A stretch of 64,000 nucleotides of DNA, from assembly GCA_963555705.1 (NCBI GenBank), contig OY743184.1, positions 26,188,639 through 26,252,638 of the forward strand, written 5' to 3'. Positions 1 to 64,000 of the stretch are shown here, piece by piece (the stretch's first letter is position 1; every line of letters begins with the position of its first letter). The notes beneath the pieces are model-generated. The model did no database searches. It had not been told where the DNA came from and saw nothing but the letters and a program-made list of their open reading frames with translations. The position numbers and the translations under genes were made by a program. Source of the DNA: Ligustrum vulgare (Eukaryota; Streptophyta; Magnoliopsida; Lamiales; Oleaceae).

Positions 1-434
1 TAGTTGAACAATCAATCATTGATGAAAATTCCTTATAAGGTCACGTATGACTATTGGCGATTTAGATAAAATTATTTACAGACACTCCTAGTGGACCGTT
101 CTTAGTGATTACAAATATTGATGTTCTCTGTGATGTTCCTCAAATCACCAATGACGCTTCAGTCACCAATGAGAATTTGCCGGTGATCGCATATGATATG
201 ACTATTGATAATTCATATTAGAATTCATAAGTATTGATGATTCATATGAAATATTGGTAGTGGTAGTGTTGTTGATGCAAACACCTTTGTTGGCGATTAT
301 TGATGGTTCAATATTGTTAGGAATGTCGTTGGAAATCACCCACAATTCTTAGTTGCCAACGGAAAGTCATCGTTCTCACTCATAAAATTTTAGTTTTCAA
401 TACTTTTGGGTTTTTCACATTCTTACGATAAGGG

Positions 435-505
<71 letters not shown>

Positions 506-1086
506 TATTTTCTTATAATATTACTAACTTATAAGTAATTTTTAGTTTTCGTTTTGTTCGTGGTAGAGTTTTCGGATTATTTGTTGACGGATTTTCTTTT
601 ATAAGTTAAAAGTGTTAAATTATTTATGTTTTTAATATTTTTAACTAAAAAGAAATTCATAATATTTAATTATCTTTTAATTTTATTAACTACCAAAAAA
701 AACTCATTAAAAGAAAAGTAAAAATACTTAATTATTAAAAACGGAGGCTTTCGGTAATCAAAGGCCTTAGGTGCCCGCCTAGATTTTTTAATACTTGAGT
801 CGTTCTGGAACTTATTTGTGACATCACTTTTGCATATCATAAAATAACCAACTTATTAATTAAATGTTGGTTTCAACTTTCGTAGAAGATGAATACATAA
901 TTTAGAGATTATTAGAGAAGCTTCAGATTTGAGCCTCTTAAAATTAACTTTTTATACCGATGTTTTCTTTTGTCAATAAGTAATTATAGATACCGGTCTC
1001 AATATGTTTTCAATAGTGGACACTGCTTATAGTACCCACCAAAGGCTTGGTACCTTGATATTGGGTAATACGGACGAAGTGCCACA
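1..1086. other. Gene-free AT-rich stretch
   Basis: No coding region, RNA gene or transposon end could be recognised. The only clear structure is the TA microsatellite listed separately. Short reading frames here are not supported by any family resemblance. Confidence 0.6.
437..497. repeat. (TA)n microsatellite
   Basis: About 60 bases of uninterrupted alternating AT, flanked by ordinary AT-rich sequence. Confidence 0.95.
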
Positions 1087-2626
1087 TGGTCGGTTGACCT
1101 AGGACACTATAGCATTCCATTATAGACACGAACCAAATATTCTTTATATAAATGGAAAATGCTTTTTCCCTCCAAGAACTGCTTTAGACACTAGAAAAAC
1201 TATCATGTGCACTCAAAAATATGAATAGATATAAATATGATAACGTCTCCATCATTTGGATAGGATAGTTAACGGAGGAATTGGGTTTTAGTTTTAAAAT
1301 ATGATTCCTCAGTTGCATTCCTATAATGATTTGAACTTTGGTATATTGTTAAGTTTTTATTTTGGAGTTCTGTTATAATGATCAATGGAAGTTTCCTTCA
1401 ACTCCATTTATGCTCTTTGTTTCCTGAAAAAGGAGGGGTATTCTCCCCTGTTGTAACTCCTGTGTGAAATTAGTTTCAAGGAAGAAAATAAGAATGTCAA
1501 AATGTAAAGTTTCTGATATAAATTGTGTGTACCTTTATTTCTTGTGGTCGGTTGACCTGGGACACTATAGCATTCCATTATAGACACGAACCAAATATTC
1601 TTTATATAAATGGAAAATGTTTTTCCCTCCAAGAACTGCTTTAGACACTAGAAAAACTATCATGTGCACTCAAAAATATGAATAGATATAAATATGATAA
1701 CGTCTCCATCATTTGGATAGGACAGTTAAGGGAGGAATTGGGTTTTAGTTTTAAAATATGATTCCTCAGTTGCATTCCTATAATGATTTGAACTTTGGTC
1801 TATTGTTAAGTTTTTATTTTGGAGTTCTGTTAATTTTGATCAAAATGACAAAAAAGGCGATTTTTATGATAATAAAGGAAAATCTATCTGATGCAAAATG
1901 ATTTTCGTATGTTAGATAATGATCAATGGAAGTTTCCTTCAACTCCATTTATGCTCTTTGTTTCCTGAAAAAGGCGGGGTATTCTCCCCTGTTGTAACTC
2001 CTGTGTGAAATTAGTTTCAAGGAAGAAAATAAGAATGTCGAAATGTAAAGTTTCTGATAAGAAATTGTGTGTACCTTTATTTCTTGTGGTCGATTGACCT
2101 GGGACACTATAGCATTCCATTATAGACACGAACCAAATATTCTTTATATAAATGGAAAATGTTTTTCCCTCCAAGAACTGCTTTAGACACTAGAAAAACT
2201 ATCATGTGCACTCAAAAATATGAATAGATATAAATATGATAACGTCTCCATCATTTGGATAGGACAGTTAACGGAGGAATTGGGTTTTAGTTTTAAAATA
2301 TGATTCCTCAGTTGCATTCCTATAATGATTTGAACTTTGGTCTATTGTTAAGTTTTTATTTTGGAGTTCTGTTAATTTTGATCAAAATGACAAAAAAAGG
2401 CGATTTTTATGATAATAAAGTAAAATCTATCTGATGCAGAATGATTTTCATATGTCAGATAATGATCAATGGAAGTTTCCTTCAACTCCATTTATGCTCT
2501 TTGTTTCCTGAAAAAGGCATATTCTCCCCTGTTGTAACTCCTGTGTGAAATTAGTTTCAAGCAAGAAAATAAGAATGTCGAAATGTAAAGTTTCTGATAA
2601 GAAATTGTGTGTACCTTTATTTCTTG
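1087..2626. repeat. Tandem triplication of a flank/LTR junction
   Basis: Three head-to-tail copies start at 1087, 1545 and 2087 (spacings 458 and 542 bases) with the shared phrase tggtcg(g/a)ttgacct. Copies 2 and 3 contain genomic flank followed by ctatc|tgatgca, the junction where the Ty3/gypsy LTR beginning at 2432 meets its target site, plus about 190 bases of LTR. Copy 1 lacks some 80 bases around that junction. The duplication therefore postdates the retroelement insertion. Short minus-strand ORFs repeated in each copy are by-products of the repetition. Confidence 0.85.
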
Positions 2627-3451
2627 TAGAAGAGGGTTATATATTGTGGTCTTGATGTAACCGCTCATTAAGGAGGATGTAATCACCCATTATGAGGTGA
2701 TAACGATTTTTAAAGTAGTGGAGTGTAACATGCTCCTTGTATTATGCTGCCACGTGTGTAACATGTTAGAAGAAAATTCAGAGAAACAAAATAAATGATC
2801 AAAGTGAAGGCCCGTGTTTACACGGTTTCCTTAAATCGAATTCGCCGCCTCACCGGGGTGCACGAGGTTTAGATCGGTATTCGGTTCCCAGGATACAATC
2901 GGTTGTCGGCTAGCGTTGCACTACGTTAACCGCCTATCGAACTAGCTGTGTATTTCTCTCGAAGTACTTTGGTAAAGGAAGGAAAAGAACAAAATCGAGG
3001 CTGCTGGAAATGAGGAAGAGGAAGCTGAATTTTTTGCTTTTCCACTTGTGTTTGCTGGTTTGTTTTTCACGACATATTCAACTGAGAATGGGTCACTATT
3101 TATAGGTTCAAAATAGCCAACAGTTTCATGTCCATTCAATTGTAAAACTGAAAATTTAAATTCTAAAAAACACCCAACCATTTAATTTTGAAACTGAAAG
3201 TTTTCCATTTTTCTGAAACAGAAGGAATTGGAAATTGATGGCTTTGATGACTGTTATGGCTGTTAATTTCCATTTATGGTTGCTAATTTTCATTCATTTT
3301 TTCCAACATAACATTAATTTGTGAATACTATTGGATCGTATTCGTGTAAATATCACATCGTATTCGATGACCGAATCAATGATAGGTGAAAAAATGATCG
3401 TTAATCATAGTCCTTGATCGTTATAATGATCTGAATATTATAAAAGTATCA
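2432..3451 (-). repeat. Left (3') LTR of element 1, interrupted
   Basis: About 486 bases of LTR in two parts (2432-2763 and 3309-3451), separated by a solo LTR. Both parts align with the right LTR at 21748-22220, including a shared stretch about conversion of 'gtggagtgtaacatgctcc' and the later 'aatatcacatcgtattcg'. Confidence 0.85.
2764..3308 (-). mobile_element. Solo LTR inserted in the left LTR of element 1
   Basis: A 545-base insert with termini TGTTAGAAG and TTCCAACA, flanked by the duplication taaca (2759-2763 and 3309-3313). The right LTR of element 1 is continuous at the same place. A minus-strand TATAAATAG box (around 3095-3104) suggests the LTR reads on the minus strand. No internal retroviral domain is present, so it is a solo LTR. 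The family is unknown; TGTTAGAA-type ends are common among Ty1/copia elements. Confidence 0.8.
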
Positions 3452-3742
3452 AAGTCCCCTAAGATGATCAGGATTTTCTATACGAATGAATCGTAATCGT
3501 TTGATTATTCCTCTTAAACGAACTATCATTACCTTTGAGTAATGATTCAACCTATTTAATAGACTTACACGCTTCACCGGGATATTTAGGCTCTAGTCCC
3601 CAAGAGACATGTCTCTTTCTGAAACGACACGTCACTTCAATGTGCTAGCAATTATTTCAAATACGAAGAGACGAGAATATCTAGGGTTTCCTGGAATCAA
3701 GACGCCAACCGTCATTTGCATGCATATGTGTATGTATATAAG

Positions 3743-3750
3743 TATATAAA
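3743..3750 (+). promoter_or_regulatory. Candidate TATA box upstream of the extra ORF
   Basis: TATATAAA on the plus strand, about 280 bases before the first coding segment of the Transposase_28-like ORF. It lies in non-LTR internal sequence, so it could serve a separate plus-strand transcript antisense to gag-pol. Placement is by motif only. Confidence 0.35.
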
Positions 3751-4026
3751 GGAGTTCACTTTAGATTTAAACATTCCCTGTGATTTGGATTTTTCTTCTT
3801 CCATTTTCTACCGTAAGTTCTGATGCGGTTTCCTATGGACTGTGATTCTTCATCATCAACAAAGTATTTTATCATCATCTCTTCTCTTTCTTTTCCAAGG
3901 GTGTGGTTTTGGTGGGAGCAAAAAATAAAAAAATAAAAAAATTGAGAGTTTTGATATTTTTTGCATGATATATTATCATATTTAAGAAGTGGTTCTTGGA
4001 AGGTTTGTTGTTTAATTTCCTGGGAG

Positions 4027-5867
4027 ATGGATCCTATTGACATATTAGATAGTGATAAAGAAGAGGGAAGAGTATCATTACCATTAAGTAGGGTTGGTGA
4101 CCATTCTTCTTCTTCTTTCCCCTCCTTTAACAAATATTTAGTTGTGCTTCGAGCTATCCTACATCCCCATCTCCTTCTATCTCCTCCGATCGTACCATTT
4201 CTGATGTTTTCCCTATTTACCCTCAAATGCAGCAAAAGATGGCTCGTACACGGCCTCTTCGCCAAATTCGGGAAGCTATAGTCATTCCCAATTACAAGAG
4301 TTGTTACAATAATCTTCGATTAGTAGAGGTGCTCAATTCTTTTATCCTTTTTCCTGACCATTCTTATCGTGCACCAAGAGATGATGAACACCTTGGGGAA
4401 GGGGGGAAGGTGAGGAGACAGTCTACTTGGATTCAGTGGAGGGTGGTATTTGACTTCCCTTTCATTCTTTTCTTGTACATTTGCTTTGTTTTTTCGATCT
4501 TAACCCTGCTCAATTAGCTCCTAATTCTTGGAGAATTCTTGTGTACTTCCTTCTAATATGTTTGAAGAACGACATCGTTCCTTCATTAAACCTTCTACAA
4601 TCTGTGATCAAGTTGAAACCCCATTGCAACAATAATAGCTTAGTCATGTTCAATACAAAAAATGATTTCCAAATTCCTTCTTACCCATCTTCCCAACCTG
4701 GGTTGAAGATCTGGTTTTTCTTTGTTAAACGAAACAACAGACCCTTCCTGTTTCTAACATCTTGGAATCGTCCAGATTTTGGTGCTTTTAATGACTCAGT
4801 AGTACTTTCGAAGAACAAAGAAGAACCTCTTCGGATCATACAAGGATGCAACCCTCTTGGTGATCGAATGAAAGAGGTCCCTACTGAAGATTTTCTTATC
4901 GAAAATCGTATAAATTTTCCTGAGGGTAACATTCTATATCCTTCTTATCAACATTGTTTTCTTTCTTTTTTCAAAGATATTGATACCTTTTGTTTTATGT
5001 CTTTTAGACGAAATGAGTTTCAACTCTGATAAAGTCGAAGCACTATTGAAGGCGAAAGCTGACCAAGGGAAAATGTGTCAAAAGAAAAGCAAGTGATATG
5101 AGTTTTCCTGTTGATCCACCAATCGAACTTTCAGTTGATTGTTCAATACGACCCTCAACTTCTACTCATCCTCGCACTCCACTTCGATCTATAACCATTC
5201 CTCGTCCTGGGGGACAAGAGGCTTTAGCTCGATCTGCGGTTCATGTGGACAAGAATTTCCAGGCCATTGCTAATGCACTCGATTAGAACTTGTTGGAAGA
5301 TATGAAAAGGAAAGGTGGTGTCAGCATTTATCGTACCTTTTCAGCTAACATGAGAAAGGTTGTTAGATAAACCTCTATTATATTTTTTATTTGTTAACAT
5401 TCTAATGCATGAAATAATTTTCAGGTTTTGACCATGGAGCGAGCTCTCCTCGAATGGCTAAAGACGACCTCCAAGGGCTATTCTGAGGTCTTAAATATGA
5501 ACTTTTAGCTGGAGAGGGAGATGGTCGAGATGAAAAAACTTTTGATTGAAAAGGACAAGTCTTTGGCGGAGAAAGATTCTTCGATCTCCTCACTGCAAGT
5601 AGAATATAAACGATAACTTGAGTCTTGTGGTCGTGAAGCTGTTCAGGCTATAAGAATTCTCTTGGATTTGATGAAGTGGTTGGAGTGTTTGGAGTAAAAT
5701 CCATGATCCACACCTACAAAAAGGTGAAGAATTGGCATAGCAACAATCATCCTGAAGTCGATCTCGACGAATTCAAGGGTTTTGCTGATGCTAAAACTTT
5801 AGAGGAAGAATATGATCACGATGGTGATGCTTCATATCAATCTCCCCCTCTCAATGAAGACCATTAG
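4027..5867 (+). pseudogene. Antisense extra ORF of element 1, Transposase_28-like (broken)
   Basis: The stretch 4440-5029 encodes a segment (AQLAPNSWRILVYFLLIC and following, then a KIWFFFVKR-type block) resembling the plant 'putative gypsy type transposon' domain (Transposase_28). A frame change near 4460-4490 separates it from an upstream coding part (4227-4500). Further coding pieces follow: 5098-5286 (Pro/Ser/Thr-rich, then VHVDKNFQAIANALD), 5430-5620 (Lys/Glu-rich, coiled-coil-like, with in-frame stops) and 5676-5867 (acidic C terminus ending before a TAG). The whole is convergent with, and antisense to, gag-pol of element 1. Function of the family is not known to me beyond its occurrence in gypsy elements. 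Several frameshifts make the copy inactive, unless some gaps are introns (one GT-AG-like gap lies near 5350-5424). Confidence 0.6.
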
Positions 5868-6039
5868 ATTTAAAAAGAATTTTGTAATAGTATGATAGGA
5901 AGTATTTTATGCTACTTTTTTGTACTTCCTGACTTTTTTGAATGGAATATCATTTTTCCTTTTCATGTTCACTATAATATAAATTATCTGAACCTTTTTT
6001 TTTATTTATGATCATTTGTCAATAACTCGATACTTTGTT

Positions 6040-6545
6040 GATGACAAGGTCTTTTTATGATCATCCATAGTCGATACGATGCTTCGTTTATTTCAAAATC
6101 TTTTGTGATCAAATATAGCAATCTATTGCTTTTGCTCGTGAAAAGTTATTTTTGTTATTGTTTATTAACGATTTGATGTTTTGCTCATTATAAATTCTTG
6201 TTATGGAAATTTATAAATGATTTGATACTTTGCTCAAGAATAAGTCTTTTTCGAACGTTTAATAACAATCTAATGATTTGCTCGTGATAAAGTTTTTTTG
6301 ATTGTTTAATAATGATTTAATGTTTTGCTTGTGACAAAGTCTTTTTTGATCGTTTAATAATGATTTAATTCATTGCTCGTGAAAAAAAAAATTTGATCGT
6401 TTAATAATGATTTGATGCTTTACTCATGACAAAGTCCTTTTTGATAATTTAATAACGATTTAGTGCTTTGCTCATGACAAAGTCTTTTTTTATCATTTAA
6501 TAACAATCTAATGCTTTGCTCATGAAAAAATCTTTTTTGATCGTT
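6040..6545. repeat. Degenerate ~60-base tandem array
   Basis: At least six imperfect units built on 'tttgatcgtttaataatga' followed by 'tttgctcatgacaaagtc' variants. It sits between the end of the antisense ORF and the truncated integrase of element 1, so it occupies the convergent 3' junction of the two coding strands. Confidence 0.8.
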
Positions 6546-6599
6546 GATTTCGAAATCACCAACATTTCATTTCATCGTGCAGAAAAAAGGAATTACATT

Positions 6600-6900
6600 T
6601 CAAAGAAGATAATATCTTCTATTCTTTTGAAACAGGGGGCGCCCCACGATATCAAGTCTCCATTGGTAGAATGGTTGTACCCAAAAGACGTGAATCAAAC
6701 TTCCATATTTTTGACAAGTTTCACAACGCTTCACCAACTCCCGTACATCTTTCTTGAGAGTAGGCCAAAATTAGCCTTGTCTGAGATTTTTAAAACCCAA
6801 CATGTTTCCTCCCAAATGATTACCACATGCACCAGAATGAATTTTCTCCAATATTTGACAACCCTCTTCCTCTGTTACACATTTCAAGTATGACATCGAT
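6600..6900 (-). pseudogene. Integrase N-terminal part of element 1 (H2C2 finger and core start)
   Basis: Reading minus from about 6895 gives an H2C2 zinc-binding segment: HSGACGNHLGG, then FWPTLKKDVRELVKRCETC, followed by the start of the integrase core with QWRLDIVG, whose Asp matches the first catalytic residue. A stop interrupts the finger region and the reading frame ends near 6600, where the tandem array begins, so most of the DDE core is absent. Family: Ty3/gypsy integrase, which joins cDNA ends to host DNA. It follows the RNase H remnant in normal gag-pol order. Confidence 0.75.
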
Positions 6901-7290
6901 ATTCCTTTCTCTATAGTTTTCCTTTAATCAAACAGAAATTGGTTGCTTGAAATCGCAATTTTCTTGCTTCGATACAATCATCAGGTGTCCACCCGTAAAG
7001 TAAATTTGCCTTAATTCAATCCGTCCAAGAATTATCATGCATTCCCATTACTTCGATTCAAGCAGATATTATCCGAACATTCACACTTATAAGCAGTGAG
7101 TCCCAATTTGAGATTTTTGATAATTGATCTGCATGCATATTTGATTCCCTTGGGATTTTGTCAATTTGCCATTATTGAAACCCTCTTTGCAAATCTCTAA
7201 CTTTCATGACATACTCAAGAACTCAAGCATTCTTGACATCAAAGTCCCTTGTCACTTGTCACACGACTGGTTGGGAATCACTGTACACCA

Positions 7291-7503
7291 TCACCGAGAA
7301 AGCTCCATATGATTGACCATTTCTAATTGCAAAATCAAAGCCTCATACTTTGCTTCATTATTTGTGGCTGTGAAAAACAATTGTATAGCATATTCAAATT
7401 TCAATCCCTTTAGAGATATCAATAATACTCCGAATCCTACTCCTTTCTGACTAGACGACCTATGAACATACACTTCCCAGTGTTGTGTCATCTTGTTATT
7501 CAT
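7291..7503 (-). pseudogene. RNase H remnant of element 1
   Basis: The translation contains HWEVYVHRSSSQKGVGFGV and TATNNEAKYEALILQLEM, the layout of the extra (archaeal-type) RNase H found in some Ty3/gypsy polyproteins. The position normally holding the first catalytic Asp (YVDGSS) reads His, and the frame is cut on both sides by stops, so it is inactive. It lies between the RT and integrase remnants on the same strand. Confidence 0.7.
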
Positions 7504-7914
7504 CCTTTTTGGTGTTAGTCTTGCAATAAATTCTGGTAAAACTTGGGCTTTTATTGCTGGACGAGGATTATATTAAAGATCGTGTTATACAAAGTCTACT
7601 GCCCATTTGATTAGTTGACCAAATGTTTCTAGACAATGTAAAATATGTTTCAATGATTGGTTTGTTATTACAGTTCTTGGGTGAGATTGAAAGTATGGCC
7701 GAAACTTACGTGCTACCATCACCAAAGCTAGAACTAATTGCTCTACCAAAGAGTATCTTTATTCAGCTGATTTCATCATATACCTAACATAATACACTGG
7801 TTTTTTTGTTCCTTGATCGTTTTTAATTAGCACAGTACTAACAACATGTTCTGAAACAATAAGATATAATCGAAGCCGATTCCCAGCAATAGGTCGTACT
7901 AATACGGGTGGAGT

Positions 7915-8740
7915 CTATAATATGTTTTTAAATTTATTCAAACTGCCATCACATTCTTCATTCCAATCAAAGTTGGCCCCCTTGTGTATAGCCCGAAAGA
8001 ATGGTGAACAATGATCTGCTGCTCTTGACATAAATTTGTTAAGTGCGATGATTCTTCCTGTTGATCGTTGTACATCTTTCATATTCTGGGGCTTTTCCAT
8101 TTCCAAAATTACTTTGATTTTATCATGATTAGCTTCAATTTCTCATGGTGATACCATGAATCCCAAGAATTTTCCTCCACTAGCTCAAAATACACATTTT
8201 TAGAATTAAATTGTAGTTTATGATCAATAGCTACGTCAAAAATGTGTTTCAGATCATCAAAATGATTTTCCTTCTTCATGATGTGAACCACCATATCATC
8301 CACATATGCTTTTATTTGAATATCCAATTTCTTTTTCAAAAACTTTGTTCACCATATATTGATATGTTGCTCCTTCATTCTTTAAGCCAACCGGCATCGA
8401 GGTGCAGAAAAATACGTACATCTGTGATAAAAAGAGGTTTTTTCTTCATCATTTTCTGCCATTTTTATTTGATGATAACCTGAAAATGCATCCAAGAAGC
8501 TCATTTTCTCCATTCTAGCAGTTGCATCCACTAAAGCATCTATTCATGGAAAAGGGTAACAATCCTTTGGACTTGCATGATTTAGATCTGTGTAATCAAT
8601 ACACATTCTCCACTTCCCATTCGGATTTTTAACCGAAACCACATTTTCCAACCAATGAGGAAATTCAACCACTCCGACGAACTTCGCTTTTAATAATTTG
8701 TTTACTTACTCTTGAACCATCATCTGACGTTCGAGTGCAA
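7915..8740 (-). pseudogene. Reverse transcriptase remnant of element 1
   Basis: Minus-strand pieces in order: a fingers/palm part around 8740-8350 with FGLKNEGATYQYMVNKVF-like sequence, the catalytic AYVDDMVV box in 8109-8339 (YVDD), and a thumb/connection part at 7915-8106 (KPQNMKDVQ...GRIIALNKFMSRAADHCSPF). Frameshifts divide the pieces. The family is Ty3/gypsy RT, which copies element RNA into cDNA. Order relative to the protease (right) and RNase H (left) is as expected for a minus-strand gag-pol. Confidence 0.75.
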
Positions 8741-8954
8741 AATGCCATTTGCTTTGTTTGATTGGCTTTGATATAAGAAATACATTCAAAAAATGTTGCG
8801 AAATTCCTCTTGATATTCCTTCAATTTCTTCTACTGTCCATGCAAAAGCTTCTTTCTTTTCTCGAATGAGATCCACTATCTATTTAGATTCTTCTTCATT
8901 CAACGTGCTAATGATTCGAATAATTTTATTAGGTTCGATCTCTTTATCAATTAT

Positions 8955-9420
8955 CTAGTCTGTTGATTTTAAACAAGGTATCATCACAGCCTCAGAGCTT
9001 TCAACTACCATGATGGATTGCTTTATCATCATACTTTCTAGATAACATATCAGTGAGCCTAATTGATTTCCCTTGATCGCGCCAATACCTCTGGTCGTGG
9101 GGAATTTAATTTTTTTGATAATAAGTTGATGGTACCCCTTGAATGGCATGTATTAGTGGTCGTCCATAAATGGCATTGTAAGCTATTTTCACATCTACGA
9201 TTAAGAACTTAGTTTGTACCGCTATGGTAGCGGGATACGATCCTAAACATAATGTTAAATGGATCAAACCCTCTACTTTTATAGTTACTTCTCCAAAACT
9301 ATGCAGTGGTGTGGCTACAAGTCTCATATCATCTCTTTGTAAACTCAAAGCTCTGAAAACTTCATAAGTCATCACATTAGTTGCACTACCATTATCAACG
9401 AGAATCCTTTTTTACATCAT
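8955..9420 (-). pseudogene. Aspartic protease remnant of element 1
   Basis: Just upstream of an ORF at 9375 the minus strand reads ILVDNGSATNVMTYEVF, the retropepsin active-site neighbourhood with DNG in place of DSG/DTG, followed by a beta-rich segment (GEVTIKVEGLIHLTLCLG, YNAIYGRP). A frameshift sits near 9110 and another at about 9410. It would process the Gag-Pol polyprotein. It lies between the CCHC-like segment and the RT remnant. Confidence 0.7.
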
Positions 9421-9621
9421 AACTTACTATGTCACCAATTATGACTAAGGCGTCATCATGGGGATACGTCACACCTTTCTTAACTGCTTCTCCAAATATT
9501 ATGTCGTCAAAATATGATGATCGTGTTAAGATTGCATTAACATCTATTGAGTGAACATATCCTTTGCATGAGTTTTTTTAGTCCCGCCCCCCCGAAGCCA
9601 ATCCTTCTGAAATCACATTAA

Positions 9622-9828
9622 TCACCCCGACATGAGATCGTTCTTCCCCAGTTGGAACGGGGGGTTTGTCTTCGTCGTACGATCTTGCACATATTTACTC
9701 AACGATACCCTTTGAATTAGACTTTTGATCTCATCCTTTAGAATCTTACAATTTTTAGTGTGATGTCCATGATCTTTGTAGAATTCACAATACTTTGTCT
9801 TATCTCGTAGATGCTGAGGTGTGGTCAT
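9622..9828 (-). pseudogene. Gag/protease linker with zinc-knuckle-like motif, element 1
   Basis: KYCEFYKDHGHHTKNC, followed by LKDEIKSLIQRVSLSKYV, is the modified His/Cys cluster seen after the capsid part of Ty3/gypsy Gag. It is a short open segment within an otherwise interrupted frame between gag and protease. Confidence 0.65.
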
Positions 9829-10237
9829 CTATTGTGGCCATTGTAAGTCATTACGAGGTTTGATATCCAGTAATACTTTTGCTCGTGGTGTGTTTAAGGG
9901 GTGCATTCATTCGAACCTTTAGTTGGTTTGAAATGGTAATCTCTTCTTTCTTAGGACTGGCCTCCCTATGCTCCTTTCCTTTATCGTTCTTTCATTTTGA
10001 ATTTTCTAACACGTGATCTTTGAAACCCCTAGTAACATTCAATATTTCTTCGCAATCAATATACTTTTCCACTTCTTTGGAGAAGCTCTGTCATCGTTAC
10101 TAGTGCCTTTTCGATAGCGAGGTATTGAATCCATGATTCCTCAATCCATTGATCATAGCTGTGATACTGAAGGCATTTGCAAATTCTTGACTACCAAGGC
10201 TGCTTGATTGAAATGAGTTACATAATCCCTCAACAAT

Positions 10238-10612
10238 TCATCTTTTATGTTGAATAATTTGTATTAGTCTAATTACACTCTTCTTTTGTCGAGAATTGCT
10301 TGCAAAGAATGTAGCGAATTTGGTGGAAAAATCTGAAAAGGACTTGATCGATCTAGGAGGTAGAGTACCATACCAATCTCTTGCTTCTTTTCTCAATGTG
10401 TAGGGGGGGGGGGGGGGGGGGAGGAATGCACAGCAAGCAATTGCATCAGGTATCCCATGCAAATGCATCATATCTTGAAAATTTCGCAAATGATAGATGG
10501 GATCGGTCGTTCCATCATATTTTTTAATTCGAGGAGACTTGAAAGAATCTGGAAGTGGTACTGCCATGATTTTCAAGATAAATAGATCCTCACTTATAAA
10601 CACTGGTCGAGG
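10238..10612 (-). pseudogene. Gag capsid portion of element 1 (downstream part)
   Basis: The segment has the retrotransposon Gag pattern: PLPDSFKSPRIKKYDGTTDP, an acidic-aromatic block with ARDWYGTLPPRSIKSF, then FATFFASNS. A G homopolymer at 10407-10422 creates an artificial proline run and probably a frame change. The Gag coding sequence is interrupted at 10613-10618 by element 2; its N-terminal part resumes at 21348. Confidence 0.7.
10407..10422. repeat. Poly-G tract in element 1 gag
   Basis: A run of about 16 G interrupts the gag coding segment and gives a spurious polyproline on the minus strand. Confidence 0.85.
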
Positions 10613-10617
10613 TGTTG

Positions 10618-11330
10618 TGATGTGAACACCTTTGGTATGTTGACCAAAAATTCTCACAACAATTTGAATCAATACAAAAAAGTTAAAATTGATAATAAAT
10701 GAATATTAACCAAAACTTAATCTAACCAAAATTTCAAGGAATAAACCCTAACCCAATGAGTAGAAATAAGTAGATACCAAGATTTTAGATTCAGCAAAAA
10801 CACAAGAATAACAACTCTAAATGAAGTTGAAGAAATTCCAAAGAGAAACTTGATTAAAGAAGGGATTTACCTTCAATTGTGTCTTGCACTTACAATGAAA
10901 AAAAGTTAAAAATTAAGGTTTGAGGATTTTTAGGTATTTATAGTATAAGTATATGGGAAAAATAAATAAATTCAAAAATAGTACAAAAATCCCACACTTC
11001 TTGTGTCTAGGGTAACCGTGCGGTCACACGGTACATTTAGGTACGGCTACGCGGCAGAAAAAAATAAGGTTCTGTCTTCCTCTTGTTCGCGGTCACACGA
11101 TGATTTCAACCGTGCGGTCGCACTGTTGAAACTTCAACCAGATTCATGTTTTTGCATGTTTTGATCTCCAACTTGAATCTTGGTTCATTTCTCGACGTGT
11201 CTTCCATTTGGGATTGGCTCCAAACTTTGTCAACGAGTCTCATCATCGACTCTTAAACCTCCTTGGTCTTGGACCTTGTCATGGGCCCCACTAGCACGTG
11301 AATCGAGGCTTGACTTTCTTGGTCTCATCA
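10618..11330 (-). repeat. Left (3') LTR of element 2
   Basis: 713 bases, TG...CA, matching the right LTR at both ends. It carries about 300 bases missing from the right copy (around 10740-10950 and 11075-11155), so one or the other has indels. The minus-strand reading includes a TATA-like segment near 10940. Confidence 0.88.
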
Positions 11331-11343
11331 TCTCCTCCCTCTT
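11331..11343 (-). promoter_or_regulatory. Polypurine tract of element 2
   Basis: The minus strand reads AAGAGGGAGGAGA directly before the 3' LTR, the usual site of plus-strand cDNA priming. Confidence 0.75.
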
Positions 11344-11866
11344 GAAAGGACTCGACCATGAATCTTCACCTACATCAAAATGAGACAAATCAGAAACACT
11401 AAAACTAGCTGAAACATTGTACTCATCTAGAAGATCTAGCTTATAAACATTGTTGTTAATCTTCTCAATGATTTGGAATGGACCATCACCACGTGGTTGC
11501 AATTTGGACATACTTTGATTGGTAAACCACTATTTTCTCAAGTGGAGCCAAACCCAATCACCGGCTCAAAAGTGACCCGCTTTCTACCTTTGTTGGCGTT
11601 GGAAGTGCATTGTTCATTCTTCTTCTCGATTTGAAGTTTGACCTTTTCGTGAAGTGATTTAACCAAGTTCGCCTTTTTTCTTCCCATCTAAGCAACATCT
11701 TTCATCAATAGGCAAAGGAATCAAATCCAAAGGCATTAGCGGGTTAAAACCATAAATAATTTCAAATGGAGAAAATCCGGTAGTAGAATGAATACTCCTA
11801 TTATAAGCAAAATCAACAAAAGATAGATTTTCCTCCCAACTCTTTAGGTTATTCTTAAGGATGGTG
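11344..11866 (-). pseudogene. Integrase C-terminal part of element 2
   Basis: Two pieces: KSWEENLSFVDFAYNRSIHS with TTGFSPFEIIYGFNPLMPLDL (11659-11860), the end of the integrase core, and a post-core part (11344-11511) with GDGPFQIIEKINNNVYKLDL and YNVSASFSVSDLSHFDVGED. The reading frame upstream continues on the far side of the copia insertion, at 14018. A frameshift near 11650 separates the two pieces. No chromodomain is evident. Confidence 0.75.
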
Positions 11867-11871
11867 TGAAT

Positions 11872-12064
11872 TAAAAGAAGAAGAAGAAAAAATATAATGA
11901 AAGAATCCAATTCATTAAAACTGTGAAGATGTATATATACAAGATGATGAGCTGACTAACTTTAATCAGATAACTATGCTAAATATAAACAATAAATACA
12001 AAAATGTAACTTAAATAAATAAGGAAATAAAATAATAATAAACAATTTATTTTAATTCCCAATA
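11872..12064 (-). repeat. Left (3') LTR of the copia element
   Basis: 193 bases, matching 13782-14012 except for indels. The adjoining internal sequence on the minus strand is purine-rich (CTTGAGGGGCA), as expected of a polypurine tract. Confidence 0.88.
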
Positions 12065-12099
12065 TGCCCCTCAAGATGGATGCCGGATGAACTCCTATC

Positions 12100-12950
12100 T
12101 TGACACGAATAGCGCCTAGTCGTGAGCCGGATAGAGGCTTGGTTAGAGCATCTGCCAACTGATCTGAAGATGAGACATGAGAGACATGTAGGGCACCTGC
12201 TTGGACTTTCTCCCGGACAAAATGAAAATCTAGAGCTATGTGTTTCATCCTTGAGTGCAAAATAGGATTTGTACAAAGATATGTTGCTCCGACATTATCA
12301 CAATACACAACAGGGGCCTGGGGCAAGGGAAAGCTAATTTCAGTCATGAGAGATTGAATCCAAGTTAATTCTGCATCTGTTGAGGCAATTGACCTGTATT
12401 CGGCCTCAGTGGATGAGCGTGCCACTGTAGATTGCTTTTTAGAACTCCATGATTTAGGATTAGATCCCAAAAAAACAATATAAGCGCCGGTGGAGGTTCT
12501 GTCAGTTAAGTTGCCACCCTAATCTGCGTCGGAGAACGCATGTAGTGACATAGGGGAATTTTGTTGGAGGAACAGGCCATGGTCAATGGTGTCACGGAGA
12601 TAACGAAGGGGTCGTTTTACAGCCCCCCCGGTGTATAGTTGTAGGGCAGTGCATGAATTGGGAAAGCTTGCTTACTGTAAAGGAAATATCTGGGCGATTT
12701 AAGGAAAGATAATGTAGCCCTCCAATGGTGGAACGATATTCACTGGGATTTGGCATTGGTTCACCTTCATTAAGAACGGGAATATGAGGGGTAGACATTG
12801 GACTAACTACCTCCTTAGAGTTTGACATGTTACGTCGATTTAGGAGGTCTAGAATGTATTTTCTTTGGGACAAAAAAAGACCATCACGATGAGGAATTAC
12901 CTCGACGCCCAAGAAGTAGGACAAGGCGCCAAGGTCCTTCACCTCCCATT
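12100..12950 (-). pseudogene. Copia RT C-terminus and RNase H
   Basis: 12592-12942 begins MKDLGALSYFLGVEV, the conserved start of the last third of copia RT, with SQRKYILDLL and [15 protein letters not shown]. The RNase H part (12100-12470) has SKKQSTVARSSTEAEYRS, YCDNVGATYL and HIALDFHFVRE, ending in DQLADALTKPLS, all typical Ty1/copia. A frame break lies between (around 12500-12600). The catalytic half of RT is absent, so the enzyme cannot work. Confidence 0.85.
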
Positions 12951-12959
12951 GTGAGTGGG

Positions 12960-13742
12960 ATGAGGTAGAGTGGCGAGTGTTGAATTTTGATGTAAAGTTG
13001 GCTGTGACGGGTAAAAGAAGTGGGAGAACTCATAGATTGTAGTTGGGATTCTCTTGTAACCAATTTTTCGTGAAGCTCATCAAATGAGATCGATGATTCA
13101 CGAGCACGAACAGCCTCGCAAAGTCCATTGTATTCAGTACCAAGTCCTCGTAGGATATGAAGAATGGGTTCATCATTGTCAGGAGCAGAGTTCATCAAGG
13201 TCAAATTATCAACAATGCTTTTCACTTTGTGCATATATTCTGTGATGGTGGAATCCTCTTTTTGGAGTTGTCCAAGGCTACTTTTTAAGTTCATGATGCG
13301 ACCTCTCGACGGTTTCGCATATGTGTTTGTTATGGTGACCCATGCTTCTCTAGAAGTTTTTACGGCGACAATGAAGGAGATTAGATTTGGGGATAGCGAG
13401 CTAACAATGGCGTTTAGCAAGAGCTTGTCCTGCTGAATCCATTTGGAAAACTCGGGGTTTGGGATGGAAGAATTTGGTATGGTTGGATTTGGGATCATAG
13501 GAGAGGAACATGGTGTGGTGCCATCAACAAACCCAACCAAATCATAGCCGCGTAAGAGACTGTGAAATTGTATGTGCCACGGGGGAAAGTTTGATTGGAA
13601 GTTGTGATTGACCATTGATAACAATGGGAGGTGAAGGAATGGTGGTAGTAAGTGTAGGAGATGGATTTGAGACTTGGAGTGGAAGAACAGTGTTATCATC
13701 GGAGTTGGTGGGAAGAGTGGACGAGTTTGTGATTGAGGCCAT
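12960..13742 (-). pseudogene. Copia Gag (UBN2-type) fragment
   Basis: Starts at an ATG at 13742 (MASITNSS). A frameshift near 13580 precedes HSLLRGYDLVGFVDG, then a segment with VAVKTSREAWVTITNTYA, MNLKSSLGQLQKED and ITEYMHKVKSIVDNL, the UBN2/retrotran_gag pattern of plant copia elements. It breaks off about 12960, where the internal deletion joins it to RT. Gag would form the particle shell. Confidence 0.85.
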
Positions 13743-13769
13743 AGGATCAAAGAGTTTGGGAGCAAGAAT

Positions 13770-13781
13770 GCTCTGATACCA
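13770..13781 (-). promoter_or_regulatory. Primer-binding site of the copia element
   Basis: Minus strand TGGTATCAGAGC, complementary to the 3' end of initiator tRNA-Met, immediately next to the 5' LTR. Confidence 0.92.
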
Positions 13782-14012
13782 TAAAAGAAGAAGAAGAAGA
13801 AGAAGAAGAAGAAAAAATATAATGAAAGAATCCATTTCATTAAAACTGTGAAGATGTATATATACAAAACGATGAGCTAACTAACTTTAATCAGATAACT
13901 ATGCTAAATATAAATAAAGATTACATGAGATAAATTACAATAAATACAAAAATGTAACTTAAATAAATAAGGAAATAAAATAATAACAAACCATTTATTT
14001 TAATTCCCAATA
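13782..14012 (-). repeat. Right (5') LTR of the copia element
   Basis: 231 bases containing a GAA microsatellite at its left end and an extra 'agattacatgagataa' block absent from the left LTR. Confidence 0.88.
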
Positions 14013-14017
14013 TGAAT

Positions 14018-14860
14018 GAGCTGTGTTCAAATCTTATTAACCACCTCAGCTTGACCATCGATTTGGGGGGTAAAAAGTAGTTGAAAATAAAAGTTTAGTC
14101 CCCAATTTTTCCCATAAAACCTTCCAAAAGTGGCTAAAAAATTTTACATCCCTATCCGATACAATACACCTAGAAATCCCATTAAGCCTAACTATTTCCT
14201 TAAAGAATAGGTCGGCTATGTGAGTGACATCATCGATTTTATAAAAAGCAATGAAATGTGCCATTTTACTGAACCTATCAATGAACACAAAAAATGGAAT
14301 CACTTCCTTTCTTAGAACTAGGTAAACCCAAAATAAATCCATGGAATCTAGGTCCAAAGTTTGCTAGGAATGGGTAGAGGTATATACAAACCATAAGGTG
14401 CTACCTTGGATTTAGCAGTCCTACAAGTTATGCATCTAGAATAAATCTTCTCAAAATATCTCCTCATTTTTTGCTAAAAGAAATGTTTTTGCAAAATTTT
14501 CAAGGTTCTTTTCACATCAAAATGTCCCATTAAACCACCCCTATGGGTCTCCCTAACCAATAACTCTCTCGTGGAACAATTTGACACATAAAGTTTATCT
14601 CCACGAAATAAAAACCCTTCATGCCTATAAAATTTATCACAAACATTTTCACACGACGTAAATACACTTGGAAATTCGACATCATTCGCATACAATTCTT
14701 TAATACGTTCAAATCCCAACAACTTTGCACCCATGGTAGTGATAAGAGCATACCTTCTAGATAATGCATTGGCTACCACATTTTCTTTACCTTGCTTGTA
14801 TTTGATGACGTAGGGAAATGCTTTCACGTGCTTCATCCACTTGGCACGCCTTTTGCTCAA
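14018..14860 (-). pseudogene. Integrase N-terminal part and core of element 2
   Basis: 14474-14860 includes the end of RNase H (YKQGKENVVANALSRR) and the H2C2 finger (THRGGLMGHFDVKRTLKIL). The core is at 14046-14357, with [19 protein letters not shown] (first catalytic Asp region) and [15 protein letters not shown] (second Asp), then a frame change near 14060 and the block DGQAEVVNK. The frame is then cut by the copia insertion and resumes at 11866. Stops between 14357 and 14474 also interrupt it. Confidence 0.8.
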
Positions 14861-15143
14861 CTTTCCTTACCCCTTCAAGTACTTCAATGACCCATGGTCG
14901 ATATGGATAATGAAATCCCTTGACCACAAGTAGTAGTGTCATGTCTCCAAATGCTCTTACCAATGCATAGAGCTCCTTGTCATATGTTGGGTAGTTCAAG
15001 GTGGCCTTGTTGAGTTTCACGCTAAAGTAAGCAATGTGCCTCTTCTCTTGCATCAATACCGCTTCAATACCTATCCCTGAGGTATCACATTCAATCTCAA
15101 AAGTTTTCTCAAAATTAGGCAATGCTAAAAGGGTGCGGTGCAC
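14787..15143 (-). pseudogene. RNase H remnant of element 2
   Basis: FEKTFEIECDTSGIGIEAVL with AYFSVKLNKATLNYPTYDKE and LYALVRA is the Ty3/gypsy RNase H pattern; the first catalytic Asp (ECD) is present. A frameshift separates it from the RT ORF on its right (15143-15188) and its second half shifts frame near 14880. Confidence 0.8.
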
Positions 15144-15187
15144 AATCTTTCTTTTATTTCATTAAAAGCCCTTTCTTGTGCCTCCTC

Positions 15188-16054
15188 CTATTTAAAACCA
15201 ACATTCTTTTTAACAACCTCAATAAGTGGTGAAGCTAGAGTGCTAAAATCTTTAACAAAACGAAGATAAAAACTAGTTAGCCCATAAAAACTTCTTACCT
15301 CGGTGACACTTTTCGAAGTTGGACATTCCTTAATGGCCTTTATCTTTTTCTCATCAACCTCAATTCCCTTAGTGCTAACAACAAAGCCAAGAAAAACAAC
15401 ACTTTCCATGCAAAAATTACACTTGTTGAGATTGACAGGTAATTTTTCTTCCTTTAAAACCAAAAGCACACATCTCAAGTGTTTTACATGCTCTTCCAAT
15501 TTTTTGCTATAAATCGGAATGTCATCAAAATAGACTACCACAAATTTTCTAATAATTGCACGTAAAAAATGATTCATCAATCTCATAAAAGTACTTGGTG
15601 CATTAGTGAGACCAAATGACATAACCAACCATTCATACAAATCATACTTAGGTTTAAATGTAGTTCTCCATTCATCCCTTTCTCTCATTCTAATTTGGCG
15701 GTATCCACTTCTCAAATCAGTTTTACTAAAAATGCAAAAATCATATAATTCATCAAGCATGTCATCTAATCTAGGAATAGGATGATGATATTTTTACTGT
15801 TATGTTGTTGACGGCTCGACAATCAACACACATCCTATAAGTATCATCCTTTTTTGACACTAGGAGCATGGCAACGACACAAGGACCCATGCTCTCTCAA
15901 ACATATCATTTGCCCATCAACTCTTCAACTTGCCTTTGAAGTTTCTTAGTCTCCTCCGGGTTGCTTCGATAAGCAGATCTATTTGGAATGATGGCTCCAG
16001 GAATGGAATCAGTTTGATGCTCGATGCCTATAATGGGTGGAAGTCCACTAGGCA
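15188..16054 (-). pseudogene. Reverse transcriptase of element 2
   Basis: The main open piece (15188-15760) contains [15 protein letters not shown], the catalytic [12 protein letters not shown] box (FDD) and [18 protein letters not shown]. Upstream pieces (15770-16054) read [14 protein letters not shown] and, before that, the protease-RT linker PIIGIEHQTDSIPGA. A frameshift near 15765 and a stop near 15885 interrupt the frame. The coding sequence is split at 16055 by a solo LTR from the protease part at 18896 onwards. Confidence 0.85.
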
Positions 16055-18456
16055 TGTAGCGCCCCAAATTCATTTTCAATTTTAATTCATTTATTTATTC
16101 TCCCTCCATATTTTGATTTTTCAAACGAATAAAATAGTATTTTATCCACCCGCTCTAAATATAAATTTGAACTTTTATTTTTAAAGCATAATTGAACATT
16201 ATTAAAAATAAGTATTTTTCTCTGAAATATCATTTGCAATTTAATTTAGAAGAAAAGTAAATAAACTAACTATATTATAAAAACTTTATAGTTAATAGTT
16301 GATATAAAAACATCTGTTTAAAATAGGGAACAGAGAGCGGATAGCGGAAGATAGCCGAAAATTTTCTATTTAAAATATTTAACTATTTTGAAATCAAAAT
16401 AAAACTATTTTAAAGTAGTTGGACCTTTTTGGGGTTTCCTTGGTGAGATGCCCATGAACCACGGTCAGGTACCCAGTACACAATCGTCCCGTCATTTGAG
16501 AGTTCGCACCAACTTCCAATCCATGTATTGTCACACCTACAATGCAACACTAAATGAGCTAATGCTCATCAAGTAACATATCCATGATCATGCCCATGAG
16601 TTAGGATTCACTTTCTCACAATTATTTCATTCTAGGCTCCGTGCCTTTTCGTTATTTCAGTTTATCCACATTTTCTACTTGGGCCCGAATCCCACTACGT
16701 TGTACCTATGAGCTCAAATATTAGCATGGCCGATAACATGTGCCTTCCAGTGCCTGTGGTCAGTCATCGCCCACCGAGACTCAAGACTCCACAGTTTGTA
16801 TCCATCTTTGCCCACCGAGACTCAAGATACTGCACTGGGAATTATATTATATCAATCAGCCCTGGTCGGCGTACCGATCCACAATCCCAAGGCCTCCAAG
16901 AGACCTCCCGACATAGCCCGTATACTGGCCACGGACCGCCAACACTCCATCATCGACTACCCTTAATGACCGTCGGGAGTCTCAAGCGAGTGTATATATC
17001 CGGACGCAAAGTAAAGTACGGTACACTCGTAGGGCGATTCTACTATCATCCACATCATTCTCTCTCCATATACTCTTTATCTATTTCTTTATCATTTATG
17101 AGGGACTTCTTCTAAGTCCACACAATGCACATGTCAATGTCCATGAATGCCAACATATATTTCGTGCACCAGTTTCATGTCATATAACCACATCATATGA
17201 CATTCCAATGATATTCATGTGCATTAATAACATATCATATCATATCATCAAATCACGTCTCGCGTGCTTTCACCATTTACAGATAATTGTCAAATCATAT
17301 TTCACGTATATTGCACCCACAATATACTTCACATAATCACATAGGAGCACATAATAATATAAATATTATGTTTTGCATTGTAGTTGAAATGTTACTTATC
17401 TCACTCCTTGAGATCCTAGAGTTGACGATTTTATTTTCCAATATTTTGTAATACTAATCCGCTTGGAGTCAAACTAGATTGATCATCACTCCTCGCCTAT
17501 CATATGTATAAATTACAATTTAGTTGCGTGATAATATATTGTATTCCAACTAACCAATATTAATTAAGGTCCATTAAATCATATGGGATTAAAATGGGTC
17601 ATCTTATTGTAAAATATTTTATCTAAATAATTATACGAACCAACTTTATTTTAAAGGGATTGAGCCACTTTGTTATACCTCATAAATCATTTAGTCTATT
17701 CCTCATATCATATCCAAAATAATAATCATAACATTAATAATATTAATCTAATTATATTAAATAATATTATATATATAAAATATAATAATAATAAAAGAAA
17801 TAAAATAAAAAAAGTAACAGTTACCTTTCTGAAGGAAGGGGGGTCAACCTTCTTTATTAAAATTTTCGAGACACGTACATCAACCGAATACGTGTTTACA
17901 ATATGCCATTTTGAAGGTCATTCAATGCTTTACATGATAGTATTCTCGAATAGTCAAGACCGATAACAAAACTATGAATTTACACGTCCCGAAACTATAC
18001 GAGTAATTTGTCGTTAATTAATAATATAATAATATAATATATATACACACAAACATGTGTGTTACGTCCAATTAATTTATTTATATTATTATATTATTTT
18101 AATTATTATTATTTTAACCAAAAGTTTACGGTTTAACTTTGGTCTATTATTTTTCAACGTTAGAACGAATTCTTAGTTCCACTTTGAAATACATTTCATA
18201 CACTTTAATCCATATCTTCCCAATTATGGAATTGATAATCGATTTATTAAATCGATAAAAAATACTGAAAGTAATATTTAATATTCTTATTTGTTTTCAT
18301 TTATATTACATCAACTAAATTAAAAATCTTATTTAATGTCGAATAGGCCCCTTTATATAAGTCAAATAAATTAAAATTTCAATTTGACTTTCAAGTGGGT
18401 CCCGTTAAATAAGAATAATTTAATATAATAATATGATGAATTTTTGGGTCATTACA
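16055..18456. mobile_element. Solo LTR-like element (TGTAGCGCCCC type) inside element 2
   Basis: A 2402-base insert with termini TGTAGCGCCCC and GGTCATTACA, flanked by the duplication aggca (16050-16054, 18457-18461). It contains no recognisable retroviral domain; ORFs inside show no family signal. The left terminus closely matches that of the LTRs at 44300 and 50983, so it probably belongs to a related large-LTR family. A solo LTR is the simplest reading; a short non-autonomous element is possible. Confidence 0.8.
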
Positions 18457-18895
18457 AGGCATCTCCTCCGGGAAGACATTTTCAAATTCCTACAACAAAG
18501 AAATAGCTAAATCGAGGAGGGAGTTGTAAGATTCATCAAGTGTAATGAGTGACTCCTTATACACCATTAAAAATACTTGTCGATTTTCCTTAAATGCACT
18601 CTCTACATCCCCCTTCTTGGCATAAAAACTCACTTTACTTTTCCCCTCCTTTGTTTCTTTACTCTTTTTTCAATCCCTTCCTCACTTTTTTTATCACTCA
18701 TTTTTTCACTCAACTCAACTCTCCTTTTACTTTTCTCTCGTCTTTCTCCCCCTCTACCTCCCTCATGAGTTTTACTTGATCGTTATAGACCTCCTCCAGA
18801 CTTAAAGGTAGTAGTATCACTTGCTTCCCATTCATTTGGAAGCTATATCGGCTCTTCCCCCATCATAAATCACCTTCCTATCAGATTGTCATGGT

Positions 18896-19348
18896 CTACC
18901 CAAAAGTATGTGAGTGGCTTGCATGGGAAACCACATCACAAAGCACTTGGTCACTATATGTCCCAATATTGAAGGCAAGAAGGACTTGCTTACTGTCCCT
19001 CACCTCTCCATAATCACTAAACCATTGCAAGTTGTAAGGATTTGGATGTTTCATCACCGGTAATCCCAACTTCTCCACCATACTAGCACTAACCACATTG
19101 GTACAACTACCCCTATCAATAATGACACTACATGTATTATCATTCACAAGAAATAGAATGTTCTCTCTTTGCTTCTCCACCTCACTAATATTGGTTTGGG
19201 TGTTGAGAGCCCTCGTGATAACCAAAGATTTAGGTGGACTAACAATCTCTTCTACCTCTAATTCCTCATCATCACTCTCATTCCCCACCAATATTTGTTC
19301 TCCCTCATCCTCATCTCTGGAATACCATTCTTCAGTCCTAATGAACAT
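18896..19348 (-). pseudogene. Protease region of element 2
   Basis: The segment CSVIIDRGSCTNVVSASMVE is the retropepsin active-site block with Arg where Ser or Gly is usual (D-R-G). Further, KHPNPYNLQWFSDYGEVRDS and the FNIGTYSDQVLCDVV block match chromovirus-type protease regions. It follows the CCHC knuckle and is open over 150 codons, ending at a stop at 18896. Confidence 0.8.
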
Positions 19349-19356
19349 TACTCTAT

Positions 19357-20460
19357 TATTCGGGCACTCACAAGAGTAATGCCATCTACCCTTACATTTG
19401 AAACACTCAGTATCCTAACTTTTAAAAGTAGTGGGACCAACCTTAGGCTTGTCTTTGTTGGCTACAATTTCCTTCCCCTTGAATGGTTTACTCTTGTCCA
19501 TGGGAGGTACCCTCTCAAAGCTCTCATTTCCCCACTTGGATTTCTAATTTGAAATAGAGCCCCCAACAAACTTATCTTGCCTCCTCTTCTTAAATTGATC
19601 CATCTTCCTCAATTGTTCCTCAACCTTGATAGCCATGTGCTCCAATTCCTACATATCCACATAGTGGTGCAACTCTACTACATTGACTATTTCCCTATTC
19701 AAACCACTAAGAAATCGAGCCATGGTGACCTCCCTATCCTCCTCTATATTTGCCCTCATTATTATTTTCTTCAATTCCTTGTAATAATCCTCAATACTCT
19801 GGGAACCTTGGTTAAGAGTTTGTAACCTTTGATAGAACCCCCTATAATAGTAATTAGGTATCTCTTCCTCATGAGACTCTTCAATTCATCCCTAGCATTT
19901 ACAGTCCCCTCATAATTTCTCCTCCTAATGAGTAACAAATTATCCCACCAAACTAACGCATAGTTGGTAACTCAACCACCGCTAGTTTAACCATTCTTCT
20001 CCTAGGAGTACCTATGACACTCAAAGATCAACACCATCTTCCTTTCCCACTCTAGGTAAGCCTCCAATCACTCTTCCCATTTAATGAAGGAATCTTCATT
20101 TTTATACTACTAATGTTTCCATCCACTCTATCTCTACCTCTATGCTCCCTTCGATGCCCACAATCAAACCCCATATCAAAACGTTCTCTATTCCTGCTCA
20201 TGTTCCAATTTTGATCACTACCTGCTTCACTCTCTAATTCATCTTCAAATTCATCCCTAACTCCTCTTCTATTGTCCCTTCGCCCACCAACACCCCTTGG
20301 TGGTGTGACATTCCTTCTAGTTTCCAACCTATCTAACCTTCCCACTATTGCCTTCATTTGTCTACTTATTTTGGCCAAAAGAGTTTGTAACCTTTCCCCG
20401 CAATTCTTGAGTTTGGGCATTGGAATCTTACCCACTTGAAGAATTTGCATTGGACATGTT
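19357..20460 (-). pseudogene. Gag and CCHC zinc knuckle of element 2
   Basis: 20052-20450 is open and holds a charged N-terminal part (RLDRLETRRNVTPPRG) and KMKIPSLNGKSDW. Across frame breaks, 19600-20050 gives the capsid-type blocks GFYQRLQTLNQGSQSIEDYY and MARFLSGLNREIVNVVELHH. The knuckle ECFKCKGRWHYSCECP (C-x2-C-x4-H-x4-C) lies at about 19357-19411. Several stops show decay. Gag would package the element RNA. Confidence 0.8.
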
Positions 20461-20937
20461 GCACAAGTGTTAAAGTGTCCTTACAAAATATTTTCTCTCC
20501 TGTTTCACTCAATTTAGGCTTTTACCCGATAATGAGCTAACCACCCTTTCTTTTTTTCACTCAATTTTTTTCTTTGTCAAGTTCTCAAAGAAAGGTAATC
20601 AACTAGATCGAGAAAATTAATTCTTGTGAAGTTAAACCACAATCAAACAAGAGAAAATTTAGGAATAAGTAGAAACAATAGCAAGTGTAATTTTTACGAG
20701 ACTTATGAAGACTTAGAAACACAAAGTAACAAAGGACTTGAACAACAACAAAGAATTTACAAGACTTAGATGATGAACAACTAGGTAAAAATAGTGTAGT
20801 TTTTTTTAGACAAAAATGATAGCAACAAATGCACAATAAGTACTCTCGATTTTTTTTCCTAGTGATTTTTTTTTTAATATGAAGAATAACAACAAGAACG
20901 AGAATTTAAAGGATAGATTTACCCATTTTAGAGACAA

Positions 20938-20949
20938 GCTCTGATACCA
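20938..20949 (-). promoter_or_regulatory. Primer-binding site of element 2
   Basis: Minus strand TGGTATCAGAGC, three bases from the 5' LTR end; complementary to initiator tRNA-Met. Confidence 0.92.
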
Positions 20950-20952
20950 AAT

Positions 20953-21342
20953 GATGTGAACTCTTTTGGTATGTTGACAAAAAGTTCTCACAATAATTTG
21001 AATCAACCCAAGAAAGCTAAATTGATAATAAATGAATCTTGACCCAAAATAAAGATATTCGAAAATAGTAAAAAAAAAATCCAGTACTTCTGGTTTCCGG
21101 GGTAACTGTACGACCCCACGGGATATTTTGGTGCAGCTGCGCGACAGACAAAAATAAAGTTCTGTCTTGTTTTGATCTCCAACTTGAATCTTGGCTCATT
21201 TCTCAACGTGTCTTCCATTTGGGCTTGGTTCCAAACTTTGTGAACGAGTCCCACCATCAACTCTTGAACCTCTTTGGCCATGAACCTCGTCATGGACCCT
21301 ACTGGCACGTGAATCGAGGTTTGACTTTCTTGGTTCTCATCA
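20953..21342 (-). repeat. Right (5') LTR of element 2
   Basis: 390 bases, a shortened copy of the left LTR (10618-11330); both start TGATGTGAAC and end CTCATCA on the plus strand. Confidence 0.88.
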
Positions 21343-21347
21343 TGTTG

Positions 21348-21687
21348 TCTTTTTCTTCAAGGCTTCATCTAGCTTTCGATCTATTGCGTCTTGTTTGGCT
21401 TCCAAAACAATATCTTTAATCTGCTTACTCACTCTTTGAGATGAATGTGCTGCTTGTGAAGTGTGTACACTCATAGTTTGATCATACTGGTCTTTTGGTA
21501 CAGTCGTATTAGGGGATTTTGTCTTTGCGGCACATCTTATCCTTGATTATTCCCTCTAACATGATCTACTAACATTTGTATTATGTTTGCATTTTCTGGA
21601 ATTGTTTGTGTTACATAGGGAACATTCAGGGACTGTTCCTCCGTTGCAACAGGCTCTGGATTGCGACGAGTATTTCTCCAAGACATG
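21348..21687 (-). pseudogene. Gag N-terminal part of element 1
   Basis: Minus-strand reading from an ATG at 21687: MSWRNTRRNPEPVATEEQSL, then a stretch with IIQMLVDHVRGNNQG. A stop at 21537 and a frame change precede a Lys-rich helical part (about 21350-21480). It joins the downstream Gag part at 10612 across the element 2 insertion. There is no known domain in this part; the assignment rests on position directly inside the right LTR. Confidence 0.55.
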
Positions 21688-21747
21688 CTTAGGGGATGGT
21701 TTATAGTTTTAGGAACAATTAATTTCTTTCTGATAGACAATGCCAAA

Positions 21748-22220
21748 TGACGCAGAATGATTTCCGTATGTCAGATAATGATCAATGGAAGTTTCCTTCA
21801 ACTCTGGTTGTGCTCCTTGTTTCTTGAAAAGGGCGGGGTCTTCTCCCCCATGTAACTTCGGTGTGAAAATTACTTTCTAGTGAGAAAATGATAATGCCAA
21901 AATGTAAAGTTTTTGATAAGAGATTGTGTGTACCTTTATTTCTTGTAGAAGAGGGTTATATATAGTGCTCTTGATGTAACCGCCCATTAAGGAGGCATTA
22001 ACCATCCATTATGAGGTGATAACCGTTTTTAAAGTAGTGGAGTGTAACATGCTCCTTGTATTTCACTGTCATGTGTCCAACATTAATTTGTGAATGCTAT
22101 TGGATGGTATTCGTGTAAATATCACATCGTATTCGATGACCAGATCAATGATAGGTGAAAAAACGATAGTTAATTGTAATCATTGATCGATATAATGATT
22201 TGAATATCATACAAGTATCA
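21748..22220 (-). repeat. Right (5') LTR of element 1
   Basis: 473 bases beginning TGACGCAGAATGA and ending AAGTATCA, homologous to 2432-2763 plus 3309-3451. It is intact where the left copy carries the solo LTR. A TATATATAG box on the plus strand near 21957 is part of the conserved region. Confidence 0.85.
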
Positions 22221-22225
22221 CTATC

Positions 22226-22699
22226 ATTTTTCTTTATGAGGTTGTTTTTTTTTAATTATTATTATGAGCAACAAGTTAGACATATTTATCAATCAATGTA
22301 AATATTTATTTGGCTCATGTTTATAAACAATCAAAATCACTTTTTCATTTACACATTTCAAATGATACACATGTACTGTCCATCATAATTTAAAATATTT
22401 ATAAATACTTCCCAGACATAATGTTTTATTTGGATTTAATCTTGGGGCAGTATGTGTATATTCAAAACGTTTGAGGTGTCTATGCCAAATGCATCATAAA
22501 TTCATAATATAAAGGGGTAAGAGTGAAATTCTCCAGCTGATAGTACAACAAAAAAAAACAGCTGATCAAAATCTGACGGTCTCAAATCAACCCCTCTAGG
22601 GTTTCCTAATCGAAAACCATATCTTTAATCAATCATAAACCCTCGTCCCACCATCACCTCCTCCTTCATCGAAATCTGCACTCCCTTCTACAGGCGTTA
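22226..22699 (+). promoter_or_regulatory. Upstream region of the hnRNP gene with two telo-box motifs
   Basis: No ORF of note. Two telo-box-like motifs, AGGGTTT (22598-22604) and AAACCCT (22637-22643), lie within about 100 bases of the start codon. Such motifs are common near the transcription start of plant genes for RNA-handling and translation proteins. No clear TATA box was located. Confidence 0.5.
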
Positions 22700-25628
22700 A
22701 TGGAGGAGCAGCAAAATGGAACGGAAATGTATTCCATGGTTGACGGAGAATCTAACGACGTTAAAAGTCATGAACCCATGAATTTCGGAAGCTCAAATCC
22801 TCACACTGGAGATGGAGCTAGTCCCGGGTAATTAGTTGAATTAAAAAAAATCCCAAAAAACATTCTAGAATTTTTTTTTTTTTTTTTCCGTATCATTGTT
22901 GATTTTGTTCATTTTATTAACGTAGAAAAATATTTATTGGGGGACTTGCTCGGGAAACTACTTCTGGTAATGTCATTTCATCACTGCTTTTAATTTTTAT
23001 TTTTTAATTTTTCGATTTTTCCATGAGTTCTGACTGTGATTAATAATGTAGCACAATTTGTCAAGTATTTTGCTAAATACGGAGAAATTACGGATTCAGT
23101 GATAATGAAAGACAGGAAGACAGGGCAGCCCCGTGGGTTCGGGTTTGTGACCTATGCAGACCCATCCGTGGTTGATAAAGTTATTGAGGAGACTCACATT
23201 ATTAATGATAAACAAGTAAGTTTTTTTTTTTTGGATATGAATGATACTACTGAGAGCGTGGTTTAGATAAACTTAAAACATTTACTTACAAGTATATTAG
23301 TAAGTTCAAAATTAATAAATTGTTATTTTCCAAGTTAGAAACAAGTAACTTTTTTTAACGTGTTTTGAAACAATAACCTTTAATCTTTTAAGCTTAGCCA
23401 AACAATTTGATTATTATTTATTTTCTGGCTTTACAGTTTTTGTTAATCTGTTTTTTCGAAACGATTTAAGGTAGAAATCAAGAGGACTATACCAAGGGGA
23501 GCCACTGGCTCCAAAGACTTCAAGACTAAGAAAATTTTCGTGGGTGGCATTCCGACGACTGTGGCTGATGGTACTTTAGCATTGTTCCTACAGCTTCGAA
23601 TTTTACCATATTACTTTGAAAAATTAAACTGTCTGCCAGTTACTGGGATTGCAATTTGAGATATACTTATTTATTTCAATTTTTTATGTCTCAGATGAGT
23701 TCAAAGACTTCTTTTCAAAGTTTGGAGAAGTTAAAGAGCAACAGATTATGAGGGATCATTCTAGTGGTCGTTCTCGTGGCTTTGGATTTATTACATTTGA
23801 GACTGAGCAGCCTGTCGATGATATCTTGGCAAATGGTAATAGACTTGAATTTGCGGGAGCTCAGGTTTGTGGATGCACTTTTTATACCTAGTTAACTGAA
23901 CTTTATATCTTGTACAAGTTACAAAGATGATTAGTTTTATATATTATTTTTTTCTTTGGTGGCAAATATTCCTGTTTATACATCCTGTCTCTATAAGTAA
24001 GGCTCTTAGAGAAATTGGCTCTTCAAGCCTTAACAGTCAAGTTTTTAGGTGATTTTTATTGGAGAAATATTTGCAAAGAATAATTTTATTTTATGTGGCA
24101 ACATGCTTCCTTTAACTATTGTTATTATTACTCACACTTTTTTGTGGATACCTATAGGACATCTTTATCTCAGACACATAGATATTGTGATGCTTTCTTG
24201 TTTTTTGTTTGTCAATTGTCACGATCAGGTGCTTGAATGTCTTTGTGAATTTCTTTTCCTTTCTCCCTCAAATTTCAATTATTGAAATGTTTTTTTTTAA
24301 ATTAGTAGTTTTATTGCACATCGTCACATATCCATTGACACATGAGAATTATGTTTTCTAAACTTGACCTGACCTGCAGGTTCAACCTGAAAAATCGGAA
24401 CCGGACCAAAAATTGGCCCGGGGAGAGCTTAAAAACATTTGAGAAAAAGCACTGAACTAACCGAGTAACCGGTTGAACAATAAAACCAGTAAACCAGTCA
24501 CAGTTTTTGGCAGTCTGTCTGGTTACTGTTAAAAAAATCCCAAGAATTTTTCTTTTTTGCACCGCCACATTTCACGCACTGCTGAGTTTTCCAAGGTGAT
24601 GCCTTGCTTTTATAAATGTTGAATCACTATTCTAATACTTTGTTTCCTGTTGGACTAGAGTCATTAAAGAAATCAAAATTGCAGCACTAATTTTTCATTT
24701 TCTTTATTTATTTGTTTGGTTCCCCAACAAGGTCAATATTCAATGTCATTTTGTTTAAAATTTATTCTTTTACTTCTGCATGCCTACTTTTTGGACACAA
24801 TCTATTGTATTGATATACCTTCAAAAAAATTGTATTTAGTTAGCATAAATTGTTATGACTTTTTTTTCTTATAGGGTGAGATGATTTTCAATTTGAAATA
24901 TGCAAATCATTTAGACATAAGTCATAAATAATAATAAATTCAATTAACAAACATATAAATTTTTGTTCAATTTGAATTATACTCTATTTGTTAAAAAAAT
25001 CTATATATATAATAATAGGATAACCGTCACCATTTTACGCACACATTTTCCCGCCTAAATTTCTTTCTAAATCAGGAAATTTTTGCAAAAAAAAAAAAAA
25101 AAAAAACAAGTATTAAATGTAATTAAGAAAAGTTGGTATTAAATTAAAGTTGGTATTAAATGAAAGTTAGTAATAAATGTGTGTGTGTGTGGGGGTGTTT
25201 GTGTATATATTGAAGTTTTTATAAAATATATATAATCAATACATTAAAAATTAAACTTAATCAAAAATTAAAATACATTAAAAAGAAAATTGGTAATGAA
25301 TACAAATAAAATTAAAATAATTTTAATACAAAAAATTTAATGAAGCGCCAAATTTTAAAACGCGTTGTATTTTTTCTATTTTGATTAGTGTTGTCTTTTT
25401 TAAATTTCTGAATCTATATATAATAGTAATAATAATAGTAATAATAATAGGATAACCGTCACCATTTTACGTACACATTTTCCCGCTTAAATTTCTTTCT
25501 AAATCAAGAGACTTTTGCAAAAACAAGAAAGAAAAAAAAAACAAGTATTAAATGTAATTAAAAAAAGTTCGTATTAAATGTTAGTATTAAATTAAAGTTG
25601 GTATTAAATGAAGTTAGTAATAAATGTG

Positions 25629-25665
<37 letters not shown>

Positions 25666-27232
25666 ATTGAAATTTTTATAAAATATATTAATCAAAAATT
25701 AAAATACATTAAAAAGAAAATTGGTGATGAAAACAAGTAAAATTAAAAAAAAAAAAATTAAATTAAATGCCAAATTTTAAGACGCGTGGGTATTTTTTTC
25801 CTATTTTGATTAGTGTTGTCTTTTTTAAAAATTCGAATTCGATAATATATTGTAATAAAATATTATTTGTACTATATTTTTTATTTGATAATATGATTGT
25901 ATGATTAATATATTTTCATGAATTCCAAAAAAATAAAATGTCTTTAGCACCGTGCAAGATATTATCATTTCTTTAATATGTAAATTTGTATGTGTGTGTG
26001 TTGAAATTTTTATAAAATATATGTAATCAATATATTAAAAATTAAACTTAATTAAAAATAAAAATACATTAAAAAGAAAATTGGTGATGAATACAAATAA
26101 AATTAAAACAAATTTAATACAAAAAATTAAATTAAGCGCCAAATTTTAAAACGCAAGGGTATTTTTTTTCCTATTTTGATTAGTGTTGTATTTTTTAAAA
26201 TTTTGAATTCTATAATATTTTGTAATAAAATATTATTTGTACTATACTTTTTATTTAATATGATTGTATAATCAACATATTTTCATAAATTCTAAATCAT
26301 TATCATAGATAGAAATTCCGTGCATCGCACGGGTGTAATACTAGTTGTGTTTAAATACTTTTTTTTTTTATATTTTTGAGGTAAAATATGTGGTTGAATA
26401 GTGGAGAGGAAAAATGTTTGTGGTTTAAATGTTGTTTGGGGAATTGTATTGTAAAAAAACATGTTTTTAAACAAGTTTGCCTAACAGAGGCTTAGTGATT
26501 TGAAAACTTGATGCCTGAGTCGGTTTTGAAAACATAGCATGAGATTCAATGATTGAATGGTCAAGAGACAAGCTATTTGTCAGAAGTCTGATGAGAAATT
26601 TTTGGACAACACGGTATTTATTAATTCTTTTCATTTGATCGTTCTTGGGTAATAAAGAGTTTATTTGTTCTATGATTTTCTCTTTCTATTTTATGTAGGT
26701 AGAGATCAAGAAGGCAGAGCCAAAGAAGGTTAACCCACCTCTACTTCCACCCAAACGTCAAAGTAGATCTACAGCTGCATTTAGTGGTGGATTTGGTGAT
26801 ATTTATGGTGGATTCAGTGGTGGTGGAGGTGGAGGTGGCAGTTTCGGTGGTCGTGGCTTTGGTGCTGGTTCTTACGGATCCAGTGGAGCCTATGAAGGTA
26901 GAACTAGCGTCTATGGTGGATACGGTGGTGGTGAATTTGGTGGGTACGGTGGTGAATTTGGTGGTTATGGTTATGGAAGTTTTAGAGGGGACCCGTCATT
27001 AGGTTACTCTAACCGATATGGTGGAGGCTTTGGTCGAGGCTATGATTTAGGTGGTGAATACAGTGGCCTGGGGGAGAGTTATTCAGGTCATGGTGGTACC
27101 GGAGCGTACGGAGGTGGTGCCGGTGGATATGGTGGTGGTTATGGAGGTAGCAGTGGAGGCTCACTTTATGGAAGTAGAGGTGGCTATAGTGGTGGTGCTG
27201 GGAGCGGAAGGTATCATCCCTATGGAAGGTAG
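22700..27232 (+). CDS. hnRNP A/B-like RNA-binding protein, two RRMs and Gly-rich tail
   Basis: Six exons with GT-AG introns: 22700-22827, 22926-22966, 23052-23215, 23471-23570, 23695-23864 and 26699-27232, giving a 378-residue protein in one consistent frame. RRM1 has RNP2 KIFIGGLA (44-51) and RNP1 RGFGFVTY (84-91); RRM2 has RNP2 KIFVGGIP (132-139) and RNP1 RGFGFITF (172-179). Residues from about 226 form a Gly/Tyr/Ser-rich low-complexity tail ending in HPYGR. This is the plant hnRNP 1 / UBP1-associated family: nuclear RNA binding in processing, stability or telomere-related complexes. The exact orthologue is not certain. Intron 5 is 2.8 kb because of a Helitron insertion. It is the only intact conventional host gene here, and splice phases all agree, so it is probably functional. 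Confidence 0.93.
25000..26344 (+). mobile_element. Non-autonomous Helitron in intron 5 of the hnRNP gene
   Basis: 5' end TCTATATATATAATAATAGG at 25000, 3' end CTAG at 26341-26344 preceded by the hairpin CCGTGC-atc-GCACGG (26318-26332); flanking bases are A and T, the usual Helitron target. Internally a ~410-base block recurs: 25000-25412, again from a second TC start at 25413, and a third partial copy at 25985-26240. No Rep/helicase coding sequence. The insertion lies wholly within the intron. Confidence 0.75.
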
Positions 27233-28481
27233 AGACTGGAGAATGTGGGAATCATAAAAATGGAATTTTAAGGTAATTTGGACAATTTTCTCTTGAGAGA
27301 AGTATACTCTGCGAACAAGGATTTTCGTAATTTAAGTTGGCAATTTACACCTTTATGTTCTTGTAAACTGTACTTATCTCAGAATATAAACAGTCTGTTT
27401 CCAATTCTATTCTCCCTTCTGCAAAAACAATCAAAAATTTGGAACATATAGTTAAGTATATGGAAAGAAATTTGTTGTTTTGCTTTCTGGATGTGGGGAA
27501 ATAAAACTTATTTTTAATACTCATGAAAGGGTAGGGTAAACGTGTAAAGATGTGCCATAATATCCGTAATAATTTTATCACCGATCAAATGTGCCAGGCA
27601 CGAGATGGTCTGTCCAGACTAAAAATGACCGGTTCTGTTGGAGATGTGAGTTGATGCCCGTGCTAGTCGTCTATCCAAACTGGTGAAACCGTTTTGCACC
27701 TCTAACCATGTCCTAATTTCAAGCAAAAAATGGACACGAATTTTAGGCCGTGTGTGTTTTTTTTGTTTTTTTTTTATGTTTCAGCAAATTGCTGTTTTCA
27801 TGTTTGAAAATATTTTCTATTTTCAGTGCTATTTTTAAAATTGCTGAAAACGCGTTTGATTTTTTATTTCTGAAAATTGTTTTCGAAAATTAAAAGTTGG
27901 AAAACATTTTCTTTTTTGATATTTTGCAGAAAACTTTTATGTGTACTTGTAATTATATTGCTTGCGAATAAATTTATAAAATAATATTTTGTGGATTGGG
28001 ATAACTTTTTTTATCACAGAAAATGATATTTTGTTTAGCTATTATTAGTATCGATTTTCTAAATTTGAAAATTCAAATCCATTCTTTATTTTAAAATAAG
28101 ACAAAGTTTTTAAAAATTTATTATTATATATGCTCTTTAAAATAAAATAAAAAAATTTTGTATTTCGAGGGTTTTTGAATGAGAAAAATTGTTCTTATTT
28201 AGCTAACTTTGAGAGTTTTGTGAAAATAAATTTTAGCTATAAATAATACTAGAAATGATAATTTGTAAAAGAAATTTTTTTTAACTATAAATAGTACTAG
28301 AAATGATAATTTTTAAATAATACTAGAAGTAAATTTTAGCTAAAAATAATATTAAAAATGATGATTTGTAAATAATACTAGAAATAATTTTTTTTTTTTG
28401 TTTGAGTTCCTAGAAATAAATTTTAGTTATAAATAATATTAAAAAATGATAATTTGTAAAAGGGGGAAAAAGTTGTCTTGG

Positions 28482-28543
<62 letters not shown>

Positions 28544-29635
28544 GTAAAATCGCGTGTTTTCGGATTTGTAAAGAAAATACAAAAAAGGTCAAAATTGCTT
28601 TTTCTGTTTTCCGTTTTCATTTTCGAAAAAGTGCAATAGAACGCGTTTTTGCATTTTCGAAAACAAAAAACAGCTGAAAAAGAGCCAAGAACAACCAAAT
28701 CACCTAGGGATTAAGGTCAATGTGAGTTGGATCACTTAGCCATACTTCAAAAAACTGTTCATACTATGATCATAGTATGAGGACGGTTCGAAAAGCAGCC
28801 CATCGTCTAGTAGTTTAGAACATTTAGATATCTTTGTCGAGCTTTCATCATAGTGGTATAAGATTAATAAACCTGAAACTATTGCAAAAAAAATTTGAAT
28901 CATGTAAAGTCTGAAAAATCTCTTTAAAAGGCATCACGAAAAACCTTATTTTTGAAGAAAATGCTTACATTGTTGAAGATCCACTTCATTTGATATAAAG
29001 GGCAGTTATTAAAGATAATCCATTATTATCCCCTTCGAAGTTAAAATAAAAAATTCTTTAAGATGAAAAAGTGTCCATGAAATTAGTCCGATCTGATCAC
29101 AATATCTCAACGAGAATCAAATAAAACCCCTATTAAAATAGAGGAAACAAGTCATAGTTCCTCAAAAGGAAAAGATAAAATTTTAGATGAAAATGATTTT
29201 TTAGTCACCCGTAGCCAAAGAAATCCCAGCAAAAATGCCATACTGGCCGGAGAAGTGCTCGCCATGGCCACCCACCCACTAACTTGATTTTCATTCTTCG
29301 AGCTCAACAGAGACGTGCTTCGGTCTCAATTCAGCCTCTAGTTTCTTTAATTTAATGTTGATGCTCGTCTAGCCTTTGGTTTCTTTAATGTCGATTAATT
29401 CTCATCTTCTTCTCTTCTTTTTGGTGTGTGGTAGTAATCGGAGGTGATGGTGTGTGGTGGTATTGAAAGTTGAGATCTATGTGTGGTGATCGGATTTTGG
29501 AGGTTGAGATCATTGTAGTGACCGGATTTTGGTGGTATTGGAGGTTGAGATCTGTGCAGTGGCCGGATTTTAGAGGTTGAGATCTGTATGTGGTGGTATT
29601 GGTGGTGAGGTGCTGCCATTCTGGTCACATTTGTA
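27233..29635. other. Intergenic region with MITE-like inverted repeat
   Basis: The hnRNP 3' UTR probably occupies the first few hundred bases. From about 27745 to 28700 the two flanks are imperfect inverted copies (tttcagcaaattgctgtttt... against ...aaaacaaaaaacagctgaaaa), consistent with a degenerate foldback element; no TSD could be fixed. A TA microsatellite lies inside. 29395-29630 is a low-complexity stretch with repeats of 'ggttgagatctg'. No gene was recognised. Confidence 0.4.
28486..28539. repeat. (TA)n microsatellite
   Basis: About 54 bases of alternating TA inside the foldback-like segment. Confidence 0.95.
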
Positions 29636-30215
29636 GATCAGGTCACATATCACACTTTAAAGTCAAATGTAGTTCATATATATAGTTCAGGCCATAAGTC
29701 ACAAATCACGGGTCACATCTCAAATACCCTTCAAGTCACATGTCACATGGTCGGGTTACATGTTCAAATCGCATGTCACATATTCAAGTCACAGGTCAAA
29801 TGGTCGGGTCACATGTTCAAATCGCAGGTCACAGGTTAAAACTCTAGTCACGTGTCAAAGGTCATAAGTTGGTTGTTTGTAGGTAGGTCACTCTTTGGGT
29901 TACGGTGTTGGTTGCTTGTAGGTAGGTCACGTGTCAAATGTCACAAATTAAAATTCAAGTCACATGTTATAGGTATAGGTCACATGTTAAAGTCATAAGT
30001 CACACTTCATATATCATAGATCACATTAATTAGATTAGAGAGCTAGGTGAAAAACAATGTTCTAATTACATTAAATGCATTAGGTCACAGTCTCATAGGT
30101 AACACTTCAAATGTACATGTCACGTGTATTAAATGCATCAGTTCAGGTCACACTTCAAAAATGTGAATGTCACAAGTGACTTCTTCAGGTCACATGTCAC
30201 ATTTTATCCGTTAAA
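29636..30215. repeat. Degenerate GTCACATGTCACA-type array
   Basis: Some 25 variants of 'aggtcacatgtcaca' or 'agtcacaggtcaaatg' in 580 bases, irregularly spaced. There is no coding frame. A perfectly repeated longer unit is not obvious, apart from 'atggtcgggt(c/t)acatgttc' occurring twice (around 29747 and 29802). Confidence 0.75.
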
Positions 30216-30284
30216 CAAACTATTTTTTCTCAGTTCTCTCTCTTTTTTTCTTTTTTGGGATAAAAACTCCGTTGTGAAGATGGA

Positions 30285-30840
30285 GGAGGTGGTGGTGACA
30301 ATGTTGAAAACTCAGAATATTTGAATTTAGGGTAGGGTGGGCGAGGTGGTGTCAAAGATGATGATGTGAAGTTTACAGAATATTTTTGGAGAATGTGGGG
30401 GTGGTGGGTGGGGGCGGTGGAGGAGGAGGTGGTGGTGGTGGTGATTGACAACGATGATGAAGTTTACAGAATATTTGAATTTGGGGGTGGGGTGGGGGAG
30501 TTGGAGGAGGTTGAGGTTGGTGGTGGTGGAGGTGGAGGTGGAGGAGGTGACACAGATGATGAGGTGAAGTTTACAGAATATTTGAATTTGATGGTGGAGG
30601 TGGTGGTGGTTGTGACACAGATGATGAGGTGAATTTTACAGAATATTTGAATTTGGTGATGGAGGAGGTGGTGGTTGGTGGCGGTGGCAGTGGTGGTGTT
30701 GGGGGGTTGGGGGGGGAGGTGGTGGTTGGTGGTTGGTGTGGAGGTGGAGGTGGAGGAGGTGGATGTGGTGATTGACAACGATGATGAAGTTTACAGAATA
30801 TTTGAATTTGAGGTGGGTGGTGTGGGGTGGGGTGAATTTT
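30285..30840. repeat. GGT-rich minisatellite with a conserved core
   Basis: Five copies of a core near 'gatgaagtttacagaata' then 'tttgaatttg' (about 30358, 30457, 30556, 30617 and 30778), separated by GGTGGAGG-type runs of variable length. The plus strand is G/purine-rich throughout. Open frames are low-complexity poly-Gly/Val and judged non-genic. Confidence 0.8.
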
Positions 30841-30976
30841 TATAATATATTAATTATAATATTTACCACATGATTCATGTATTTTGAAACTTTTTTCTTT
30901 AAGTTTGAAATGTGGTATTATAACTACCTTATTTGTGTATTATTCTCAAACAAGAATTTGCATAGTCACATGTAAA

Positions 30977-33900
30977 CAAGGGCGGACTTGCTGTGGGGCT
31001 TATTGGGTCACTTGACCTAGTAAATTATGGCCCAATAACTTTTTTTTTTTTAACTTATCCAGTCGGTAAAAGAGAGAACCCAATTAGTTTACCGAAACCT
31101 GTCTGAACTTCACGTCTTCACCCGCCGTAGTGCGTCTTCCACCTCTCAGCTGCTCTGAACCATTCTTCTCTGGACTCCGAGAGTCCACCAGTGACTGCGT
31201 CTGCACCCACCGGCACACGCCACCACCCACCGCCAGAGCTCTCAGCAAGGTTGCTGCAGCAGCCTGCAAACTTCGGTCTTCCAGACTCGGTCCGGCCTGC
31301 CTACTTCATTTCACACTTAGATCAGTTCTTGACACTTCCATCAGCTTCTTGAAACTTCATTTCACACTTCGATCAATTCTCAACAAGTTAGTTCACAATT
31401 TCACTTCAGAAAAAGTTCTTGAACTCGAAGTCTGGAATAATAATTATAATTGTGCTGTGATTTGTATGATAAAGATTTATTTTCATTGGAATTGGGTTTT
31501 TGTGGTATGGAACAAACACATTTCTTGCTAGTTGTGAATTATGAATTTATGATTTGAAGACTTCAATTTATGAATTTGTGAATTTATGAATTATGAATTT
31601 GTGATGTTGAATTTGCAATATGTAGTGCAGTAGCTAGTAGTGATTGGTATTTGTTGAATTATTTTTTTACAATTGTTCCTCTTGAAAGTAACGTCGGGAA
31701 TGTTAGGAGAGACACTCCTGAATTTGATATAACAAATCTTCCTTCGGATCCTGGATTGAGAGTTCCAATAAATGAGTATGATTTTAATGTTCATGATTTG
31801 ATTCGAAGAGCATATGTGCAAAGAGGTCTTTGTCACCTCGCAATTAGTAACAAAGATAGGCGATTTTGTGTTTCATGGTATAATGAGCATCATAGTTGGT
31901 TGGAATACAGTATAGCAAAAGATGTTGTATTTTGCTTCTATTGTTATCTTTTCGGCTCAATTGGTGGTTCATTTTTTAATGGTGGGTTTAGGAATTGGAA
32001 AAAGAAAGATTTTCTTAGAACACACATTGCAAAATCAAGTAGTTCACACAATCAAGCTCAGATCAAAAATGAATCATTCAAGAATCAACAAGGAGGCATT
32101 CGATCCTGTCTTAGTAAGCAATCACATCAAGATCGACAAGAGTACCGAATTTGTTTGAATGCAGCATTTGACTGTATTCGATTTCTTCTACGACATGGGC
32201 GGCCTCTTATGGTCATGATGAATCCGTAGACTCCAATAATCAGGGTAATTTTCTTGAATTATTGCATTGGTTGTGTGATCATAATTCTGAGATTAAGGCT
32301 GTTCCTTTGATGAATGCTACTAAAAGTCACAAGTTAAAATCGCCACATGTTCAAAGAGATATCGTGAGTGCTATTGCTTCTAAAACTATAAATGTGATTA
32401 TCAAAGATATTGGTGATAGCCTTTTCTCTATCCTAATTGATGAATCTCGTGATATTTCAATGAAGGAACAAATATTAGTCGTTTTTCATTATGTCAAGGA
32501 TGGATGTGTATTGGAACATTTTATAGGTGTTTCGAGTACTACAGCTACCTCACTTAAGGGTGGAATTGATCAGCTTTTCTCCAAGTATAGCTTAAGCATG
32601 TCTAACTTAAGAGGGCAAGGATATGATGGAGCTAGTAATATGAGAGGTGAGTATAATGGTCTCAAAGCACTTATTTTGAAGGAAAACTCATATGCTCATT
32701 ACATTCATTGCTTTACTCATCAACTTCAACTAGATCTTGTGGCTGTAGCACAGAAACATGCGAAGACTAAAACCTTCTTCCGTGTAGTACATAGATTGGT
32801 GAATGTTATTGGAGGATCGGCTAAACGGAATGATCTTCTTAGAGAGACAAAGACTCACAATTCTTGAAGCACTAAATGTTGGTGAGATATCAAGTGGACA
32901 AGGTCTCTTTCAAGAAACTACTCTTAAGCGTTCTGGTGATACACATTGGGGCTCCCGCTATAGCTGTTTAATTAACTTGATTGCCATGTTTTCATCTACA
33001 GTTGAGATTATTGAGATGATTGCTACAGATTCTACAAGTATAGGAACAAGAGGTGAGGCATGTACGTTATTGGAGTCAATGTTAAAATTTGATTTTGCAT
33101 TTAGTTTACATCTAATGAAAAAGTTCTTGGAAATTTCAAATGAATTGTCAAAATCATTACAAAGAAAATATCAAGATATTGTCAACGCCATGAGATTGGT
33201 AAAATTGTGTAAAGTACAGCTCCAAATGGTAAGGGATGATGGTTGGAATTCTTTTTTGGGATTGTTTGTTCATTTTGTGAAGCTCATGAGATCAATGTTC
33301 TCAATATGGATGATATGTTCATAGCTCTGGGATGTTCAAGGCGTGACACCGTGACAAATCTGCATCACTACCGTGTGGAAATGTTTTACGCTATCATCGA
33401 TATGCAACTTCAAGAGTTGAATGATTTTTTTTCTAAAGCAAATAGTGATTTACTCTTTTGTATTGCTTGTTTGTCTCCAAGTAATTCATTTGCTGCTTTT
33501 GAGAAGAACAAATTGATTCAACTATGTGAGTATTATCCGATAGATTTTGATGCATCGGATATTTTGGAACTTGATGATCAACTTGATACATATATTCTTG
33601 ACATGCACACTGATAAAGATTTTGGAGGATTACATGGCCTTGGTGATCTTGCAAAGAAAATGGTTGCCAAAACTAAACATCAAGTGCATCCATTAGTCTA
33701 CAAGCTTGTGACATTGTCTTTAATTCTTCCGGTGGCAACTGCTACAATTGAGAGATAATTTTCTGTAATGACTTATGTCAAGAATCTTCTACGCAATCGC
33801 ATTGGAGATCAATTATTGAATGATAGTTTAATTGCATATATAGAGAATGATGTATTTGACAATATCGAAAACAATGTGATCATGGAACGTTATCAGAGTA

Positions 33901-34185
33901 TGAAAAAGAGTAGAGAATAATTGTAATAAAATTTCAAGTATCTCTTCATTTTTCGCAACTTTTATACAAATTTGATTGTGGTGAGATTATTTGTTTACAA
34001 TTGTTTATTTGGTTGCTTGTATCAGTTATGGATAGATGTTTGAAACGTAAATCTGTGTTTTCTAAAGGCTCTTCCTAAAAAAAGAAATTTGGGGGCAGCG
34101 CCCCCGAACCCCCGTAAACTCCACCGCGAAAAACATAAATCCATCTTTGTGCCCCAGTAAGATGAAATGTCCACGTCTGCCACTC
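30977..34185 (+). mobile_element. Decayed hAT-type (ZMYM1-like) DNA transposon
   Basis: Contains the broken transposase below. Candidate inverted ends: CAAGGGCGGACTTGC at 30977 and, on the other strand, AGTGGCAGACGTGG ending near 34185; these match imperfectly and no 8-base target duplication was found, so the limits are approximate. Confidence 0.55.
31651..33920 (+). pseudogene. hAT-family transposase, TTF zinc finger/DUF4371 type (broken)
   Basis: Segment order: 31651-32229 with a TTF-type finger region (RRFCVSWYNEHHSWLEYSIA, DVVFCFYCYLFG); 32262-32867 with the DUF4371-like core (LFSILIDESRDISMKEQILV, GQGYDGASNMRGEYNG, HCFTHQLQLDLV); 32803-33324 and 33243-33758 the rest; and the hAT dimerisation end (ATIER, stop, FSVMTYVKNLLRNRIGDQLL). 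Frame changes near 32215, 32850 and 33270 and a TAA at 33757-33759 in the dimerisation motif inactivate it. The family (often annotated 'zinc finger MYM-type protein 1-like') catalyses cut-and-paste transposition. No introns are obvious. Confidence 0.85.
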
Positions 34186-34580
34186 CTCTATTGTATGATA
34201 TGTTCCTAAATTAATAAAACACAAGTTCTAGTATTCTACTTATATTATAGGGAAGAGATTCTGAGTCTACTTCTCTATTTGAATTGATTTCGAGTTTCTA
34301 CTTCTTTAGCTATTATAGGGGTAAGTTATAAATCTGATCTTTTTTTTTTTTTTCCCATTAATCAAGAATTGGTATTCTACAGTTATTTAAATTTCCATGA
34401 AAAAATATTTTTTTAGAATAACACTTTTCTCCCTGTTTGGTATTCATTATTCAAAACTTCATTTTTTTCAAACTCATATTCAACCACACATTTTACTAAT
34501 AAAATTAATCTACACAAACCCAAAAAGATTTTTACTTTCTAACCACACATTCTCAAAAAATCTTAATATCTTAATCTTAA
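34186..34580. other. AT-rich spacer
   Basis: No gene seen; a 72-residue ORF at 34397-34615 is A/T-driven and unsupported. Confidence 0.5.
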
Positions 34581-35776
34581 TCTTAATTATTTTAATATAT
34601 ATAAAAGTAGAATAACCGTCACCAAAATACACATATAATTTCCCGCAAAAAACTTTCTAAATTTGAAATTTTTTTGCTAAAAAATAGTATATTAAATATT
34701 TTAGCAATTATTATTTTACACGTGTCATTAATTGTATTGACATTCGTGCTATACAATTAATAACATCAAAATGTTATTTTTTTATTTTATTATTATTCTT
34801 TTAATAATTATTGTATTATTTTGAAATTGAAAAAAATTGTAATATGAGTGTCATATTAAAGATTACAGTGAGAAGTTTAATGCAAATTAACAAGTGAGAG
34901 CAAATTGTAAATATATTGTCCGTAAAATCATATAAAACATTAAAGATAAAATTTTATTTTTTTTATTTTTATTTTTCCGCAATATCTAATTCATTTTAAA
35001 TTATATCATTTAAATCCTATAATATTATCTATAATTAGTTAACTAAATTCATTTTAGTCATAAATGATTAATTTTTGTTCCGATTTTTTCTCATCAAATT
35101 AAAATAAATAATAATTATATGAATTTTTAAGGAAAATCCAATTAAGTTGGGTTAGTTTTCCAAACTTAATATTTCTTCAATTCATTCATCATTTTTATTC
35201 ATTTACTAATTATGTTCATTTTTCTATTTTTCATTATAAATTTAAATAACTAAAATATGCAAAAATATATTACAGATTTTAACAATTAGTTCATATAATT
35301 TCTATTAAACAATTGATTGATCAGTAATTTTTATTAAAATAATAATGTAACAATATGAATAAAGAAATTGTCAGTTTGAAGAAAGAATAATCAATTAATG
35401 TAACAATAATTATTAAAATTAATGATTTTTTTTTAGAAAAACACTTGAAATTAATAATTAATGCTTAAAAAATCCAATTATACAAAAAAAAAAGTCTATC
35501 CTACCCCTCTTTTTGGGAAGAATATGATGAAGAACGATATACGAAAAAAAAAAAGCGTCGATATTAATGAGAATATGTAAGTTGAGTTTTGCATATGTAT
35601 TGTATGAGTCCAATTTTGTAGTTCAAAAGTTTTTTAAAAAAGAAAATTTCATTTATTGAACGTTAATTCAAGAAATGGAGTTGATATGGTCACGGTACAA
35701 TCTTTAAAACACTTAATTTAGGGTCTGTTTTTTCGTCAAGATGATAAAATAATCACTACAACAAAGTTAGCCTTTT

Positions 35777-35872
35777 ACGGCGTGCAAATCCACACGCCAT
35801 AAATTAAATTTACACGGCGTGCATTTTGAACGCCGTTAAATATTTCACGGCGTGCAAAAATGCACGCCGTAA
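35777..35872. repeat. Left subterminal repeats of the CACTA element
   Basis: Three copies of a 20-30 base near-palindrome of the form acggcgtgca...tgcacgccgt. Confidence 0.85.
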
Positions 35873-36678
35873 ATAAGGATTTTATTTTTTAAAAAAAAAT
35901 TCTATAAATTATAATTCCAAAAATCCTATAATAATAAAACAAAAACACATTAATGTATATATAATCAATAAACGTGATTTCGATAAACAAACAATATCAT
36001 AGTAAGATTCAACACAATATACAAAAAATTTGATATCACATAACCTACTCAAAAATCTAGATAGGAATTAATGTTAAAAGTCTATAGACAACTACTTCAA
36101 AATAAACTTAAAATGTCGTAAAAAATAAAAGTATCCATATCGAAGCTTTAACATGGAATTCCATTGACTCTGCTTCCTTTGACACATCCTGGCCATAACT
36201 TGTATCGGGAGACTTTACCTGCACAGAACAATAGCAAGCTAAACTTAGCAATCAAAATAGAACATTAGTTTCAACCACACATTTATAACTACAACCCATT
36301 ATTATCCTCGCATTTCACATGACCCACTACTCCTTATATTACTAATAAGTCATTTAAACCCCCACGAGCATGTTTTATTATTTTTTAAGAACCACAAATT
36401 ATCCGGTGAGTTATCCCCACTTATGCTGTTTACAACAGGAGTTCACTACCCATCTACGCATTTTTATCTTCTTTTTCCCAGTTCATCTCTGTAGCAGTAC
36501 CTGAGCTCATTACACACATTATCTGAGCTTTGTCCATAAACATACTAGACTAGGTGAACTTGACATTCAGTATTTCGGCACATAAAACACAATAGCATAC
36601 CTTCCTCTGACCTGACCCAAAATTTCTTGTGCTTTTGCTCCATAGCCAGTGTCGGCTCCATCCTGTGAGGAAACTACG

Positions 36679-36680
<2 letters not shown>

Positions 36681-36760
<80 letters not shown>
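36681..36760. repeat. (AAT)n microsatellite
   Basis: 80 bases of perfect TAA repeat. The poly-Leu and poly-Asn frames across it are artefacts. Confidence 0.97.
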
Positions 36761-36761
<1 letters not shown>

Positions 36762-39411
36762 CATTGATGGGGTCAAAATATTAAATTCGCGTAAACATAT
36801 ACATATCTACATTCTACCAATATTAAATTTTTATAAAGAACATCTTCCCTTCAAAAAAAAAAATTCTCGATTCAAAGACCCCTATAAAAATTAGGAAAAG
36901 AAGGAAACAAAATAAAGGAAAGAGGAGATACTACAAGTAAATTTGAGAAATTAGAAGAGATACCATCAAGCATTCAAGCAAGTCCCTATATGAGACTGAA
37001 GTATCTTTAGATAAAAGGACAATTGATAAATTTACACCAACCACAACAAGCCCCGACCACTAGTCATGTTTGTAGTCACAGACAAGCACAAAGACTGACT
37101 GCATGATGGGTGGCACAATCAGAGCAGAAGTGCTCTCATAGTCATCATAGGAATGTCAATAGGACCCAAGTGGACAAGACAAGCCCTGGTGCTATTTTAA
37201 GGAGAAAAATAGAGTTTCACATAGCAAAAATAATGAAAAAAAATTCGTTGCAGAACTAGGAGGAAAAGTTCATGTTCCGGTTATTTCTTTCAGTTACAGA
37301 AACTCAACTCCTCCCAATGGACAAAACCCACAAGAAAACTTGCCAAATGGAAAACTTGTCAAATGGAAAACTCGGCCTGATTCTCCCAGTTACTCTGGAA
37401 CTATTGGCTCCTATGTCTTTCACATGGAAAACTTGCCAAATGGACAAAAAATTGGTCATAACTAGGCCATACGACGTCCGTTTTGGGCCCATAAGTACTT
37501 TTCGGAAAGGTCTCGACGAGCCAGACAAGACTCACCGTGACGTATGATGGATTTTAGCCTTTCGAGATCGTTTAGACAGTCAAAACGGACATTCTTTAAA
37601 TTGTTTTTATGTTTTTTTGGAGCATTTTAGTCATTTTTCATTTTTCAGAAAGTAACCCACAAATGTGTAGAGAGAAATCCACCTGAATGGGCTAAGATAA
37701 GATTGGAGCAGTCTATCAGCAAAGAAGTGTACAAGGGTAATGCTTCAGGGCCCTAATCTATCAAACTTACATTTAAAAAATGCACTACTTAAAAGACATA
37801 ATTGTTCTTGTCTTTGCAAAAACCAGTTCTTACCATATAATGTACGTAATAAGGATAAGCTTTACCATATACTGATGCAAGAGACCTTGATGATTCCGTG
37901 TGTGAGTGTGTTCTTCCATGAATAGACCAAATAAACAAACAAAGTTGAAACAGAGGAATAAGATATATAACAAAATCATTTTCCCACTGAATTTAAAAAA
38001 AAAAAAAATTCAATAACTAAATTAAATGTAGATATGTATAGGTAAACAAGCTAACTTTTTAAGAAACTGTAACAGAAGTGACATGAATTCTATCATTCAT
38101 CAAGTTCAACTAATGATTGGAGGTCTGAATGACTGACCTTTAGTGCCACTAAAATTTGGAGACACAAGTCATGAGATGTAGAATTTTAATGAACCTAGTG
38201 ATACAAAAGCAATTTCATTCATTAGACAGTGAGATGGCGGAGTCCACGAGTAATGCTATTTAAGCATAGTTCTAGAATTCAATGCCACTGCCACTATTGC
38301 TAGTGATGTATAAAATTGTTCAAACGAAAAATGTTTGTATTACCAAATAACAATGCTCTTTATCACTAGTTTAGATGGCATCAGCCCCCTAATTCATTGG
38401 CTAATAAATCAAAATGTATAACAGCTTCATTAAACAACCACTTATTCCTAGATCATTTATACTGGGTGACTTACCAAAATTTTGACACCTCGGAAAATTG
38501 CATCGAAGTCAATTTTTGGAGTAAAACATCCAAGGGTACAGTCAAGTCAGGACAATAAATCTCAACTCTTTGTGGGTTGCTATATGCAACATGCAGCAAA
38601 GTTCAAATGCATGAAATTTACCCTTCCAATTGATTTGAGTTCCCTTCCAACTGGTTCCATAAACTTTGTGTCGATCTCAATGGGCCATACCTGCATATAT
38701 GAGTACAAGGAGAATGAATTTATTTTGGAAAATATGAACTAGAGGGCTAGGAGGATGAGCAGGCCACTTGCCACAAAAGAAGAGAGAATTCCTTTTACCT
38801 ATGAGCTAGATAACAAATAAATAATATTGTCGCCAGAGCCTCGCCGGAAAACCTGCCGCCGCCGCCGGAACCACCACTGCCGCTGCCGGGGAAAATTTGC
38901 CCGATACACTAGAAGATTCTCCTCTCCGTCACGAGTCCAATGGCGCAAACCGTTCGTTGATTGGAGCTCCCTACCGGCGGGAATTTAGGTTTAAAGTTCC
39001 GGTTGTCACTCCCTTTTCCGGTTGATTTCGCCGCCTCCGACCGCCGTTTTCAGCCCAAATTCCGGTCGAGTGTTCTCCTCGACGCCGCGGTTCTTCCGGT
39101 GGTCTTGGATCGCTGATTGATCGGCCGGAAGTCGGACTTTAGAAAAATGGCAGAGAACTTCTTGCTTCAGTCGGTTTCGGTTTTGCTGTGCTTCAGTTTC
39201 TTCTCGGTTTCAGCCTTCAACTGTGCGGTTCTTGGCTCCACTGATTTTTGACTTGTTCTCACCGCTTCACCCCACCGAGTTCTTTCTTGGCGGCTTTGGC
39301 TTGGGAGCGTTTTTAGGTTTTAGGTTTTCAAGTTTTGGCTTGTGTGAAGAAGAAAAGAAGAAAGCGGGAAGGGAAAAAAATAGCGCCCTATTTTTTCATT
39401 TTTAGGCATTT

Positions 39412-39872
39412 TTCACGGCGTGCGTAAATGCACGCCGTCTTTTGTTTAACATAATAATTTTTACGGCGTGCGAATATGTACGCCGTAAAAATTTTTTTTT
39501 TTTTAAATTTTTACGACGTGCGAATATGTACGCCGTAAAAAAATTTTTTTTTTAAAAAATTTTTTTTTTTAAAAAATTTTTACGGCGTGCGAATATGTAC
39601 GCCGTAAAAAATTTTTTTTTTTTTTTAAATTTTTACGGCGTGCGAATATGTACGCTGTAAAAAAATTTTTTTTTTTTTAAAATTTTTACGGCGTGCGAAT
39701 ATGTACGCCGTAAAAATTTTTTTTTTTTTTTTTAAATTTTTACGGCGTGCAAATATGTACGCCGTTAAAGGTGATAATAAATGAAATTTTACGGCGTGCT
39801 AATTATGCACGCCGTAAAAGATATTCCTTTACGGCATTCATTTTATGCACGCCGTAAATTCATGTCGTAAAA
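39412..39872. repeat. Right subterminal palindrome array of the CACTA element
   Basis: About eight near-palindromic units (tacggcgtgcgaatatgtac, gccgta) alternate with A/T homopolymers of varying length. In known En/Spm elements such arrays are the binding sites of the element's own DNA-binding protein; that role is inferred here. Confidence 0.88.
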
Positions 39873-40656
39873 GGTCACTTTTGTTGTAGTGAATTCAACG
39901 GTTCACAATTTTATTTAAATATTATAAAAATAATTATAAGCCGTAAAAAACGGTGAAACTTTATTTCTTAATTTTATAAACATATATAGACAAAAAGACT
40001 CACTATATATATATTTTATTTATATTTTCATTAATAATTTTTTATTGACATATAATTAAATATGCATTTAATAGTGTTCAATTAAATGCATCGCATTTAA
40101 AAATTAAAAATTATTAATCATGCGAATGATCTTTTGAGTTGAATTCCACGTTCGTGCAACATAAATCTTTTAACTTCCGTGCATCGTCAATATTGATTAA
40201 TTTGTTACATTTATTTATATATAGGACCACATATATTTAATTTGTTACAATTACTTTATTTCATGTAAATTATAATATTTTGAGGGTTATTATTTCTATT
40301 CAGATTAGTAAAAAGTAGTTGGACGAAATTTTTTATTTATTCTATACAACCTATATTTGAAAAAAATGTATTATTTAATTTAAATTTGAGCAATTATTTA
40401 AATATATTTAGTCTATAGCAACTTTCGTGTATCACACGGGTGTGAGCAAATACAAAATGTACAAACAATGTATTATTTAAAGAGGTTTTTCAAAATTGAT
40501 GAGAATTTTAATTTATTTCTATTTTGAGCATTCGTTGACAATCTATATCATTAATCAAAACAAATTATGTGTTCAATTTTTTCCTATTTTGTAATGATAT
40601 TTACAGTAAAATCATTTCATATTGTTCTTCCGTGCAACGTACGGGTGTGATACTAG

Positions 40657-41076
40657 TTTACTATTACAAACCATATTTTTTGAAATAATGGCTCTCAAAC
40701 ATGGGCTTATTTCTTAAATTATTTATATTTGATTTTTATTTAATTTTCAAGTAGTTAACTTTAGGACCCCCTAAGTTTCCCTCATTTATTACTAAGCATC
40801 TGATTGACTTTAAATACAATTTTTCAAATTACTTTTTAATTACACATATTTTCTTTATCCACTTTTCAACCATATATTTTACCTCGAAAATATAAAAAAA
40901 CATGATTTTAAATCCAAATATTTTAACAAACAGAGCCTAGTGTATATATATATATATATTTTTTTGAACTGGTTTTTGAAGTAACACTTTTTTATTTCTC
41001 AAATTACTTATTTTGATTGTTATTTATTTTTTTAAGTAGTTAACTTAACAACCCTTGATTTTTCCTCATTTATTAC
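40657..41076. other. AT-rich spacer before the pararetrovirus
   Basis: No gene is visible; a short (TA)n lies at 40941-40960. Confidence 0.5.
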
Positions 41077-41090
41077 TGGTATCAGAGCCA
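41077..41090 (+). promoter_or_regulatory. Pararetrovirus tRNA-Met primer-binding site
   Basis: TGGTATCAGAGCCA on the plus strand, about 160 bases before the movement-protein region and with no LTR next to it, as expected for a pararetrovirus rather than an LTR element. Confidence 0.75.
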
Positions 41091-41210
41091 CTTTTCTGGG
41101 TAGGATGAGATTGTTAAGATTGTGTACATCTATTGATAGGGTGTGCCTGAATGTCTTGTCATTTCCAAATTAATGTTGGTGTCAAAAACGTATTTGAGAC
41201 TAGCATAATT

Positions 41211-41700
41211 TTACAGTAACCATTATCCATTCTAAAAAAAATAAAGACATTTGGTTGGGGTGCTGGTACTTCTTTCGATTGTCTACCAGAATCTCTTTTA
41301 ACGAATGAGATTGAAAAAGAGGCAGAACCATATTTAAAAAATTGGCACCTACCTAACGTTAAAAATAAACAAATATATAATACTGTAATGTTTGACTTAG
41401 ATTCAAGAAAAATAATAAAGGTTGTTGAACAAACCATTCCTATTAAGCAGGGATTTGAAATCATAAGACTTTTGGACCTGAGAATTATAAAATGGAGAGA
41501 AAAATACAAATTCTTACATATAGGGTTAGTACAAGTGGCCCTTGAGCCCTTTATAAAAGGGGAATAAATGCATGTTTATTTGTAGCCTTGAGAGAATGTA
41601 GGCACTTAAAATTTAATGACAGCTTACTTGACTTAATTGAGACCAGGTTATGTGATGATCCTACTTTAACTACTTTCCGAATTTCACTGTATCATTAACA
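41211..41700 (+). pseudogene. Pararetrovirus movement-protein region (30K superfamily), broken
   Basis: Open plus-strand piece 41247-41567 contains the block HIGLVQVALEPF typical of caulimovirid cell-to-cell movement proteins; after a stop at about 41565 the homology continues in another frame to about 41700 (FNDSLLDLIETRLCDD), ending in a stop. The protein family forms tubules through plasmodesmata. At least one frameshift and one stop disable this copy, and the beginning is not clear. Confidence 0.7.
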
Positions 41701-43054
41701 GATCCAAATCTATTAAATGTTTTAGTTTTAAACATTGAATCCAAATTATATGAAATGAAGGAATCAAGTGAGCATGTCGCTTATTTTATAGGGCATTCTA
41801 TAAAGTGAAGAACACTTAAAGCCCAAACCTAAAAGAAGTAGAACAAATTATTCAAACTTCTAATGGAATAGTTGAAATTTACTTTAATAGAAGTGAAAGA
41901 AATGCAGACTTAAATATCTGTGAATTTCCTTCAGAGAATATATCTTAAGCTCCCTTAAGTAAACCGCACCTTCTTTGTACATAGGTCTAATGTATCTATG
42001 CCCGAGTTCTTAGGGACTAAATGACACTTGCGTCTCATTTGCTCGAATTTGTTAGGGTAAGAAATTCTTTTTCTAATATACCCCCAGGGTGTATAATAAA
42101 AGGGAAAATATTGACTCCCCAACCTCTTCAGAAATGAGCTTTTCGATTAAAATTATCCAAGCTCTTGACGGGCCAGAAATTGTTATTAATCGAGAAGAAA
42201 TTCGAAGAGATTTTATGAAAGAAGAAAATTGAGTTTTCAGAGAATGGTTCTTTAAAATCATTCGTCTAATAATAAGTAAATAATACAAGAACAATTCTAC
42301 TTATTTTTAGAAAAATCAATCACTTCTTTTGTTGAATGGTTTAACCCAATAAGACCCTTAATAGGAGTCATAGAAAAATACACCAAAATCTTGGTAAGAA
42401 GAGGATAAAATTATGCCCCAACCATTCATGTGAGTATTAAAAGAGGTGAAGCAACTCTTAAAACGAACGAGTTTGCTAAGTTTTCAAAATTGAAGATGTG
42501 GTTAAAATTACACATTTAAATCGGTAATAAAACAAAACAATTATACTAATCTTTTATCTCAATCTCTAGCTAAGAAATTAGACAAAATTGGAGACAAAGA
42601 AAAAAAAAAAAGAAGAACCTACTATATAACATTTAGAAATAAAAAAGAAGACCTAGGGGACGATTTAATTGATCTTGATCAAAATCACTTTGACCTTAAA
42701 GAAAAGGGCAAACTCTTATTAGAGATAAATCATAAAGTTTTGATTCGGAACATCTAAAGATTGAAAACTCAATTGATATTGACAAAATTGAAAACCAATT
42801 TCGTCTGAATCAATGCAAATTCAAACAACTAGAATTCCTTATAAGACTACCAAGTTAGAAATTATTATTCAAGACCTTCTCCCATTAATATAGGGTACAA
42901 AGAAAATGATCAATATATTTAAGCATCTTACTCTAGTGGAACCATATACAAATGGAATATCGATGGTCAAATTGAGTACCAAAAATAATTGATACTTTAC
43001 AAAGTATGACCCTTTGTGCAAATGTGTATCATAGTAATAATAAAAATACCTATG

Positions 43055-43568
43055 TGTAGGATTATTGGCTTAGAACCAAACAAACAAGTCCTTAAAAATG
43101 CTATCTTGTTTAACATAAACTTGTGTGTCATTTCGATGATTACTTAAAGTAATCGGGGGCAAAAATAAAAAAAAGGGTTTACGACCATTAAAACCATTTG
43201 GAAAATAATTTTTAGTAGTTGCATAAATTTGTTAAAATGTTTTACAAGTTAATTTTTAGACTTTGGTATTTTTACCAAAAAGTGGTCAAGTTTTATAAAA
43301 TGGGTGCAACAAGTTTTTTCAAAGTGTGGTGCATGTTTCTCTAGAAAAGGGTTTTTTCTAGTTTTCTCTCTAAAGATATAACTTGTGGTTTTTCTTCAAA
43401 ATACTCAAGAAAAAGTTTATCTTCTTGATTGGATTGAGTGTGCATGATTTTGATTTCCCAATGGTATGGTTGTGAGCCTACATTTCGATAATTGAATTCT
43501 TTGATTTTTCCATTCTTGAAGAATTATTTTTGGTGTTCTTGATTTAAAATCAAGGTGAAGATCCTACA
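43055..43568 (+). repeat. Left (5') LTR of element 3
   Basis: 514 bases, TGTAGG...CCTACA; homologous to 54764-55276. Confidence 0.92.
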
Positions 43569-43569
43569 G

Positions 43570-43581
43570 TGGTATCAGAGC
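43570..43581 (+). promoter_or_regulatory. Primer-binding site of element 3
   Basis: TGGTATCAGAGC one base after the 5' LTR. Confidence 0.92.
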
Positions 43582-44294
43582 GAGTAGGAATCATAATTTC
43601 CAAGAAGAGAAGCCGTGTAAAATCGGTGGAGTGAAGACTGGGTCTGTTGAAGAAGCATCGACCGGAAGAAACTGAAGGCTGAGAGAAGAAACCGACTAGA
43701 TACTGGTGGAAAGCAGTGTACTGAACGGAGCCGGTGAAGTTGACCGACGAGGTGAAGGCTGGGAGACTGAAGTTCTGTCCAAGGCGGTGAAGCAAGAAAA
43801 AAAAATCTGTGGACACCGATCGGAGAAGAAACTCAGTGGTGACTTGGTGACTAAAGGAAAAAAACCTGTGGAAACCGAGAGAAAAAGAAGCAGACCAGCC
43901 AAGAAACCGAAGAGAGAGAAGAGGCCGACCGAAGAAAAAGCTTCTTCCATTTTCAAAAATCCGATCTCCGGCCGATCAATCAGCGATCCAAGACCACCAG
44001 AAGAACCGCAGCGTCAAGGAGAACACTCGACCGGAATTTCGGTTGAAACTGGTGGTCGGAGGCGGCGAAATCGACGGAAATAAGAAAGTTCAACCGGATC
44101 TTTAAACTGAAATTCCCGCCGGTAGGGAACTCCAATCAACGAACGGTTTGCGCCATTGGACTCGTGACGGAGAGGAGAATCTTGTGGTGTGTCGGGAAAA
44201 AATTTCCGGCGACGGAGGCAGTGGTGGTTTCCGGCAGTGGCGGTGGTTTCCGGCGAAGCTCTGGCGACAATTTTTGACAGTTTGTTCTAAAGGA
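43582..44294 (+). other. Interior of element 3 (left part), no clear gene
   Basis: Purine-rich and locally GC-rich. A 125-codon frame (43706-44083) is dominated by Arg/Lys/Glu/Ser and has no family match that I recognise. The part 43900-44275 is inverted-homologous to 38826-39180 in the CACTA element. It may be a captured host leader or an element-specific leader; neither can be shown here. Confidence 0.5.
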
Positions 44295-44299
44295 CCTGC

Positions 44300-47200
44300 T
44301 GTAGCGCCCCGAGTTCCGTATACCCGATTCACTACGTCATTTTCTGTCTAAATTTTTCGAATAATATTTTTGCGGAAGAAATAATTGAAATTCATTTTTT
44401 GGCAACATTAAATAAACTGTAATGGCCGCTAAAATTGAAAACATTTATGAAACCATTTGAAATAGTAAATCGAACCATTAATATTGTAAAGAAATTGCCA
44501 ATATCATAATTTCTCAAATAAATGAACTTCTCTAAATTATTCGATTGTTTGGAAAATACGGAAATCATTAACGTCAAACTTTCAACCGTTCAACGATTAT
44601 TGCCACCATCATTCATCGCTCGCCACCGTCTCCGAAATCTGCAAAACTGTTAAAAGTAGGGTGAGTATTTCATGGGGGAAATACTCAGTAGACTCATCGC
44701 GAATTAATTTAATTTATAAGATGATTAAACACATAAATCCCTGCTCTTTATAAAACGGGCATTGATAGAGCTTCTTTATAAAACTGCTCTTGATAAAACT
44801 CATATTGTGCATTACAGCACGGGACATATTTTGCAAATCATAGGCTCTTTGAAAATAGCTCTTTGAAAACCATATACTTATAAAAACATTTTAATTATGC
44901 CAAGCATAATTTCTTTTGAAAGCATAACATAAGATAGGATTGAAATCCTCATAAACATAAGAAGACACAAGAACTTTACCGAACTTAGGTGGCAAGAATT
45001 CTTATGCAGTAAAATCATAATAACAGTAAGTTTTCATCATAACATAGGATAATATCGAAATCCTCATAAACATAAGAATTTTACCGAACTTAGGTGGTAA
45101 GAATTCTTATGTAGTAAGTATACCAAGCATAATTTTCTGAAATTCATAGGGATCAATTGCATCATAACATAAGATAGGATCGAAATCCTCATAAACATAT
45201 GCGACAGGAATTTTACCGAACTTAGGTGGCAAATCCTCATAAACATATGGAAACATAGGAATTTTACCGAACTTCGTGGCAAATCCTCATAAACATAGGA
45301 GACACAAGAATGTTACCGAACTTAGGTGGCAAGAATTCTTATGTGTAGCGCTACTAAAACTCCGGTCCCCTTAACATATCATAACTTATCATATGGGACC
45401 CAAAACAATCTTGGTAGATTGATTTCATAGCAATGATCCAAAAAAACATTTTCGTGAAGCATAGGGTATACTTACTTTTCGTAAAAACATAAAGTATATT
45501 TTCTTTTCATAAAAACATACTTACTTTTCATAACAACATAAGGTATATTTACCTTTCATAAAAACATACTTGTTTTTCTTAAAAATTGACTTTCACAAGT
45601 CACATGACATTCATATGAAATCATAATTTAAATCAATTAATAAGTGCGAGTCTACCTCAAATCCGACGAGTGCAAAGTTGAGCGGGAATGACTTCAATTT
45701 CTTTAAATTCTCCGTACGCTTCGTCTTAGCCAATAAGTCACTTTAGTCTATCGAATATATAGTTCAAAATGATAAATTATAATTTGAGGACTAAAATTGA
45801 TGTTTTGAAAGTTGAGGGACTAAAATGAATACTTTTGAAAGTTCAGGGACTAAAATAGATACTTTGAAAGTTGAGGGATTAAAATGAATACTTTTGAAAG
45901 TTCAGGGACTAAAATAGATATTTTGAAAGTTGAGGGATTAAAATGAATACTTTTGAAACTTGGGCTTAAAATCAAATTAATAAAATCAGCAGGGACTGAA
46001 ATAATAGATTTTGAAAATGAAAGGGCTGATATTGATAAGTTTAAAACTAAAAGGACTGAACTAAAACATTTTCAAACTTGAGGACTAATTTGCAAATTCT
46101 GAAAAATTAAAATATATTCTCAGATTTTCTTTCTCTCTCTCGACACTATTCTCTCTCTCACTCAGCTCGCACGATCAGAGAAGAAAAGGGCGGAGGAGGC
46201 GATTCAAGCCAAAATCCGACCTTCAGCCGGTGACTCGCCGGCGCAACACCGGCGCTGGGTGCGGCAAAAGGTGGTTAAATAGGGTTGTCAAGTTTGGGTA
46301 GATTTGGTACAATTTTTTGGTGCGAAATCGAAGAGTGACCCGAGGCTAGGGTTCGCGATTTGGAGTTGCTGATTCACAGTGAAGGGAACGGCGATCGAGG
46401 TAGGTAATAGATCTATTTCTGATTTTTTTTTTTTGGGTTTTATTTGATTTGGTGATGGCTATCCGGTGGTGTTGATTGATGATGATGATTGTTTGATTTG
46501 GAGATTAAAATGGTGAGCGGAGGTTCGATTCTTGGTCGACCTCTGAAGTGAGGCAGTGGACTTGGATATTACGGATTCAGAAATGGTGGTGGGTGGAAAA
46601 GTGTGGTTGTGGCTGAGTGGTGATCGATCTTGATGATGATGATGGGGTTGCTGGAAGAAACTGCAAGATTGGTTGAAGATGTCGATGAATTGTGTGTTTG
46701 AATATGGTGATGATAGTGCCGGTTGGCAGGGGTTCTTAGGTAATTGGCTGATGGTGAGTTTGGGATTACTGGAAGTGGTGAGGGCTGTTCTTGATTCGGT
46801 GGCTTAGAATTCAAATTGAGTAGAGGCAGTGATGGAGCTGACCGGTGGTGACTGGATTGAGGAATTGCAGGTGATAACATTTTGGTAGTAATTGTGGTTG
46901 ATCAGTGGTGATTGTTGGCATTGATTGTAGTCTGCAGGTGGTTTGATCTTGAAATGGATGGTATAGACTGTGGAGTGGTGATACTGCAGATTCTGGGAAT
47001 GGAGGTGGATTGGCTGTTGCGGTGATTGGGAAACTAGTTGCAGAGAATTTGGGTGGTAGGTATATTTGATGATAATCCTGGTGTTTAGCTTTGTTGGTAT
47101 TGCAGTGATTGTGGTGTTTAACACAGTGATGGTGATGATGAATGAAGCAGCTCGGCTATAAAGAAGAGTGTTTGAGGGTAAAGGAAAATGCACATGGGGA

Positions 47201-47624
47201 GGGAATATGATGATGGTGGGGAATATCATAATTGAAAGGGAATAATTGAGTGAATATTATCATAATCATGATGATGGAGGAGGAGCAAAACTTGTAGAAT
47301 AAATTTTGATTATGATAAGAATTGGACTAACTTTGATCAAGAAGCGTATTTAAAACAGACATATTTTGGATTGAAAATAAATTTGAGAATAAATAAATTT
47401 GGAATTTAAAATGATTTTGAAAATAATACTTTAAATAAATAATTAAATAACATAATTTTAGAAATTCGGATTTTAATTTAAAATCGAACAAATTCGATAT
47501 TTCTTGACTTGGCTAGACGAATCCGTCGCGGCATTAATTTCAAAATAATAAATGAAATAGTAGCGACACAATTTTCTAAATATTAAAATAATTATTTATT
47601 GCATAAAAATTCTGGATCGCTATA
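44300..47624 (-). repeat. Left (3') LTR of element A
   Basis: 3325 bases. Compared with 50983-54305 I found only a poly-T length difference (12 against 10, near 46430) and one G/A change near 44675. It contains internal short repeats (aatcctcataaacata with ttaccgaacttaggtggcaa, 44940-45330; 'aaagttgagggactaaaatg' series 45780-45960) and a CT-rich/GC-rich stretch at 46120-46260. ORFs on its minus strand are duplicated in the other LTR and have no recognised domain. Confidence 0.95.
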
Positions 47625-47640
47625 ATCTTTCCTCCTTAAA
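47625..47640 (-). promoter_or_regulatory. Polypurine tract of element A
   Basis: The minus strand reads AAGGAGGAAAGAT immediately before the 3' LTR. Confidence 0.75.
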
Positions 47641-48163
47641 ATAATTTCGTCCTCGAAATTAAACTTACTTAATCTTATAATTTCTGAATACTTAATCAGA
47701 ATATCTTCTTCTTATCATCGAATATTCTCAAAATAATCAAAACAATTCCTGAATATTTTCTCTACGTAAAATACCCAAACATATCAACAATATCATCAAC
47801 TTATCTTTCCAATATTTGTAACCCAAAATTCAGTAAACAAATATCTCCCAAAACTAAGATTCTATACTTAAATGTCACCACATTTCCTGCAAAGTATTTC
47901 TTTCACTTGTATATACGTATGAATTCTGATTCAATACAGTACTCATTTTACTTTCCACGTATCATCACACTATACCAAGATTATCATTATTAAAACAAAA
48001 TATCAGTACCCATAATCCAAGAAAATATTCCAAATCTCCAATCAAATCTCCTTTATCGATAAAATTTAACAGCGCATTACTTCTTGTCTCCTCTTTTCAT
48101 TAAAATAATCCTGCGCTTTCTTGCTGGTCACAACATCACGCGGATTCACTCAGATCCTTTGCG

Positions 48164-48174
48164 CTTTTAAATAG
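48164..48174 (+). promoter_or_regulatory. TATA-like box before the nucleic-acid-binding-protein ORF (element A)
   Basis: CTTTTAAATAG, 33 bases before the start codon at 48207; the same box is kept at the equivalent place in element B (63535-63545). A transcript starting 25-30 bases downstream would have an extremely short leader, so the start site needs mapping. Confidence 0.45.
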
Positions 48175-48206
48175 TTCATGCTGAGAAGAGGTTGAATCAT
48201 CAAACA

Positions 48207-48758
48207 ATGGATATCATTCTTTCTAACATTCGCAAGTATTATTCCAGTCTTCCTATGAATGATCTGAGAAAGATCTATAAAATAAGGCTCGAAAGATTGA
48301 GGTTGCTAATGGCTCATGATATTCCAGAAGATGTTCGCTGGTTGATAGAAGCAAAGGTTCGACTATCTGGTGAATTACCATCAACATTTCCAAAACATAT
48401 GCCTGGTTTAGGCAAAAGCACGTTCGCAAAGAAACGAAGAGCAAAAAGACTGGGTGGTTGCTACAAATGTGCTCGTTGGAACTGTAATACACGTTGCAAA
48501 TCAGTAGGATATTCTTCTACTAATCGGGATGATAAAATCGAATTCATAAAGGGTGGACTGAGTAAGGAGTCTTTGGATGATATTCGACTGACTCTTGAGA
48601 CGCACCCAAGTGGTTATGTACAACGTGAACTTCTCTCCTTATACGCTCAGTTTAACGAGGACAAAAATCGTTATAGTCTCCAAAATATAATATCGAAAGA
48701 TCCTGTTTGTCAGTCTGTTTTACAAAATGAGGCTTCTGGCAGTTCAGCAATAATATAA
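48207..48758 (+). CDS. Basic cysteine-rich protein, carlavirus-type nucleic-acid-binding-protein-like (element A)
   Basis: 183 codons, intact and intronless. I start at the ATG at 48207, which is conserved in the element B copy; an upstream in-frame extension to 48192 begins with TTG and is not credible. About residues 1-55 are helical and charged. The centre has GLGKSTFAKKRRAKRLGGCY, an arginine/lysine-rich patch running into a Cys cluster (C-x2-C-x4-C-x3-C). The combination of a Ser-Thr-aromatic-Ala basic patch followed by a Cys-x2-Cys finger resembles the nucleic-acid-binding (cysteine-rich) proteins of carlaviruses and relatives; the Cys spacing after the first pair differs. The rest (about 110-183) has no recognised match. 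Role inferred: nucleic-acid binding, possibly nuclear. It lies 377 bases upstream of the LOG ORF on the same strand, antisense to the retroelement. Confidence 0.7.
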   Translation: MDIILSNIRKYYSSLPMNDLRKIYKIRLERLRLLMAHDIPEDVRWLIEAKVRLSGELPSTFPKHMPGLGKSTFAKKRRAKRLGGCYKCARWNCNTRCKSVGYSSTNRDDKIEFIKGGLSKESLDDIRLTLETHPSGYVQRELLSLYAQFNEDKNRYSLQNIISKDPVCQSVLQNEASGSSAII

Positions 48759-49004
48759 GGTAAATCTTTTTAAAATATTTTGCTGCTTTCTTTCACGCGT
48801 TTTGGAAATAAAATATATTTTTCTTTTCTCGAGGTTTGATAAAGCTGGAAATAAATATATTTTCCTTTCTCGAGGTTTGATAAAGCTGGAAATAAATATT
48901 AAATCGCCGAAAGGTGACAGCCTCGATACGATAAAAATATTCAAAAGTGGGCTGATTTTGTCAAAAGTAAATCTTTACTTTTTCAGAATCAATCAAAAAA
49001 CAGT

Positions 49005-49006
<2 letters not shown>

Positions 49007-49047
<41 letters not shown>
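49007..49047. repeat. Poly-T tract between the two cassette ORFs
   Basis: About 41 T on the plus strand, directly before the LOG TATA-like box. It is absent from element B, so it is a later expansion. Confidence 0.9.
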
Positions 49048-49051
49048 CCGG

Positions 49052-49061
49052 CTTTAAATAG
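49052..49061 (+). promoter_or_regulatory. TATA-like box of the LOG ORF (element A)
   Basis: CTTTAAATAG, about 75 bases before the LOG start codon, conserved in element B (62727-62736) together with the following leader (gccaaacatatttcatag). Spacing is suitable for a Pol II TATA box with a ~45-base leader. Confidence 0.6.
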
Positions 49062-49135
49062 CCAAACATATTTCATAGTTCAGGCATCCCAAAATCACAT
49101 CTTCTTCGTAAGTTTTCCCTTCTTTACTATCAAAG

Positions 49136-49789
49136 ATGGAAGCACCAAAACTTCGACAGATCAAAACTATTTGTGTATTTTGTGGATCAAAAGTAGGGAA
49201 AGGCTTCGGTTATCTAGAAGCGGCTGTAGATCTTGGAAAGAAACTGGGGGAAAAAGGTATCACTCTTGTATATGGGGGCGGTAGCAGTGGTCTAATGGGT
49301 TGTGTTTCCCAATCTGCTCTTGCAGAGAAATCAAAAGTAATCGGTGTCATACCTGTCCCTTTGGTAGATGTTGCAGGAAAAACACGAGGGCATGAAGTTC
49401 AAACCTTATCCATCCATGAACGCATAACTTGTATGCTATATGGTTCTGATGCCTTTATAGCCCTGCCCGGAGGTTTTGGTACCTTAGAAGAAATTTTTAA
49501 CATTACCTCGTGGGCTCAACTAGATCTCCATACTAAGCCTATTGGGCTTCTGAATGTTAACAATTTCTTTGATGGTTTGTTAACCTTTCTTGATTATGCT
49601 GTGGAACAGGGATTCATCTCTCCATTTTCCAGAAGGCTTCTTATTTCTGCTCCTACTATTGATGAACTACTGGATAAGCTGCAGTCATATATCTCAATAC
49701 AAGATCCAGCAGGGGTTAAGATAGATTGGTCGCAAGGAAGGGGAATCAAGCGAAAATGGAGTCCGGTTAATGTAAATTTAACTCTTTGA
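49136..49789 (+). CDS. LOG-like: LOG-type cytokinin riboside 5'-monophosphate phosphoribohydrolase (element A)
   Basis: 217 residues, intact and intronless, with a good start context (AAAGATGGA). Family features: CVFCGSKVGKG near residue 13, VYGGGSSGLMG (45-55), HERITCM (94-100) and the signature PGGFGTLEE (111-119), followed by SWAQLDLHTKPIGLLNV. LOG enzymes release active cytokinin bases (such as isopentenyladenine) from nucleoside monophosphates in the cytosol and nucleus. The Arg and both Glu of the active-site motifs are present, so activity is plausible. Divergent points: the HERK motif reads HERI, and the tail (DWSQGRGIKRKWSPVNVNL) is unlike typical plant LOGs. Plant LOG genes usually have several introns; this copy has none, suggesting capture as cDNA. 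It sits in the interior of an LTR element, antisense to it, with its own TATA-like box. Confidence 0.9.
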   Translation: MEAPKLRQIKTICVFCGSKVGKGFGYLEAAVDLGKKLGEKGITLVYGGGSSGLMGCVSQSALAEKSKVIGVIPVPLVDVAGKTRGHEVQTLSIHERITCMLYGSDAFIALPGGFGTLEEIFNITSWAQLDLHTKPIGLLNVNNFFDGLLTFLDYAVEQGFISPFSRRLLISAPTIDELLDKLQSYISIQDPAGVKIDWSQGRGIKRKWSPVNVNLTL

Positions 49790-49798
49790 ATCTTAGAA

Positions 49799-50012
49799 TA
49801 GGTGGGGGTAGAGTACGGAGTATTCTCACTCTCGAGACACCCCTCCATTTACTAGGATTTCCTTAATGTTTAAATCTTGTGTGTACTTCAAAGATTCCAG
49901 GTGGTAGATTACGGAGTATTCTTACTCTCGAAACACACCTCTTTGAAGGTTTCTTTATTTCCTCAAAAGATCAGAGGTGGTAGGATACGGCTACTCCGGA
50001 AACACATCTCTC
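49799..50012 (+). ncRNA. Three tandem stem-loop-like repeats in the LOG 3' region (element A)
   Basis: Imperfect units at 49800-49855, 49899-49944 and 49973-50010, each starting (a)ggtgg.tag..tacgg and ending cgaaacacacctc or similar. The outer parts can pair (AGGTG with CACCT), and unit 2 has an inner hairpin GAGTA-TTCT-TACTC. The block is almost unchanged in element B (61775-61989). It may be a structured 3' UTR element; no RNA family was recognised. Confidence 0.5.
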
Positions 50013-50967
50013 ATTCTGAGGATCTTTCCATGTTTTTCTCTTATGCTTTCGTGTGTTTCATGTATTTCCTTTCCAGTGTGACTCTTGTGTGTTCTCCTTA
50101 TGAGAAAATAATAAAATCTCTGCTATCATCTACTAAATCTCGTTTGTGATGTAAATGATCTTGCATGTCTAACCTTAATTCCTTTAGTGGATGCTTATCA
50201 TATTATGCTCTTAATTCCAAATGATAAAATTCTGGATAGAGTCTCCCTTGTAATTTGGACTTATCCAAACCATAAGCATACTTCATAACTCACAATAATA
50301 AATAACTCCACATTTGATCACAACGATCTAAAAATATTGAAAATGATTCCAACACTTCAATATCATCAAAATATCTCATAATTCAATTCATAATTCCTCA
50401 ACATAACAATTTCAAATCATATTTTTCAATATCACAATATCACTTCCTTCCATACCTTAATTGGCTCAAAAGTTATTCCTACTTATAAATATATGCCATA
50501 AATCATATTCCCAAAATTTATTCACAAAGCCAAACTTCATAATAAATTTCTCTTCAACATAGAGGCATAATAAATTAACTCAACATAATATCCATTACTT
50601 AATTCTCAATAAAATCATATTATTCCCATTATGCTCAACACTCGTTTTCTTTTAAAAAATTTCTCATACTCATACATTAAAGCATATAAGTTATGACAAA
50701 GCATAACAACATCATTATTTTCGAAGAAATACATTCTTATTTCTCATAAATCATAAGTATCCGAAATACTCTTCATTCTTTCTCATAAATCAATAAAATG
50801 AGTATTCGAAATACTGAAATAACTTTAAACATCATAAACTTCTTTACCTCGGAGTTGGTGGAACGAATGATGGCAGTGGCAATCTTCATCAATAAAATTT
50901 TTATAATGGAAAATATTTCTTGAAAATTCTTTTTGAAAATTTTTCCAGTCTACAGAAACGCAGACTA
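50013..50967. other. Element A 5' non-coding interior
   Basis: No gene; a 90-codon frame over 49877-50149 overlaps the stem-loop repeats and is considered a shadow. AT-rich from 50280 to 50940. Confidence 0.6.
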
Positions 50968-50979
50968 GCTCTGATACCA
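50968..50979 (-). promoter_or_regulatory. Primer-binding site of element A
   Basis: Minus strand TGGTATCAGAGC, three bases from the 5' LTR at 50983. Confidence 0.93.
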
Positions 50980-50982
50980 ACT

Positions 50983-53900
50983 TGTAGCGCCCCGAGTTCC
51001 GTATACCCGATTCACTACGTCATTTTCTGTCTAAATTTTTCGAATAATATTTTTGCGGAAGAAATAATTGAAATTCATTTTTTGGCAACATTAAATAAAC
51101 TGTAATGGCCGCTAAAATTGAAAACATTTATGAAACCATTTGAAATAGTAAATCGAACCATTAATATTGTAAAGAAATTGCCAATATCATAATTTCTCAA
51201 ATAAATGAACTTCTCTAAATTATTCGATTGTTTGGAAAATACGGAAATCATTAACGTCAAACTTTCAACCGTTCAACGATTATTGCCACCATCATTCATC
51301 GCTCGCCACCGTCTCCGAAATCTGCAAAACTGTTAAAAGTAGGGTGAGTATTTCATGGGGAAAATACTCAGTAGACTCATCGCGAATTAATTTAATTTAT
51401 AAGATGATTAAACACATAAATCCCTGCTCTTTATAAAACGGGCATTGATAGAGCTTCTTTATAAAACTGCTCTTGATAAAACTCATATTGTGCATTACAG
51501 CACGGGACATATTTTGCAAATCATAGGCTCTTTGAAAATAGCTCTTTGAAAACCATATACTTATAAAAACATTTTAATTATGCCAAGCATAATTTCTTTT
51601 GAAAGCATAACATAAGATAGGATTGAAATCCTCATAAACATAAGAAGACACAAGAACTTTACCGAACTTAGGTGGCAAGAATTCTTATGCAGTAAAATCA
51701 TAATAACAGTAAGTTTTCATCATAACATAGGATAATATCGAAATCCTCATAAACATAAGAATTTTACCGAACTTAGGTGGTAAGAATTCTTATGTAGTAA
51801 GTATACCAAGCATAATTTTCTGAAATTCATAGGGATCAATTGCATCATAACATAAGATAGGATCGAAATCCTCATAAACATATGCGACAGGAATTTTACC
51901 GAACTTAGGTGGCAAATCCTCATAAACATATGGAAACATAGGAATTTTACCGAACTTCGTGGCAAATCCTCATAAACATAGGAGACACAAGAATGTTACC
52001 GAACTTAGGTGGCAAGAATTCTTATGTGTAGCGCTACTAAAACTCCGGTCCCCTTAACATATCATAACTTATCATATGGGACCCAAAACAATCTTGGTAG
52101 ATTGATTTCATAGCAATGATCCAAAAAAACATTTTCGTGAAGCATAGGGTATACTTACTTTTCGTAAAAACATAAAGTATATTTTCTTTTCATAAAAACA
52201 TACTTACTTTTCATAACAACATAAGGTATATTTACCTTTCATAAAAACATACTTGTTTTTCTTAAAAATTGACTTTCACAAGTCACATGACATTCATATG
52301 AAATCATAATTTAAATCAATTAATAAGTGCGAGTCTACCTCAAATCCGACGAGTGCAAAGTTGAGCGGGAATGACTTCAATTTCTTTAAATTCTCCGTAC
52401 GCTTCGTCTTAGCCAATAAGTCACTTTAGTCTATCGAATATATAGTTCAAAATGATAAATTATAATTTGAGGACTAAAATTGATGTTTTGAAAGTTGAGG
52501 GACTAAAATGAATACTTTTGAAAGTTCAGGGACTAAAATAGATACTTTGAAAGTTGAGGGATTAAAATGAATACTTTTGAAAGTTCAGGGACTAAAATAG
52601 ATATTTTGAAAGTTGAGGGATTAAAATGAATACTTTTGAAACTTGGGCTTAAAATCAAATTAATAAAATCAGCAGGGACTGAAATAATAGATTTTGAAAA
52701 TGAAAGGGCTGATATTGATAAGTTTAAAACTAAAAGGACTGAACTAAAACATTTTCAAACTTGAGGACTAATTTGCAAATTCTGAAAAATTAAAATATAT
52801 TCTCAGATTTTCTTTCTCTCTCTCGACACTATTCTCTCTCTCACTCAGCTCGCACGATCAGAGAAGAAAAGGGCGGAGGAGGCGATTCAAGCCAAAATCC
52901 GACCTTCAGCCGGTGACTCGCCGGCGCAACACCGGCGCTGGGTGCGGCAAAAGGTGGTTAAATAGGGTTGTCAAGTTTGGGTAGATTTGGTACAATTTTT
53001 TGGTGCGAAATCGAAGAGTGACCCGAGGCTAGGGTTCGCGATTTGGAGTTGCTGATTCACAGTGAAGGGAACGGCGATCGAGGTAGGTAATAGATCTATT
53101 TCTGATTTTTTTTTTGGGTTTTATTTGATTTGGTGATGGCTATCCGGTGGTGTTGATTGATGATGATGATTGTTTGATTTGGAGATTAAAATGGTGAGCG
53201 GAGGTTCGATTCTTGGTCGACCTCTGAAGTGAGGCAGTGGACTTGGATATTACGGATTCAGAAATGGTGGTGGGTGGAAAAGTGTGGTTGTGGCTGAGTG
53301 GTGATCGATCTTGATGATGATGATGGGGTTGCTGGAAGAAACTGCAAGATTGGTTGAAGATGTCGATGAATTGTGTGTTTGAATATGGTGATGATAGTGC
53401 CGGTTGGCAGGGGTTCTTAGGTAATTGGCTGATGGTGAGTTTGGGATTACTGGAAGTGGTGAGGGCTGTTCTTGATTCGGTGGCTTAGAATTCAAATTGA
53501 GTAGAGGCAGTGATGGAGCTGACCGGTGGTGACTGGATTGAGGAATTGCAGGTGATAACATTTTGGTAGTAATTGTGGTTGATCAGTGGTGATTGTTGGC
53601 ATTGATTGTAGTCTGCAGGTGGTTTGATCTTGAAATGGATGGTATAGACTGTGGAGTGGTGATACTGCAGATTCTGGGAATGGAGGTGGATTGGCTGTTG
53701 CGGTGATTGGGAAACTAGTTGCAGAGAATTTGGGTGGTAGGTATATTTGATGATAATCCTGGTGTTTAGCTTTGTTGGTATTGCAGTGATTGTGGTGTTT
53801 AACACAGTGATGGTGATGATGAATGAAGCAGCTCGGCTATAAAGAAGAGTGTTTGAGGGTAAAGGAAAATGCACATGGGGAGGGAATATGATGATGGTGG

Positions 53901-54305
53901 GGAATATCATAATTGAAAGGGAATAATTGAGTGAATATTATCATAATCATGATGATGGAGGAGGAGCAAAACTTGTAGAATAAATTTTGATTATGATAAG
54001 AATTGGACTAACTTTGATCAAGAAGCGTATTTAAAACAGACATATTTTGGATTGAAAATAAATTTGAGAATAAATAAATTTGGAATTTAAAATGATTTTG
54101 AAAATAATACTTTAAATAAATAATTAAATAACATAATTTTAGAAATTCGGATTTTAATTTAAAATCGAACAAATTCGATATTTCTTGACTTGGCTAGACG
54201 AATCCGTCGCGGCATTAATTTCAAAATAATAAATGAAATAGTAGCGACACAATTTTCTAAATATTAAAATAATTATTTATTGCATAAAAATTCTGGATCG
54301 CTATA
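50983..54305 (-). repeat. Right (5') LTR of element A
   Basis: 3323 bases, nearly identical to 44300-47624. The first hundred bases match the start of the other LTR (TGTAGCGCCCCGAGTTCCG). Confidence 0.95.
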
Positions 54306-54763
54306 CCTGCAGAGTCCATATTCGAAGTCCGTTTCACCAAATTCAATTTGGATATTGTTTGAGGTTTGCAAATGGTTTTTTGCATGATTCTTTCGTTTGA
54401 TTTTTTGAGATTAAACTGGTGCGTTGAAGACTCCTATTGTAGTTGTACGAACATTTAGGATAATTTCTGAACTCGGGGCTTTGTGTATAAATCGGGAAAG
54501 GGCTAGAAGTTGGGGATTCCTTGAGGTTCGGGTTTGACAAGATTAGGTTTTAATCTTGGGTGTATTGAATTTTACAAGATTATCTATTAATCTTGGGTTT
54601 GATAGGAGATCTTCTTGCTGATTTGACGTGAGAATTATATTTACGGGGATATTTTGACAAGATTAGGTGTTAATCTTGGGGGTATGCAAGGTTACAAGAT
54701 TGAGTATTAATCTTGGGTAAATTTAGATTAGGTAGTAGTTTGGTTTAAGCCAAGGTGAAGGAA
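54306..54763 (+). other. Interior of element 3 (right part)
   Basis: About 450 bases with three dispersed copies of 'tacaagatt...ttaatcttgggt' variants (around 54570, 54660, 54700), ending in the purine tract before the right LTR. No gene. Confidence 0.6.
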
Positions 54764-55276
54764 TGTAGGATTATTGGCTTAGAACCAAACAAACAAGCCC
54801 TTAGAAATGCTATCTTGTTTAACATAAACTTGTGTGGCATTTCGATGATTACTTAAAGTAATCGGGGTCAAAAATAAAAAAAGGGCTTACTACCATTAAA
54901 ACCATTTGGGAAATAATTTTTAGTAGTTGCATAAATTTGTTAAAATGTTTTACAAATTAATTTTTAGACTTTGGTATTTTTACCAAAAGGTGGTCAAGGT
55001 TTAGAAAATGGGTGCAACAAGTTTTTTCAAAGTGTGGTGCATATTTCTTTAGAAAAGGGTTTTTTCTAGTTTTCACTCTAAAGATATAACTTGTGGTTTT
55101 TCTTCAAAAGAGTCAAGAAAGAGTTTATCTTCTTGATTGGATTGAGTGTGCATGATTTTGATTTCCCAATGGTATGGTTGTGAGCCTACATTTCGATAAT
55201 TGAATTTTTTGATTTTGGCATTCTTGAAGAATTATTCATGGTGTTCTTGATTTAAAATCAAGTTGAAGATCCTACA
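54764..55276 (+). repeat. Right (3') LTR of element 3
   Basis: 513 bases, TGTAGG...CCTACA, partner of 43055-43568. Confidence 0.92.
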
Positions 55277-56868
55277 CTATGGCAATACAAATGTTTGCCG
55301 AAGGATTTGCGAACCAACTTATAGGTTGGTTGGAAAATGATTTAACACCAGAACAACAAAGAGAAATTCCTAGTGCAACAAGAAATGAAGTTAAACTAGA
55401 AAATATATAATATTCAATATACTATCATTAAGCCTGATGGTTTTTTGACTTTTCTCCCGATCATTTCAAAACACTTTGTAGGGGACATTATTCGTCTTAG
55501 AGAAGTAAGTAGAGGGAAACTCGTGAATTTGAAATGTAGATCTTCAACTCATTTTAGATGCTTAGTCTACCAAAGAGAAGATGCCGCAAGTAATTTCTAG
55601 AAAGAGAAGTTTCTTTGTTGGCCAACCTAAATTATTAGGTGGAAGAGTAAGGAGACAGGAGTAGAATCCTTACTAAATATGGAACTAATTCCATTATGTT
55701 TGATACTTATGAAGATTTGATTGTTGAATGTACGAAAGAAAGGCTAGCTTTATGCAATGACTTGAACTTAAAAAAAAAAGACAGCTAAAACGTAATTACT
55801 CGACAAGAACTTGGCCAGTTTTGTGATCAGTTTGCTGTTACGTTGATAAACCTAAAGATATCCTTAAACGAATTAAAGGAGAAAAAGACAAGAAATAATT
55901 TTAATGAACCAAGTCCCCAAGAATTAAAGTTATTCTTCAAAAATGCACTTAATTTCCAAAAAGAAAAACATTTCCCAGAAATTAAGTGTAACCTATCAAG
56001 AATTAAATGTTGGGAGTTTCATAAGTTAGGACATTATGCTTCCAAACGTAAGTCTGAAAAAGTTGAAGAATTAAGAATGAATGATGGTCTTAAGCTCAAG
56101 ATATCCCAGATTGGGGCTTTAAATATTTTTTATGACATTAAAGATCTAGTTTGTGTAGCAATAATAAAGAAACTCAATAGGTCTGATGAATCAAATTATT
56201 ATTCGACTAGCTCGTCTGAAGATGAAGAGAGTTCTTCAATCGAAGAAATATGAATATGAATGGACTTTAGATTAATGTTATATCTGAAGATAAAAAAAAT
56301 TCTTTTGGAAATGATTGATCAAATTTTTGATCCAACAGAAAAGAGAGACATCATAGAAAAATCCTTAAAAAATACACTATGAAAGACAGAATTTAGAACT
56401 CCATATCTCAAGCTCCAATATAATATATTACTATGAAAGACCTTTTTGATAGAATTAAACCCCTAAAGAAAACCAATAAAAATAGAGGAACTAAACAAAG
56501 ATCCCAAAAAAGAAATAACGTTTCTAGATGAAAAATAATTCAAATGGAGACTGAAGAATTAAGAAGTCTAAATAATAGAGTTCATCGGTTAGAAACCACA
56601 AGATATAGTAGTCATATTATCCTTCCTAGAGAATGAGAGAAAGCTGATGATGAGTTCTTTTTATTGACAAATCAAAAGGTCGTTATCTAACTGTAGTGGG
56701 TAGAAATTAATCTAGTAAGTAATAAGCCATTCACCATTAAAATAACTGCTTTAATTGATAGTGGTGCTGATTTAAATTGTGCTGGAGAAGCTAATTCCGC
56801 AAAATATTTTGAAAAAAAAAAAAAAAAAAAACTTCTCTAAGTTTAACCACTGCTAACAGATTAAATAT
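55277..56868 (+). pseudogene. Endogenous pararetrovirus, second part: coat-protein and protease regions (broken)
   Basis: Starts inside the coat-protein region with FAEGFANQLIGWLEND, which continues the sense of the first part across element 3. After many frame breaks an open piece (55843-56253) includes a degenerate CCHC knuckle (CWEFHKLGHYASKRK: second and fourth Cys replaced) and an acidic, Ser-rich tail. Further on, ALIDSGADLNC at about 56749 is the aspartic-protease active site. An A homopolymer follows and the frame is ended at 56868 by a CACTA end. RT/RNase H are not in the window. The copy is clearly defective. Confidence 0.75.
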
Positions 56869-57735
56869 CACTAGTACAGAAAGTGGAAAAGGTGTCGGTT
56901 GTAAAAGGGCATAGGCGTCGGTTGTATGGGCGACGCCTATGACGCAGACGCCTAAAGTTCGACTTTATGCGTCGATTTTTTTATAACCGACGCTTAAAGT
57001 TGAAAAAAATAAATAAATAAATAAATAATTTACTTTTAGGCGTCGGTTCTAACTTTAGAACCGACGCCTAAAGTATTTTTTTTTTTTTTTTTGTTTCGTT
57101 TTCGTTTTCACACCTGCAGTGACCTAAGGCCGCTGCAGGTAATAGCCTGCAGTGACCCAGGCCGCTACAGGTCATGACCTACAGTCATTTGGACATGGCC
57201 CGCGATGACCTGAACATTTTCCACATGCGCATCATCAAATATACATAATAACATTGATTTCTTGCCCTGCCTTCTTAATTTTCTTACACATAGTCGGCCC
57301 TCTTGTCCTTTTTGTTTGGGCAGTACTATGATCGTCTGAAGAACTTGAAGACTCCGCCATTATATTGAAATAATATAACACGTACCTGCACATATGACAA
57401 TTAATATTCATGTTAGAAATATATATATATATATATCAAATTATTGTTATCAAGATCACAAATAATATTAACAATGTATAGCGCATATATAAAGAATACA
57501 AGAAAGTTTAATAGTTGGAATCAAATAAGATAATTTACGACCTATATGTGAAGATATAATTAAAAAGATTAAAAGTTTACAAGGATGATTGTATTTTATA
57601 TAGTTATTTTTTTAGTATGGTCAATTTTGTACGAGTGACAGTCACCTTAAATTATAATTTTCATTTTTTATTTGTAAAATTTTACGAAAATTTCGGCAGA
57701 GTCTCCTCTGTAAATTGGACTTAGCCAACCTATAG
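56869..57735 (+). mobile_element. CACTA-type transposon fragment (one end)
   Basis: Begins CACTAGTACAGAAAG, typical of plant CACTA ends, then subterminal repeats of 'aggcgtcggtt' in both orientations (56900-57075). On the minus strand around 57360-57230 is MAESSSSSDDHSTAQTKRTR followed by GPTMCKKIKKAG, resembling the N terminus of CACTA accessory/transposase-24-type proteins. No opposite end is visible; element B adjoins at 57736. Confidence 0.65.
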
Positions 57736-58019
57736 TGTAGCGACCAAGAATTTTTACGCGATTAATAATTATTTTAATAGAAAATCGTGTCGCTACTATT
57801 TCACCCATTTTTATTAAGTTAACGCCACGACGTATTCGTATAGCCAAGTCAAGAAATAATCGAGATCGTTCGATTTTAAATTAAATTCCGAATTTCTAAA
57901 AATATCTCCATTCTCTTGATTTAAAGTATATTAAGTCTAAGTACTTAATTCAATGTTATCCCAATATTTATTTATACAAAAATTACTTTTATTATTTAAA
58001 TTAAGAAAATATATGCAAG

Positions 58020-58520
58020 CATGAGAGGTTCCATTATATATAATAATTATGAGAATCTTAATTTAATAAATATGGAAAAGTATATAAATGGTTGATAGAT
58101 TCCATTATATGTAATCATGAAGAGCATAATATTTGTATAAATATGGAAAAGTATATGAATGAATTATATACTCCATTATATATAATCATGAAGAGCATAA
58201 TATTTGTATAAATATGGAAAAGTATATGAATGATTGATAAGACTCCATTATATGTAATCATGAAGAGCATAATATTTGTATAAATATGGAAAAGTATATG
58301 AATGAATTATATACTCCATTATATATAATCATGAAGAGCATAATATTTGTATAAATATGGAAAAGTATATGAATGATTGATAAGACTCCATTATATGTAA
58401 TCATGAAGAGCATAATATTTGTATAAATATGGAAAAGTATATGAATGATTTATATACTCCATTATATATAATCATGAAGAGCATATTATTTGTATAAATA
58501 TGGAAAAGTATATGAATGGT
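58020..58520. repeat. ~71-base tandem array in LTR B
   Basis: Six or seven units of 'atcatgaagagcataatatt' with 'tgtataaatatggaaaagta' and 'tatgaatga'; two alternating variants (tatatactcc and tgataagactcc) give a double period of about 141 bases. Confidence 0.9.
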
Positions 58521-58744
58521 GCTTTACTTTAAGAAAAGGATGTGTTAAAATTAATAGAATTGAATGATTATGTTTACAATATGCCAACTTTATACATCTA
58601 TTTAAACCCATCTCTTTTACACACAACTCTACACATATACACTTATTTCCAATCTCTTGACAAAATCCACAAGTAAGAGAAATTCAAGGTGGTCAAGAAA
58701 GTTTTGGTCCATTTACTACTACACTTCATTTTAATCTTTTAAAA

Positions 58745-59212
58745 GGTAAGTATATCTTATGTTTTTATGAAAAGTAAGTATGTTTTTATGAAAGGTAAAT
58801 ACACCTTATGTTTTTATGAAAAGTAAGTATGTTTTTATGACAAGTAAGTATATCTTATGTTTTTATGAAAAGTAAGTATGTTTTTATGAAAGGTAAATAC
58901 ACCTTATGTTTTTATGAAAAGTAAGTATGTTTTTATGACAAGTAAGTATATCTTATGTTTTTATGAAAAGTAAGTATGTTTTTATGAAAGGTAAATACAC
59001 CTTATGTTTTTATGAAAAGTAAGTATGTTTTTATGACAAGTAAGTATATCTTATGTTTTTATGAAAAGTAAGTATGTTTTTATGAAAAGTAAATACACCT
59101 TATGTTTTTATAAAAAGTAAGTATGTTTTTATGACAAGTAAGTATACCTTATGTTTTTATGAAAAGTAAGTATGTTTTTATGACAAGTAAGTATATCTTA
59201 TGTTTTTATGAA
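58745..59212. repeat. ~99-base tandem array in LTR B
   Basis: About five units built from the phrases 'atgtttttatgaaaagtaag' and 'aggtaaatacaccttatg'. A single or partial version occurs in the element A LTRs (around 45480-45590), so the array is an expansion specific to B. Confidence 0.9.
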
Positions 59213-59728
59213 AATGTTTGGATCATTGCTATGAAATCAATCTCACAAGATTGTTATGGGTTCCATATGATATGTTTATGATTATGCTAAGGGGACCGGA
59301 GTTTAGTAGCGCTACACATAAGAATTCTTGCCATTTAAGTTCGGTAAAATTCTTGTGTCTCCCTATGTTTATGAATATTTCAATCCTATCCTATGTTATG
59401 ATGAAAACGATCCATATGCTTTCAAAAGAAAATTTATGCTTGGTATACTTATTGGGATTTTATAAATCTCACTCCACGATATTTACCATTTTCAGATAAT
59501 TGAAGGTTCGAGGCGGTCAACATGGAATTGGCAAAAGTGGTTAAGATTGATGAGATAATTATGTTGAACTTTATGTAAGAAAATTATGTTCTATTTTTAT
59601 TCACAAATAAAATTATGGGATTCTAATTATTCTTTTGAATAATTTTACATTACTATTTAAGTCTCGATAATATGATATGAGTCACTTTTTGTGGCACTCG
59701 AATGGTCGAGAATTCGAGTCGTCACAGT

Positions 59729-59740
59729 TGGTATCAGAGC
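59729..59740 (+). promoter_or_regulatory. Primer-binding site of element B
   Basis: TGGTATCAGAGC, two bases after the 5' LTR. Confidence 0.93.
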
Positions 59741-61700
59741 AAAGAGTTTTAAAAATGATTCTGTAGATTTTTGAAATTTTATTTCTTTAAAAAAAAAAAA
59801 AAAATCACTATTCATGTGAACAGTAAAACGACGTGCTATTCATGATGAACAGTGAACGAAATCACTATTCATTATAAAAAAAAAGTTGAATTTTCACATG
59901 TCAAGTATGGTTATGATTTTGAAAAGCATGATGAAATTTGATGTGCGAATTTCAAGGACAAAATTCATTTTAAGTAAGGGAGTTTGTAATGTCCTGAAAA
60001 TTTTATGGAATATAATTAGTTAGTGATATGATGTTTATATTGATGTCTTTGATAAATTTCTAGAAGTTCGGGGACTAAAGGAAAAATAAGATTTGACGAT
60101 AAATTTTATTTGGGTTAAGTTATTAATTATTGATGGGAAGATAATTACTATATCGATATTGGATTTGTTTTGAAGACTGTGATTAATTAGGAATTATGAT
60201 TCAAGAAAATGTTGATTTGGATACAACCACATTAAATTATTGTTGATTAAAGGAAAATAAGATTATATGAAATATTTTAACTCATCACTCTACTATGTCA
60301 CTCTCCACGTATTGACTCTTCGAACCAGGTATGTTATATGCTTTGCAAGTCATTTACGATTTTATTAAGACATGTTAAGTATGAAATCTTCATATGTTAT
60401 GAATCTTTATGTGTTACACATAATATACATGTCAAGTATGATATAAATTGATAGAAGACTCAATTTTTTTATTCTTTTCAATGTAGAATCATGAGACAGA
60501 GAGGATATTTATATGAATTTTGGTGCATATTAAGCTTAGTAAGATTGACTCAATTAGAAATTAAGTTGGGTTGTAACTTTTGCCCAAAATATATGGAATA
60601 ATATATTAAACAAACAAAATTGATAATGAATTCGTACAATAATTTATCCCTTTATCACTACCTTTGTGTAAAAACAAGGGAAAAACTGTGGATGGTTATT
60701 AGTACTTCCTCTTCAAGTTTCAATTTTCGGTTCAATAATTTATCCCTTTATCACTACCTTTGCTTAAAAGCAAGGAAAAACTGTGGATGATTATTGGTAC
60801 CACTCTTCAAGTTTCAATTCTGAAAAAAAAAAAAAAAAAAAAATTCAGAAAGAAAAGAAAGAAAGAGAACGGGTGTTGAGCATAATGGGAATAATATGAC
60901 TTAAGAATGATTTTCAAAATAATTGTTGTCCTCGAGTTTAGAAATCATAAACCTTAAATGGACTTTGCATAATTGATTTTAGACATGGCATTAAGTATGA
61001 GAAGTCAATAGAAATGATTAGAAATATGTTCAGATTATCTATCATTTAGATTTAATGAGAAATAGCGAGCCAATTTTATGAATTTTTATGAGATGTTAAG
61101 ATTATAAGTGATATAATTTTAATGAGACTTTTATGAGAAGCATTATGAAGTTAGAGATTTAAAGATTTGGTTATTGGGAATTAAGTAATGGATATTATGT
61201 TGAGTAAGTGAATTATGCCTCTATATTGAAGAGAAATTTATTATGAACTTTGGCCTTGTGATTAAATTTTGGGAATATGATTTATGACTTATAAATATAA
61301 GTATGAGTAATCTTTTGAGCCAATTAAGGTATTGAAGGAAGTGATATTGTGATATTGACGACTATGATTTGAAATTTCTATGTTGAGGAATTATGAATTG
61401 ATTTTCTGGAATATTTTTTTATGATATTGAAGTTTGATGAAATTGTGGTCAATTTTTAGATCGTTGTGATCAAATGTGGAATTATTTATTATTGTGAGTT
61501 ATGAAGTATGCTTACGGTTTGAATAAGTCCAAATTTCAAAGGAAACTCTGCTTAGAATTTTATCGTTTGGAATTAAGAGCATAGTATGGTATGCAATCAC
61601 TAAGAGAATTGAGGTTAGACATGCAAATTCATTTACATCACAAACGAGATTTAGTAGATGATAACAGAGATATTTATTATTTTCTCGTAAGGAGAACACA
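59741..61700. other. Element B 5' non-coding interior
   Basis: No gene. It includes a ~90-base imperfect direct repeat (60635-60820, around 'tatccctttatcactacctt'), an A-homopolymer near 60823-60842, and from 61080 onward a diverged match to 50150-50850 of element A (inverted). Confidence 0.6.
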
Positions 61701-61774
61701 CAAGAGTCACATTGGAAAGAAATACATGAAACACGCAAAATCAAAAGAAAGCAACATGGGAAATTCCTCAAATT

Positions 61775-61989
61775 GAGAGATGTGTTTCCGGAGTAGCCGT
61801 ATCCTACCACCTCTGACCTTTTGAGGAAATAAAGAAACCTTCAAAGAGGTGTGTTTCGAGAGTAAGAATACTCCGTAATCTACCACCTGGAACCTTTGAG
61901 GTACACACAAGATTTAAACATTAAGGAAATCCTAGGAAATTAGAGGGGTGTCTCGAGAGTAAGAATACTCCGTACTCTACCCCCACCTA
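61775..61989 (-). ncRNA. Three tandem stem-loop-like repeats (element B)
   Basis: Inverted counterpart of 49799-50012, with the three units and their spacing retained. Unit 1 in B reads ...gagtattcttactc..., restoring the inner hairpin that is imperfect in A. Confidence 0.5.
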
Positions 61990-61998
61990 TTCTAAGAT

Positions 61999-62652
61999 TC
62001 ATAAAGTTAAGTTTACATTAACCGGACTCCATTTTCGCTTGATTCCCCTTCCTTGCGACCAATCTATCTTAACCCCTGCTGGATCTTGTATTGAGATATA
62101 TGACTGCAGCTTATCCAGTAGTTCATCAATAGTAGGAGCAGAAATAAGGAGCCTTCTGGAAAATGGAGAGATGAATCCCTGTTCCACAGCATAATCAAGA
62201 AAGGTTAACAAGCCATCAAAGAAATTGTTAACATTCAGAAGCCCAATAGGCTTAGTATGGAGATCTAGTTGAGCCCACGAGGTAATGTTAAAGATTTCTT
62301 CTAAGGTACCAAAACCTCCGGGCAGGGCTATAAAGGCATCAGAACCATATAGCATACAAGTTATGCGTTCATGGATGGATAATGTTTGAACTTCATGCCC
62401 TTGTGTTATGCCTGCAACATCTACCAAAGGGACAGGTATGACACCGATTACTTTTGATTTCTCTGCAAGAGCAGATTGGGAAACACAACCCATTAGACCA
62501 CTGCTACCACCCCCATACACAAGAGTGATACCTTTTTCCCCCAGTTTCTTTCCAAGATCTACGGCCGCTTCTAGATAACTGAAGCCTTTCCCCACTTTTG
62601 ATCCACAAAATACACAAATAGTTTTGATCTGTCGAAGTTTTGGTGCTTCCAT
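61999..62652 (-). CDS. LOG-like: LOG-type cytokinin riboside 5'-monophosphate phosphoribohydrolase (element B)
   Basis: 217 residues, intact, intronless. It differs from the element A protein at three positions only: G25 to S, K82 to I and R84 to Q. The active-site signature PGGFGTLEE and the HERITCM block are unchanged. Several synonymous differences accompany these, so the reading frame has been kept while the surrounding element diverged. Position and spacing within the element are the mirror of copy A: antisense to the retroelement, downstream of the virus-like ORF, with a TATA-like box about 75 bases upstream. Same expected reaction: release of free cytokinin base from the riboside monophosphate. 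Confidence 0.9.
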   Translation of the reverse strand: MEAPKLRQIKTICVFCGSKVGKGFSYLEAAVDLGKKLGEKGITLVYGGGSSGLMGCVSQSALAEKSKVIGVIPVPLVDVAGITQGHEVQTLSIHERITCMLYGSDAFIALPGGFGTLEEIFNITSWAQLDLHTKPIGLLNVNNFFDGLLTFLDYAVEQGFISPFSRRLLISAPTIDELLDKLQSYISIQDPAGVKIDWSQGRGIKRKWSPVNVNLTL

Positions 62653-62726
62653 CTTTGATAGTATAGAAGAGAAAACTTACGAAGAAGATGTGATTTTGGG
62701 ATGCCTGAACTATGAAATATGTTTGG

Positions 62727-62736
62727 CTATTTAAAG
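62727..62736 (-). promoter_or_regulatory. TATA-like box of the LOG ORF (element B)
   Basis: Minus strand CTTTAAATAG in the same context as in element A; the poly-T found in A is missing here. Confidence 0.6.
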
Positions 62737-62948
62737 CCGAAAAAATTTACTGTTTTTGATTGATTATGAAAAAGTAAAGATTTACTTTTGTCAAAATCGG
62801 CCAACTTTTGACTGTTTTACCAAAGATATCACCTTTCGGTGATTTATTTCCAGCTTTATCAAAACTCGAGAAAGGAAAATATATTTTATTTCCAAAACGC
62901 GTGAAAGAAAACAGCAAAATATTTTAAATGTGTATCAAGAGATTTACC

Positions 62949-63500
62949 TTATATCATTGTTGAACTGCCAGAAGCCTCATTTTGTAAAACAGACTGGCAA
63001 ACAGGATCTTTTGCTATTATATTTTGGAGACTATAACGATTTTTGTCCTCGTTAAACTGAGCGTATAAGGAGAGAAGTTCACGTTGCACATAACCACTTG
63101 GGTGCGTCTCAAGAGTCAGTCGAATATCATCCAAAGACTCCTTACTCAGTCCACCCTTTATGAATTTGATTTTATCATCCCGATTAGTAGAAGAATATCC
63201 TACTGTTTTGCAACGAGTATCACAGTTCCAACGAGCACATTTGTAGCAACCATTCAGCCTTTTTGCTCTTCGTTTCTTTGCGAAGGTGCTTTTGCCTAAA
63301 CCAGGCATGTGCTTTGGAAATGTCATAGGTAATTCACCAGATAGTCGAACCTTTGCTTCGATCAACCAGCGAACATCTTCTGAAACACCATGAGCCATCA
63401 GCAACCTCAATCTTTCGAGTCTTATTCGATAAATTTTCCTCAGATCATTCATTGGAAGACTGGAATAATACTTGCGAATGTTTGTAAGAATGATATCCAT
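62949..63500 (-). CDS. Basic cysteine-rich protein, carlavirus-type nucleic-acid-binding-protein-like (element B)
   Basis: 183 codons from the ATG at 63500, the start shared with copy A. An in-frame upstream ATG at 63548 would add 16 residues but overlaps the TATA-like box, so I prefer 63500. The basic patch (GKSTFAKKRRAKRLNGCYKC) and the four-Cys cluster are conserved. I count about 13 differences from copy A in 183 residues, most conservative, with no frame damage. The gap to the LOG start is 296 bases (377 in A, the difference being mostly the poly-T). Function unproven; nucleic-acid binding is inferred. Confidence 0.7.
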   Translation of the reverse strand: MDIILTNIRKYYSSLPMNDLRKIYRIRLERLRLLMAHGVSEDVRWLIEAKVRLSGELPMTFPKHMPGLGKSTFAKKRRAKRLNGCYKCARWNCDTRCKTVGYSSTNRDDKIKFIKGGLSKESLDDIRLTLETHPSGYVQRELLSLYAQFNEDKNRYSLQNIIAKDPVCQSVLQNEASGSSTMI

Positions 63501-63534
63501 GTTTTTGATGGATCTAACCTCTTCCCAGCATGAA

Positions 63535-63545
63535 CTATTTAAAAG
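63535..63545 (-). promoter_or_regulatory. TATA-like box before the virus-like ORF (element B)
   Basis: Minus strand CTTTTAAATAG, same spacing to the start codon (about 34 bases) as in element A. Confidence 0.45.
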
Positions 63546-63548
63546 CAT

Positions 63549-64000
63549 TAAGGATCGGAGGGAATCCGCGTGATATTGATTCCAGCAAGAAAGCGCGGAA
63601 TAGAATAATGGAAAAGAGGGAACAAGAGTTTATACGCCGTTTACTTTCTTGATAAAAGGAAGATTTGATGATGACGGGATTTGAGATATGGAATATTTTC
63701 TTGGATTTTGGGTACTGATATTTTGATATAATAATCAAGGTATAGAAATAATACGGGGATACGTGAAAGTGAAATAAGGACTGTATTGAATCAGGATTAA
63801 TAAGTTTGTGCAAGTGAAAGGAATACCTTACGGGAAATGTTATGATATTTGAGTTAAGAATTTTAATTATTTGGGAGATATTTGTTTATTGAATTTTGCA
63901 GAAATTTTGGGTTACAAATATTGGAAAGATAAACTGATGATTATGTTGATATGTGAATAACATGTTTGGGTATATTACATAGAGAATATTCAGGTAATCG
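63549..64000. other. Element B 3' interior (incomplete)
   Basis: Non-coding; homologous in inverted sense to about 47740-48160 of element A. The ORF at 63535-63813 is a shadow. The window ends before the polypurine tract. Confidence 0.6.

What the first reader, a model, noticed from the sequence alone, without database searches (positions are those of the whole stretch)
44300..54305. LTR element whose only genes are an antisense LOG enzyme and a virus-like nucleic-acid-binding protein
The element is complete (TSD, two LTRs, primer site, polypurine tract) but its 3.36 kb interior lacks gag-pol and encodes two intact plus-strand ORFs opposite to the element's own sense. One is a cytokinin-activating LOG-type enzyme; the other resembles the cysteine-rich nucleic-acid-binding proteins of carlavirus-like RNA viruses. 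Extra antisense ORFs are known in some Ty3/gypsy (Tat-lineage) elements, but I know of none carrying this pair. A mobile element that could alter local cytokinin levels would be a new kind of cargo.
Basis: partly seen in the sequence, partly recalled or inferred. Interest (0 to 1): 0.95.

Follow-up and report, generated by a model that had tools for sequence, protein, structure and literature searches.

The report
Jumping genes carrying a plant-hormone enzyme
Thousands of copies of a jumping DNA element in this plant genome carry, instead of recognisable replication genes, a preserved pair of genes: one like cytokinin-activating enzymes but with an unusual tail, and one resembling plant-virus silencing suppressors, which suggests that the element may manipulate its host cell.

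Summary
Window 44300-54305 is a complete LTR element (5-bp duplication, PBS, PPT, LTRs 99.9% alike) whose 3.36-kb interior carries two antisense genes: a type-I LOG and a protein above Pfam's cut-offs for carlavirus-type nucleic-acid-binding proteins (NABP). The family is large and recently active: 2,545 PBS-LTR junction matches, 5,305 LOG-motif matches, perfect 5-bp duplications in 9 of 10 insertions examined. Both ORFs are open in 49 of 49 copies compared (30 chosen by LOG protein) and evolve under purifying selection (window against one second-family copy: dN/dS 0.15 NABP, 0.07 LOG). No gag-pol was recognised. A second LTR family with different LTRs, PBS and PPT carries the same 2.1-kb cassette in the same antisense orientation, so the cassette is portable. 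Some members have lost it. Protein relatives occur in asterids and rosids; the sampled LOGs form one clade, and 97 of the 120 best end in an EAR-like motif (105 in a basic cluster) against 0 (and 1) of 120 cellular LOGs; here the motif is degenerate (VxLxL). LOG domains in Ty3/gypsy elements were reported before (Citrus, Populus). I found no report of the pair, the tail, or two gag-pol-less families sharing them. Function is inferred, not shown.

The parts
44295..44299 (.). left target-site duplication CCTGC
44300..47624 (-). 3' LTR (element sense is minus); ends TGTAGCGC...TCGCTATA as read on plus
47625..47639 (-). polypurine tract (TTAAGGAGGAAAGAT on minus)
   Evidence: sequence
47901..50034 (+). 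portable cassette: the only part of the interior aligning (75-77% DNA) with the second LTR family (L058-L060; alignments end at 50024-50038)
48166..48173 (+). TTTAAATA, TATA-like, 41 bases before the NABP ATG; same offset in L059
48207..48758 (+). NABP ORF, 183 aa; Viral_NABP / Carla_C4; basic KKRRAKR then C-x2-C-x4-C-x3-C
49053..49060 (+). TTTAAATA, TATA-like, 83 bases before the LOG ATG; offset 84 in L059
49136..49789 (+). LOG ORF, 217 aa; type-I LOG with PGGxGTxxE and R96; C-terminal basic + EAR-like tail (IKRKWSPVNVNLTL)
49790..50034 (+). conserved 3' flank of LOG with three ~40-nt related repeats (GGTGGTAG..TACGG..GAAACACA)
50110..50115 (+). AATAAA, possible poly(A) signal of the antisense unit (not seen in the 436 bases after LOG in L059)
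50968..50979 (-). primer binding site (TGGTATCAGAGC on minus)
   Evidence: sequence
50983..54305 (-). 5' LTR, 99.9% identical to the 3' LTR
54306..54310 (.). right target-site duplication CCTGC
57735..64000 (-). second, more diverged copy in opposite orientation, running off the window; its LOG 61999-62652 and NABP 62949-63500 are both intact

Best explanation
Shown: this is a high-copy, recently active LTR retrotransposon family without recognisable gag-pol, whose only recognised genes are an antisense two-gene cassette (virus-type cysteine-rich NABP plus LOG), each with its own TATA-like box. A second LTR family with unrelated LTRs carries the same cassette, and both genes are kept by purifying selection. 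Inferred: the element is moved by Gag-Pol supplied in trans by an autonomous retrotransposon, and it pays its way with accessory proteins that alter the host cell. The NABP would, like carlavirus CRPs, suppress RNA silencing and act in the nucleus on nucleic acid. The LOG would raise active cytokinin locally and, through its basic and EAR-like C-terminal tail (LxLxL in most relatives, VxLxL here), enter the nucleus and bind TOPLESS-type corepressors. The expected gain is transposition in dividing, meristematic or pre-germline cells where silencing is blunted.
For: Family and mobility: copy numbers; perfect 5-bp TSDs in 9 of 10 insertions, LTR divergence 0-0.31%, two pairs identical. Second family. 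Selection: both ORFs open in 49 of 49 copies; pN/pS 0.10 (LOG) and 0.22 (NABP) in 19 DNA-chosen copies; dN/dS 0.071 and 0.15 between window and L059, while the spacer between the genes is only 49-57% identical. LOG fold and motif; PGGxGTxxE in 107 of 120 element-type and 108 of 120 cellular LOGs. Tail: EAR-like end in 97 of 120 element-type against 0 of 120 cellular LOGs, basic cluster 105 against 1, both in 93 against 0; one clade, 99/96 support. NABP: Pfam above cut-off; viral CRPs described as silencing suppressors, and CVB p12 also as a transcription factor inducing hyperplasia (PMC12172455 passages; PMC8839810 passages). Pairing in other plants: three Orobanche gene models hold an NABP followed by part of a LOG (P0017, P0018, P0022); equal contig lengths above 1,400 bases for 5 NABP/LOG pairs, null mean 0.49, 0 of 5,000 as many.
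Against: No expression, enzyme or silencing data. Cassette-less deletion derivatives exist (L061, L062), so the cassette is not strictly needed in cis. The EAR motif is degenerate in this genome (VNLTL / VNLSL) and absent from 23 of 120 relatives, including the most basal Xanthoceras rows. The lysine after the conserved arginine (RKA), kept in 120 of 120 cellular LOGs, survives in only 8 of 120 element-type LOGs and is lost here, so activity cannot be taken for granted. The NABP zinc-finger spacing differs from the carlavirus pattern, its model is poor (pTM 0.32), and no Foldseek match to viral proteins passes E 0.001. No autonomous partner was found. That the relatives in other plants lie in elements is inferred.
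Confidence: 0.5

Rival explanations
1. Passive cargo: the cassette is held only because its DNA or RNA (packaging signals, leader) is needed, and the ORFs are bystanders of very recent amplification from a few masters.
For: The stretch from LOG to the PBS, untranslated leader included, is about 97-99.6% conserved in the copies (77-97% in the leaders of L063-L066); amplification is recent; cassette-less derivatives persist.
Against: Synonymous changes exceed nonsynonymous ones per site within and between families; the spacer diverges while both ORFs stay conserved; two families with different LTRs and leaders keep the ORFs.
Confidence: 0.07
2. The NABP is the working part, as silencing suppressor; LOG works mainly as a nuclear scaffold protein (corepressor recruitment) or in another reaction, not as a cytokinin enzyme.
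For: EAR-like tail and basic cluster frequent in relatives but not in cellular LOGs; the lysine of the cellular RKA stretch is lost in 112 of 120 element-type LOGs.
Against: PGGxGTxxE and R96 kept, fold within 0.9 A of an AMP-bound LOG, dN/dS of LOG lower than of NABP.
Confidence: 0.2
3. Antisense regulation: the plus-strand unit serves to make antisense or double-stranded RNA that regulates the element, as suggested in general for antisense ORFs (PMC7264820, parts 1 and 2).
For: Both genes are antisense in two families; separate TATA-like boxes.
Against: RNA-level function does not explain low dN/dS; the review itself treats it as compatible with a protein function.
Confidence: 0.08
4. The cassette comes from a betaflexivirus-like RNA virus or other virus that had captured a plant LOG, and reached the retrotransposons as a unit.
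For: NABP resembles alpha/betaflexivirus CRPs; the LOG ORF carries no intron.
Against: No confirmed relative in the viral contig collection for either protein; no LOG-bearing flexivirus known to me (recalled); carlavirus CRP spacing differs.
Confidence: 0.15

Closest known systems
Ty3/gypsy elements with a YgdH/LOG domain in Citrus sinensis, C. clementina and Populus trichocarpa (PMC9289625; Steinbauerova et al. 2011 as cited there)
   Same: LTR retrotransposons carrying a LOG-family ORF; Populus also holds element-type LOG and NABP proteins.
   Different: Reported as domain hits in gypsy consensuses; no NABP partner, EAR-like tail or gag-pol-less two-gene form appears in the passages I read.
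Antisense extra ORFs of Grande, RIRE2, Retand, PvRetro13 (review PMC7264820)
   Same: Conserved antisense genes inside LTR elements, of unknown role; Grande's has its own promoter.
   Different: Those sit between pol and the 3' LTR of elements with gag-pol and, by the review, have no clear protein relatives; here no gag-pol was recognised and both proteins have known relatives.
Carlavirus cysteine-rich proteins (CVB p12, SPCFV NaBP)
   Same: Pfam Viral_NABP and Carla_C4, basic stretch directly before a four-cysteine cluster.
   Different: C-x2-C-x4-C-x3-C instead of C-X2-C-X12-C-X4-C (the latter from PMC8839810); a long conserved C-terminal half; carried by a retrotransposon.
Plant cytokinin-activating LOG enzymes (LOG1, LOG3, LOG8)
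   Same: Type-I LOG fold and PGGxGTxxE motif.
   Different: Separate clade (44-47% identical to the 11 cellular LOGs), intronless here, basic plus EAR-like tail, RKA lysine lost, thousands of copies.
LARD / TRIM-type non-autonomous LTR elements (recalled)
   Same: LTRs, PBS, PPT, no gag-pol, high copy number.
   Different: Those are defined by non-coding interiors; here two selected genes are present.

Membership tests
LTR retrotransposon (non-autonomous) | two LTRs, 5-bp TSD, PBS beside 5' LTR, PPT beside 3' LTR | tested here: met
   9 of 10 insertions with perfect TSD, one right end not located
LTR retrotransposon (autonomous) | gag and pol in the interior | tested here: not met
   no such ORF or Pfam match in the window element; fetched copies carry the same interior
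Ty3/gypsy chromovirus | reverse transcriptase/integrase phylogeny | not testable with these tools
   no pol in the element; the PBS type alone is only suggestive
LARD (recalled definition) | non-coding interior | tested here: not met
   two ORFs under purifying selection
Type-I LOG enzyme | LOG fold with PGGxGTxxE and the conserved arginine | tested here: met
Type-I LOG enzyme | phosphoribohydrolase activity on cytokinin nucleotides | not testable with these tools
   needs an assay; the RKA lysine of cellular LOGs is missing
Carlavirus-type CRP/NABP | Pfam PF05515 / PF01623 at gathering score | tested here: met
   30.9 bits (cut-off 23) and 26.8 bits (cut-off 20.9) in the window protein; also the second window copy and L059
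Carlavirus-type CRP/NABP | C-X2-C-X12-C-X4-C after a basic stretch | tested here: not met
   spacing C-x2-C-x4-C-x3-C in 103 of 120 relatives; a basic stretch before the cluster in 95 of 120
Carlavirus-type CRP/NABP | same fold as viral CRPs | tested here: inconclusive
   model pTM 0.32; 31 matches, best E 0.097; the 11 named ones among the first 12 are all from betaflexiviruses (virus family recalled)
EAR-motif protein | LxLxL repression motif | tested here: inconclusive
   93 of 120 relatives have LxLxL in the last 30 residues, 0 of 120 cellular LOGs; this genome's copies read VxLxL
Grande/Retand-type antisense aORF elements | antisense ORF between pol and 3' LTR of an element with gag-pol | tested here: not met
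   no pol recognised

The most novel reading that the evidence does not exclude
The 2.1-kb NABP-LOG cassette is a selfish accessory operon in its own right. It moves between unrelated LTR retrotransposon families across eudicots and turns gag-pol-less parasites into host-manipulating elements: a virus-type silencing suppressor and transcription regulator plus a nuclear, corepressor-binding cytokinin enzyme that push cells to divide and lower silencing, a counterpart of viral oncogenes or Agrobacterium's cytokinin gene, carried by a genome's own transposons in thousands of copies.
Probability: 0.3. Interest if true: 0.96.

Novelty: new variant of a known kind. Interest (0 to 1): 0.86.

Why it matters
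Antisense extra genes of plant retrotransposons have had no assigned role (PMC7264820). Here the two genes have recognisable relatives (cytokinin activation; virus-type silencing suppression), clear purifying selection and two separate carriers, so a long-standing question becomes testable: do transposons manipulate host hormones and silencing to spread? It also warns genome annotators: many element-type 'LOG' and 'LOGL' gene models in some plants (38 of the 120 listed LOG relatives come from Reevesia pubescens alone) are probably transposon genes (inference), which matters for cytokinin gene-family studies.

Tried and rejected
Single-copy host locus: rejected. Chance LTR pairing: rejected by TSDs in other copies. 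Autonomous partner: sampled at PBS-LTR junctions without a strict cassette hit (L061-L066, 6 of 32, for family 1; L067-L068, 2 of 25 TGTTGTAAAAC junctions on C1, for family 2); the 1-1.7 kb read inward showed the usual leaders or deletions and no gag that I could recognise (a Pfam check of L067/L068 failed), so the partner is unknown. Host cellular LOG genes: the search with an Arabidopsis LOG stretch was swamped by element copies, so the source gene in this genome was not found. Viral relatives: none in viral contigs (4 and 7 pattern matches, none confirmed). RNA element in the conserved 3' flank: no Rfam family at gathering score (for L059 and L047); in the window one sub-threshold snoRNA match, E 0.86, elsewhere; folding z-score -0.30: nothing shown. 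Fold of NABP: low confidence, so viral fold matches are only suggestive. Bias: 30 of the 49 copies were brought in by identical LOG protein, so LOG selection was recomputed on the 19 others (0.10). The NABP-LOG contig-length test over all lengths was weaker (8 coincidences of 64 LOG contigs, null mean 2.6, 19 of 5,000 as many) than above 1,400 bases. Papers: all ten searches used; Steinbauerova 2011 and Lukhovitskaya 2013 (PMC3634699) are not held: what I say of them comes from other papers' passages or recall. Seen: PMC7264820 parts 1 and 2 of 3; passages only of PMC9289625, PMC12172455, PMC8839810, PMC6317226; the rest as search listings.
Full report

The family. A DNA search with the cassette scored 40 of 2,528 candidates: 32 at 99-100% and 8 at 94-97% identity. 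A protein search with LOG scored 150 of 9,447 candidates: all 150 identical and stop-free, all on C1-C4. With NABP, 150 of 8,795 were scored, all stop-free, at 99-100% identity. Motif counts over the whole genome: LOG 5,305 (this may pool both families described below), NABP 3,695, PBS-LTR junction of this family 2,545, controls 0. All 10 fetched interiors (9 loci, one of them an LTR-int-LTR-int-LTR array) hold both genes in the same place. Of 10 insertions (these 9 loci and the window's), 9 have perfect 5-bp duplications, the array a single one around it; in the tenth (C8:20.97 Mb) the right end was not located. LTR pairs differ by 0-0.31% (the highest value from that tenth, on a cut LTR), so the family moved recently, although LTRs of different copies align only in parts (70-99%). 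Tandem spacing of 6-7 kb is frequent: 10 of 99 neighbouring pairs among the first 100 junctions. A second, more diverged copy with both ORFs open lies in the window itself, opposite strand, 57735-64000.

Not every member carries the cassette. Of 100 zero-mismatch junctions on C1, 45 had strict hits for both genes, 23 for one, 32 for neither, in lists that hold only perfect matches. Two of the 32 were read past the cassette's place, and both are deletion derivatives (L061, L062); four more (L063-L066), read for 1 kb, show the usual leader and cannot tell.

A second carrier. Three loci chosen (L058-L060) are a different LTR element: LTRs of 174-199 bases beginning TGTTRTAAAAC and, in L058 and L060, ending TATAACA; PPT AAGGGGGAG; a different PBS; 5-bp duplication GCAAG in L060, 4 of 5 bases in L058, none seen at the ends used for L059. 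Only about 47901-50034 of the window aligns, at 75-77%, in the same antisense orientation. L059 keeps both ORFs; L058 has a frameshift in NABP and a stop in LOG; L060's LOG stops near its end. Its junction pattern occurs 3,645 times. Of 38 perfect junctions on C1 with the TGTTATAAAAC end, 25 have a LOG of the second set (capped lists) in the expected place and none of the first set; of 25 with TGTTGTAAAAC, 1; of the first 30 first-family junctions, none has a second-set LOG. So two LTR families each amplified their own version. Neither shows gag-pol in what I read.

Selection. Both ORFs are open in 49 of 49 copies (37 distinct DNA sequences each). Thirty of these had been chosen by LOG protein identity; in the other 19, pN/pS is 0.10 for LOG and 0.22 for NABP, and for NABP in the 30 it is 0.18. 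All were chosen by similarity, so decayed copies are under-represented. Between the window and L059 dS is 0.47 (LOG) and 0.80 (NABP), dN/dS 0.071 and 0.15. The spacer is 49-57% identical, the ORFs 79-94% per 100 bases, and the 200 bases after LOG 82-84%. Both genes have a TTTAAATA at the same distance from the ATG in both families (41, and 83/84 bases).

Relatives elsewhere. NABP: 352 relatives at E <= 0.01, the 120 listed all with Carla_C4; named hosts Orobanche, Striga, Populus, Xanthoceras, Acer; three Orobanche gene models hold an NABP followed by part of a LOG. LOG: the 120 best include Reevesia (38), Xanthoceras, Populus, Diplodiscus, Diospyros, Primulina, Parasponia. Reevesia and Xanthoceras are rosids, Orobanche and Diospyros asterids. 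Contig lengths coincide for NABP and LOG clusters more than expected. That each of these proteins lies in an element is inferred from copy number and pairing, not shown. In a tree of 55 rows the 42 element-type LOGs form one group (99/96) and the 12 cellular plant LOGs another (98/95); the bootstrap had not fully settled and the bacterial row is a long branch. The cellular set is drawn from the best matches to Arabidopsis LOG3 plus one LOG8 stretch, so a closer cellular subfamily could be missing.

The tail. 97 of 120 element-type LOGs end in an EAR-like motif ([LVIMF]xLx[LI] within two residues of the C-terminus), 93 have strict LxLxL in the last 30 residues, 105 a basic cluster in the last 25; of 120 cellular LOGs 0, 0 and 1. 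Motif and cluster together: 93 against 0. The window's protein ends VNVNLTL, a VxLxL. In the model this tail is disordered (residues 197-217). EAR motifs recruit TOPLESS-type corepressors (established knowledge, recalled). A result against a plain enzyme reading: the RKA lysine present in 120 of 120 cellular LOGs is kept in only 8 of 120 element-type LOGs.

How it probably works. Shown: mobility, no recognisable gag-pol, two carriers, selection, LOG fold. Inferred: proteins supplied in trans move it; NABP dampens silencing as viral CRPs do (SPCFV NaBP and CVB p12 are described as silencing suppressors, CVB p12 also as a transcription factor inducing hyperplasia; PMC12172455 passages); LOG raises active cytokinin and may act in the nucleus through its tail. 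Both would favour dividing cells with weak silencing, where new insertions reach the next generation. Why selection acts in cis when such proteins could serve any copy is not explained; frequent founder events from single masters, or local action near the donor, are possible.

Compared with what is known. LOG/YgdH domains in Citrus and Populus gypsy elements are on record (PMC9289625 passages). Antisense extra ORFs are known in Grande and others, function unknown (PMC7264820 parts 1-2). Ten searches of the paper library brought up no report of the NABP-LOG pair, of the EAR-like tail, or of NABP in retrotransposons (not all aimed at these points); subscription papers are mostly not held, so this is weak evidence of absence. 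I file it as a new variant of a known kind.

Noticed in passing
G000, e.g. C3:27779900-27797600, C2:76948967-76962680, C5:20669350-20683660: Frequent LTR-int-LTR-int-LTR arrays (by spacing of about 6.5-7 kb; sequence read only for C3). The C3 array has one 5-bp duplication (ATTCT) around the whole array, which fits either unequal recombination or insertion of a concatemer.
   Followed up: partly
window 49790-50034; L058-L060 matching stretch: Three related ~40-nt repeats (GGTGGTAG..TACGG..GAAACACA) directly after LOG, conserved at 82-84% between the two LTR families although untranslated; no Rfam match, no folding signal.
   Followed up: partly
window 43055-43568 and 54764-55276: A ~514-base direct repeat (95%) brackets the element and its flanks, suggesting insertion inside an older repeat or LTR element.
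   Followed up: no
window 31597-32864 (+): Overlapping ORFs with DUF4371 domains, probably a decayed DNA transposon (label recalled).
   Followed up: no
window 12887-13876 and 15191-15793 (-): copia-type gag and a separate reverse-transcriptase fragment: remnants of other retroelements.
   Followed up: no
P0212, P0239, P0122 (Xanthoceras) in the tree: The most basal element-type LOGs lack the EAR-like motif (P0212 and P0239 end in a basic stretch), hinting that the motif was gained after the basic tail, or lost there.
   Followed up: no
window 48819-48899 and 49009-49047: Two 40-base tandem copies (98%) and a long T run between the genes; in the 12 loci where a script could measure it the run is 19-43 T long.
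   Followed up: partly
element-type LOGs P0121-P0240: The lysine next to the conserved arginine (RKA in 120 of 120 cellular LOGs) is missing in 112 of 120 element-type LOGs: a changed active-site neighbourhood whose effect is unknown.
   Followed up: partly
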